This document shows, in pieces, positions 1 to 64,000 of a stretch of DNA of 64,000 bases. The position numbers and the translations under genes are program-made. Numbering within the stretch: the first letter of the stretch is position 1; each line of letters starts with the position of its first letter. The stretch comes from Ischnura elegans (taxonomy: Eukaryota; Arthropoda; Insecta; Odonata; Coenagrionidae): the NCBI RefSeq assembly GCF_921293095.1, contig NC_060246.1:136958198-137022197 (forward strand), written 5' to 3'. The notes under the pieces are model-generated. The model was given only the letters and a program-made list of their open reading frames with translations, was not told the origin of the DNA and searched no databases.

Positions 1-1479
1 GTATCGGAGTTGTTCATTGTGACTTCAGGGCTATTATTTGATCTATTTATCCTCCATTGAAAGCGATAGATTGCGTAAATATGAAGGAATATGGTTATTC
101 TTAGGCTGATCCTAGTAAGCTTCCTGTTACTGATTCCATCATGATAACAGGGTATTTTAGTGAAACTGTAGACTTCGTCGGCGCGGAAAGTCGATGCCGA
201 GAAATGGAAAGGTAGCTGATATGCATCTGAAATGTTTTATAGTTCATAACAAAGTGAGACTAGCGTATAATATTGGCGAAAGCGTGTACTCATGTGAAAT
301 GTGTATTCTTTTGGCAGTCCGGTATAGTCTTATGGTGAACTTATTTCCACCTCGAAGCTGTCGATGATACTTTCAACTTAAAAATATCTTGCCTGGAGGG
401 CGACAGGAAGCTCTGAGGAAGCCAGACTATTAATGTTTCAATTTAGTAGCGATAATATAGACGAACTTCCAACAACTGGGGAAAGAGCAACATAGAACTG
501 CACATTCTTTGGGCAACTTTGGGTTTGACTTTCCCTCAAACACCCCATTTCCCCTGTGGTGCACATCAGTCCTATCTTTATACGATGGCCTGACAACCTT
601 TAAATGGATCCTTGGTTTATCCTGACAACCAACTAAATGGAAATTGCTGATCCACACGTCTTCCTCTATCTCCACAGTTTCCAAATCAAGGGCCGAGGAA
701 TATTCCTCTTGTGACTCAACTTTTTCTGAAAAGCAAGCCGGCGTGGAATAAAATCAAAGAATACTGCGATTCATTTTTTGTGACCACCTCTGGATTCCAT
801 TCTTTTTCCATCTACAACTTCCTTTATCTTTCGGGGTAAACTATGGGACAAGATACTGTTTAAATATTTTCATTAATTTATAACAAAATATATGTTCTAA
901 AAATACCCAAAAGCCATTTTATTAATCCGCACTGATGAGTGTAAATTAATGTGGAAGATGAATGCTGTAGACGTAGTAGTTTTCCTTAGGTTGAGTTGCA
1001 AAGTTCATGAAGTTGACAAAACGGCTAATTTTTTGGTGCGCGGAGTTATTTATTGCACTGGCCGTGTCTACATTTTTCAATTTTTTTTGTAATAAAATAA
1101 ATAAGAATTTAGGATAAAATTTCCTTTAAAATGACGTATAGTTCATTATTATAGCATGCAGTGATGCCAGGATATAAATTTGCAAAGTACAGCGGCACAT
1201 CATTTTGACGCCCACAGTAGAAGAAAACGCTGTCTTCTTGGCTGGCACTCGAATGCATGAGGATCAACGTTGCTCTATATTTTCATATTTCCTCCCTTGA
1301 TTTTAAACATCATGGGATTTTCTATGTCCTTCCGTAACTGAAATTGAACAAGTGCCATAAATAATTTGAGTCCATCGTAACCATCGAGAAACAAGTAACT
1401 CGATTTTTCTTGAGATAAGTTGAGTTTTTATTCTACGGCGGCCGAATTATCGAAAAATCTCAGTTTCAAGTTATTCAGT
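1..1479. other. No gene recognised (left edge)
   Basis: AT-rich sequence with only short open frames. The longest is an 84-codon frame on the minus strand at 430-684, which I do not recognise. No repeat ends were identified. Confidence 0.4.
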
Positions 1480-1755
1480 CGATGAAATATGGAAATATTA
1501 TTTATATTAAAGTTATCTTCGCTCACATAGCACACGGGTTTATCATTCCGTTTATTATACTCTCATTTTTCCGTAACGCTCATCCCGACAGACGGCATGC
1601 ATCGAGGCTTTTCTTCTAATTTCCTCCGTGGGAATGCAGACGAAAATTTTTTCTGGGGTGTTATTGCACAGAGGAACAATGCACCACTTGTAATTTTTCC
1701 TTACTTCACCCATGTTCTCCTTTAAACGCAACGTGGCTCTTCCAAACCAAAACAA
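1480..1755 (-). pseudogene. Decayed THAP zinc-finger domain fragment
   Basis: Read on the minus strand, the segment has the spacing of a THAP domain: a Trp-Cys-x-Val-Pro-x-Cys start (KWCIVPLCNNT), then KIFVCIP with the basic stretch EEIRRKA, and after a frame change a C-terminal part (VCYVSEDNFN) that resembles the usual CCEDHF block. The two halves are in different frames near 1555, so this copy could not make the whole domain unless an intron intervenes. THAP domains bind DNA and occur in P-element-type transposases and in host proteins. No transposase catalytic region is visible nearby, so this is probably a remnant. The domain call is from motif spacing only. Confidence 0.5.
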
Positions 1756-3282
1756 AGTTTGGGCTTGGATCTTGGACTCCTACTGAACTATGACGTCACA
1801 GCCAAAGAAAGGGGGCGGTATTTTTTAGCCCGCGGAATTCGGGAGACTTTTGGGAGTCATTTTCTAGTGTATAAACTGAATTTTAAGCGGAAAAAAGTAT
1901 ATTGCGGTACTAAGTATTTACTGTAGTATATCAGCATACTGTTTATAAAAAGTATGCAATTTCCCTATTCTTAGCTGCGCCCCTGACTCAGGTGTGTGGC
2001 GGTCTTTAGGGCCAAGCTTATAGTCTATTTTCAAAATATTTATTTCCCTGGAGTCGATAGAATAGGAATCAATCATCAATATTTTGAAAGTTTAACAATA
2101 TTACAACACCCAAAAAATGTACTAAACGAATTCATATTTCATGAAATATGATACAATAGAAGGAATATAATGATTTTATAGGAGTAGCGATAGCTGCAGT
2201 GTTATCGATGTTTAATAATTATTTTTTATTTCGCTGTTCTACGTTGATTTCAAGCCACAAAATATCATTTCATTACCTACCATTCCATTTTAAAAGGACC
2301 ACAGAAAAATAGATGGAAGTGGAAGGGGTAAAATTAAATTAAGCCAAATATCGGTATTATCATGAATTTTTTTTGTAAAGTTGTTCTAAAGGGAGTGAAC
2401 CTTGAGCCTTATATGGCCTCCCTTAGACATTCCCTAGTCATGCCAATGGCCACTACCCCCAAGAAAACAGTGTTCTCGCCTTTCAAGTTAGCCGTGCGAC
2501 TGAAGGGCTATCATTAGGTACAGAATAAGGAAATATTGTAACTGCGATTTTTGGTCGCGAATAGATACGATACGAAGTTCAACATTTGATGGAGTGCTAT
2601 AAATATTAATTTGTGCAATGCATTCAATTGCGAAATGTTTTTTCAGTCATAAACTATAATTTCAAACGTGAACTCGCCAATTATTGTAACTTTTACGGAT
2701 CACGTATTTGTAACTTTTTCGTCAAACATGTTACATGCAACTTGTTCATGTAAAATTTTACTCAGTGTAATCGCACCTTTACGTGGCTTATGCTTCGATC
2801 AATCAAGGGGTTACCAGAGGAATCCATTGTGCTGAATCTTCACCGAACGGTCAACCTGGACTGATGCGGTGATTTGTCGAATGACTGCTTTTAAACAAAA
2901 ATTTCTATTTTATTTATGCGACTGGTCTGATTCTGTATCTTAAAACGCCTTAAAACCATTTTCGCTATCGAACTTATTCCAAACCATGAAGAAATGAAGT
3001 GGGTCACAATAAAAACGCATCCGAAGGTTCAGCTGTGTCCATACTTCCTTCAGCTGTTGTAGGTATATAGCTGATATTGGCAGTTCTATGCGATTAAAAA
3101 ATTAAGAGAAAAAAATGGACTCATGTCAGAAACCCAACCGCGAACATTGTATAGTTGGCAATTCCAACTTCCTGAGCACTCGCCTCCCTGGGAACCGGGC
3201 GCTACATTGTTGACCATGTTGCACGCTGTCGGTGGCCCTGCAGAAGCACGCGTTGCTCCTCAACGAGGCGCATGGAGGTGAA
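1756..3282. other. Non-coding, upstream of innexin
   Basis: No gene or clear repeat. A palindromic TGACGTCA lies near 1792. The last few hundred bases should contain the innexin promoter and 5' UTR, but no decisive core element could be picked out. Confidence 0.35.
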
Positions 3283-3303
3283 TAAATTGTTGTGTTCGTC
3301 AAC

Positions 3304-4863
3304 ATGGACCCGAAGGTAAGAGCTATTATCATGTCGTGAAATATTTAATAGAAGATATATGTTATTCCTGCCTTGTCAATTGTATGTATAATTTTTAAAT
3401 GCAATGTGGGGGTCTTAGAATGTCAAGTCAATGCAACATTATATTTTCTTTAACCCTCTTTCTCCATCATCCTCAATTCTACGGGAATTTAGGAGCTGTT
3501 TAAAGGGATAACTACCCTTCTCAAAGTGGACGACATATGCATTGATAATGTGGTGTTTCGGCTGCATTACAAGGCCACAGTGATGGTCCTTCTAGCATTC
3601 GCTGTGGTGGTGACATCCAAAGAATATATTGGAACCCCAATTAAATGTGATACGCATGGGAAAAAAGTTGAAGTGATTGATGCATACTGTTGGATATTTT
3701 CAACGTTCACCGTGAAGGAGAAGGTGTCTGCGGAGGAACTGTCCCGAAGTGGAGTAACTCAAAAAACGCACCCTGGACTTCCACACCACCCTGGGGTGAA
3801 GCCGGTGCCTTACAATTCTTCCTCGCCGTTCCAATTCATTGAAAGAGTGGAATATCAGAAATACTATCAATGGGTCGGTTTTGTTCTAATCCTACAGGTA
3901 AGTCATCCGCATTGAGTGCAGTTTGAGCTTAACTTGTCCAAATGGTTGCGTTACTGATCGTTTGTGAACGAGTATGGATAGTATTTTTTTATTTTACAGG
4001 CAGTTCTCTTCTACGTACCATTTTACTTGTGGAATCTTTGGGAAGGTGGTCGCATTAGGAGCTTGGTGTTGTCAGTGTCGCAACCAGTTGTCGAAATGGG
4101 CGAAGGCGATGAAAGCCCTCAGAGGACGGTCGAACCCGTCGTCAAATCCTTGATTATGTATTGGGAACACCATCTTCATTATCATGACAGCTACGCCTTC
4201 CGATATGCCCTCTGTGAGCTTCTAAACCTAATTAATGTTGTCGGCCAATTTTATGTTCTTGACACTTTTCTTGGAGGAAAATTCTTGGCTTACGGGACTG
4301 CCTTAATGGGAAATGCTGAATATACTGCGTCAGAGATAATGGAGCGTGTGTTTCCAAAGGTAAATAGATAATCACAAGTGATAATTCTTGTACTGAGCGA
4401 TCATGATGGTGGACTACGATACCCCTTATAACTTGTTATTGTAGTAAAATGCGCCTCATGTCTTGACATGGATTGTTTTCTCTTTCAGTTGGCGAAGTGC
4501 ACCTACCACAGCTACGGTCCAACTGGGACGATAGTGAACACTGATGCTCTGTGTGTATTAACCCTAAATGTGGTAAATTCCAGAATATTTGTCATTCAAT
4601 GGTTCTGGTTCATGATTCTATCGTTTCTATCAGGATTTACCCTACTTTATAGATTAGCTTGCTTTTTCAGTCTTCATTTACGTGTTTCTCTGCTGAGGTC
4701 TTGCACCCGTTGTCTTAGCAAATGTCGAGTGAAGGGTGTATTACGTGTATTCAACTATGGCGATTGGTTTATTCTATATCAAATGGCCAAAAATATGAAT
4801 ATTTTAATTTTTACTAGACTTTTGTATGATTTGGCCGAAAGATTCGGTAAGCATCAGGTGTGA
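3304..4863 (+). CDS. Innexin gap-junction channel subunit, 4 exons
   Basis: Coding exons are 3304-3315, 3493-3897, 4000-4359 and 4489-4863 (stop TGA). All introns have GT-AG ends and phase 0, giving 383 residues, a normal innexin length. The start at 3304 is supported by an in-frame TAA at 3283 and by N-terminal length. The first coding exon holds only MDPK. Family marks seen: VFRLHY before membrane segment 1 (about 30-46); paired loop-1 cysteines at about 56 and 70 (the second in YCW); YYQWV at 128-132 at the start of membrane segment 2; LWNLWEGG after it; loop-2 cysteines at about 263 and 281; a WFWF fourth segment; GDWF in the C-terminal tail. Innexins form intercellular channels and hemichannels in the plasma membrane of invertebrates. 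The protein is divergent, so I do not assign it to a numbered orthologue. Confidence 0.93.
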
Positions 4864-5453
4864 GAGTTGCCCGTTTATATTTTACTCCTCGTATATGCAG
4901 TAGATAAGGACAAGATATAAATCCACATGAGGTTGAAGGAAGCTTCCATTTTTTATTTATATTTAGTCATTATTTTACATAATTTTATTCAATGAGAAGT
5001 TATTGTCATTCATTTTATGCAGCGGCGCGCGCCAGTCATACCTGCGTTTACTGCCATCTTTTGTTAGCTGCGAGGAAACGAGAGAAAAGCTGAACTCTGT
5101 CAGTATGTGTTTTCTTGCCGCCTATTGTGAACAATGTTTATATTTACAAAAATGCTAATAAAGTTGTTTAAATTGGCAAGTTAGTCTTTGTGAATTCGTA
5201 GTGTTAATTGTACCACAGCATTCATCCCGTTCAGCTGAGGATACCTATTGTGTAAGTATGGCGATCCTCGCTCTTGTGATATGTAATTATTGTGGGTGTG
5301 TTAAGTTGCTCAAGCTACCCTGTAGTACTTTTTTTGCTTACACTATTTTTTTCAAGGCATAACTAGTAGAGCATGTTACATCATCATATTTGGTTGGTTT
5401 TCAGTAGTTTTGTAGCCACTAAATGGTAGATGTTCAATTGATTAAGTGATGTT
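4864..5453 (+). promoter_or_regulatory. Innexin-CRLF3 intergenic region, probable CRLF3 promoter
   Basis: A 590-base gap between the innexin stop and the CRLF3 start. A GC-rich patch (GGCGCGCGCC, about 5024-5033) stands out in AT-rich surroundings and is a plausible CRLF3 promoter or 5' UTR region. AATAAA-type signals near 5157 could end the innexin transcript. No TATA box was convincingly placed. Confidence 0.3.
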
Positions 5454-8400
5454 ATGATGGAGAGAGTGAGTAAAACCACAATTGTTGACACAATAAATAC
5501 AGCCAAAGAATATGCAAAAAAATTAGAAGAACTAGTAAAATCCCTTGATGAAGCTGAACAGCAGGTTTGTTGTCTTTTTTATTTTGGCCTTATCCCATAC
5601 TTTGTTGAGAATTGAGTCAAGCATCAATCTATTGCTTGTATCTATATCCCTTCTAATGTAGTCCATTACATTTGAATAGCTATGGACGTATCGAGTCCTC
5701 AGGCTTAATCCATTGCCCTCGTTCATTCAAACGTAAGGTGGATTGCAGTGCGTCGATGACCCTGGGGCATATAGACGCAGCTTTCGGTGAAATCAAAACA
5801 AGACTTGTCGATTCCTTGGAAAGACGGAGGGCTGCATTGAAAGCAGAAGTGATAAGTATCCAGAAAGAAGGATTAGCACCTTTGATAGCCTGTCGTGAAA
5901 TAGTGTGTCAGAAGCTTGAAGAAACTGAAGAATATATTTTAGAGGGTAAAGCACTTCTTGGGACTGCAGTTGGCGATCTTCCCGTGGTGGATTGTTCTTC
6001 CTACTGTGAACAAGCGTCCAATTTGGGAAAGTATGTGAAAAAATTGTAGTCATGTGTGTGTTCTCTATTTTTTTCCTCAAGTCGGCAAAATTAGAGACTC
6101 AAGTCAGCATATTATTGTTCATGGTAGTATGTCATACGCACATTTGCCTCTGTTTACATGGAGCTGAAGTTTTATTTTGCGTGTGTAATAAAGTCAGCCT
6201 CTTGAGTCACTCATTTAAGCGTTAATGATACTTAGAGATTTTTCATTCCAAGCTAATGTCTCTCATTTCTGATGCTATATAAATTATCATTAATTTATTT
6301 AGTTTGCCTGCTGTTCCTAAACTAGAAGAAGTTCCACGAATTTCATTTGATCTGCGAGTTGGAGAAGTATTGCCTGACTTGCTGAAAGTGGTGGTTTCTG
6401 CTGGCCGTGTTTCTAGAATGGGACCTGTGCAGCTCACACAGCTAGAAGAAAAGCCAGGAGCTCTTCTAGTTCACTGGGAAGAGGTGAGTTCTTCATTAAC
6501 TATTTATATTTACCAGCTGACTCGGCAAACTTTGTATTGCCTATTACTTAATCTATGAACAGTTTATCTTGTATGACGTTGGGCACGTTATGGTGGAAGT
6601 TCTTAATAATAGTAAGATTACACATTGCAATATTTTCACTCTTGATAATGTTGTTTGTAACGACGAAATAAAACTCAGTGGAAATATTGCAATGTCTAAT
6701 TTTACTAATATGAACAATTTAGTTACACCATTTATAAATCAAGAGCAGCTGTATTGATTTTAATAATTTTTGACTTAACAATGAATTTTTTAAATCATTA
6801 AAACTACAAAAAATAAGTGTTACAATGGCTTGTTAGAAAGATTTTATTTATTTAAATTTATTATTTATTTAGATATTTTATGCGTGGCTTTTTTTCAATT
6901 AATTTTCTTATTTTTATGTAATAACTTATGAAATTTTGAACATTGTGGTCTTATAAAGCAGTTAATGAAGTCTAAATTTTATGTGTTTAGTTGTTCGAAT
7001 ATTTGTGTTTTTAACAGCGCAAAAATGTTATTAGGTCCAAGTCGGTTGTGTAAACTTGCCCTGTTCTTGGATCAAGTTTACACAATGGTATACCGATGTT
7101 TGAATGATGCTAAAAATAGCATGAGAACAGCCCCTATGGAGCAGCATCAGCATGTAATGGCTTTTGGCGTGCCAGTTATATCTCGGTTTGTAAAAGTGAG
7201 TTGAGTTATTATGCCCCAGTCTACCCGACACATTCATGTTTATTCTCTTGAGCCAAGCATCTTCTGATATACAACAGTTTTTGTTTTTTTATCAGGCGCA
7301 ATAACAAATAAAGCGGATGGTTTACCAACTCGTCAACATACCACTTACAATTGACCACGAGAAAAACATAGGTTTTCAAGATTCAGGCCTCAAACACTCA
7401 CCTTGTGATTTGTTAATCATCATCACGAATGCAACATGGATTGGAAATTGAATTTGTTTAAACTCAAAGCACATATCGGTTGGGGTCATGGAAATCGTCG
7501 GGATGAGAACTCCCACATCTTTGAATTTTCCTTTGAGTATAGTACTGTGAATAACATTAATTATAAGTTTTATTTAATCACCAAAGGCATTCCATTACAT
7601 ACTTTTGGTTGGTTTAGATTTCGAAGTATCATGACCGCTGAGCCAGATTTAGTTGTAAATAGTGCAGTCGTAACCCTGGCACCAAGAGGTTTAAAAATTC
7701 AGATGGATAGTTGGTGACTTGGTTGTTGTTTGTAACTCGGTCAATAGATTTGAGCGAATACAGAGCACCGTCGATTTGATTCTGAATTACAAAGTTTAAG
7801 TCATCCACATCTTCGTTCTTAGCCACCAAAATTGCTAGCTCACTCAACTGTGTGTGATTTTTGCGGTTACCAATCGTATTCGGGTACACAGCTCATCTTT
7901 CAATGAAACTAAATTGCAAAAATTCCAAGAAAATGAAATTAATCTGCTCGATTTGTCATCTGGAATATTGCCATTACCTTTAGTCAACAATTGCTTGGAA
8001 AGTTGTTTACACGTGCAGTAGCTAGACGTGTTTGTAGACGACTCAACTCTACCTGGGGTTAGCTTGAATTAAATGGTTTTTCATTTTATTTTAAAATTCA
8101 GAGATGTTTTAACTAATAAACTTTTTTTTGTTACGAAGCTCAGTCATTAAATTGGTGAAAACAATATAAATCATCTAGTTTATAGATGCAGATAACTTAA
8201 GAAGTCTATTCAATGCAACTTATGGGATGTGGCAGTGAATTAGTAACATGAAAGTTATGAATTCTAATACATTTACATAATTTTTTTTAGTAACCTTTTC
8301 TTCTTTACTAACTTTCCTACAGCAGGATAAAAGGGATGCCAGCTGGATGAAAGGGATGTTCTTGTTCACAAATGTAGAGATGCCTCTCTTTTTCTGAATG

Positions 8401-11400
8401 TAATGTGGAGAGTATTCGAGGAAAATGCGGTTGGATAAGAAAGAAGAAGGAGGTCTAGTGAAAGATCCATTCCATTAATTAGCTTTCAAATTCAACACCT
8501 TTTTAATGAGGCATTGCATATTTTTCTGTCTTCCTTATTTCAGGAAATGTGACATCTTATACGAAGATGGTGTCTTTTGAGTTTCAGTTTTGAAGGCATA
8601 TTGTTATAGGTATTTTGTTAACCCTTCCATATGTCACAAAAAGGCTTCGTTTATGTTTTGGAATCAAATGGAGAGGATTAACCAAATTTCATCATAGTCT
8701 TTTACTTCAAGAGTTGATTTTGTCAATTTTCTGGTCTAATTTGGGTGGTGTGACCCAGGTGTGAAGCATTGTTTTTGACAAAAATGGAATATGGTGACCT
8801 GTATGAATTAGATTGGAGTGGCCCACTGTAGACTGAGAACTTGTATCCTTAAGTATCCTTGAGTGTTCTAAACTTAATGCTCTCTTGATTAGTACAGTAC
8901 ACTTTCGTTAATACGAACAACGTTACTTTCGTTAATACGAACGACGTTATTACAAAGTTCTCGTTATTAGGAAGCAAATCGTTGGTCCCGGCAAAAGGCC
9001 TATCCAAGCTATAGGAAAAGAAACGTTATTGGTAATTTTCGTTTTTACAAAATTACGAACCTCAGTCCCGACCAGGCGGTTACAAAATGAACTTTATTAC
9101 GAAGTCCCATGCATAAGCAATGGCATTTAGGTGGATATTCACTACATAAAGTTTTAATAATCATGCCACGTTTAAGTTCTCCTCATGTACTGTGACCAAG
9201 AGCGTCAATTATGGTTATTTCTTCACCATAAATGCAACGTCATATAATAAGCTTCATTCCTGGGGAATCATGGTGACCAACTCATTACAGCTCGTAAATT
9301 TGATGCACAGTTAGTCCTCTTCCTATGCACACTCGATTTACGAACTTTCACAGATACCAGCATGCAAAAATTTCAAATTTTGAATTTGGCACCTTTTGAT
9401 TTAGCCATTACTACACGGAGCTGCGTAGAGGAACTCACACTCTAGGCATAATCTGAACAAGGTATCATTGAATCTGGTGTGAAGTTAGGAACTGTTCAGT
9501 GTTTCGCACGTTCTTCCTTGCTGCGGAGAGCAATTTTTTTCGGCTCCGGCTGCTTTGAACACCCAGCTATATCAATTCATCTCAATCAGAGTTAGAGCAC
9601 AATTTGTATGCAGTGTTGCATTCTGCAGGATAACCATACTCCTCGATGCCTTGCATACAGTCCGGCCGGCGAGAGTTGCCCGATGGCGGCTTAATAAGAG
9701 GAGCGTGTAACCATGTGCCAGTACGGTTTACAGTCGATCGCTGTCTCCCAAACGCACCTCACACCATCGCAAACACCACTCATACAATGTTTTCAAAGCA
9801 CGGACATAAGCCTGATCCACCAAAACATGCCCTCTCCTCGAATCACCAAAACAAATGATTCTTCCTCTGGGTCCTTCACACTCATCGTCCCTTCCGGCTC
9901 CTTCCTTCACGGAGCTCTTTGTAGACGTTTCCCTTTCTTACCTGGCAACGCTGCCCTGATCTAGGCCATTCTGCCTGTCATAGGACAACTCTCGGCGGCC
10001 GGACCCTAGGTTTATCAACTTAGGAACAAGGTCTTGGAACGTATCTAGTTCATTTATCTAACTTACTGTATTCGGAAAGATATCAACCCTCGATCACGTC
10101 ATGCCGCATTCTTCTGTTGAGAAATTGAAACGAATTTTCCTGTTTATATATATATATCCGCGTAATTTAACCGCGTTTATCATATACGGTTTTTTTTTCG
10201 ACGATTCCTAAAAGAAACGTTCATACGAACTTCGTTATTATGAACCTCCGGCTTTTCGGTCCCTTAAACTTGGTAATAACAAGAGTCTACTGTATAAGTT
10301 TCTCATAATTATTCACATTCCCATCAATGGGCAGGTTAGAGTCCCTCCCCTCCTCTACCCCCACTCCCTCCCGTTAGAGCATAAGACGTATATCAATGGC
10401 TAAGTTCTAACAACACGCAAAAGTTCTAACAACACAATCTCAAAAATAGCAACTTTTCAGGAAAGCAAAAAAGGCGATTAATTTTTTTTACTTGTACACT
10501 GAAATTAAATACCAAAAGTTCATAAAACAGAAAAAAGAAGCATTCATTAGCAAACAAAGAGTTGTTTTTTGCCTGTATTAGTTTTTAAATGTTATTACAT
10601 TTTGCTTAAGATACCTGTCTCAAACCAGCCGAATTTCAGATACGTGTTGTTAGAACTTAGCCATCGATATACAGTGTCAAAGTAAAGAAATTTTTTCCTT
10701 CAAACTCAAGAAAAATAATTCATTAGACATAACGAGTATAAAAATTTTTTTGAAGGAATTATTTGTCACTATTGATAAAGTACTGCTGTAATTGTATTAT
10801 ATTTTTTTATTTTGTATTATTATGCCTTTTCTTTGCTTTAATGTCATAACCACAATGACTATCGTTCTAGTTTTGATCCAGCATAACTTTGTCAGTTATT
10901 TTTTCCTAGATCAGATACATGGTTTTCTATTGCATATGCCAGGATTATTAATGTCTCACGTTAGTGATTCAACTTTGTATCATCTACATGATAATTGTGG
11001 TTGGAGTCAGTCTTCCTTGATCACAAATGTTTTTAATTCCTTAAAATGCATTTGCTGCAATTCTTCACTTGAAAATTTCTGTAGATATTTGTGTTTCCAA
11101 GGCCCTAACATTTTCCAAAATCCCTAGCTTATTCCAATGTGTTGCTGTTAATTTGTGCTGTGCTCAGTTTTTACCACACACAGTTTACATCATAGCTTTT
11201 CACGGTATCCTACTGCCTAGTGATTTGGTAGTTTATCACCAATTCTATAGGTCTATAGTTATGTAATCAATTCAGGTTTCTATTTGTTTATTTACTAATT
11301 TAATAAGCCCATCAATAATTACAATAGATTTGAATGCATCTTGTGGCAATTACCATATGTCTGAAAATTTTCACTTTTATGTACTCTTTCACTCCAATTA

Positions 11401-14400
11401 TCTGCATTTTGTTCTTCGTGTCTTTTTTTTCCAAAGATATAATTTTCCACATTTTGAGACCACTATTTGATGTACATGTTCATCAGTGTCAGAAGTAAAG
11501 CTCTTGGAAAAGTATCAATTTTTTGCTGCAATGCCCATTTTATCATCAGAATTGTGATTGAGTGTTGATAGGTTTGGAAATAACCTAAACATTCAGGCAG
11601 GCGTTGCAAAGTTTGCTAGAGGTGATAAGTTTGGTATTCCATATTGTTTTGAAGGTCTCAAGATCCCTGCTGGCAATCAAATACCTTTTGCTTTCTGCAG
11701 GTGGACCTTGAGCGCACCGTGGACGTCCTCTCCTTCCGCTTGCAGTGTGCACATGGAGATCTCAGTGAAAGTGGCATCGCCACAGCCGTTGAGGGTGGGG
11801 GTGATGTGGAGGAGAGCGAGGGCACGAGCAAAGGGAAGGGAACGCCCACTCGTCTGCCTTCAACCTCGCGTTTCCTGGAGGGGAATTTCCACGACATGTA
11901 CAGAGGGCCAGAGACGGAGCACTTGGTGAGAGATCTGAAGCCAGGCGAGCAGTACACATTCAGAGTATGCTGTCGTGTGGAAGGTGATACCGAGTGGAGT
12001 GCTTGGAGTTTACCTCGGGTTGCTGCCACAAATCAAGACCATTTCTGTGAGTGCATTTTGCTCAATGTTTATTGGTTTGATACATGTTTATGCAGGGTAC
12101 CCACTCAACCTTGAAAACCTTAAAACCGTGAATAAGCCGTGAATTTCATATACCGTGAAAAAACCTGTAAAAAGCCGTGAATTTCGTCACAAAACCTTAA
12201 AAATCTTGATTTTACGATGGTAGAACTACGATTGACCGATTAAAAGAAAAATGGACATTTCGATCATATTTCAAGATCAGTCACGCGCAGACATGGCCAC
12301 GGATTTATCTGCACGCGTATATTGGAAGCGCAATTATTGGTCCGTGTGCCATGATGGCACATTGCACTTAAGCCTATACCAAAGCCGGAAGACTGGTAAC
12401 CAAAGTGTTCATTAACACTTGCGAAAATTCAGACACTTCTTAACTTCCCTGCCACCCTGGTCCCTCTCTCTATTTTCCCACTCACAACCATAGCAGGAGC
12501 AGAATTTTGCTAACCATATGTGACGTCTGGAGAGGTAGCACTCTGATTGCTGCGTTTGCATTCACGGCATCTGTCGCGTTTGTTAAATTTTTAGTTAACG
12601 TGCGGCCGATGATTGTTAAGTGATCAATATTTCTGCCTAAATGGTTTATGTACAAACCGTGAATTCGAAGACATTTAGACCGTGAAAACCTGGAAAAACC
12701 GTGAATTTTATAAGTTAGATTGAGTGGAAACCCTGTTATGCCTACAGTAAAACTTTGATTTTACGCAGTTGGAGGGACCAAAATATGGGCACTGCGTAAA
12801 ATCAAAGTGTGTAAAATCAAGAGTTGGTATTGAGGAGGAGTATAGTTTTCAGGATAGCACTTGCTCATTATTGCTCGGAAAATGAAGCCTAATAATCTTA
12901 TTTACTCAAAAGCAACACCACAGATGACGTGTTACCTCAAGAGAAACAACGTTGCATTCCTGAACAGTGTTTCCCAAGGTTGAACAAAATGGTTGAAATG
13001 CCATTTCTGGCTCTAAGATTACTTCTGTTACCCAGGAGAAATTTCGGAATGGTGATACTAAATGGTCGCAGAGAAGCTAATTTTTGAAAATATTCTCATT
13101 CAAAGGAGCTTTCAGGATATCCATTTAACCACCTGCAGACAAAGAAAGATTGGAGATTGAAGAAATGAGATACCTGAGGATTAGTTCAAAGTTTACTGGG
13201 ACTAGCCGCGGTGATAACTTTTACGGGAGTCACCCTCAACTTTCGCACGATACCTGAGGATAGTCATCCTAATTAACCCCATTAACAGGGAGCAAACTTT
13301 TGCTAATACATCACAAAGGCTTTACACCCTGTGGGCCTGGGTTCAAGTCCTGGCAGTAGCAGAGACTTATCAGAGTTGGCCCTATCCCTACTTGAGTCTA
13401 ATGTGGAGGGCACTTCCAGTGCACCACTCTGTCCATCAGATGGGAAGTTAAGTCCTGGTCCCTTTTGAGCTTATCATTACAACCTGGCCTATGCCAACAT
13501 AGGGTTCCTATCCCCCCAGCCATTACTTCATGGTGCTAATGATCCCAGTTGTTGGTTGCCTCCAAATAGCATACCATAGATAATACGGAGTACACAGGAC
13601 CCAGGATATTCGGAAATTCAGATTTTTCCGGTGCTTAGATCACTTTTTTTAAATGAGCTATTTAAATGACCGCATAACTGCCGTCATGCCGCCCGTGATG
13701 AATAAAAAATGACTAATAGTCTGAAAAATTTTCCTTCTTTATAATTTATACGCATTAAAAAAGCATTTCCCCAAGAAATTTTAGCATTAGTAGATTGACT
13801 CTTCCGGGAATAGCTTCTCTGTCGGCATTCTTCCGCGAATTCAGCGCCGGGACCTTCGACTCACAAGCCGTCTGACTGGTGTGACTCAGCTTCACGTAAT
13901 ATTTTGCTTCCCCATATCTGATAACAACACCGGACACTTTTTGTATTTCGATTTAATGGTACTAAGCCATTCCTGAGTTTAAAGGGACTGCCTTATCACT
14001 CTCGTCTTGAATTTGACTTCAATGATTACATGACGATTGACGACGCGAGTTATTCTCCGAGGGCATTAACTCCCGTTCTGTTAAAACGCTTGCCACCTAG
14101 CGAAGTTAAGCTAATAGCTATTCAAGTTCCAACCATGTTAATTTAAACCCTCTGACAATGAGATACAAGTTGAGTCGGATCTGATAAGCGCGCAGCGCAA
14201 GCAATTTTCCCTCGCCTCCATTTGTCCCGCAGATGTGGGGTTAGCCTGGGAATGAGACAATGCATTCCTCTTTTACCAACGTGTTGAATCACCATCGACT
14301 TACGTCCATACTAGAAGTACGACTATCTTTTTTGGATCACCTTGGAAGCCAAAATTGTGGCACGGGAGTATTTTTAACGACTCATTTCGCCGTTATATTT

Positions 14401-17400
14401 CGCTGGGGCGACGGAAAACATAGCGTTGGCAAAATTCTAGAAAGCCTTGCGTTGGGGATAGATATTCCGTAGCTCATAATTCTGGATATAAACAGCGTCG
14501 ATCAATAAGTCGAATAATAAACGAAGGGTGATAATGTTAATATCTCCAGCGATCATGTCTTGATCAAAAGTAGTTACGCATACCCGGCGATTGCCGTGTG
14601 TTTTAGGTTTCGATATCCTTCTACGGCGAATTTGAACTAAGAACGACATTCGCGTTCGTAATGGAGCGTGAAATATTACTGAGAGGGCTCACGGGGAAGC
14701 AATATTTACATTCGCGATGTTTTTAGTTTCACGCTCAACAGCGCGACATCATTTCAACCGTTCCTGTATTCATTTTTGCAACTCATTGAGACGAAATAAT
14801 AACCTAACTTCATATTGCTCCAGTCGGATTTTCAAAACAAGCCGAAAGACAACTGCGTAAAATCAAGATTAGCGACCTCTTGGGGGCTGGGGTTATGCTG
14901 CGCAAAATCGAAAAACTACGTAAAATCAAGAAAAGATGTAAAATCGAAGTTTCACCATTGCAATTCCCTATGCTTTCCGGCTGGACTTGAGTGCCGCTGC
15001 GTAAAAACGAGACTTGATGTATAATCGAAGTTTTACTGTATTTCGCTATCCATACATTAATGCATTTGTTAAAAGTAAATCACTGCTGAATACAGGGTGT
15101 ATGGTGACTGGGAAAACATGGAGAATAAGGAATCATGCATGTATTTTTAGTCCTTGGAATTATGCATGAGTGTTTGCTCCAAACGGGAATTTCAACATAC
15201 AGCACACTCCCGATTATCGGGGCTAATGGCGGGGATGGATGCACAAATAATCGAAAAACATGGATAACCCAAACTTTCACTTAATGTCTTGTAATGTTTG
15301 TAATTCATTTAAAACAAACAATATATTATTATTTATGCAGTTATTCCTCTTATTTTAGAATGCTTCTCGGACTCATTAAGGGCTTTATTCGCCAGTTTGC
15401 GATCTTTTTGCGGTGATGAAATGGTTGTACTCATATTTGTAATGCTCCATGTAAGCCTGGTTTCGAAAACCACACATCCGTGGCTGTGTAATCATGGATA
15501 CAGAAAAGTGGTTCGCACGAATGCTTCAAAACCACTGCTCACGTAGGAAACTACACTATCGGGCACCACACCACGTAGTCACCTCTCGCACAAGTTGCCC
15601 AGGTGGCAACTGCCATGGGACGTGTATCCGTGATCACGAAGCGTGGTGGTGCACTGCGAGGCTTGGAAAACAGGAACACGGTGCTCCCGTGAATGCAGTT
15701 AGTGCACGATCGCTTCTGTTTTGCGAAGGGAAGTCTAACGGAAATAATAAAACCCTGTGTATCCCAACATTAATGCCGTAATTCCGGCGATTTTGCGTTT
15801 GCGTCCATTTTATTTTTTTATAAAGATCATGGAAAAAATTGAGCAAAAGTGAAAATCATGCACGGATAATCTGCAACACGGATGTACCGCAGCCGGATAA
15901 TCTAAAGTCTGTTGTATTTTATTTTGAATTCAATTCACATAAAATTTTGCCTATTTTTTATCCTAAAATGTGTTGGTCGTAATTTTAAGTGCAGTAGCTT
16001 AGTAGAATTTTTATAGCTGCATCAAAACGCAATATTGTTTTAAAGTACTGAAGAAGTTTTGGATGTTTTAAAATCCTTATTTATCACAGTGATCACATGA
16101 GATTAACCTGGAATTTTGTAAAATTTCCCTGGAAAACCTAGAATTATGAATGAATTTTTGTGCTTTGTTTGGCTGGATACCCCGTAAATATCCAATCTTC
16201 TCACCTGATCAGGTACCAAACACTCGCATGCACGTACCACTGCAGTCAGTATCTGAGTTTAGAATGCAGTTTTAAAAGCCTTAGCAATTAAAAAGTTAAC
16301 TTTCAAACATAGGCATGGTTTAGAATGAAGGGTTATCAACTCAAAATGGAAATAAAACACGTAGGCATTTCAACAGTTCCATCGTATCTTTTAGTGTTGT
16401 TGCTAATTTTTGGTAAAATTACATTCAATCATTGAGACTTCATGCTCATGTCCCACCCCCAAATTCTTGGAATGTGTGTTTTCCTGCTGGTACAAATTAT
16501 TCTCTAGAAAAATTGGTAATATGTTACTTTATTCACTCATGATTATATTACGCCTGGTGCTATCATTAATGTTGAGTGTATGAACTTAATGTACTTCATT
16601 AATGCACATTAATTACAATAACCTAAGCAAGTTAACAGTTGATATGTTGATGAAGCCAGGTAAATGTTTGAGAGTGCATTTGCAGTGGTATTTTCAATGC
16701 CTTTAACTTTTTAACCTAACCTTCTTTTCATTTACAGGCTGGGAAGACAAAAACCCTAATTATTTGGTGACCAATGAAAATAAAATAGCCACGAAAATCA
16801 CATCGGATCCATCGATTCTCTTCTCTAGATCAGCGCAGTTTGGTTCTGGCCATTCAATTGAGTTCACGGTATGGAATGCACTTGTTATTTATTTAGGAAT
16901 AACTGATCGTTATGCATGTTTTTACATTTTATTGGTCCTTACCCCTTCTCTGCCAATTATTGGCTATGTCTTGTAAGGTTTTTCATCTTCAAATGAATGA
17001 ATAGCAGCTATTTCCAAAATTAGTTTTCCTGAGTAAAAGAGTTTTCTATGGCTGTAAAGCAGTGGTTCCCAACCTTTTCTTATTTGAAGCAGCCCTGGAA
17101 AGCCTTTCAAAAGTTCCCGGCACCCTTATAAGGAAATAGATATTTAAAATCCCCGTAGCTTTTTTATTATTATTTATTTATTTGTTTCATTTCGAGAGTT
17201 TGCATGCAACAACACCTTATACCTAGTCCTAGATGATATGAGAATACTGTTTACACTGATTCTGCCTTAATAAAAAAAATAGTATTACGATACAAATATG
17301 TAATTGTGACAAGTTTTTCTGTAGTTGCACAATGTATTCAAGTAGTTACAGTGTTACACTATGATACAAGACAGACACACAAATAGACCACAGTGCACCA

Positions 17401-20400
17401 TGCATGTATACTCAGTGTGAAACTTGTGATTGATGCTTGGAACACAAACTCTTGATATCAGGTCTTATTGTTGACAATGCCACCTGCATATCGTCCTCCA
17501 GTGAAAGAAGCCTATTTCTTTGTTTCGATTTTATTGTAGCCATGGCAGAAAATGCCTGCTCGCACAGATACGATGTGGAGAAGGGCAAAAGTAGAGAAAT
17601 AGCTTTCTGACCCAAATTAGGGTATTCCCCCAATGTTGCATGCCAAAAAGCTGCCAGTGTCACGTCACTCTTCTCAAATTTGACTTTCAGTGTTGAATCA
17701 GCAGACATATCAAGAAATTCGTCACATTCTATTGCCGTGAAGTCCAGCTCTTCAGCCATGTCAGCCAGTTCGAAGGGTGATACAATCCATTCTAGTTTTT
17801 CTGTAGACAGCGATGGAAAATACTTATCAACTGCTTCTCTCAGCTGTTCCAAGTGATTAAGAATCAGATTTTTTACAGTTCCAAAGCCGTTATATCCTGC
17901 TTGTTGAAGAGAAGGGAAGATTGACACATCGTCTCTCTGAACAGCCGACTTCTATGATTTTAGCTTTCTCTGGAAACCTTTCATCTTGTTAACTGATGTT
18001 ACAATTCCCTCAAGTCTTCCTTGCATTGAGAGATTTAGTTCATTCAGCTTCATGAAAATGTCTGCCTAATATGACAGCTTCAAACACCAAGCATGATTTT
18101 CAAGCAGCTTTATGAATATATCATGTCTCTCCTCTCGGAAAAACTCTTTTAATTCTTCTTTGAGTTCAAGAACGCGGTTCAGTACACGACCTCTTGATAA
18201 CCACCTTATGTCAGTATGCAAAATCAGTGAAATATGATTCGCACCCATTTCTTGGCACATCTTTTGAAAAACTCTATTTTGCAGTGGCCTGGATTTGATT
18301 AAATTAACCATCTTGACAGCCTGGTTTAAAACCTCAATTAACTCTTCTCCACACGTCTTGGCTACTAAAGCCTCTCTGTGTAGGAAGCAGTGAGTTGTAG
18401 TTATAGATGGATTTTCTTTCAATGCCCTGGTGATGAAGCCTTTGTACTTCCATATCATCGACGGTGCACCATCAGTACATATGCCACAACAGTAATTCCA
18501 TGAAAGACCATGTTCAGTGAGGTACGAATTTACAGATGCAAAGATATCCTCTCCAGTAGTTGTAGTCTGTAACTCTTTGCAAAACATAAACTGTTCCACA
18601 ATATCCTTGTCAATGAATTTGCAAAACCCAAGCAGTTGGCATTTTCCAGCTATGTCAGTACTCTCATCTACCTGCAATGCGAATTTTCTTTTCGATTTTA
18701 TCTGCTTCACAACTTCTTCATTAATATCTGTTGACATTTCAGATATCCTACGGCTGATTGTGTTGTTGGAAAGAGGTACTTTCGAAATCTGTTCCTGAGC
18801 TTCTTTGCCAAGTATTGTTTCTACAATTATGTTGCATGCAGGGCCAATGATTTCTTCACCAGTTGTATGAGGCTTCATTTTCTTTGCTATCAGCTCTGCT
18901 ACTCTGAAGGAAGCTTCAAGAGCAGTGTCAGCTACTGTTACCTTCTTGACCATTTTAGTAGCCGCCTTACTTTTCCCTTCTAACATACGAGAAAAATATG
19001 CCATGTCCTTCTGTGACACAAAAGGGTGTTTGCTATTGAGGTGCCGCTTGAGCTTACTTGGTACCATGGCCTCATTGCTGAGTGTAGCTCCACAAACTAA
19101 ACACACAGGATGCGGATTATCTTCATCATTGTTTGAAGTAAAACCATATGCTAAATAGGCATCAATATATGTCCTTTTATTCGAGAGAGATGCGTGTTTC
19201 CCCTTTTCGCAATTTGATTCAGATGGAGCAGGAACACCTTCAGTGTTTGACTTCGAAGCAGTACCAATACTGGAAGCCACCATTTGGTCTGGAGATTCAT
19301 CCGCCTGTACTTTTCGCTTCCTCACTACGAACTTATCCATCCTTCTTTTGCGACGCTGTCAGATAAGATATATTCTGAAAAAAAGGAAAAAATCACAGAG
19401 GCTTAAATTAGTTTCTCATAGTTAAGTAGAGAGTGACAAACACAGTTTTAGCGTATCACAAGAATTGCACTTGATCACAAATTTACGTGCACTCGTGCAC
19501 GTGCTGCTTAATACAATACCTTCTGCCTCCTTTGATTCACCAATCAGTACTGAGGCATGCTGGCGAGTGGCGACTGGCGACTCGCTGTGCGCCCTGTCCT
19601 GTACGTGTGTTATATGCGTCAATCCACAACCCTCACTGAGGAACGGGTGGGGTGGAGAAGGACTCTCCGCTATCTCGGTAGTCCCCTCCCTCCCTCCCCC
19701 TGCCCGCCAAGAGAGAATGACGTTAGTGCAATTTTTTCCCCGAAATTTTGGCGGCACCCTCAAAAGATCTCACGGCACCCCTTAGTGCCACGGCACACCG
19801 GTTGGGAACCACTGCTGTAAAGGGTAAGGAACATGACTGCTATGAAATCAATAAGCCTAAGTACCGTATAAGCGCGTGTAAGAGGCGCACCTTTTTTCCC
19901 AGAAATTGCAGCCGTAAATGAGGGTGCGCCTCTTACACAAATTTCTTATCTTCCCCCCCCTCCCCTTCACCAGTCGAAAGTCAAAGGGGAACTGAGTGGC
20001 CTTGGTTTCCAGTGTGAGTCAGTCATCTGAAACCCTAGGTCAAAAACAAGCGGCAGGCAGGGGAGTTTCTCCCTTAGTGACGTATTTTTAAAATGCTCCT
20101 GTTTGCTTTTCTTGTAAGCATCGCGCCGTCACGTCGGTACCCCAGAGGTGAGCATGGAAGATCTCGCAGGGTTTTTCGCTCCAGAGGGCGCGCTAAATTT
20201 ACTGCCACGAAAGGGCTTCCCACGGCATTTATACTGCATATAGTAATCACTTTTCAAACATAGAGAAATGCGTAGTTTTGAAGGACATACCTGGTTAATA
20301 GCCAATATCTGTCTTGCCAAGTAATTTCCATTACGCTGAGGACCTGATTTTCCAAAAATCATCTTCAGACGCTAATATGAGGATTATGGCAACTGAAAAT

Positions 20401-23400
20401 TATATTGGCATCAAAACCTGCGCTTTAAAAAATTTGAACGAGTGTGTTCATTGTTGGACTAAATTGTGGATGGAAGAAATCAGAAATACTTACAAGTGAA
20501 GAGCGCGGAAGGAGAGGTCGAGGGGAAGGAGCGCGATCCCTCCGTCTTCGAAGCAAGCAACGAAATACGAAGGGGAAGGAGCGCGCTCCCTCCCCTCCGT
20601 ATTTCAAGCTACGAGGCTATGAGTGAAGCAGCACGGGAAGAACACGTCCAATCTTGCATGTGACGTCGTTGCCTTCAAAGCGAAGGGGCGAAGGCGCAGC
20701 AATGTGATATACGCAGTTTGCGTTGCCTAAAGTTTCCAGTCCGTCTCGTCTTGTTTGAATGTGCTTATGCTACGCTTGTTTCTTCCAAAATTGTCCTGTT
20801 TGGACTATTTTGAATATCAGTAGCCTTGTTGTAACTATAAATCTTTGTGTCAAACAATTAGAGCTTAAAAAACTTAAATTCTGTCAGATATGCGTCGCGT
20901 TAGATCTCTTTCTTTTTTTGAACCTCGTGCGTGTCTTACAATATTGAAAGCTATCGAGATATCTTCGGGCTCAGTAGATGACTCACCCAGCATTTGGCCT
21001 CCATAAACTGAGAGATCGATCAGGTCAGTTGGTGAGACGGGGTAGGGATGAAACACGTTTCCATTGTTCCCCTGTAACTTGATGTTTTCCTATTTTCCTG
21101 TGGGGTCTCGGAAAGGAAAAAAATGGCAGAGGCATTGGCTGATGGAGGTTTGAATGTGGCTTCATTAAATCTACGAGGTGGTTATTATCCTACGGCGCTG
21201 AGATTGCCCCGATTGTTGTCCAAGCTCTTGGGAAGGTTCATGCTATGAGACTGTCACGTATTGCCTTAAAATTTTCCACGGCTGCAATTCTATTGCAATA
21301 CTCCTGCGAGGGCATTTAAACAAAATTTTTCTTGAATAGTACAAGCATCGTAGAGCAACAGCGTATGCGAAGACAGGATCGGAACTCTTTCTACTCCCTC
21401 TTATGCCGCTATTACCGCCGCAGTTATCAAAATTTCCTTTTTCAATTAATATTGAAAAAGGAAAATTCAATAACTGTCGAACTTCCAGGCGTACTGGAAT
21501 TTCGACAGTTATCGAATATACGTCTGCAACACCACGCAATAGTATTAAAAAAATGCCGCAAAATTTTTTTCTTCATAGCTTCTATGTTCAAAATAGGGAT
21601 GCGCCTCTTACACACGCTTATACGGTATGCTGCTACCCTTAGGGGTCGAGCTAAGCCCATTTCTCTACTACTGGGATTGACTCTCTGATTGGATTCAAGC
21701 ATAACTTAGTGGAACTGCTATCTTATGCCAAATAAATGCACATTTTTTCCATAAAATGCAATTTAAAATACCAACCAGAGTTTCACACATTCTATTGGCA
21801 TTTTCAAGGTTCAAACAACAAGTAAAATGTAGTGGGAAAGAGAGGACGCTGGGGAATAGGAGGTTAAGGTTGTCAGGGAATGGTGATTAGAGAAACCGTA
21901 TTGACTATTTAGGTGACTAATGAACTAAAAGCCATTCATTTATATTTCATATTATTTGGACAATTAAATGATTATTCTTTCAATATTCCACACTTCTTAG
22001 TTACAATACCACCTACTCATGCTACATGCTACACATCAAAGGACGGCGTATACAATTTCGTTTGTTTGGATATGCAGAAGAAACCCTGGTAAGGTCAAGG
22101 AAAAGTGTGGAGGGGTAGTGAGGTGGTTTAACTATATATGAATGGTTTTTTGTGATGAATATGGAAGTGTGTCAATTACTTCAATTTGAATAACATGGCC
22201 ATTAAAAGAGATGGGTGGAAGTAGAGGAGATTGGTATGAAAGAATGTTTTTTATGAAAGGTGTCAAGTTGTCAGAGTTAAGGCCTGATGATTATTATATG
22301 AGAGGATATATCACAAAACTAAAAGATTTAAAATACTGTGTATGTCTGAATATAGTCCCCCCCCTTTTTTTTTTCAAAAAATGCCTGTAAAGCGGGGGAC
22401 TGTATTCAAATACATTTTTTTTAACTTTTCCCGAAACTGAAGCCTCAAAATTATGGGGGGGACTATATTCGGAGAAATACGGTAATAATTTCCTTTTTTC
22501 TTGTGAGAGGGCAAGGTTCTCTGGTCCCAGTGTGCTCGAATTATTGAGGTATGTTGTTGTGCACCCACACCTCAATTATCAATTTTATGATTGGTACTGT
22601 TCTGTCTAATATTATGAGGCCTTGTTCCAGTTCAACACTCAATTTTTATTATTGCTTTTAAAAATCTGCAATGCACGGCAATCCCTGCACCCCATGCAGC
22701 CTTTGCCCAAGTAAGAAATGTATTTTGGTATAATTTTATTTTTTCTGCTCATAAACTGCGACGTAGTTACTTTTGACGTGGTTATTATCCTACGATGCTG
22801 AGATTCCCCCGCTTATTGTTCAACCTCTTGGGAAGGGTCACACTATGTGCCAGTTGTATTTTGGCTTTTCTATTTTCCACAGCTGAAATTCTGCTATGCA
22901 ACATCTGCGAGAGCTTACAAACAAAACTGTTCATGAGTTGGACAAGAATTGCATGCGACGGCGCATTCGAAGAGAGGATTGGAACTCTTTCCACCCTTAT
23001 GTCCCACGTTGTATTCATTGAAGCTATTATTTAAAATTTCAGATCCAGGTCCGATGTCTTCCGAGACTTTGGATCTGATGTATCCGATGAAGGGCAATAT
23101 CTGCTGATATTTTGATCCGAGGTATCCGATCCGACCATCCCTAGTGAAAACATTTTGTGAACAAATCAGGGAAATCATGTATTCCTTTAAGCAAGATATT
23201 CATGTATCAATTGATCTGTTTTCATCATTAAAGAAGTTGACTTATACTATTTGGTCTCTCACCCAGCTGAAAACCTATGAGTATCTCATCCTACCTCTAC
23301 ATATCAGGAAAAGTGTACCAAAATACGTTTTTTTTAAAAGGTCTCACATTTCCTTGTGCATTAAGATTAAACAAGTTATTTGATTTCAATTTTGCATTTT

Positions 23401-24782
23401 CTTTGTTAATATTAATACGTACCTGTTATTAATTATTATATTGAAGAATCTTATCATAAGAATTTACTTTCAGATATTAGAAGCTGGAGTGGGGTGTAGT
23501 GATGAGGGCTTAGGACTTGTGAATACTAGATTTGATGGAGATAGTCTTCTTCAAGTTGGAGCTCTATTCTTGAACACACTTGGTAAATATATATCATTTT
23601 TGGTCATAGTTTATAAGTTTTTGGTGAATTATTTTTTAGTTTAGCTTGTTGGTAAAAATTAGAAAAAAGTCTTACCTGGAATTTAACTAATTACACTGAG
23701 CTTATTTTTTTTAGGAAAAATAGATGAAAATATCATGTATACAAATGTATTTTTATTTTTGGTCTTGGTAATATACAGTTTAACTATAAAATTTGTAATA
23801 TGTATGCAAAATTATTCTTTGGCCTACAATACAGTAAAATCTACCCTTCTGAAAAACACTTTTTTAACTGCACAAAAATTCTTTTTTAAATTTACATGGC
23901 ACTCTACAATGCCATTGTTAAACTTTTTGCTGCATACTCAGTCACTCACTCCCATAGCCATTTATACTCTTAAGTGGTATTTAGCCTCGCCAACTGTTTG
24001 CCTCTAACTCCTGACTTCTGCATTCGCCTCGCTGACTCCCATTTTCCCCATATCAATCTGCACCTCATCCTTCCATCTTTTTCTCGGTCTTCCTGGAGGT
24101 TGCCTTCCATCAGGGTTTTCTGCTCAGACTTGTTCTACTTGGGCCTCTTGCTCTCTTCGTATTATGTGCCCTGCCCATCGCAATATGTGGCTCTTAGCTT
24201 CAGCTAATACATCTGGCGAGTCAAAAAGGTCCCTGATTTCCCTGTTGTGTTTTCCTCTCCAGTTCTCCCTTGGTCCAAAAACTTTCCTGAACACTTTATT
24301 TTCAAAGACAATTCATTTATTTTCCGTTCTTTTGTCAATGACTCCTGATTCAATTCATTTACTCTTTCAAAATTGTGATCCTCAATTGTAATTTTTCTGG
24401 AGTTATCAGGGTTTTTATGGAACGGCATAAATTTGGTTTTATCATAATTGTGCAACGTATCATTTGTAATTTCAACCAATTTTGGGTATGTAGTTCGTGA
24501 GTAATTTTTTTAACATCGCCTTTCTTTTGTCTTAATGTAGGTTGTGTTTTTGTGGATGGTGCAGAGAAAACTACAAGACTTCCACCATTAGTCAAAGGCT
24601 CTAAAGTGGCCTTCTCCTGTGAGCGCATACGAGAAGATCGTATTAGGGTTAATATTGACAGCAATAACAAGACAGTGACTTACGATTGGAGGGTGGAAGG
24701 TGCCAGCTGTGAAAGTGAACACTTTCGCCTCTTCTTTGCCCTTTGTTTTGGTGAAACTGGATGGAAAGTGCTTGTAGAGTAA
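5454..24782 (+). CDS. CRLF3: Cytokine receptor-like factor 3 (CRLF3), 7 exons
   Basis: Exons: 5454-5564, 5738-6030, 6303-6483, 11701-12046, 16738-16868, 23474-23582 and 24541-24782 (TAA). Phases join correctly and give 470 residues (human about 442). An in-frame TGA at 5439 supports the start, which is a double Met. Residues 1-130 form a charged helical coiled coil; about 135-310 include the fibronectin III region, ending in the cytokine-receptor signature WSAWS at 294-298; 312-470 are the SPRY-like C-terminus ending in the conserved GWKVLV block. CRLF3 has no signal peptide or membrane segment here. In Locusta and Tribolium it has been linked to erythropoietin-responsive neuroprotection; Drosophila is reported to lack it. 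An acidic and Gly-rich insertion at about 218-247 interrupts the FN3 domain. The exon 1 donor (GTTTGT) and the exon 2 acceptor (near 5737) are weak, so that junction is the least certain. Introns 3-5 are swollen by transposons. Confidence 0.93.
6484..7254. other. CRLF3 intron 3, 5' part
   Basis: AT-rich intron sequence. Short open frames at 6569-6757 and 6965-7204 resemble nothing I know and are probably chance. Confidence 0.4.
7255..8060 (-). pseudogene. Helitron-type PIF1-like helicase fragment
   Basis: Minus-strand translation in shifting frames matches the C-terminal third of the PIF1-like helicase carried by Helitrons. In order: FSKQLLTKGNGNIPDD and an LISF segment; LAILVAKNEDVDDLN; the NYPSEFLN and VPGL segments; MILRNLNQPKVCNGM; IPTISMTPTDMCFEF; the helicase motif MINKSQG; a degraded block like ENPCFSHGQLYVACSRVG; and a tail APDKKTKTVVYQK. 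Several frameshifts and stops make it non-functional. No Rep/HUH region and no Helitron ends were seen, so this is a partial copy in CRLF3 intron 3. The family call is confident; the exact limits are approximate. Confidence 0.8.
8061..8894. other. CRLF3 intron 3, unassigned
   Basis: No gene or repeat boundary recognised between the helicase fragment and the Tigger-like element. Confidence 0.35.
8895..10292. mobile_element. Pogo/Tigger-like non-autonomous element 1
   Basis: A 1.4 kb element bounded by TA (8893-8894 and 10293-10294). Left end starts CAGTACACTTTCGTTAATAC; the right end read inward starts CAGTAGACTCTTGTTATTAC. Subterminal words TTCGTTAATACGAAC (left) and ACGAACTTCGTTATTATGAA (right) repeat inside both ends. 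No DDE transposase frame survives. An internal inverted repeat of about 19 bp (9660-9678 with 9984-10002, core CCGGCCGGCGAGAGTTG) may mark a second, nested element. TA duplication and CAGT ends are typical of Tc1/mariner pogo-type elements. Confidence 0.75.
9660..10002. repeat. Inverted repeat pair inside Tigger-like element 1
   Basis: GTCCGGCCGGCGAGAGTTG at the left is matched by CAACTCTCGGCGGCCGGAC at the right with one mismatch, enclosing about 305 bp that is more GC-rich than its surroundings. It may be a nested element; no target duplication was clear. Confidence 0.55.
10391..10669. mobile_element. 279-bp MITE with TA duplication
   Basis: Ends are TATCAATGGCTAAGTTCTAA and, read inward from the right, TATCGATGGCTAAGTTCTAA, continuing identically through CAACACG: one mismatch in 27. 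TA flanks both sides (10389-10390, 10670-10671). The word AAGTTCTAACAACAC recurs just inside the left end. It has no coding capacity and lies in CRLF3 intron 3. Confidence 0.85.
10672..11700. other. CRLF3 intron 3, 3' part
   Basis: AT-rich. Frames at 10792-11127 and 11558-11929 are low-complexity or shadows of exon 4. The segment ends in a good pyrimidine tract and CAG at 11700. Confidence 0.4.
12093..12735. mobile_element. 643-bp MITE, CAGGGT ends
   Basis: Left end CAGGGTACCCACTCAACC, right end read inward CAGGGTTTCCACTCAATC. Subterminal words AAAACCGTGAAT and CCGTGAATTT repeat at both ends. The flanks share TTATG on each side, so the target duplication looks like 5 bp. CAGGG ends suggest a hAT-type element, but the duplication is shorter than the usual 8 bp, so the superfamily is open. 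Confidence 0.7.
12745..15038. mobile_element. Tigger-like element family A, copy 1
   Basis: A 2.29 kb element flanked by TA (12743-12744, 15039-15040). The left end begins CAGTAAAACTTTGATTTTAC and the right end, read inward, begins CAGTAAAACTTCGATTATAC. The word GCGTAAAATCAAG or close variants recurs several times inside both ends. The body holds a tRNA-related SINE piece and a stretch (13600-14700) that is essentially identical to copy 2 at 57133-59361. No transposase is visible; a 60-codon minus frame (13755-13937) and two 70-codon frames are shared with copy 2 only because the DNA is the same. It sits in CRLF3 intron 4. Confidence 0.85.
13312..13585 (+). repeat. 5'-truncated tRNA-derived SINE (in family A copy 1)
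   Basis: The segment carries a tRNA B-box-like GGGTTCAAGTCC at 13339-13350 followed by a non-tRNA body. An A box is not evident upstream, so the tRNA head appears truncated or degraded. The same segment is in family A copy 2, so it was present before the two copies separated. SINE identity is inferred from the B box only. Confidence 0.4.
15200..15914. mobile_element. Pogo/Tigger-like non-autonomous element 2
   Basis: A 715-bp element flanked by TA (15198-15199, 15915-15916). Left end CAGCACACTCCCGATTATCG; right end read inward CAACAGACTTTAGATTATCC. Subterminal GATTATC and GGATAATC words repeat near both ends. No transposase. It lies 161 bp downstream of family A copy 1. Confidence 0.75.
15917..16737. 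other. CRLF3 intron 4, 3' part
   Basis: AT-rich intron sequence without recognised features, ending in TTTCATTTACAG before exon 5. Confidence 0.4.
17060..19814. mobile_element. Near-intact hAT transposon (ZBED/Charlie-like)
   Basis: A 2,755-bp element with perfect 15-bp terminal inverted repeats, CAGTGGTTCCCAACC (17060-17074) and its complement (19800-19814), flanked by a perfect 8-bp target duplication CTGTAAAG (17052-17059, 19815-19822). An 8-bp duplication and CAGTGG ends are standard for hAT. It carries one minus-strand transposase frame broken only by two stop codons. It lies in CRLF3 intron 5. The perfect ends and duplication suggest a fairly recent insertion. Confidence 0.95.
17412..19340 (-). 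pseudogene. hAT transposase, two in-frame stops
   Basis: Read from 19340 down to 17412 in one frame (642 codons): an N-terminal BED-type zinc finger (CLVCGATLSN... with HLNSKHP), a DDE/RNase-H-like core including QVDESTDIAGKCQ and CTDGAPSM, a CFLHREALVAK segment, and a C-terminal hAT dimerisation block (SYLCEQAFSAMATIKSKQRNR). Two TAG codons interrupt it, at about 18066-18068 and near 17951-17953; no frameshift was found. The 424-codon first part and the 171-codon last part are each open. The family is the ZBED5/SCAND3-like hAT group, which has also been domesticated in vertebrates, but here the flanking terminal repeats mark it as a transposon gene. Either stop could instead be a sequencing error. 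Confidence 0.92.
19864..21625. mobile_element. 1.76-kb TA-flanked element with CCGTATAAGCG ends
   Basis: Ends CCGTATAAGCGCGTGTAAGA and, read inward from the right, CCGTATAAGCGTGTGTAAGA, continuing GGCGCA; one mismatch in 26. TA lies on both sides (19862-19863, 21626-21627). It begins 42 bp after the hAT duplication. Inside are stacked hairpins: GC-rich inverted words around 20515-20610 (GGGGAAGGAGCGCG/CGCGCTCCCTCCCC), CCTTTTTCAAT/ATTGAAAAAGG around 21437-21463, and ATAACTGTCGA/TCGACAGTTAT around 21470-21514. No protein recognised. Confidence 0.75.
21700..22330. other. CRLF3 intron 5, unassigned
   Basis: AT-rich intron sequence with no recognised gene or element. Confidence 0.35.
22336..22482. 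mobile_element. 147-bp MITE with poly-C/poly-G arms
   Basis: Left arm CTGTGTATGTCTGAATATAG followed by CCCCCCCC; right arm read inward CCGTATTTCTCCGAATATAG followed by CCCCCCC. TA on each side (22334-22335, 22483-22484). It is a foldback-capable short element without coding capacity. Confidence 0.75.
22774..23000. repeat. Diverged fragment of the 19864-21625 element
   Basis: The stretch starting GGTTATTATCCTACGATGCT and including CTCTTGGGAAGG and GGAACTCTTT aligns with 21180-21410 in the same orientation, with substitutions and small gaps. No terminal repeats accompany it, so it is an internal fragment. Confidence 0.7.
23950..24300 (-). pseudogene. Non-LTR retrotransposon RT C-terminal fragment
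   Basis: The minus strand reads NKVFRKVFGPRENWRGKHN, then DLFDSPDV, LRWAGHIIRREQEAQVEQV, a stop, GRQPPGRPRKRWKDEV and IDMGKMGVSEANAEV. This order (RWAGH, then GRP-x-RW, then a helical tail) is the standard C-terminus of LINE reverse transcriptases downstream of the polymerase core. At least two stops are present. It lies in CRLF3 intron 6, antisense to the gene. Confidence 0.85.
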
Positions 24783-24828
24783 CTGTTAACTTTTCTCACC
24801 AAATCTTTTACTTCAGGTTTCTATGATT

Positions 24829-24834
24829 AATAAA
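24829..24834 (+). terminator. Candidate CRLF3 polyadenylation signal
   Basis: AATAAA 47 bp after the CRLF3 stop codon. It is the nearest canonical signal; use is not shown by the sequence alone. Confidence 0.5.
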
Positions 24835-27404
24835 TACATAGTTGATGTTGAATCTTGCCATGCCAGAGTGGAGCATTTATCAAAATATTCCTCAGTGAAT
24901 ATTATTTAACACCAAAGCAGAGGTATTTTAGTTAATGTAATTAATCGCATGAAATGGTCTATGTTATTGTGCCAAATAGTCAGCCATTTAAAATATAATT
25001 GTTATCAATTATGCAATATTTTCTTATAATCATTGAAAAATGATTTTTGTAAGTACTGATAATGGTTTTTGCCATAATGGCCCACTTTAAGATATGCTCA
25101 TCTGTGCAACCATTTTTGAAGTTTATTATCAGAGTGCAAAGGTGTGTGTGAGATGGTGAATTGAAATTGCTTGCATAATACTCCATAATGCTCATAGTGC
25201 TTGATCTGTGTTTAAATACTCTGTTCAACTTTTAATATGTTGCTAGATTTTATATTTCAATTAATATTAATATTTTTTAAGACAATTGTAGCATTTTTTC
25301 CTGAATTGGTTTTACCCTTCTCATTATTTTACTGTTTGACAAGAATTACATGCCCTTGTAGAGGACTAAAATATGCAGCAGAATTGTTATTTCCAGAAGG
25401 CCTTGTGAAAATGAACTTTATCTCAGTATGTTTATGTATTTACTGGGTGATCTTAAAATGTTGGAAAATTGAATCATTAGCTATGTGATGTAGCTCTCAT
25501 TGTGTTTGGATGTGCTAATAATATGGTGTGGAAATCAAACTCTCGAAAGGTCAGCGTTATTCACGGTGTCAATCTTAGAGGAAGTGAGATATTTCAAGCA
25601 ACTTATGGAAGTGTTCTTTAAAGCTTCCAATGGAGGTCGCTTTGATATTTGCTTTTATTACCAAATGTACATTTTAAATGCTTAGGCAATATTTTTTTTG
25701 TTTTATGCACATTTAAGATGAGCATGCCATATTATTTTGTGTGAAAGCAACGGTGGATTTTATTGAAATATCTGAAAATCATATTTTGTGACCAATGCAT
25801 ACATGAAACCTATCATAAAGGTTATAGAAATCTTATACATTTTATATTTTGCTTTTATTTATTGAATTATTCAGTATGTTCTTAAAATGAGCAGAGGCCT
25901 AATTAATCAAATTGTTGTCTGAATTTACAAATACTACGTGTATTATATGTTTTTTGATTCCCAATTATTGGAATTCTCAGGTGATATCTAATAGATATGT
26001 TTTTGGAAATTGAAATGAGAAAAATGGTGGGCTGTTTAGTGTTGATTTTAATTTTGGTGATTAAACAGAAATCAAGTGAGTGATGAAATGAGGCTTAGAG
26101 CCATCATTTTTAGGTCTTGAAAGGTATACATTTATGACGACTCTCTTCCACCTACTCTGAATATTATAATGTTATTGAGGATTAAAGATTTATGCTCAAG
26201 ATAATAGTAAAAGTTTGAAGGGAGAGTGAAGACTCAATTTCTGGCTATTAAGTGAGCTTGTAGAATATGTTATATTTATTTGGTAAATGGCCTTTGTGTA
26301 ATCAGTTATCCAAATTTTTCAAAGCAATATGTATCAGTGTTAGGAACTTCCAACGAGTTCAAACTTTGCTTATTTGTTATTGTCTCCTCCTAGACTAACA
26401 TTCCTTGGGTAAACATTTGGTTACGCATTCATTCGTTCCTTTTTGTCTACATTTATAATTTAGGGAATTAAAAAAAAAAGAAGGGAAGATTTTTGGATTT
26501 GGAATAAAGTCAACGCATGGCCACCAAATGTGAAAAAAATGGAGATGTTATACTTCAGGAACATTTTTGGTGATGAAGTCAAAATATTCCACTCATTCAG
26601 TGATTTAAGTTCCTAACTCAAAATGATATGTATTTTTAATGTATTTTGACTTTCTCCAAGAGCCTTTTCTTCCATAATACCTTTTAAACAGCCTATTATG
26701 ATTCTCATTTCATGGCTATTGCTTAAAAATTAAGGAAAATTTATTTTGTTGGATTAAGTGCTGTCGATATTCATTAGTTTCCAGTGTACTTGACTTAGGA
26801 AAGTGAGTGTGTGAGTTCCATATCATGACCTTACATTTAATTGGTCACAATTATCACTGCCAATACTCTCAGAATTGCTCTCTCATAGCATCATGATGTG
26901 AGCTATTGCTCTCATTCATTCAGTAATTATCAGCTAATTGTAAGCTTGGGAATAACTCATTTCCATGTCATTTACTATTGAGGCTGAATGCTGCCAATTT
27001 TAATATTTTGTATACACTTTGAAGTTTAACTTAAATGTGTTCAGGTTCATCTCAGTCTGAAGCTGAAACTACCATAAAAAAAAACTGTGGTACTGTGTGA
27101 GTTGAATTTGCTGTAATGTTAATATCTTAACATGTAAGAACTAACCATTTAAATGATGGAAGAAGCAACAGTGTGCTCAAGTTTTACTGTGCTTTTGTTG
27201 CATTAGAATATTTTAAAGGAATTAAAAATTCCTCTTTAAATTACATACTGCATTTCTATGTGTCTAATAAGATTTAGATACCTGTAAGCAGGGCAAAAAT
27301 GATGTCTACCTTAAAATCATGTCATAGTATGATGTTATTGCAAAATTTTTTTGAAGGATTTCATTTAATATTTCTGGATCTGTTCCTTACAGTATCATGT
27401 AGTG
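24835..27404. other. Intergenic AT-rich DNA downstream of CRLF3
   Basis: No gene, splice-supported exon or repeat end recognised. It may include an extended CRLF3 3' UTR. Confidence 0.35.
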
Positions 27405-27665
27405 CAGTGGCGTAACTATGGGGGGGGGGGGTGAAGGGGATAGATCCCCCCCAATGCCTCAGAGAAATAAAAAAATATTTTAAACTATTGTCTAGTTTTG
27501 ACATATAATTACTGCACTTACTCAAAGTGAAATTTTAAGTGCCAAAATGATGTAAAAATTATTTCCAGGAATGTGATTTTTCAAAAATTTTCCCAGACCA
27601 CCTGTTGCTCAGAGGGGGGGCTCACCCCCAGACCCTCCCAAAGCATATTCCTAGTTACGCCACTG
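27405..27665. mobile_element. 261-bp hAT-like MITE
   Basis: Perfect 14-bp terminal repeats CAGTGGCGTAACTA and its complement. Flanking 8-mers ATGTAGTG and ATGTAATG differ at one base, consistent with an 8-bp target duplication. G- and C-runs follow the ends (11 Gs from about 27420). No coding capacity. Confidence 0.85.
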
Positions 27666-28924
27666 ATGTAATGGAATGTTTCCAGTGAAGTGAAATGGCT
27701 AAAAATGGGGAAATGGCTAGCTTTTAGAGGGTCTACTTTGTGGATATAATCGGTGGGTAGCTTTTTTTTTTGATGCTCCATATCTCCAGCATTGACCTTT
27801 GACTGCGATGTTAACTTAATATTGCTCACAGTTCTGCAGTCTCTATAATTAGTTGTGGCACAAAGGTCTGCCTTTTTTCTTAGGTCATCTAGCAAATCCC
27901 ATTTGTGCCTTATCAGTTATGTATATCTTTGTCTATCACCTGGAAAGTATGCGACAAAACAATAAACTTGCAAAGAATTGGGCAAAAAATAGGATTGATG
28001 CATCCTCTGTAATGAGACATTGGTTTAAAATTTTATTACCTGGAGTTGCTTAAAGCCCTATGTTTTTTATGGGGCTAATATTTTTTAAATGTGTATAAGT
28101 TTCTCTTTAAATAATGATTGATAGTGTAGGCATTGACATTGTGTCTAGCAGCTGGGAATTCCTTGAAATCTATGATTTTACTTTGAAATTGTTAACCTAT
28201 TGCATCATACACAGCGTAATCTCTCTGATACATAATGCTCTTGAATTTGTTGTATGATGTTGAAGTGTTAATTGAAGCTGCTCTATTGAAAGTATTGACC
28301 TTTTTAAGGAATAATTCAGTATCAAAAAATATTCCAATGATTCTATTGGAAGATGGGGAACTGAGTGACTACTGACGTTGTGGATTAGTACATATTAACT
28401 AATGATCAGTCCTTCACGACCTTTACTCCTCTTCCATTTATGCAATGCAATCCCTCCCCTCTGTCCATACTTGATGTTAGCAGTCATGATCAACAGAGGT
28501 GAGGTGCTATTTATGAGGAAATATTTATGGAATTTTCAGAAAGAGAGATAAGTGGAACATTTGGAGGAATTTTATATGTATGTATGTATTTTCTGATGCG
28601 CCATCATTCAGGTGACTTGTTCATATTACACTCAGGTCAGAAAAATGTGTTTGAATTTCTTTGGCTGGAGAAAGAAGGCCACTAGAAAGCTAATTGATAT
28701 TTTGACAGACAAATAGTGGTGTCACAAACTTTGCAGAGGCACTTTTTCCCAGAAACCTTATTAGTGTATGTATTGCATTTGTATGAATGCCATGGTTTCC
28801 CAAAGTCAAAGATTTTAGTTGCGTATCCTATCTCACTATTATGTCTTAAAATTTGTTAAGAGCATCATGTGGCCCTATTTTTGATGCTATAATCATGTTG
28901 AGGGTGGTGTTAGCTCCCAAAAGC
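27666..28924. other. Intergenic, nothing recognised
   Basis: AT-rich, with a short GTAT microsatellite near 28576. No gene seen. Confidence 0.35.
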
Positions 28925-29215
28925 ATGCGTACCCAGTGGGGGGAAGGGGGGCAACTGCCCCCCCCCTTGAAGCAAAAATAAATTTAGTTCAAAACAAAAG
29001 TTATGAACAAATTTTTCCTCTTGAAGAAAAATGATATTAATATAAGACATCAAACTAAAATAAAAATCATTATTTTTTCAAGCAAATAATTATAAAAACT
29101 AATAAATTGCTATCTTAATTTCCTTAAAATTTTGGTTTCATTAACCTTTTCTGCACAAAAAAGTTACAACTTGAAAGACCACCGCTAGTTTTGCCCCCCC
29201 CCCCCCCCTTTGCAT
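28925..29215. repeat. GCGTACCCAG MITE, diverged copy
   Basis: Starts GCATGCGTACCCAGTGGGG, then a C/G-run hairpin, GAAGCAAAAATAAA and a body related to the copies at about 30667, 34518 and 61266. It ends in a 17-base C run. The far terminus is missing or unrecognisable. Confidence 0.65.
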
Positions 29216-30169
29216 TCATTTTCTTAGCCTTTATTTCTATCAGTTAGGCTGTGATTGACGTTCCCTAGTCCTCTTTATATTTAGTATTCTCAGAGCTGAT
29301 TTCAGTTGTAAGCATAATGTAAATTAGTTTTTTAATTTCTCCAGCCTAATGTGAAAATTTTTTTACCTGTTATATGAGTAACTTTTTATCATTTGCATAT
29401 TGGCTGTCTCTGATCTTTCTGAAGAACTGCAACAATCTTGCTTGATCATACTTTCTATATAATCACTGAAGGATAACCAACTCAAACCTATGTCTTTACA
29501 TGCATACTTTCCAAAATCTGAAGTGGTCCTAAAAATAAGGTCTTGAATGAGATTAGACTAAGAACTAATACTTTCGCACACTCTAACAAATAGATAGGAA
29601 AAGCTTTACAATGGAGCAGTCATCTTTGGGGTATGCACATGCTACGAGAAGAGCATATGGCTGCCTGTTCAACTCAAATTATTAGCTTTTGTCCTCGCCC
29701 TGAAAAAGCTATTCTCTCTCTTTTGACCCCCATACATTTTGAAGCCATTTTGCTTGACTCCATATCCTTCCCCTACACATTTTGCTTCAAGAAGAGTACT
29801 TGTTTAAGAGATATTCTTCTCCCATCCTGCACACAATACCTCCCAGACTAACACCTGCACTTCTACACCTTAGGGTATACAATTTAAATATCCCCTTCCC
29901 TCTATGTTGGATCTGGCACTGAATATAGAAGGTACACTAACCGCTACGTAGCATAATATCAGTTCCCCGGAATGGAAAAAATAAGTGGAAGGATACCTAC
30001 GGAAGGGCTTTACATCTTGCAACACACTATTGGAAATAATATTTGAGCTCCCGCCAATCGGCGACGAGCGGAAGTAGCGACCCTAAGCGTCTCCGATAGC
30101 GCTCACCGCTACTACAAAGCGGTCGTATACGGGGAAATTCCACTGTTCATTTCCTCTGAATGTATCCAT
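29216..30169. other. Intergenic, nothing recognised
   Basis: No gene or element end identified before the TTA target site at 30170. Confidence 0.35.
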
Positions 30170-30236
30170 TTATGCCCCGTTTACACCACGATCGTCGCGA
30201 CGTTGATCGCGACTACTGCACGTTTACACGTCTAAA

Positions 30237-30280
30237 AGCGTAGCCTACGTTATATATATGTATATAACGTAGGCTACGCT
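30237..30280. repeat. Perfect 20-bp-arm hairpin
   Basis: Arms AGCGTAGCCTACGTTATATA and its exact complement separated by TATG. It lies 64 bp inside the left end of the Harbinger-like element. No mismatch in 20 pairs is notable next to the diverged DNA around it. Confidence 0.9.
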
Positions 30281-30666
30281 AAAAGTTACCATCGTAACTC
30301 AGTGCTGCCCTCGTTGTGGAATTGTGTCCTTAGACCATTTAAGTAAGTAGACCTGCCGTTCGGGCGGAACGCTGTGGCCAACATCGCACGGTGGGGAAGT
30401 GAGTGGGATGAGGGAGCGTGACGTCACGGTTGGGACCGCAGACGATATTCTGTATGCGCGCTTGAGATATTTTAACGCTCATCCGCTGCAAAGTCGCTGA
30501 AAAGTGACAATATTGGGCACGCAAAATGATTATACACTTAATAAATATATTTTTACGATTAACTAAGGCATTTTATAGCCTTGATTGTGCGCAAAAAGCT
30601 AAATAAATCAAGATAAAGCTAGAAGCGATCGCATTAAATAAATTGATTAAGAATGTCATATGTAAA

Positions 30667-31040
30667 CATGGGCGTACCCAGCGAAGGGCAGGGGGAGCAG
30701 CTGTCCCCCTAGAAGCAAAAATCGCATAAGTCTTTAAGCAAAATCAGTACTGAATTGAAACGAAAGTATTCAACAAATTTTCTTCAAACCATGAACGAAA
30801 AATGATATGTATTAGTATAAGTTAAGTAACTGAAATAAAACTATTTTTTCAATGAAATAATCTCATAAACTAAAAAAGCGCTGTTATAATGTTCTTATAA
30901 TGTTGGTTTCATTCATCTTTTCCATGCTAAAATGCCACAACTTGGCTTGCCCCCCCCCCCCTCCTAGATCATGGCTTCCCCCCCTAGACCATGGCTTTCC
31001 TCCCCCTAGACCATGGCTTCACCCCCTCTAGGTAAAAAGT
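30667..31040. repeat. Nested GCGTACCCAG MITE (unit 1)
   Basis: Starts ACATGGGCGTACCCAGCGA, with GGGGGAGCAGCTGTCCCCCT hairpin, GAAGCAAAAATCGCA and a C-rich right part with repeated CCATGGCTT words. The same nested copy is in unit 2, so it inserted before the units duplicated. Confidence 0.75.
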
Positions 31041-32339
31041 AGGGGTTCTGGAAAGTATCACGTAATTTTTTCCGCAAAAACCAGTTTATTGCGATCTCGG
31101 TAATCTTCAATAAAAATAATTAAACAAATCGTTTTATTTATGAGCCCAACACAATTAAGCCTAGATTAACGTATTTACACTGAAAATACGAATTTTGAAA
31201 AATCCTACGTGAGATTAGAAAGAAGGCGAGGAGTAAAATCCTACGATATCTCAAATAGGATGAAGGGAGGGGTCCATAAAAAGGAAAAATTATTTTAGAA
31301 ATATTACTTATTACTAGTAGATTAACCTAACGGTGACATTCCTAGAAAATGAATATTAACACTGTCCCAACGGTCGTGTGTCATTTTTAACCCGTAATTT
31401 TAGTAACTTTGCATCGAGCAATATTCATGAAAATTGGCACACTTATGGGGAAAGGTCCTAAGTTTTGTTGACTGTAAGCAAAATTTTACAATTTTGACCT
31501 TTTGACCTCACAATGTGGGTCCAAACCAAAAATTTTAATTTGCCTTATGTGGTTTTAATCTAAAAAAATCGAGATAGAAAAAAGTCTACATTTCATTGAC
31601 CAAGATGTCAATTCTCAGGTTTTCGGACCCGAGAAACCCGAAAATAACACTTTCATTTACGAAAATTCAACCGTTGACCCAGTTAGGTCATCGTCAAGGT
31701 CATAAGGGTGGCAAAAAGAATAGCAAATATGATGCATTAAAAATTAAGTTTCGTATAATTTTTTCTTTGGCATATTTCTTATATTTGAGTGATTTTTTTC
31801 TTCATTTCTTTTGCGGAAAAGGTCGTGAAATTTTTCACACGAATTTGTTTAGTTATATTTCACACATTGAATTGCTTTTCTGATGCACACACTTATTTAC
31901 AGTAGAAAAAACGAGTTCAGTCGCAGCAATTGCTAATTGTGGTAAGGGCAAAGAATATTTCTTAATTTTAGGGCAATATTGTATGGAATATGCTTTGTTT
32001 CAAATGATGAAATATTTATAACCTTTGTGCTGAAGCCCAAGATTTTACCCTTTTTTAACCAATATATTTTTTTAAATAATGATACCTCATTAAAAAGATC
32101 GTTTTTGGAAATATTATTATATGGAAAATTTTATGCACAATGATCGAATGATTTTAGAACATCATTCCAATTAAGTTTATCTTTTAATGTAATCCAATGA
32201 AAATGTTCAATATAATTTTAATATAGCGTCCACTCTTCTAAATAATCTTTGCAGTTACGATAGAAATTTTTAACGTGATTCATGATATCTGCATGATTTA
32301 TTGCACCCACTTCGAGCTCACTTATGCTCTTATCGATGG

Positions 32340-33115
32340 TTAATGGAAGAAAATTACACTCTGACCGCTTTTGACTCAGATATTTTTAACTTCATTCGCT
32401 ACTTCGATTACCAAAATTTTATCATCTTCAATAACTTCAATAGCATTTTGAAAAAGAGGTGATTGATTGTTTTTAAACTCTAGCTAAATTTGAGGATTCT
32501 TTTCAAAACTCTCTTCTACAATTTTAGGACATTGAACCTGATATAGAAAGTAGGAATTCATAGTGTGGTATAATTTAAAAATTCTATCTACAGCTGACGA
32601 AAGAGGTAACTAGCGCGTTTTACTGTAACCAAGTATTTTCTTATGCATGCGACTTCCGCAGTTTCACAAAATTCTTTCAGCATTTGAAGACGCACAGTGT
32701 AATTTAGAAATAAAAATATATTTTAATGACAATATTTTCCACATCTGCGGGCAACAAAACAGCAGCTGTTTGAACGGCGTTATGTATCATGTGCGCTGCA
32801 AAACCGATTTGATAAATTGTGATGTACAGGCCTTACATCTGAAGGAAAGACTATGAAAAATAGAATGGAAAGACATCCTTCTGCTAATGCTAGTTTCTTT
32901 TCTTCGTCTCCATAAATTGTTTTTACTAAAAATTTCTGTATTTTTGGAGGAAGATGCAGCAGTATTTAAATATCTTTTATGCTCTTGCGTCTCCAAGTGC
33001 TTCGAAATATCATACTGCCGTGAAAAATAGAAAATTATCCGTTATATTTCACACATTTGACAGAGTAATCGCTTCTGGATTTTTTAATAAAATGAGATTC
33101 ACTTCTTAGATGATT
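32340..33115 (-). pseudogene. Decayed hAT transposase (unit 1)
   Basis: Minus-strand fragments in several frames follow hAT order: a BED-finger-like end (EHKRYLNTAASSS), AHMIHNAVQTAAVLLPADVE, LKEFCETAEV, FVSAVDRIF-like and NSYFLYQVQCPKIVEE, then NAIEVIEDDKILVIEVANE. This matches the region of hAT transposases where AHIVHNA-type, RWLSL-type and CPKI-type blocks occur. Many stops and frameshifts. The C-terminal dimerisation block was not found. Confidence 0.7.
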
Positions 33116-34517
33116 TTTGAATCCGCATCCTCTTTTCTTATGTATTGTGACAAGAATATAAAAAATTAAAGTATGTCGTAAATTGTTTAAAAAAATTTAA
33201 TTGAAAACTCTGTAAGTACATATGTACGTATTTACGTACAACATTACATGAAAATATGTAATAAGTTATTCAATGAATTACATATACTTGATTGTTTTAT
33301 AGCAAATTTATTTTTAAAATTATTTTAATCCAATCCTCTCTTTCTTTCTATTATAAATATGTTAATAGGTATTATTTATTCCCAGAATATTCCGTAGCGA
33401 ACTTAAATCGTAGGTGTCACTTGCAAAGCCGGCGCTAGACCTTTTCCACCATCGCAAAATATAAATAACACGAGAGCTGTCTGCTAAGAAAAAAAATTTG
33501 CATTTATGAAATAACTAAATTACTTACCTAAATCATATGAATGCTGATTTGTTGACATCACTTTTTAATAGCACTAGCGCGCAGTTCAATTTGCATCGCA
33601 TAATTGACCGTTTAAAAATTTTTATATGCGAAGGCGTTGCCGCGTTACTTCGTGGACGACCGGCAAATTCTTTACACCATGACCCTTTTTCTCTCTAAAA
33701 TTCCCCCGTTTACAACTTTTGTGCAAGATTTCATGTTTTAATAACGATGTTCCGAATGATGCTAGATCGCTAACGAGATAAGAAAAATATCTGCGGAAGT
33801 TTATAAAGGGCTTTGTCTTCATTTTACTGCCGCAATATTTTTTCATCGCTGCCAATGCCGAAAAATGCCACTGCTCATTAATTGTAAGTTCACCAATCCA
33901 ACCATGGCTGAGAGAATACTTCTCGTACATAACGCAATATATATTAGTACTTTTAATTGAAAAATCGTGAAGAAAATGGTCAAAATACCGCAGTGATACA
34001 GTGAATCCCCATTCGTTGCCATGCGCTACGACGATGAGCGTCCCAACCGTTACGTCACGCCCCTTTAAAAGTGGGCGGGGAAGGAAGGGAGCGGAGGGGA
34101 GATGTTGGCCACATGGCGAGACATGGGTAGGGGTGGGGAATGGCGGGTCTAGTTCTTATATGGTCTAAGATTGTGTCCTTAGACCATTTAAGTAAGTAGA
34201 CGTGCCATTCAGGCGGAACGCTGTGGCCAACATCGCACGGCGGGGAAGTGAGTGGGATGAGGGAGCGTGACGTCACGGTTGGGACTGCAGACGATATTCC
34301 GTATGCGCGCTTGAGATATTTTAACGCTCATTCGCTGCAAAGTCGCCGAAAAGTGACGATATTGGGCACGCAAAATGATTATACATTTAATAAATATATT
34401 TTTACGATGAACTAAGGCATTTTATAGCCTTGACTGTGCGCAAAAAGCTAAATAAATCAAGATGAAGCTAGAAGCGATCGTATTAAATAAATTGATTAAG
34501 AATGTCATATGTAAACA

Positions 34518-34870
34518 TGGGCGTACCCAGCGAAGGCCAGGGGGAGCAGCTGTCCCCCTAGAAGCAAAAATCGCAAAATTCTTTAAGCAAAATCAGTACT
34601 GAATTGGAACGAAAGTATTCAACAAATTTTCTTCAAACCAACGGAAAATGATATGTATTAGTATAAGTTAAGTATCTGAAATAAAACTATTTTTTCAAGG
34701 AAATGATCTCATAAACTAATAAAGCGCTGTTATAATGTTCTTCATTCATCTTTTCCATGCTAAAATGTCTCAACTTGGCTTGCCCCCCCCCCTCCTAGAA
34801 CATGGCTTCCCCCCCTAGACCATGACTTTCCTCCCCCTAGACCATACCTTTTCACCCCCTCTAGGTAAAA
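34518..34870. repeat. Nested GCGTACCCAG MITE (unit 2)
   Basis: The counterpart of the MITE in unit 1 at the equivalent position, with the same GCAGCTGTCCCCC hairpin and C-rich right part. Confidence 0.75.
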
Positions 34871-35545
34871 AGAAGGGGTCCTGGCAAGTATCTCGTAATT
34901 TTTTCCGCAAAAACCAGTTTATTGCGATCTCGGTAATCTTCAATAAAAATAATTAAACAAATCGTTTTATTTATAAGCCCAGTACAATGAAGCCTAGATT
35001 AACGTATTTACACTGAAAATACGCATTTTGAAAAATCCTACGTGAGATTAGAAAGAAGGCGTGGAGCAAAATCCCACGATATCTCACAAAGGATGAAGGG
35101 AGGGGTCCATAAAAAGGCAAAATTATTTTAGAAATATTGCTTATTACTAGTAGATTAACCTAACGGTGACATTCCTAGAAAATGAATATTAAGACTGTAC
35201 CAGCGGTCGTGTGTCATTTTTAACCCGTAATTTTAGTAACTTTGCATAGAGCAATATTCATGAAAATTGGCACACTAATATGGGGAAAGGTGCTAAGTTT
35301 TGTTGAGTTTAAGCAACATTTTACAATTTTGACCTTTTGACCCCACAATGTGGGTCCAAACCAAAAATTTTAATTTGCCTTATGTGGTTTTAATGTAAAA
35401 AATCGAGATTGAAAAATGTCTGAATTTCATTGACCAAAATGTCAATTGTTGGGTTTTCTGACGCAAGAAACCCAAAAAAAAACACTTTCATTTACGAAAA
35501 TTCAACCGTTGACCCAGTAAGGTCACCGTCAAGGTCGTAAGGGTG

Positions 35546-35960
35546 GCAAAAAGAATGGCATTCCAACAAAGGTGTCGATCCATGGATTGTATAGGGCACT
35601 CAGGTCATTGGTATTGTCCAAATACCCGTATTATTCACTAATTGACCTCCAAGGTTAATACGGAGGTCAAAGTCCATAGAGGTAAACGTCCGGCCATCGT
35701 GACACCCAGGTATCGAACCATATGTTTTGAAGGGTGCCAAAGTCGATTTTTCAGTTAATAGATCCGTATTGTTGATTTGTTGACCACCGAGGTCTCAATG
35801 GGGGTCAAAGGTCATAGAGTTAAATGTCTGGCCATCATGACAACCAACGTGTCAAACCATAGGTTTTGAAGGGTCCCAAAGTCGGTTACGCAGTTCATTC
35901 ATCCGTACAACAATTTATTTTGACCTCCGAAAGTCATAATACGGGTCAAAGGTCATAGAG
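35546..35960. repeat. Degenerate 140-bp tandem repeats, unit 2 only
   Basis: The phrase GGTCAAAG-GTCATAGAG recurs at about 35667, 35805 and 35946 (spacing 138 and 141), each followed in the complete repeats by GGCCATC-TGACA and GTTTTGAAGGGT-CCAAAGTC. Two full diverged repeats plus partial ones on either side. No coding sense seen. Confidence 0.75.
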
Positions 35961-36004
35961 ATTTTAGTCGACCGCTTTGACTTTCTGACCGCTTTTGATT
36001 CCGA

Positions 36005-36760
36005 TATTTTAAACTTCATTCGCTACTTCGATTACCAAAATTTTATCTCCCTCAATAACTTCAATAGCATTTTAAAAAAGGTGATTGTTTGTTTTTAAAC
36101 TCTAGCTAAATTTGAGGATTCTTTTTTCAAAACTCTCTTCTACAATTCTAGGCCATTAAGCCTGATATAGAAAGTAGGAATTCATGGGGTGGTATAATTT
36201 AAAAATTCCATCTACAGCTGACGAAAGAGGTAACTAGCGCGTTTTACTGTAACCAAGTATTTTCTTATACATGCGACTTCCGCATTTTCACAAAATTCGT
36301 TCAGCATTTGAAGACGCACAGTGTAATGTAGAAATATAAATATATTTTAATGACAATATTTTCCACATCTGCGGGCAACAAAACAGCAGCTGTTTGAACG
36401 GCCTTATGTATCATGTGCGCTGCAAAACCGATTTGATAACTTGTGATGTACAGACCTTAGATCTGAAGGAATGACTATAAAAAATAGAATGGAAATACAT
36501 CCTTCTGCTAATGCTAGTTTCTTTTCTTCGTTTTCATAAATTGTTTTTACTTAAAATTTCTGTATTTTGGAGGAAGATAGAGCAGTATTTAAATATCTTT
36601 TATGGTCTTGCGTCTCCAAGTGCTTCGAAATATCATACTGCCGTGAAAAATAGAAATTTATCCGTTACATTTCACACATTTGACAGAGTAATCGCGTCTG
36701 GATTTTTTTAATAAAATGAGATTCACTTCTTAGATGATCTTTGAATCCACATCCTCTTTT
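36005..36760 (-). pseudogene. Decayed hAT transposase (unit 2)
   Basis: The unit 2 counterpart of the unit 1 transposase remnant, with the same block order on the minus strand and further substitutions. Non-functional. Confidence 0.65.
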
Positions 36761-39200
36761 CTTACGTATTGTGACAAGAATATAAAAAATTAAATTATGT
36801 CGTAAATTGTTTAAAAAAATTTAATTGAAAACTCTGTAAGTACATACGTACAAAATTACATAAAAATATTTAAAAAGTTATTCAATATATTAAATATAAT
36901 TGATTGTTATAAAGCAAATTTATTTTTAAAATTATTTTAATCCAATCCTCTCTTTCTTTCTAATTATAAATATGTTAATAGGTATTATTTATTCCCAGAA
37001 TTTTCCGTAGCGTACGTAAATCGTAGGTGTCACTTGCAAAGCCGGCGCTAGACCTTTTTCCACCATCGCAAAATATATATAACACGAGAGTTGTCTGCTA
37101 AATAAAAAATTATGCATTTATGAAATAACTAAATTACTTAACTAAATAATATGAATGCTGATTTGTTGACATCCCTTTTTAGTAGCGCTAGCGCGCAGCT
37201 CAATTTGCATCGCATAATTGACCGTTTAAAAATTACTATATGCGAAGGCGTTGCCGCGTTACTTCGTGGATGACCGGCAAATTCTTTACACCATGACCCT
37301 TTTCCTCTCTAAAATTCCCCCCGTTTACAACTTTTGTACAAGATTTCATGTTTTTATAACGATGTTCCGAATGATGCTAGATCGCTAACGAGATAAGAAA
37401 AAAATCTGCGGAAGTTTACAAAGGGCTTTGTCTTCATTTTACTGCCACAATATTTTTTCGTCGCTGCCAATGCCGAAAAATGCCACTGTTCATTAATTGT
37501 AAGTTCACCAACCCAACCATGGCTGAGAGAATACTTGTCATACATAACGCAATAAATATTAGTACTTTTAATTGAAAAATCGCGAAGAAAATGGTCAAAA
37601 TACCGCAGTGATACAGTGAATCCCCATTCGTAGCCATGCGCTACGACGATGAGCGTCCCAACCGTGACGTCACGCCGCTTTAAAAGTGGGTGGGGAAGGA
37701 AGGGAGCGGAGGGGAGATGTTGGCCACACGGCGAGACATGGGTAGGGGTGGGGAATGGCGGGTCTAGTTCTTATATGGTCTAAGATTGTGTCAGATAACA
37801 ACTGACGACGACACTGCGTGAGAAAATTGAAATCCTGGAAATTTAGAAGCAAAAGAATATTAATGTTTTCATGTGCTAAAACTGAAGCTAGACCGAACTG
37901 TCGGTAAAACGTTAAAGAATGTAGGTTTCTTTATGGGAATCTGTCCAAAGTTTAGCAATATTTATGCAGTAAAGACAGTAGATGTGTCTCCTTGCTACGT
38001 TCCAAATTGGAATATTTTGCTAACTGGTCACTTTATTATAATATCGACTCAATCCGGATTGAACGTCTCCAAAATAAATTTTTCAAATTAAATAATTACG
38101 ATTTATAAATCTCTTTGTCTGATTGCAACACTTCATATATTCTTTCCCTAGTTAATTTGAAAACTCTTGCACGACCAAGGATCCTCCAACAAAGGCATAT
38201 TCCTCTACAAAATTATCAATTAATATTTAGATTGTTCTTATCTCCTTTATTAGAAACTTTTAATGGATCCCGTCATAGCTATATAAATCCTCACTTGCTT
38301 GTTTTTAATTGCCATAGAGCAAATTATGTCTTCAACTCCCAGCTATGATGAGATAAAACTAAAACTAGTCATAATAGTCCGTGAAGTCTTTAAGAAACTA
38401 GATTCTTCGAGAGAATATGTCAAAACATTCAAGAATATTCACGCATTAAAGACAGTACATATTGCTGTTATAATTTAACTAGAAAAGGCTTAGATTTCGG
38501 CTTGATTCGGCACAAGTATTGATATCTCCATGTCCTCATCTAAATGTTATGGTTATTTATGGCGAATTTTATTGTGAAATCCTGTATACAATGATTTAAT
38601 TGGTTAACATTTTGTGCATGTTTGTTATTTTCCATCATCTGTGAAGTATAATGTAAGGATACATGGTTATGGGTTAACCTGTAAATAAAGAAATGCATAA
38701 AACTGGTATAGTACAGAATATCCAATATCATTTGGCAAATAGAACATCAGAAACAACTTTCCCATCACGTCCTTCCATTACCTGCGCAATAATGTCTTCA
38801 ATCGTTGCCATATATCTGATATATTAGAGTTATTTATGAAATATTAATTATTGTATCAAGATTGCAACGGCGCGAAAGAATCGTATATGCATCGATCTTC
38901 ATTTCCTAACTCTTTTTTCTTGGCACACTAGCGCTAACCATCGTAAGTTCGGCAGTGTTAGGTACTAACGATGGTAACTCTGCACGTCTACACGACGTTT
39001 TGAGGTTACGATCGTACGGATCAACGTCCCGACGATCGTTGTGTAAACGGGGCATTATTCATTCCCATTGAAAAACTTCAACAGGAAAATTACAATCTGA
39101 ACATAATTTAGTATCTATATGCCTGGGTGCAAAATAAAAACGTCCTAAACTTGCGTGGAAATACGTTTTCTTCGCAGTGAAGTAGACCGCGCGAAACAAG

Positions 39201-41092
39201 AGCTTTGTTCGCGTCGCTGCAACTTCTGCACTTTCCTGCACCTTTCTGCCACTTTTGCGTTCGCGTCGCGGAAGTTGCAAGTGACGAACGCTGTTCGCGT
39301 CGCGGGTGCAGGTTCAAAAGGTGCAACTTTTATCTGCACCTTTTGCACCAGCTTCGGAGGTGGAGCAAAAGGTGCAACTTCAGGAATCATGGGTAATAGC
39401 AGACGAAAACAGGCGGAAAGCAAATGGCCATGATAGATAATTGGAAGGTATTTCATTTTGACGTTACTTCTTCGGAAATAAAACATCTGATATTTGAAAT
39501 ACATCTGACTGGGTGAAATATTAATAATAATAAAATTTTTCAAGTGGTTAATTAGTAAACACAAGCGAACTTATAATATATAGTCAAATGAAATGGACGT
39601 TTCTCATTAAACGTGGCGAAAGTGCTTATTCGAATGAAAAATACCTTAGTTTTAGCCTAGTAACGTATCAATAAACAATTTTCTAAAACGATTTGTTCGC
39701 GTCGTCGACTATACATTTACTATAACTCCCACGGAGGACTGATGCCAATCCAATAGCAATTTTTTAAAACGTACCGTAGGTATACATTCTTTTCTCGAGA
39801 ATGAAACAGTATCGTGAGTGGATCCATGTAGTGTTGTTAAAATGACAGCTATACCAATGTAGACAAGCACAATGAATTACTCTTCGATGAGGATGGAGTG
39901 GTATTTGTCGCTACGGTAGGTGATATTGTGATTAATAAAAATGTATTTTTTTGCCACAAATGACACTTAGAATTATGACTTCGAATAATATGACGTCTTT
40001 CACACCACCAACCTTCTCAATGAAATGCACTGATATTCCGTTAGTTCGATTCATGAATGTTAATTAATCTTTCCGCAGTATTGAACGAGTTTTTCATTAT
40101 TTTTCACCATGATTTCTATGAAATAGATGGTCGTTTACAACGATAAAAATACTATCTCAGATTCTAGATAGGGGCAAAGATTTCCTCGACGATCTTGGGA
40201 ATACAGAGGTAATACTTATATTATATACGACCCTGAGGCCATTGAACCACTTGGACCAATATGGAATGAGGCAGCCACAAATATCCTTTCATTCATATGG
40301 GCAGTATATAGGTACGAAGGAAATGCCAGACACAAAAATATTCGGACAATGCCTTCCAAATGACCAAATTTCCTTTTGTCATTACACTTAAGAATTTCAT
40401 TACGGACCACTTCGTGTTCCCGAAAAATTCGAACGAGATTAGCAAAATTGTTAGTCCCGGTGGTCACGAATCCTTTTAAAAAAGTTATCAAGTAATTTTC
40501 CCTATCTACTGGAAGTAATCGAGTAAAGAAATTAATGCGTAATAAAAATGTAATAGCCTTTAAAAAAACAACTAGCATAACTAAAAGGCGTATATGAAGT
40601 GAAAAGGCAATGTTTACATCTAAATGGTAACTTCAGCTCATTGACACCTTTCTCACACCAATTAATAAACTTAGGTCTAGGATATCGATATCAAATTTGC
40701 CATAATTGCAAAAGCTTAAAACCTTATTCTTAATAAAGGAAGACGTAGAGGCATTTGCAACGCAATGCCAATACAATCAAACAACAAACAAGCAATAAAC
40801 AAATGTGTTCAATATTAGTTCAACCAGAATCATAACAAACCCGAGTAAATCGCAACAATTACTGGAATAACACGTTATATCTATCCCGCGGCTGAACGAA
40901 AGCTGGGAAAATAACATTACAGTCTTCATAAAAATCCTCTTCGACAATGTTTATTATAATCATGTCCCGCGCCATTTTTGTTGTTACGTTGCCGTTCGCG
41001 TCGCACGAGTTGAACCTTCCTGCACCCGCCTGATTTTCATTGCACCTTCCGGTGCAGAAGGTGCAGATGGAGCAAGCGACGCGAACAAAGCT
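39201..41092. mobile_element. Element with GTTCGCGTCGC ends, just upstream of BUD31
   Basis: Inverted ends AGCTTTGTTCGCGTCGCT and its complement (18 bp perfect), with AAG on each side (39198-39200, 41093-41095) as a possible 3-bp target duplication. The word TTCGCGTCGC occurs again inside (near 39261, 39297 and 40993), among inverted copies of GGTGCAACTT and GGTGCAGAAGG. A 120-codon minus frame at 40216-40578 is not recognised. A 3-bp duplication suggests PIF/Harbinger, but this is tentative. Confidence 0.65.
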
Positions 41093-41256
41093 AAGAAATT
41101 GTGAAAAACAAGCGAGTATTCATTCGTTGCCGGACGAGAGTCAGTTGTTTATAAATTGTTTTGGTTCCGTATCCGTGTTGAAGCTCTTTGACATTAGTGG
41201 TTTTCCTTTAAGAAGTTGCTTGTGTCGATCAGAATTGCCTAGTATTTTTTATAAAA
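41093..41256 (+). promoter_or_regulatory. BUD31 promoter/5' UTR interval
   Basis: Only 164 bp separate the element end from the BUD31 start codon, so the core promoter and 5' UTR either lie here or extend into the element. No TATA box was clear. Confidence 0.4.
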
Positions 41257-41942
41257 ATGCCGAAGGTCAGGAGAAGCAAAAAGGCTCCTCCAGAAGGTTG
41301 GGAATTGATTGAGCCGACCCTAGAGGAACTGGAACAGAAAATGAGGGAGGGTGAGCATTCTTTCTCTTGAGTCTTCATGAATGTAAAGGTTTCTTTTAAC
41401 GGCCTGTTAAATCAGAAGAGAATTCTTGAGTTTTAAATTTTAATTCACAGCCGAGACAGAGCCCCATGAAGGCAAGCGGAAAGTGGAATCCCTATGGCCT
41501 ATTTTTAAAATTCACCATCAGAAGTCAAGGTATATTTACGACTTATTTTATCGGAGAAAGGCTATCAGCAGAGGTAAGAAATTTGTCTTAGATATTCGAG
41601 TAAGTCTTATCCTTTTGAAATTTTGATTCCAACTAATTCTCGTTCCAGAATTGTATGAATTTTGTCTTAGAGAAAACATCGCTGACAAAAATCTTATTGC
41701 AAAATGGAAGAAGCAAGGCTACGAAAACCTATGCTGTCTAAGGTGTATACAAACAAGAGACACTAACTTTGGTACCAGCTGCATTTGTCGTGTTCCAAAA
41801 GGAAAATTGGAAGAAGTATGTTTTTTTTATTGTGTGCTTACTTGTCATGTTGAATCAGTGTGCATTCACTTACCTTGTACTAATTTTTCAGGGAAGAATT
41901 GTCGAGTGTATACATTGTGGTTGCAGAGGTTGTTCCGGGTGA
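41257..41942 (+). CDS. BUD31: BUD31 / G10 splicing factor, 4 exons
   Basis: Exons 41257-41350, 41451-41573, 41649-41815 and 41892-41942 (TGA) join with GT-AG ends and matching phases to 144 residues, the same length as human BUD31. The protein starts [20 protein letters not shown] and keeps the very conserved [32 protein letters not shown] and [17 protein letters not shown] segments. The C-terminal half carries the cysteine set ([17 protein letters not shown]) that binds zinc in the family. BUD31 is a nuclear protein of the activated spliceosome, in the Prp19-related complex, and is close to universal in eukaryotes. Introns are short (about 75-100 bp), unlike the neighbours. Nothing odd in the coding sequence. 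Confidence 0.98.
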
Positions 41943-42111
41943 TGTTTGGAAAAATCTTATCGGATGTTTTTTTACTGGACTTCGAGTAGTTATCGGTGCC
42001 AATGGAGACTGAAAGGAGCATCACCTCTGTTCCTTAGTGGCCAAGTGAGGTGAAAAGTGATTGTAGTGGTTTCAGACTTTTACCACTGTTCTGTTTCTAT
42101 GATGTATTGCT

Positions 42112-42122
42112 GTGTAATAAAT
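42112..42122 (+). terminator. Candidate BUD31 polyadenylation signal
   Basis: GTAATAAAT about 170 bp after the stop, followed by a T-rich stretch. The nearest canonical AATAAA downstream of BUD31. Confidence 0.5.
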
Positions 42123-42840
42123 TTCTTGTTCGTCGTACAATTTTTCTTCTTTGATTTGGGTAAGAAGAAATCACTGGCTTAAAATGTTTTGAAGCGAAGT
42201 GCCGTCTTACGGTGTAATATGATGGCCAGTTCAGTACTGTCTAAGTGAATTCTTAGCTTTTTAAGATGGTTACAGCATTACTCTGTTTTTAAAGGCAATA
42301 TCTAGAAATGTTGGCATTGAGAAGTTCGAGCCTAGAAGGATTATAGAAGCTACGAGTACACTCGTACCTTTAAGTCTTGTATCTTAATTGATGTCAACAT
42401 CTTATGTAACAAATAACTGTTCGATGGCGAGAAGAATCTCCCAAGTAATTGAATAATTGCTAAAATAGAAGTGTATGAACATATACTCGATAAATAACAG
42501 TTAAAAAAGCTACAAACTTGATGAGGTGATGTGAAAATGGAATGGTGCTGAATGTCTACACTACCTCAAGAATCACTGCAGTTAACTCAAATTATTACTT
42601 AAGAATAAAATGAAATTTTCTCCTGCAACAAAATCACCAAATACAATTAAATAACGAAATTACCAAAATAATTCGGGAGGAAGTGATGTTACGTTGCAAT
42701 AGTGTGATTGGCTGATTCGTACAGAGCAACCGGAAGTCGCTTTCATATTTATCAAACCCGGTTTGCGATAGTCTTGTTTTATTCTCAGGTCGTGGACGCG
42801 ATATATTTCGTTAATTGTTTGGTATAGTTATTCCTTCAAA
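42123..42840 (+). promoter_or_regulatory. BUD31-PDAP1 intergenic region with PDAP1 promoter
   Basis: About 0.7 kb without other genes. An inverted CCAAT motif (GTGATTGGCTGATT, near 42704) lies about 130 bp before the PDAP1 start, a usual place for a promoter CCAAT box. No TATA box was picked out. Confidence 0.4.
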
Positions 42841-45800
42841 ATGCCGCGAGGTAAGGGTAACTTTTTATAAAAAAGTGTATTATTTTGTCTTGTTTGTGGT
42901 TGAAGAATGATTTTCCCTAAGAAAAATGCCACTTTAAATGTGTTCCTTTGTGACTAAAATGATACTTATTTTCTAATTATTGTTATGTCTAAGTCTTCGA
43001 CTTTGCATGATGAGAGTAAATAATGAAATTCGCGGGTCCTGAATTATTGGTAGAAATGCTAAAAATACGTATATACCTATGTTATCGATGGCCAATGTAT
43101 AATTTTATCACATCAGGGAAATTTGCGAGCCATAAGGGAAAGCATCGTCATTTTACCAATCCCGAAGAGATAGAGGAGCAGATGAAGCGAGAAGAGAAGG
43201 CAAGGGAATGGAGGGTAAGTCAAAGATTTTATAATATGCATGCCGTTTATCGCTTTATCATCAAACCTGACATACCTGATTTGTCTGTAAGAGTTGCCAC
43301 ATCGAGTATCACCAGAGAAAATAAATATTGCTTTTCAACGATAGCATGCTGTAACACCTTTAACAAAGTATATAATAACTTACAGGGCACTCTATCCTTA
43401 ATAATCATGGCTGAATGCTTGACCTCGCCCTCACAACCAATGCCTCACCGACACATTTTACTGATCTTAAACTCTTGGTTACATGCGATTCCCACCACCC
43501 CGCGTTTTCATCTTTTTTGCAATGGTGGGCAATATTTTAGATTCTATAAAAAATCATATCCCCTATTCGATTTCTAAAAAGGCGATAAAAATGAGCACTT
43601 GGAAAACATTCATTGGGCTGGATCTATGACCAATAAAACTGTCAATAGTCTTCTCAATTTTACCCCACCCTGAAAAATATAATGATAATGTTAACTCCAC
43701 AATACACCTAAATTAGCTTTGCCTGCTCTAATTGGTACTCCAAAGAATTAATTTCACATATCGAACTAAAGAATGCTTTTCACATTCAGTAAAAATAAAC
43801 TAGAAACGGATGTAACAACAATGTTTCTCTGAACAGAGGGCCTCATGCAACCAGTTAGCAAAGCGATGCTTTTGTTATTTTTTGAACATTATGGTCTTAA
43901 GTTTACCTCAACACCTGAAACCTTTTTGGGTAACTGTGATTGTATTATGCGATTCAAAGTCTTTTCTCAATTGCATTTTCCTTAATGATCAAATAGCTGA
44001 GAAACCTTTTAGTACTGCAAAACTTTTTGCTGAAACTTGGTGATTTGTGCAGTCTATCACCCTGAGGTACATCTTTCCTGTAATTTCTTCTTCCAGATTA
44101 CCTTGATTTACCTAAGGTTATCTGTAGAGGATATAGGTAATTATTGAAAATCCTTTGACAATAATGTGGTCCTTATATTATTCCATCTGTTGTGTTGGAA
44201 TGCTGCCACTCTATCCCCTGTTTACCGTACTAAGGTTACCCGTTAGTTATGGCCGTTTCCCTGACATCCTGAATCTGAGTTACGTCGTTCCAATTTACAA
44301 ATTCGAAGACAAATGTGATATATCAGTTACCGTCCAAAAGTGTTTTTATGTGTGATTATCAAATAAATGTTTTGAGGCAAATAAATTACACCATCATTAA
44401 CAATATTTAGTCGTTCTTGAAGAGCATGGTTTTCAACTGAGAGGTTTCTATACTGGAATCAACTTGTTCACATATTTCATAGGTAATGGTCTAGAGAATG
44501 GTCACCCAAGTAATGCAATACACTTTGTCTTGACAAAAGCTTTTGATCAGGTTAATGATGACATCTTGCTGCACAAGCTTGAGCTACTTGGGATTGATGG
44601 TCACATTAAGTGGTTGCTAGCAAACGACTAGTCAAATTTAAGGATATTACTTCCTTATTATTATTACTTATATTTTAAGGCAAGTATTGGAGTTCCACAA
44701 GGGTCCTACCCCAAGCCTCTGTTGTTTTTTATACTTATCAGTGATTTAAGTCTTGTGGTCTTTCCTTTACCACATCTTATGTCTGCTGATGATGCTAAAA
44801 TATTTTATAGTGCATAAGATTAATGAAATTCTGACTCTGAATGTTTCAGTATAGAAGATATCTGACTTGTGAAACTATGACTTATTGTCAATCAGCATCC
44901 AGAAGAGAAATATTATTTCCTTTCACCATAAGGTGTAAGCCATTTTATTCAATTTCTCCCTAAATGGTACTATACTCACTTTCGACCTGGTTCTCAAAGA
45001 CTAATAGTGGCATGACATCACTGTCTTTCTGAATGCTTGGTTTCATAGTATGACTTAAGGACATTGGAAATTAGCATATTTAGAACAGTTTATACTTCTT
45101 TATTTCAACCTAGACTTGATTTCAATTCGATCATACGGTCTCCCCATATTTAGAACTACATAAACCATCATGATAGAGTACGAAAGAAGTTTTCTAAGGT
45201 AGTGAATTTTATGTTGTTGTTCCCAATTTTTATGTTCTATGCAAACAAACATTTGAAATACATATTAGATTTACAGCCACTGAGAGTAACTGCCGTCCGG
45301 TCTGCTGATCATAATTTATAGCCTGCAGGCCGTGTATTACTACATAACTTATATAATAATGAGATTAACTGGCCTTCCCGTAAGTCATTATTAGTGATGT
45401 GCGAGTAGCACTTTTTGACCTCAAGTCGAGTATCGAGTTGTTGAAAACTACTCGTGAGTATCGAGTGGAGTATGGTAATTCTTGAATTAGGCAATACAGC
45501 AAAGCATGCTCCAAAATATTCTCATTTTTTTCAATCCCCTTGCAAATTTTCTATTTCGAATGCATAGCTTGATGTAAAATAATGTAAAACAATAATAGCG
45601 ATGATTGTGATAACGAGGGCCCTTGATGGTAATTAAGTCAAAATTAGGAGATGAGTGAAAGTTAATGTGTTAAACAGTTTCATTAGAACAATTGAAATGA
45701 ATTTACCTCTAGTAATGTGTCGTCAAAGTATTTATCCGAACTGCTCAGAAGACCCTCAAGAAAGATATTTGTACAGTTGTAATTAGGATTGTATGCGTAA

Positions 45801-48800
45801 ATGTATCATGTAATTTTTGATCCTTTCAAATTCTCTTGCAGAAAAATCAATTGTTCTACATGCTCAGGCAGCAGGTTTTGATGTCTCAATGTTACAGTAT
45901 TACTGCACGTCTTTCGCAACACACTTTTGTAGCTAGACAAGTACTTTTTTCCCAAATTTTCAAGGTTTGGGAACCTTGGGAAGTTTTATTAACACTTTCA
46001 ATGCTGACCATGTAAAACTCAAAATCGACCCCCGGTGCGGCTGTCGTTTTTTAATGCAAAACGCATGCATGGGTGCCAAAAGAGCTGGGAAAAATAATGA
46101 AAAAATTTTCTTGGCCCTAATTTGTTAGCTATGAATTTTTTTATTTATGACGTGATATCACGTCACCCGCACAGCGGGATATAAACGTGATGCGGGTTGC
46201 ATACTGTTAGCTTTTTCCCCGCGCCACCGTTTTCTTCTAATTTTTTTTCTGCGCTATGTATCCAAAAAAATACGAGGAAAATGAATTTGTAATGTTATAC
46301 TGGTATCGCCATTGGTATTTTGCCACTGTCATAGGGAAATTTTTGGCTTAGATGGATGTAATGCAAGTTATAAGTATAAGGAGTCGCCGTGAACAGCTGT
46401 TTGATTGTGATGGTAATTCTGCGCAAGATATTTCGGCGTATTCCTTGTACTAGTAATCGTAAGTATCGGGGTAGGGTTCTATAATATTGAATAATTTCTA
46501 CATATTCTTCTGAAGTCACTATTCTCGTCACAAATACCTTTACTCGTATCATGTTTTCAGCTCCAATTCCTTTGTTCCCATACGACCATCATCAGCTCAG
46601 CAAGCAAGTAAGCATCAGATATTTAACAAAAATGGTTTTCACATACCATTATGTATTCCCTTCACTGCATGTGCTTGAGATGGGTGGCACTCAGCTTACG
46701 AGATTATTTTCCGACGGTGTATTAGGGTGTCTCTTGTCGTGCACCACTCCTGCCAGCTGTTCTAATGTTGGAGGGGGGACGGAGATGAAGCGAGGGGTGA
46801 TAGTAAGATTTATTCGGTCCACTTGTAAGAACTAGGAATAACTTTTTTGGAAGTGCCATCGGCACATCAAAAAGATGGGGAAAGTAAGGGGAAAGATTTT
46901 GCTGGTACGTGTCCTTTTTGGGTCGTTGGGTTATAGACTCCGTTGCCGAAATAAAAATGGATGTGGAAACAGACATAATCAACCCATAACTTCCTCATTA
47001 CTCTCTTATGAACTCAAGCCAATAAAATATTTTTGCAATATGATGTTACCGAGTTAGAAATTAATGCATAAAAACTGGAACTATTGGTATTTGCTAGCAA
47101 ACATCTTACAAGTAATCTTTATTTAGGCCACGTATCGCGGTTCTTACTACTAATACTCTGCGAAAATCTGAAAATGATGTAAATTTTTACCGCAATAATA
47201 TTTTTTCATTTGGTGCATAATAATATCCATTCGAGTAAACCATTCAATAATACGTATTCCTAGGAATAGATTTGCAGCATCTATGCCCATTATTACTTAC
47301 CCGATTACCGAAAGCAACGATGGCGTTTTCTTTCTAATTACTCGAGGGAAAGACTAATTCCATCGTGCTTGTAAATCTCTAGTTACTTCTTATTTATGTA
47401 AGAGCCCTAGTCTATTGAAAAAAGGAATCACATGATATGAACAAAATATTGTATTTACCCAAAACAAATTCAATACAATCGAAAAGATGAGCATTTTCAA
47501 ATTATATATTATATACAACTACGTACAGTCAAGTATGTTTTACCAATGTAGGAAATACCTCTCTCACAAATTTTATAACAATGTATTTAACCTATAATAC
47601 TATTGCAATATATGATACAAAAATATATAATACTATTTATGCCTTCTTATGAAAGAAAGAAAAAAGCTCGGGACAGAGTAGAGACCTAGCAGCCAATGTA
47701 GATATCTGCGGTCTCTTTCCTACGCCCAAGAGTGCTTGCACCGCAATAGTGCAATACTTGCACCATCGATTCTTCTTTTTGCCACCTTCCTCTTGGATGA
47801 GTTCAGGGAAGTGAGATTGAGATAATGATGGTAAAATTGGCTTGGGATAAGGAATGTAGGATGGAAGAATAAAGGATCTAATGACAGAAAGACGGAATTT
47901 ATAAAGGGAAATCTTTCCAGCGGGTTCACGATAAATGAAAAAGCCTGCATAGCTTTCGGTAAGGAATTATTAGGGAATCAATGGAGGAGTGAAATTAATC
48001 TAAAAGGGACGGATTTTTTTTAGAGGAAATACTCAGGCTCTGAATCGTTTGGGCCGGTGTTCTGTGAAACATGAAGGGCTTGAAGAATGCTGAAGAATCA
48101 ATCAAGACTCATGTATTTCCGAAAGCAAAGCAGGTCAAACAAGATAGCAATGCTCCATTAGTCGGATATATTGGTTATAGGAATACCTACCTTGTGAAAT
48201 ATTAGGCCTATGAAGGTAAAACTCTTCATAGGTCAATTTTTTCCAATTCCTAACCTATTCTTTCGGAGATTATAAGAAAGTATGTCTGAATACGAAAGAG
48301 GGTGTCTGGGAAAAGGAGACGCAAAAAACACTTGGATCATTGGAAGGGTGTGAAGTGGTGAGAGCTGGGTTTTCTATGAAAGTGATATTTTGAGGGGCCA
48401 CTGAACTACGGGTCCACCGCAAAGGACGTTCGGATGGAGAAGGACTGACGGTATTGTTAGAAGGTTCAGGGAAAGAATAGGACAAAGGTGATGGGCCAGT
48501 GATTGACATAAAGGGATCTGGCTTAGAAGGAGGCAACGGAGTACCTGACTGTGAGGGTTCAACCTCCTCCCCACCCTCCTCCTCTCTAATTTCTAGCTCG
48601 GAGTCTTCAGAGAATGCCTGATCCCGCTCTCTTCCAGGAGCCCCCGCTTTTCCTTCTTCGTGTACATTCGGCTAGAGAAGGCAGAGAGCTAAGAAGGAAA
48701 TGTTTGTGTCCTTGCGGAGGTTTCCTCCCTCGACGTCGATGGGTGCAAGTCCTGATGGAAGGTCGAAGACTGCTGATCATCGGCAAAAGCTGATAAATAG

Positions 48801-51800
48801 AGAATTTCACCTCTTTCAAGCAGCATCGACTACCGGCCAGCATGAAAAATTTTCCGTTTTACTCCTCGCTTCCGTACCATCTGCAATAAATACATTGCAT
48901 TTTTTTTTGTAAATATTCCGATAAATAACAGGATCAAAATAAACACACTCGGTGTAATAGGCCAAAGCTGAAATGCTACAAACAGCTTTACTAATGTAAA
49001 ACTATGTTTAGGAACTAAATATTCACAATGGCGAGACAAAGAATTGAGAGCACCCATAAGCCATTGATTTCACAGTTATCGAGAAAATAAAAGCATTGTT
49101 ATAAAGCAACTCCTAAGCACTTCTTCGCCAATCCAAGGGATAATGTGCAAACAGTTATTTGCAATTATAATAAGAATGTTTATAGGTGCATAATATGCAT
49201 ATATCAACAATAAATATTTGAAATAGCTTACACTTTTTCCGTAAATAACTTCCTTCACTCTCGTAAGATTGCCGCTTGTCGATCCCTTCCCTGCTTAGGA
49301 GTTCCACTGACAAACAAAGGAAGGGTGCAAAAGTTAGAGACATGTTACGTTGCATAAATAAAATGTAATGGCATTTTTAAATGTACATTAAAGTTTAACT
49401 AATCAAAGTACTTCATGTATTAATTGATAAAACTTATTAACATCAGACAATAAAGGTTCGAAAAATACTAGGCTCGCAAGAAGAAAAAAAGGAAGGATGG
49501 AAAAAATATCTATATTCTCGCTAAACATTATTAAAACAGAATAAAAATTATTAAACACACATAATTAAGTTCCAGATAGTAAAAACTTATGATTTTAAAA
49601 ATAAAACTCAAATAAAATTTGTCATACTCACGCATTAATAGAAAGAAATAAAAATAATAGCATAAAATACAGGGGGGAAAATGAATGGAAATTGGCTTAC
49701 CTTAAGATAAAAGAAAAAATTTCTCCCGATCCTCCCAGGAAAGGTTGCTTGAAACGGCGTTCACAAATGCGCTGCTAGATCCCTGCTGAGCAACTTAGGG
49801 GGGCAAAATGCCATAATAGAATTGAACCGAGCTCTTACGGAGGGCCGGAACCCTCGGGGTACGCATGACGTGATATCACGTTATCAGCACCAGGTGATAG
49901 CGCACCATGACGTGATATCACGTCATGCCGCACTCAAGGTGTTAAAAGTAATATCTACTATGTGTTTGGATCTTGAATATTCATTGAGTTTTAGTGGACG
50001 AAGTGAACGAACTGTAGAACTTAGCCTTTGGTCTGTAGATCAAAAAAAGATGTTTTATTTCTTTTACTTCTTTTTATCAACCATAGCAACTATTTTCTGT
50101 TAGTTCAATAGGGAAACTAAACTTAATAAAGGAATTAACAAAAAATTAGCTTTGGAAGTACTTAGAGCTCTAAAAAAAGTTTCATTTTTTCTGTAAAAAT
50201 CTGAACAATTTATACGTATTCCCTCGGCATTTGAGTAAAGAAAGTATAGTAGTGTCTAAAAGTATCGCATAAGAAAGTATGAGCGATGCTGTGGTCCACT
50301 CCGAATACGCCACCGCGCCGGGGTGGAAGATGGTCAGTCGCTGTGGCTGACGGAAAGATATTCGGCACCCATGTCAACTATTCCAGTGGTTGACTGCTAC
50401 GTGTGCAAAGCTGATACTCCCAGTTCAAGGAATTATATTGACTTATCGACTTTAAATACGATGATTTTACATAAGTTTAATGATAGCGCCTCCAGTCGGC
50501 AAATTTTTGAACTTACTGGCCTCGACAGCTCTATATCCGAAACTACTCAACTCGACATTCGTAATACTACTAGAATATTTTGAGTCAAGTATCAACTACT
50601 CAACTTGAATTTTTGAGTACTCGCACATCCTTAGTCATTATATTTTGATACCACCACAACTTCATGAGAAAAATCCAACTATTCCTTTTGAAATTATGCT
50701 GCAAAAACTTCACATTCAATTCACTCCATCTGAGATTATACTGCACTTATAATTTAGTGGAATCATCGGTTGACAATAATCTTGATTCAGCTCTTGTCGT
50801 ATGGAGGAACTGGAAGTTGCCAAATCGGCCTTCACCTTGCACACAGCAAGCACCAAGATACACAAACATGACATATTGAATGGGGATGTTGTTGGAAGGT
50901 AGGAGTGTATGTGGAGGGTGGGGAATTGGTGCTAGGGGGTGCTGAGTGCACTTGCAGGGTTAGGTAATGAGAAAGCTACTCAAAAGATGCATCGGGCGCA
51001 ACTGAAAGCACCATAGTGTTTATGAGTATGAGATGCACGTACATACTAACTTTGGTTGAAATCCATGCAGCCGTAATGGAAATGCATAGCGGACAGACAA
51101 ACAGATATCCTCTTTTATGTACTATATAGATAGATTTGAGGTACATATTGCTCTTTGTGACTTCATTTCATGATTGCTATACTATAATGTTAATTTTTAT
51201 CTCTTAGGAAAGGAAGGGAGAGGAGAGCTCTGGTGAAGAGGGAAGTGGAGCTGAAGAAGAATCGTCATCAGAAGAGGAGTCTGATGAAGAGGAGGAGGTG
51301 AGAAATTTTATGCATAGTTTGTGGTACTGCTGAACTTATGACGCAGTCGACATTGCCTATATCTGTATTTTCCGAGCCAACTGCTAGACAATTAATGCAT
51401 TCTTGCTATTGCAAAGCTCAAAAGAGAGAAAAGTTCTGGTTGAAAATGTATCACCTACCTAATCCCAATTCATACTCATACGGTGATGTATTGATTGATT
51501 GTCTGTTGCGATTGCTCAGTCAGAATAGCTGAAGCAATGTTCTGTGCATAATGGGTTGTGGGCAACCCATACTTGGCTGAATGAGAGTTATCTGAGGTTT
51601 TTATATTTGTTCCCTTATGTTAATTAACACCCAAGTGCTCTGCAATTCAAAATGTTTTCGCTTAAATGTGAATGTTTTCCTGGAAATGTGAATTTGAATT
51701 CTCATGGTCTCAGGGTGAAACTCCAGACAATATTCAATGAGAGATATCGGAAATTAGTTAGATTTTATGATATTAGTAACATTGGCTAATTATCACAAAG

Positions 51801-54398
51801 AGGGTGAGGGCGGAATTTCGTAAGGTGTCTCTGACCACCCGGAACATCCCTGAGAAAATGTAATCATAAATCTGGTTTTTCAGCTTAAGTAGGAATACTT
51901 TTCTCTATGGGCTAAACAAAAAGTGGACCCCCATGAGAAATCTCATCCTTAACTTAATCCATTCTCGATTCTTGTCATCCCAGATATTCATGGCTGGTCT
52001 TATGCAACTATTGTTAGAGCTGCTGTATTTTTGTTATTGTATTTTACTTTGGTAGGATACCATATCTGTTTTTTCTAATTTTCATACCATTAGGATGTTT
52101 TAGTGGCAATGAGTTTTTATTTCTCGCATGTGTCATGGAGTTTATAGTACATATGTTATTTTCGGTCAAACATTCAAAAGCTCAGGGGATATAGTTTCCA
52201 TACTGTGCTAAAGACAGCTGTTAATATTTTCCTGACATAGATTTTGTATTTGGTTTGACTTCTCTTATTCATTATGAATATGCAATAATTTTTCCCTGGA
52301 ATCTGTTTAGGGAGTATATAAATGGCTTATAGGTTTTGGACATGGTAAGGCATTTTCATGTATATATTGATATTAATTTTATCCTGAAGCGGTGGAGAAA
52401 ATGTAATATTATGTAATGATTCTCATTTTCTTTGTTATTAAGTGGTAATGACGTTGTGATCCTACCTATTTTTTCTAGCATTTTAAAACTGACTCTCTTG
52501 CCAAATATTTTTGTCCACTGCAAATACAGTGAGTCCTCGTTCTACGTCACCCCGTTTAACGTCATTTCGCGATAACGTCACGAAAATTTTAAGACCGTGA
52601 TTCGTTTATCGCCCCTTCGCTTCGCGATAACGTCACGCATTTTAAATTTCGCGTGAGAAAAAAGGCGAATCGGCAGGCGTTGCAGGTTGTTTATTTCGTG
52701 GGCGGTAATACGGTCAGTCTATTCAAAGTGTAAAACGGTGTGTATATTGTTAATTGCAAATATGGTTTTGGCAAATTTTAGCATCAGAGACATTTCCACG
52801 GAAATGTCCAAGAGAACAACGTTCACAATAATTTTGGTTTCTGTTACTGCGACGATGTTTCAGCGATGATGATTCCCAGGCGACGCCCGCCCGCCTCAAT
52901 TCGCAATTAAAACCATCTCTTCGATTTCATAATCCCAGTTTGCTCGCCCTCGATCATTTCCGCCATTTTGATTTCGCTCCTGACCAGTCTGAAAAGAAAT
53001 TCTCGTAGGGAACGTAGGGTCTATGGACCGATGCTCCGGATCCCCGGTCTGTAGCGTCTGGTACCATTCATTAATGACCAATGATCCAATTGGACCACAC
53101 TCCATAGCCGAAAAGCAAATGCGGGAAGATATAAAAATGGAGAAGGGTTCACGTCACTGCTGCTATTGTCGTCGATGAAGACAGGAACTCGTATTTATGC
53201 CATAGTTTGGCATTCCCACCGTAAAAAATGCCCCAGATATGAAACGCCAAAATTTTTTCGCATGGGAATTGTGAGGTTTAGGAGCCGATATTCAAATTTT
53301 ACATTGTTTCTTATGGGATGTTATGCTTCGATTAACGTCATTTCTTTTATCGTCACATTTTTCAGGTAGGTGACGTTAAATGAGGATTCACTGTAATAAA
53401 AAATCGTTCACCTTTTGATAAGCTTTTCTCAAAAGTAGACTCTGCTTAGTGACAGTTTAACATATTTTCTTGTCCACTTCCTGCTATCCTTCTACTATAG
53501 GCTATTGGCTATCTACTATAGGCTAACCCATTGTATACATATTTAAATCTTTTATTGCATTATTTGTTTTTGTGCATCTTGAATTCTCATGATTACCTTC
53601 TATCACTGTTGTGTCACATTAAGCTTCAATGCAAGGGACACTCGATGAAGTTATCTGTGTTGATACTTTATCTTTCAATTTTTAAATATTCTGATCATTA
53701 TAAATTTAGAAATAATCTATTGATTTTCAAATGCATTTTGTCCTAATGAAGTAGCTCTAAATATAAAGGAATTGACTCTATAACCTCAATAATAGTGAAT
53801 TTCATCATTTTTGTTCTACAATAACCTACCATGAAAGCTAGAAAGTCCACAGTGTTCATGTCTCTGAAATCCTCCCTGTATGTATTCACATGTATTCACT
53901 TGCATTGACACTCTCATTATGAGTGGAGACAGTGATCAAGTCCAGTGTAGGTGTGAGGAATGGAATTATTATTTCAACCCAAAGGGCTACCGAATTTTTT
54001 CAACTAAGGGGTTAATAATTTATAATTAAAAGTTAATCACATACATTGATGCTCAGTATAAATCTTGATGCTATTGGTGGGAGAGCAATTTATACCAAGC
54101 AAATCCTCTACATGTTGTCCACTGCATTGGTAGTTAGCTTTTTTCAAATACATATATGTCTTACATATTCATTGCTGTATATTTTTTCTTGAATTAAGAA
54201 TTAATCAGAAAAAAGTATAGCACATGTGTAAGTCTATTATTTTTGGTAATATTCTCTTTCTACATTACAGGCAAAAGCAAAAGGTGTAGAAAGTTTAATA
54301 GAAATCCATAATCCTAATAGAGTTCAAAAAAAGTTGAAGAAAGTGACTGATGTTGACCCAAATGATACAACAAAACCAGAGCTTTCAAGGAAGGAGAG
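42841..54398 (+). CDS. PDAP1: PDAP1 (28 kDa heat/acid-stable phosphoprotein), 3' end outside window
   Basis: Exons seen: 42841-42850, 43117-43214, 51208-51297 and 54271-54398, all GT-AG with matching phases, giving 108 complete codons. The last exon ends in phase 2, so at least one more exon must follow; none was found before 64000. The N-terminus MPRGKFASHKGKHRHFTNPE matches the [21 protein letters not shown] pattern of PDAP1. Exon 3 is a Ser/Glu tract with casein-kinase-2-like sites. Exon 4 carries KGVESLIEIHNPNRV and ELSRKER, the family's most conserved block. Human PDAP1 is 181 residues, so about 70 Lys/Glu-rich residues are missing. PDAP1 is a cytoplasmic acidic phosphoprotein reported to bind PDGF-A and to take part in translation and stress responses in vertebrates; its insect role is not known to me. 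Introns 2 (8 kb), 3 (3 kb) and 4 (at least 9.6 kb) are full of transposons. Confidence 0.93.
43390..45382 (+). pseudogene. Decayed LINE (non-LTR RT), 5' part
   Basis: Fragments in plus frames within PDAP1 intron 2. A possible endonuclease-linker region comes first (about 43390-44100), then RT motifs: GRFPDILNLSYVVPIYKFED, LTKAFDQVNDDILLHKLELL, GIDGHIKWLL, GVPQGSYPKPLLFFILISDL, and the catalytic box as SADDAKIFY (usually FADD). Later there is a LINE-type C-terminus with NLYNNEINWPSRKSL. Many stops and frameshifts. The motifs fit jockey/CR1-like elements; the clade is not certain. The sequence resumes at 50633 after the hAT-like insertion. Confidence 0.85.
46600..48260. other. piggyBac-like element interior, unassigned
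   Basis: No protein of known family recognised; short frames on both strands only. It may hold a degraded remainder of the transposase. Confidence 0.3.
48270..48640 (-). pseudogene. piggyBac transposase N-terminal fragment
   Basis: Minus strand: an acidic stretch (SEDSELEIREEEGGEE) then a Pro/Ser-rich region with RPLRWTRSSVAPQNI and FIENPALTTSHPSNDPSVF, the usual transition from the disordered acidic N-terminus to the DDE region of piggyBac-type transposases. After it the frame degrades and no DDE core was found. Call rests on this transition and on the TTAA ends. Confidence 0.55.
50633..50760 (+). pseudogene. Decayed LINE, continuation after hAT-like insert
   Basis: Just after the second AGTCATTA copy the plus strand reads IPPQLHEKNPTIPFEIMLQK and then FTPSEIIL, which follows on from the LINE C-terminal segment ending at 45382. 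Removing the element with one AGTCATTA copy rejoins the two LINE parts. Between about 51000 and 51130 a tail with GACAGACAAACAGATA may be the LINE 3' end. Confidence 0.65.
51298..52526. other. PDAP1 intron 3, 5' part
   Basis: AT-rich, nothing recognised. Confidence 0.35.
52527..53393. mobile_element. Pogo/Tigger-like non-autonomous element 3
   Basis: An 867-bp element flanked by TA (52525-52526, 53394-53395). Left end CAGTGAGTCCTCGTTCTACG; right end read inward CAGTGAATCCTCATTTAACG, both continuing TCACC. AACGTCA and GATAACGTCACG words repeat inside both ends. No transposase. It lies in PDAP1 intron 3. Confidence 0.88.
53396..54270. other. PDAP1 intron 3, 3' part
   Basis: AT-rich with no recognised element, ending in TTTCTACATTACAG before exon 4. 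Confidence 0.35.
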
Positions 54399-54692
54399 GT
54401 AACTTAATTTTACATTTTTATGAGATTTTTTTCAAAATTGTAACCTGCCTATGTCTTTAACCATGGTCATGGTAGCTACATCTGTCCACGGATTTATCTC
54501 TGCATCTTATAATCTATTTGCATATATTGTATATTAATATATTACGTATTAATAGAGGTCCGTGGAAGTGGTTTTATTTTTTGCTAAAATTCGTTTTAAA
54601 ACCATGTGATTTCAGTGTTATAGAAAATCTTGGCGGTGTTATTATAATGTTACATTTTTCCCGGTGTATAGGCGTTTTATTATTTTATGGTA

Positions 54693-57111
54693 CAGTCGGA
54701 TCCGGATTTAATGTCTTCGCATTTAACGTTTTTCCGCATTTAGCGTTTATTTTTTTGGGTCCCGATTCATTCCCTATTAGGACAATGTAAAAATTATCCG
54801 TATTTAGTGTTTCCGCATTTTGCGTTTTTCCGCATTTATGGTCGTAAAAATTTGTCCCGCTCAAAATGTTTTTGCCCGATTTTTACGTTTTTTCATTAAG
54901 GTTCATCCAAATCTTCGAATTTATGCTCATCAACAAGAACAGTCTCATGAAAGTTTACCAAGAGTCGATAGAATCTACTGGGGAACGCTTCTTCAACTGC
55001 TTTCTTCCGCGAGCGCAGCGCTGCGACCTTCAACTCGCAAGCTGGGTGATTTGTCTTCTCGTAATGTTTCGCTCCCCTTCTGATCCAAACACCAGGCACT
55101 TTTTGTATCCGATCCGATCTAATGGAGCAAAGTCATCCCTTAATAACCTCGAACTACCTTATCCTTCACTTCTTGAACTTGACTTCGATGATACGTGACG
55201 ACTGATGACACGAGTTATCCTCCGAGGGCCGCTACAATAATGGTTTTTGTGGTGTACCGGGCTCAATGATTTAGCACAACGTGATTGACAGTTCAGCGAG
55301 TCCGACTGGCTCGGCGGCAGGTAGGGTAGCAACTGGCCTCGAGCTAACAACTGCAGCTGAGAAGCCGGGGTAGGCGGCGTGCCGGTCAAGCCAATCGAGT
55401 CTCATTTATTTCCAAGCACCAATTTCAAATACAACAGTTTTCTCGTTATGTTTTCAATTGATGGCTTATGCCCCTTTCAACTCTACTACCTACGGGCAGT
55501 CGATTATGAGCCCAATATTTTTTCAGTCGGCTACTTTCTCTTTCCAAAAGAGGAGGCCCAATATCATTTGCGCAGTTCGCTAGAAGATTCTTTCTATAAT
55601 CCATTCCAAGGTCAGTTTCCACGGAGGAACAGCGAAAGAACCGAGGAAGTGTTTCCCCTGTCGTGATCGTGAGTGATAGCATTCTTTCCCTATGGAACAA
55701 CATTATTTTACATCGTAATTTACATATCCCGGAGCCAATTTACCGACATGCGGCTGGTTGATATCGATGTCGATCCAAAAATATCTATCTGGTGCTAATT
55801 AAAGTCAAAAGATAATGACAATCGGAGTTTTGGCGAACTATCACGGTCCATTACTCAAAATAAATCGCTCATGCTGGAAAAAAATCACCGCATACTCACG
55901 GTAGAAGAGATAAGCGCGGAAAAATACGAAAATCCGGCAAGTATCATTGGTGGTTGACTTCGACATCATAACCCTGACGAAATTGCCAAACTCCAGAGGC
56001 ACTGACAATTTTTCGGATGAAATCCAGTTCTGTTGGAGATTAAACCTTTTCACTTAACAGAGTTTAGCTAATCGTCATTCAAGGTCCAACCAAATTTTAT
56101 TAAAAGCTGCCGAGAAACAAGGCGAGTCGGAGTCAAGGTGATCAGCGCGCCGCATAAGCAAATTCTCCCGGCTCCATTCGACCTGCATAAGGCCGCGGAT
56201 ATATGACAACGAATCTGGTGTTATCATCGTGTTAAATCACCATCGACTTGTACGCATACTAGAAATAAGATTCTACTTTTTTGGATGACCTCGAAATCCA
56301 AAATGTGTGCATAGGATGCTTTTTAAAGGCTCACAAATCCCTTGTTTCGCCGAGGCAACAGAAAACATTAAGTTGGCAAAATTCCAGAAAACCTCCGTTT
56401 TAGCATGTATTAAACGAGGTCAAGATAAGGAAAAATAATAATTATTCAATAATGAAGTAAAATTGCTTTTGGATAGAGGTTGAATGCAAAAGCGGATCCA
56501 GGATAGGGACAATTGGGGGCATAGATATAGAAAACCTCCCGTATAGAAAACCTCCGGTAGTTGAGAATTCGGGATTAGCGATCTTCTGCTGCCCCTTTAT
56601 TTCACTCATTCCTCATGATTTTTCGAGTACCTACTTACACCTTTTCTTATTATATTAGAAATGCTATAGTCACCTACAGGTCACTTTTACAGAAAAAAAT
56701 CTAAATTTCATCGAGATCACTGAAATATGCATAAAAATGGAATCACTAATGCGCACAATAATAATCCGTGTGGGAATGCTTTTAAGTTGATGTTTATTAG
56801 AATTTTCTTAAAATATTTCATTAAAACAATTGTCATCCTCTCATTACTTATTTTTACTACCCATTTTTTTAGCCGATTCCTGAAAAGTATTATCCAACCT
56901 TCATAGGGCAGAGAACATTTCATTAAAGAATTTTTTGCTGCATTCAGCACCTTTTAGGTACTTGAAATAATATTTTTTATTCATAAAAAGCCATTCCAAT
57001 CATTACAGACCCTAAAACCTGAAAAAATGGCAGGTCCTCATTTAGTGTTTGTCCGCATTTAGTGTTTTAAATTTTGCCCCCCCTGAAAAACCTTAAATCA
57101 GGATTCTACTG
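54693..57111. mobile_element. Tigger-like element family B
   Basis: A 2.42 kb element flanked by TA (54691-54692, 57112-57113). Left end CAGTCGGATCCGGATTTAAT; right end read inward CAGTAGAATCCTGATTTAAG. The word CGCATTTA-G/ACGTTT recurs several times inside the left end and CGCATTTAGTGTTT inside the right. The body at about 54930-55230 and around 56140-56170 aligns with the body of family A (13770-14060 and about 14185-14230), although the ends of the two families differ. No transposase recognised. Confidence 0.82.
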
Positions 57112-57132
57112 TACTTGTTTCATTAATACCCA

Positions 57133-59361
57133 CAGTAAAACTTTGATTTTACGCAGTTGGAGGGACCGAAATATGGACACTGTGTAAAATCAAAGTGTGT
57201 AAAATCAAGAGTTGGTATTGAGGAGGAGTATAGTTTTCAGGATAACACTTGCTCATTATTGCTCGGAAAATGAAGCCTAATAATCATATTTACTCAAAAG
57301 CAACACCACAGATGATGTGTTACCTTAAGAGAAACAACGTTGCATTCCTGAACAGTGTTTCCCATGGTTGCACAAAATGGTTTGAAATGGCACTTTCTGG
57401 CACTAAGATTACTTCTGTTACCCAGGAGAAATTTCGGAATGGTGATACTAAATGGTCGCAGAGAAGCTAATTTTCGAAAATATTCTCATTAAAAGCAGTT
57501 CTCAGGATATCCGTTTAACCACCTGCAGACAAACAAAAATTGGAGATTGAAGAAATGAGATACCTGAGGTAGTCATCCAAATAAACCCCATTAACAGGGA
57601 GCAAAATTTTGCTAATACATCAAAAAGGCTTTACACCCTGTAGGCCTGGGTTCAAGTCCTAGCAGTAGCAGAGACTTATCAGAGTTGGCCCTATCCCTAC
57701 TTGAGTCTAATGTGAAGGGCACTTCCAGTGCACCACTTTGTCCATCAGATGGGAAGTTAAGTCCTGGTCCCTTTTGAGCTTATCATTACAACCTGGCTAA
57801 TGCCAACATAGGGTTCCTATCCCCCCAGCCCTTACTTCATGGCGCTAATGACCCCAGTTGTTGGTTACCTCCAAATAGCATACCATAGATAATACGGAGC
57901 ACACAGGACCCGGGATATTCGGAAATTCAGATTTTTCCGGTGCTTAGATCACTTTTTTTAAATGAGCTATTTAAATGACCGCATAACTGCCGTCATGCCG
58001 CCCGTGATGAATAAAAAATGACTAATAGTCTGAAAAATTTTCCTTCTTTATAATTTATACGCATTAAAAAAGCATTTCCCCAAGAAATTTTAGCATTAGT
58101 AGATTGACTCTTCCGGGAATAGCTTCTCTGTCGGCATTCTTCCGCGAATTCAGCGCCGGGACCTTCGACTCACAAGCCGTCTGACTGGTGTGACTCAGCT
58201 TCACGTAATATTTTGCTTCCCCATATCTGATAACAACACCGGACACTTTTTGTATTTCGATTTAATGGTACTAAGCCATTCCTGAGTTTAAAGGGACTGC
58301 CTTATCACTCTCGTCTTGAATTTGACTTCAATGATTACATGACGATTGACGACGCGAGTTATTCTCCGAGGGCATTAACTCCCGTTCTGTTAAAACGCTT
58401 GCCACCTAGCGAAGTTAAGCTAATAGCTATTCAAGTTCCAACCATGTTAATTTAAACCCTCTGACAATGAGATACAAGTTGAGTCGGATCTGATAAGCGC
58501 GCAGCGCAAGCAATTTTCCCTCGCCTCCATTTGTCCCGCAGATGTGGGGTTAGCCTGGGAATGAGACAATGCATTCCTCTTTTACCAACGTGTTGAATCA
58601 CCATCGACTTACGTCCATACTAGAAGTACGACTATCTTTTTTGGATCACCTTGGAAGCCAAAATTGTGGCACGGGAGTATTTTTAACGACTCATTTCGCC
58701 GTTATATTTCGCTGGGGCGACGGAAAACATAGCGTTGGCAAAATTCTAGAAAGCCTTGCGTTGGGGATAGATATTCCGTAGCTCATAATTCTGGATATAA
58801 ACAGCGTCGATCAATAAGTCGAATAATAAACGAAGGGTGATAATGTTAATATCTCCAGCGATCATGTCTTGATCAAAAGTAGTTACGCATACCCGGCGAT
58901 TGCCGTGTGTTTTAGGTTTCGATATCCTTCTACGGCGAATTTGAACTAAGAACGACATTCGCGTTCGTAATGGAGCGTGAAATATTACTGAGAGGGCTCA
59001 CGGGGAAGCAACAATAGATTCGCGATGTTTTTAGTTTCACGCTCAACAGCGCGACGTCATTTCAACCGTTCCTGTATTCATTTTTGCAACTCATTGAGAC
59101 GAAATAATAACCTAACTTCTTATTGCTCCTGTCGGATTTTCAAAACAAGCCGAAAGACAACTGCGTAAAATCAAGATTAGCGACCTCTTAGGGGCTGGGG
59201 TTATGCTGCGCAAAATCGAAAAACTGCGTAAAATCAAGAAAAGATGTAAAATCGAAGTTTCACCATTGCAATTCCCTATGCTTTCCGGCCGGACTTGAGT
59301 GCCGCTGCGTAAAAACGAGACTTGATGTAAAATCGAAGTGCGTAAAATCGAAGTTTTACTG
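57133..59361. mobile_element. Tigger-like element family A, copy 2
   Basis: A 2.23 kb copy of the element at 12745-15038, starting CAGTAAAACTTTGATTTTAC and ending CGAAGTTTTACTG. TA follows the right end (59362-59363), but the left flank is CA, so that site is altered. Between about 57930 and 59000 it is essentially identical to copy 1. It lacks about 80 bp present in copy 1 between two GATACCTGAGGA repeats. It starts 21 bp after family B ends. In PDAP1 intron 4. Confidence 0.85.
57625..57895 (+). repeat. tRNA-derived SINE piece (in family A copy 2)
   Basis: The same B-box-bearing segment as in copy 1 (GGGTTCAAGTCC at 57648-57659) with a few substitutions. Same limits of evidence. Confidence 0.4.
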
Positions 59362-59363
59362 TA

Positions 59364-60439
59364 TACTTTTATTAAGCATTTTACTTAAGGGTGTTCTATC
59401 CTAATTCAAAAATCCAAATTCAACCGTCGCCGGATTTTAGTTGCGAAGTCGGCCGCAAGGCCCAGTGGAATGGGAAGCCTCCTTTGGCGGAGGGGAGCAG
59501 TCGCTGATCGAAGGAAAAAAAAGGAAAGGACGAGAGGTGGAGCTTCGCTCCGACCGAAAAAAAACACCCGGCGCTGTATCAAATTTCACTGTGGAGGTGC
59601 GATATTGAGAGTGGTCGGGATTCGGAGGTTGATTTTTGCTCTCTGGTGGCATTAGTCCCATCTCAGCCACTCGGTTGACGTTTCTTGGAAGAATCCAAAT
59701 ACGCACGCTCTCGACGAGGCTAGGAAGTACGGCCTGCTTCAATGAAGAAAGGCGATTACTTGCATTGTTCTCTCCTTATGCACTCTCCTCGAAGGGGAGA
59801 GCTGGTCAACGTTCTCACCTCAAAATTGTTAAGTGTTCTTCAAAGCATCGTAAAAGTCAATTACGCTAACCGAAATGCGCGTACTTCGTGAAACTTTTTT
59901 TTAACGTACAACTTTACATTTTTACGTTATTCCTCAGTATGAATGAAATAGTAACCACCCACGTCCATTTGAAAACGTGTATTCAATACAGTTACTTTCC
60001 GAAACATGTGTATTCAGTAATCATAGCGCTACAGGGAGAACACTAATGAGAAATATGACAAATAATGAATGAACGAAAATTGATTTTCAATCATCTTTAA
60101 TATTTATTGATTTATATGGTAAGAACATCATAAATTGCATATTGCATCAGACATCACATACAGCTTTAATAAAGCCAATAACCCTGAATATATCGCATCG
60201 GGTAATATTGACTTTTTCTTCGATGTTTTTTTAACTAAATGATTCCGTTCGAACTAGAGTTTTTCTGGTCTCTAATTTCTTGTAATTCTGACTGAAGTAA
60301 CGTTTAATATTCAAAGTGTTTCCTAGTTTTGCTGCAACCGACGTTTTGACCCGATGCGACCGAAAGTGTTACAATTTATTCTCGCTACCGATCCATCGTG
60401 GAGACGATTAAAATTCATTCGCTCGCATTTGGCTTGATG
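59364..60439. other. PDAP1 intron 4: GC-richer unassigned patch
   Basis: The part at 59420-59840 is richer in G and C than its surroundings and has a 101-codon minus frame (59437-59742) with no family I recognise. It may be an unidentified repeat. The remainder is plain AT-rich DNA. Confidence 0.3.
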
Positions 60440-61265
60440 AAATCGCCGATGACTCATCTTCCTGGAATACGCCCATGTGCGAAGTGTGTATACTGAATCA
60501 TCAGCATTTCGCCTCTTTTTGCGCAGGATTATTAGATATAGTTGTGAAAATCACAAATCTCTACTTTAATTCTGTTTCTGGAAATTATGCAAGAGATCGT
60601 GATACAAGCAGTTCAGTGAAGATGAATAACTGGCTCTTATTAGTCTCCTTTTTCTCTCAGGTGCGTATAAAATTTCCCATGTTGATATTAGGGAGATTTG
60701 GAGCAAAGAAGTCTATCAAATTTTTTTTCGTACACTGAACTATCGCATTTTTTTTCTACGGTGCATTAGTTTTTATGACCTCAGCACTAGACTAGAAAGT
60801 AAGAAAAGTGACTAGTAAGCTGCAGTTACTGAGTTCATTAATAAAATATCCAACAAATTTGAATTTGCAAATACACCATCAGAGTACATCACGATCCTTG
60901 AGCAACTTATACCATTTTGAGGCCGATGTCCTTTAACGCAGTATCTATCCAAAAGCCAAAGAAATATGGTATTGAAGGCATTGCTGTGGTGGATGATAGG
61001 AAATTTTACCTAAAAATTGAAATTTATATGGGCAGGTAGCCAGATGCCCTTTCAAAGAATCCAATTCACATCATGAAATTGTCAAACGCTTAGCAGAGCA
61101 CATTGACTGCAGAGGAAAAAATATTACCAGTGACAGTTGGTGTACCAGCATGCCTTTAACAGTAGAACTTTATCAAAAAAAGATTGGATATGGTAAGAAC
61201 AATGAGTAAGAACAAAGTGGACGTTCCTCCTGAATTTCCCCCAAGAAAAAATAGAACCTTACATC
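60440..61265 (+). pseudogene. Decayed piggyBac-type transposase, 5' part
   Basis: Plus-strand frames give piggyBac blocks in order: LLDIVVKITNLYFNSV; ISHVDIREIWSKEVYQIFFR; FFLRCISFYDLSTRLE; EFINKISNKFEFANTPSEYI; LEQLIPF followed by GRCPL; SKPKKYGIEG; LAEHIDCRGKNITSDSWCTS; TMSKNKVDVPPEF. The EQL-PF-GRCPF region and the D-W-TS region are the parts that hold the catalytic acidic residues in the family. Several frameshifts and stops make it inactive. The coding order is interrupted at 61266 by a MITE and appears to resume at 61619. Confidence 0.85.
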
Positions 61266-61610
61266 ATAGGCGAGAGGTAGGGGGGGGGGGGGCAGCTGCA
61301 CCCCCTCAGGAAGCAAAAATCGCAGAAGTCTTTAAGCAAAATCGGTACTGAATTGAAACGAAAGCATTCAACAAATTTCCTTTAAACCCACGAAAAATGA
61401 TATGCATTAGTAGGTATAAGATATGTACTTAACTAAAATAAAAATATTTTTTCTATGAAATGATATCAGAAACTAATAACGCGCTGTTATAATTTTCTTA
61501 AAATATTTTTTTCATTCACCTCTTCCATGCTAAAATGTCAAAATTTGGCTTGCACCCACTTCTAGACTATGGCTTGCCCCCCCTAGTTATGACCCTGGGT
61601 ATACCCTTGT
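61266..61610. mobile_element. GCGTACCCAG-family MITE with 8-bp duplication
   Basis: A 345-bp copy flanked by CTTACATC (61258-61265, 61611-61618). The left end is degraded (ATAGGCGAGAGGTAGGG); the right end read inward is ACAAGGGTATACCCAGGG. The interior shares GAAGCAAAAATCGCA and AATGATATG words with copies at 30667 and 34518. The 8-bp duplication suggests hAT-type mobilisation. Confidence 0.85.
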
Positions 61611-61618
61611 CTTACATC

Positions 61619-61735
61619 CTTCCCTTTTTGCTTTACTCCCGACATTTCCGCGTTGTAATACCTACGTTTCAATAAAATCCATGTAGTATTTATTTCTGCC
61701 ATTATCCATGATGCATGTATTACTGCCTCAAGTGC
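61619..61735 (+). pseudogene. piggyBac transposase, continuation after MITE
   Basis: The plus frame continues FCFTPDISAL, a stop, then YLRFNKIHVVFISAIIHDA, which corresponds to the SYVPKKNKVVLLLSSMHHD region that follows the catalytic core in piggyBac proteins. Degraded. Confidence 0.6.
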
Positions 61736-61741
61736 ATGATA

Positions 61742-61909
61742 GGCCTCTCCCGCTCAGGCTTGGACGGCAATTCTCTTGATTTCGCAGCTAAGAAAAGAAA
61801 AGTAATACTTTCTAGTTCCACGAAGAATGTAAAACTGAGATTTTATAATTTCATTGGATTAAAAAAGTATTCTTTCTCCTTTATCATGGAATTCCGCAAA
61901 GTATCAGTG
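61742..61909. repeat. 168-bp direct repeat, copy 1
   Basis: From CCTCTCCCGCTCAGGCTTGG to CGCAAAGTATCAG, matched at 62516-62680 with about two substitutions. Not recognised as part of a known family. Confidence 0.85.
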
Positions 61910-61911
61910 CA

Positions 61912-61969
61912 GATAGTATTGTAAAATGATAAAATGCCTCCAGGCATTATATCATTTTACAATACTATC
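61912..61969. repeat. 58-nt near-perfect hairpin
   Basis: Arms GATAGTATTGTAAAATGAT and its exact complement (19 bp), with inner arms AAAATGCCT and AGGCATTAT that pair but for one base, and a 2-base centre. It sits immediately after direct repeat copy 1. Confidence 0.9.
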
Positions 61970-62515
61970 AGGGGGGTGTGGATTCAAATGATCAGCTTTG
62001 CTTAAATTATCACTGGACGGCATGAAAATCGGCCCTGACACCATTCCTGCTATTTCGTTTGTAAAATGACCTCCTAAATCCGAATATGAACTCTGTTTTT
62101 CTCCATCACCCACCATTTTCGGAAAAGCCTCCAATATTTACCACTTTTAGGTTATTTGGAGAAATTAAAAGGATTATTTTAGCATTTAAATTTTTTCTAG
62201 GGGTTTTGAGGGGTGCGAAATTCTGAAAAAAATAATATTAACGGTAAAGATGTAGATTTGAGGGGAATTAGTCTCCGTCAACTGTGTAAAAACGCATTAC
62301 AAATGACCAATTTTGCCATTTTTTCGCAAATTTTCACGCATTTAAAAACATTTCCAGCTTCTATTTCACATCATCCTCCCCGAAAGATAATAATACAAAG
62401 CAGCAAGAAATAGCAGTATTAATAAAAATATTTTGCTGTTTAGCATAGCAGCAATTATTAAAATATGTAGCAATAGCTCGGAAGATTCACTTTACTACTC
62501 TGGCCCTCGCAGTGC
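61970..62515. other. Spacer between direct repeats
   Basis: AT-rich, no recognised protein or element. Confidence 0.35.
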
Positions 62516-62680
62516 CTCTCCCGCTCAGGCTTGGACGGCAATTCTCTTGATTTCGCAGCTAAGAAAAGAAAAGCAATACTTTCTAGTTCCACGAAGAATG
62601 TAAAACTGAGATTTTATAATTTTATTGGATTAAAAAAGTATTCTTTCTCCTTTATCATGGAATTCCGCAAAGTATCAGCC
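62516..62680. repeat. 168-bp direct repeat, copy 2
   Basis: Second copy of the sequence at 61742-61909 in the same orientation, without the adjacent hairpin. Confidence 0.85.
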
Positions 62681-63234
62681 TCTAAAATCAATTATGTATA
62701 TTGAAGTTGTCATCATCTTCCCTCGGTATACCTCTAGCGATCGCAGAGTCAACTCTTTCGGTTATCTGGACAAGGTTCCTTTTTTCCCAGAAATTTAAAT
62801 AGTGCAAAACAGTAAAAAATGTTTTACTCCGGCTTTTTCCAGGTGAATGTCAGTATGTGGGCTTGAGTTGTGAATATTACCGTGCTTTAATGTGTAATTA
62901 AATTACACGCGTGTAAAATCATCGTCATTGCTTCTGCTATGTTTGCGGTGAATTGACTAAAATATCGCAACAATAACCTCTTTATTTAATTCTTTAAACT
63001 GCTTATAAATTTTTCTTTGGCTGCCAAATTGGCGGTCAGGGCTAGGATTAAGCTCCAAGTGTTTGCTGCACCACTTGTTACAGTAATTTGACCAAATACT
63101 TGGTGAAACTAATGTAACATATGGCACGAAGTTGCGCCTATATGGATGCCAATCTCTTACAAAAGGGCATAAAAATCTTTTCCTGTAGGACAAGAGCGCC
63201 AACACTGAAATTAATTTCCACGTAAGATGAAGGC
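62681..63234. other. PDAP1 intron 4, unassigned
   Basis: No gene recognised. A minus frame of 101 codons at 62957-63262 overlaps the start of the next feature on the other strand and is likely chance. Confidence 0.3.
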
Positions 63235-63810
63235 TTGGTTTTTTTACTGGAATTAAATGCATTGCTGATAGAAATTATGATGCCATGTGACCCAGAAAAA
63301 TGGAGACTGTTTATGGATTCGTCAAAGACAAGTTTTGAAGTGGTCCTGTTGGCCAATGGGAATGAGTTACCTTCTGTCCTAACTGCATACTCTGCTGATA
63401 TGAAGGAGACGTACCGATATATCAGTTGAATCCTTGAGAATACTAATTATCGTGATTATAACTGGTAAGTTTGCGCTAATCTGAAAGTTGTCGCTCTACT
63501 CACGGGACTGCAATCAGGCTTCACGAAATACTGCTGCTCCCTTGAATACAACAGCCGCGCCCGAGAAAACATTACATCTTACGGAAATGGCCTCTGCGAG
63601 AAAGCTTCACTCATGGTTATGAAAATGTCGCCCATGTTTCCCTGGTTCCGACAGAAAATATTCACTTGCCACCATTGCACATCAAACTAGGACAGATGAA
63701 ATACTTTGTGAAAGCAATCGACAAGACAGGAGCTGAATTTCAATTTTTAACTAAAATTCCTTGTCTTAGTGAGGCTAAAACCAAGGAAGAAATTCTTTTA
63801 GGTTTTTAGA
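63235..63810 (+). pseudogene. Decayed arthropod repeat-encoded protein of unknown function
   Basis: Plus-strand frames read DPEKWRLFMDSSKTSFEVVL, ANGNELPSV, then after a frame change NLKVVALLTGLQSGFTKYCC, and finally LPPLHIKLGQMKYFVKAIDK with CLSEAKTKEEILLGF before a stop. This resembles a repeated, uncharacterised arthropod protein family with a DSS-K-SLKAVLLHNGN block and an LLPPLHIKLG block. I recall it only as a repeat-associated family and cannot give its function. At least two frame changes. Confidence 0.55.
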
Positions 63811-63829
63811 AGACTTATTTTTATTCCCA

Positions 63830-64000
63830 CTTTCTTAGCACTACTTCATTACTTACTCATTCGATCAATTTTATCTTCATCATTCTTCGGTGGCACCACA
63901 TTTCGAAAGCTTCCAATCATTGACTTCTCTGCTGCTATCAACGTCCAAGCCTCACTTCCTTAGAGAATCACACTCCATATGTAGCGTATGATGAATTGCT
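63830..64000 (-). pseudogene. LINE RT fragment at window edge
   Basis: The minus strand reads IIRYIWSVIL, a stop, then GSEAWTLIAAEKSMIGSF followed in another frame by EMWCHRRMMKIKLIE. The EAWTL...FEMWC-RR order is a hallmark of the region after the polymerase core in LINE reverse transcriptases. Decayed, and cut by the window end. Confidence 0.75.

Follow-up and report, generated by a model that had tools for sequence, protein, structure and literature searches.

A CRLF3 orthologue in the damselfly Ischnura elegans and its probable reading as an intracellular adaptor

Class I cytokine receptors carry a signal peptide and FN3 domains in tandem, along with a membrane helix and a box 1 motif, and class I TRIM proteins are laid out as coiled coil, FN3 and SPRY. 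The latter order is also given for FSD1 and FSD1L, of which FSD1L is described as cytoplasmic and FSD1 is reported as a microtubule binder (PMC13087403). For CRLF3 itself, the mouse structure determined at 1.61 A places FN3 at residues 179-273 and SPRY at 274-442, and the same paper reports that mouse CRLF3 interacts with the kinase STK38 and influences both the phosphorylation of MOB1 and the stability of microtubules (PMC7614665). The papers on insect CRLF3 treat the protein as a single-pass receptor (PMC6797617, PMC5509957, PMC10165946). According to a 2025 review, the protein has no identified signal peptide and its domain structure is contentious; classical cytokine, Hippo/Rho and stress modes of action are all weighed there (PMC12026705).

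CRLF3 is reported to span cnidarians to mammals, with a tree of 293 species (34 of them invertebrates), and was found in 5 of 128 insects checked by transcriptome (PMC6797617). The first-pass annotation of the DNA analysed here had stated that Drosophila is reported to lack the gene and that the locust and Tribolium orthologues are tied to erythropoietin (Epo)-like neuroprotection, and both statements can be found in print (PMC6797617, PMC5509957, PMC12026705). One published table pairs Drosophila elg1 with CRLF3, at odds with the reported absence from the fly (PMC10864285). We take this entry to be a quirk of the homology table. Presumably elg1 is the orthologue of ATAD5, which we take to be the human neighbour of CRLF3. 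Among the papers listed in a literature search, the sole one pairing CRLF3 with Odonata did so only in its reference list and none of those listed for dragonfly, damselfly or Ischnura carried CRLF3, from which we claim no unpublished status for the gene, nor for the FSD1-CRLF3 link discussed below.

Gene model and neighbourhood of the damselfly CRLF3 locus

The window, that is, the whole stretch of 64,000 nucleotides analysed (Ischnura elegans, C1:136958198-137022197), contains a CRLF3 model of seven exons on the forward strand, with 1,413 coding bases that translate into 470 residues and end in a TAA stop codon. The features of the locus, with what each call is based on, are as follows:

5454-5564, + strand: exon 1, residues 1-37 including the start codon (open frame, donor CAG/GTTTGT)
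5738-6030, + strand: exon 2, residues 38 to 134/135, region of the coiled coil (joined in phase 0; acceptor AAG, weak)
6303-6483, + strand: exon 3, residues 135-195, linker and opening strands of FN3 (entered in phase 2, left in phase 0)
11701-12046, + strand: exon 4, residues 196-310, remaining FN3 and WSAWS (splice sites, phase)
16738-16868, + strand: exon 5, residues 311-354, SPRY part 1 (splice sites, phase, alignment to 6rpx)
17060-19814, - strand: hAT transposon in intron 5, outside the gene product (Dimer_Tnp_hAT above cut-off, inverted ends)
23474-23582, + strand: exon 6, residues 355-390, SPRY part 2 (splice sites, phase, alignment to 6rpx)
24541-24782, + strand: exon 7, residues 391-470 and stop, SPRY part 3 (acceptor, TAA, alignment to 6rpx up to the GWKVLV end)

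All six introns, 173 to 6,605 bases in size, are of the GT-AG type and the phases (0, 2, 0, 1, 0, 1) are consistent at all six junctions. The start, stop, exons and length first read from the letters were reproduced, as was the WSAWS motif at residues 294-298, ahead of which stands FRVCCR. In-frame stops lie at 5439 and 5427, upstream of the ATG at 5454, and an AATAAA is found at 24829, 47 bases beyond the stop codon.

The junction between exons 1 and 2, which the first-pass annotation had wanted confirmed above all others, was scanned over donors 5500-5639 and acceptors up to 5829. Among 12 frame-keeping pairs, 5565/5737 ranked best with 4 points on a crude home-made score with a maximum of 7, its acceptor AAG being weak. 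The resulting join reads EAEQQ/VDCSASM and appears to line up without gaps with the N-terminus of human CRLF3. A search of the genome for the gene returned seven matches at E <=0.001, one per exon and all at this locus, and no second copy or retrocopy at that threshold; CRLF3 looks to be single copy in Ischnura elegans.

The hAT element is flanked on both sides by the 8-bp duplication CTGTAAAG and its transposase is split into two separate open frames. A 430-aa piece of it matches at least eight genome sites, intron 5 included, at 92-100% among the 98 of 391 candidates scored. On the same strand as CRLF3, pieces of an innexin gene occupy 3493-4860 (+), with Pfam Innexin matches on three frames; the stop of the last of these ends 590 bases upstream of the CRLF3 start codon and an AATAAA lies at 5157. 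Further along, an exon of BUD31 (41645-41848, +) is the single match to this gene in the genome, and downstream of it a PDAP1 (PP28)-like exon was recognised by eye at about 43115-43214 (+), where a Pfam match is absent. The sole PP28 match in the genome is at C1:137030834, 8.6 kb past the window and on the same strand. BUD31 and PDAP1 are, we assume, neighbours in human as well, and they possibly form an old gene pair. Two near-identical open frames at 33625-34155 and 37357-37770 (both -), about 3.7 kb apart, are probably a repeat; the former has no Pfam match.

Homology to mouse CRLF3 and an extra loop in FN3

Compared by phmmer with solved structures, the protein finds mouse CRLF3 (PDB 6rpx) at E 1.1e-32, its best stretch being residues 256-469, which excludes a chance match and bears out the name given to the gene at first reading. 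Identical residues number 75 of the 209 aligned, divided into 22 of 53 for the FN3 part (256-308) and 53 of 156 for the SPRY part, which alone reaches E 5.7e-14. Residues 169-210 give a further weak match to positions 2-41 of the 6rpx chain (13.2 bits). Up to E 0.1 the structure search adds just four hits, three to gp130 chains and one to a prolactin receptor (E 0.024-0.093), and the SPRY part run by itself up to E 10 matches four sequences, with no SPRY structure except CRLF3. Common to the mouse and damselfly proteins are the FN3 with its WSXWS, followed by a SPRY that ends in GWKVLV.

Generic domain searches return less. Pfam fn3 marks one stretch, 179-297, at 23.6 bits (cut-off 25), and the scan of the 470-aa protein makes no SPRY call. 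Genome-wide, none of the 11 SPRY matches falls in the window, and neither does any of the 80 fn3 matches listed, for which 150 of 265 candidates were scored. A Pfam Pur_ac_phosph_N match (0.0044) is under the cut-off and covers the same stretch as fn3; we set it aside as FN3 likeness. NCBIfam yielded no family, and a search of phage records with exon 6 only yielded no match. The assignment is based on CRLF3 itself, without generic domain models. As to the domain order initially suggested (coiled coil, FN3, SPRY), 6rpx upholds the last two, and the coiled coil is backed as helix only: exon 2 is modelled as mostly long helices with moderate confidence (mean pLDDT 65.6), and residues 1-172 match in the PDB three designed armadillo-type chains alone (E 0.035-0.63). 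Exon 4 folded by itself gave an unusable model (mean pLDDT 44.5).

The clearest departure from mouse CRLF3 besides ordinary divergence, judging from the alignment, is a loop in the FN3 at residues 211-255 (11746-11880), with many Gly, Ser, Glu and Lys residues: mouse has 6 residues where the damselfly protein has 45. The SPRY alignment between the two shows a 10-residue gap.

Both the loop and the long introns invite other readings of the gene. That the seven exons are two genes, one for a coiled coil and FN3 and a separate one for SPRY, could be suggested by the lengths of introns 3, 4 and 5 (5,217, 4,691 and 6,605 bases) and by the transposon sitting in the last of them. Against this, one alignment to mouse CRLF3 alone (256-469) takes in exons 4 to 7, and no junction breaks the frame, so that the FN3 and SPRY exons belong to one gene; that the SPRY exons come from elsewhere, a possibility raised at the outset, is very improbable, and we give the two-gene reading hardly any credence. 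An unrecognised intron in place of the loop (about residues 211-255) is improbable to a lesser degree. It would leave a protein of about 430 aa, near the 439 aa reported for locust (PMC6797617), and in its favour count the absence of the loop from mouse, the 54 frame-keeping GT-AG pairs of at least 60 bases in exon 4 and, at acceptor 11880, a passable run of pyrimidines (11 of 15) with three in-frame donors. However, those donors (11725, 11788, 11806) fit the consensus poorly and the G+C content is 61% in 11760-11885 versus 33-40% in the six CRLF3 introns. Nor is the uncut length remarkable, since 470 aa lies inside the 391-504 aa reported for insect CRLF3 (PMC6797617). An intron inside exon 4 is disfavoured, and on sequence grounds we read the locus as a complete, intact CRLF3 orthologue.

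Surface receptor or intracellular protein

The description of the gene as one of cytokine-receptor type held in part. WSXWS is present (WSAWS, 294-298), and with the strand preceding it is common to the damselfly protein and class I receptors such as gp130 and the leptin and prolactin receptors; the signal peptide, tandem FN3 and PxP by which those receptors differ were not found. No hydrophobic core was seen in the first 40 residues, where the best 11-residue Kyte-Doolittle mean is 0.33, and stops in frame stand ahead of the ATG; the former is a test of hydropathy alone, and this is a start whose result an unseen upstream exon could alter. A box 1-like PxP occurs nowhere in the 470 residues, a pattern that may differ from the one behind the JAK-site prediction of Hahn 2017. 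In place of the tandem FN3 pair (CHD) there is the single fn3 stretch at 179-297, and exon 2 ahead of it is modelled helical.

The most hydrophobic 19-residue window is 379-397 (mean 1.53), and exon 6 provides the bulk of the hydrophobic stretch 377-397. The aligned mouse residues have a mean of 0.29 and are inside the SPRY of a purified fragment that was crystallised. On the same scale, three innexin exons from the window used as controls peak at 1.70, 1.48 and 1.76; because these overlap 1.53, hydropathy alone cannot exclude a membrane helix, and we dropped it as a disproof.

Likeness to receptors was gauged with a CRLF3 profile. Uncut, it retrieves 56 sequences up to E 10, 41 of them class I receptors or receptor-like subunits when counted by name (gp130, the leptin, prolactin, IL-2, IL-23, IL-31 and LIF receptors, IL-27 beta). 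Ended just before WSXWS, it retrieves 21, of which two are class I receptors, in a comparison where no receptor was cut likewise as control and the mouse row spans only part of the domain. Behind CRLF3 itself, the shortened profile brings up generic FN3 proteins first, titin (1.1e-5) at their head, with a designed FN3, FNDC3A and receptor phosphatases among them, and the E-values of gp130 (1bj8) and the prolactin receptor (2lfg) go from 7.1e-4 to 1.3 and from 0.011 to 1.5, respectively. Since removal of the motif lowers the class I share in this way, the receptor likeness appears to reside mainly in the motif stretch. The FN3 of TRIM9 matches the two CRLF3 profiles at E 1.1 and 1.2 only, which gives no clear tie in sequence to the FSD1/TRIM group; RING or B-box, a point of difference from TRIM, is not among the Pfam hits of the damselfly protein. 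A genome search with PF00758 (erythropoietin/thrombopoietin-like) returned no match, and is uninformative since 14 controls were equally silent.

The rival reading is a true class I cytokine receptor at the cell surface, with FN3 outside, one membrane pass, JAK docking inside and an insect cytokine as ligand, and published knock-downs of CRLF3 speak for a receptor role. The human protein is stated to cross the membrane once and to carry a JAK site (PMC6797617, PMC10165946), and JAK docking sites are predicted for Tribolium and human CRLF3 (Hahn 2017, PMC5509957). Knock-down in beetle and locust neurons is reported to abolish protection by Epo and by hemolymph (PMC12026705, PMC5509957), and uptake of EV-3 is gone in human CRLF3 knock-out neurons, where its binding to CRLF3 is called "highly likely" by the authors, without direct confirmation (PMC10165946). 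As RNAi and knock-out abolish the Epo, hemolymph and EV-3 effects, CRLF3 is needed for protection. WSAWS preceded by FRVCCR and the 41 receptor matches of the uncut profile agree with this picture. It is opposed by a start that is not signal-peptide-like, the lack of PxP, the one fn3 stretch and the position of the most hydrophobic stretch inside the SPRY fold, where a membrane helix would break SPRY. For the damselfly protein the case for a cytokine receptor is weak and we consider it unlikely.

We lean towards damselfly CRLF3 being an intracellular coiled-coil/FN3/SPRY adaptor with an FSD1-like layout, the parts following the order given for FSD1 and FSD1L (PMC13087403), here with the coiled coil as helix only. 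As an intracellular adaptor, the protein might form oligomers through its helical N-terminus, use its FN3 as a spacer or docking face and bind partner proteins through its SPRY. The protection that Epo-like proteins give insect neurons would then need CRLF3 indirectly, without ligand binding at the cell surface. Counted against the adaptor are the RNAi and knock-out data, the stated transmembrane and JAK sites, the receptor matches of the uncut profile and the missing Pfam SPRY call. The more sweeping statement, that CRLF3 is no cytokine receptor at all and is a cytoplasmic adaptor of FSD1/class I TRIM type whose WSXWS is structural and not a sign of kinship, the Epo effect being indirect, we put forward as a tentative possibility.

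The locus is a new lineage record for an already known gene, and the added lineage pointed out in the first-pass annotation is a fair claim. Presence of CRLF3 in Odonata makes its absence elsewhere easier to read as loss. The damselfly gene also supplies a diverged sequence for putting the "receptor" claim to the test, with the FN3-SPRY unit kept and a secretion signature not found. If true, single-copy CRLF3 in Odonata, outside Neoptera, would place the protein at the base of the winged insects, with losses later.
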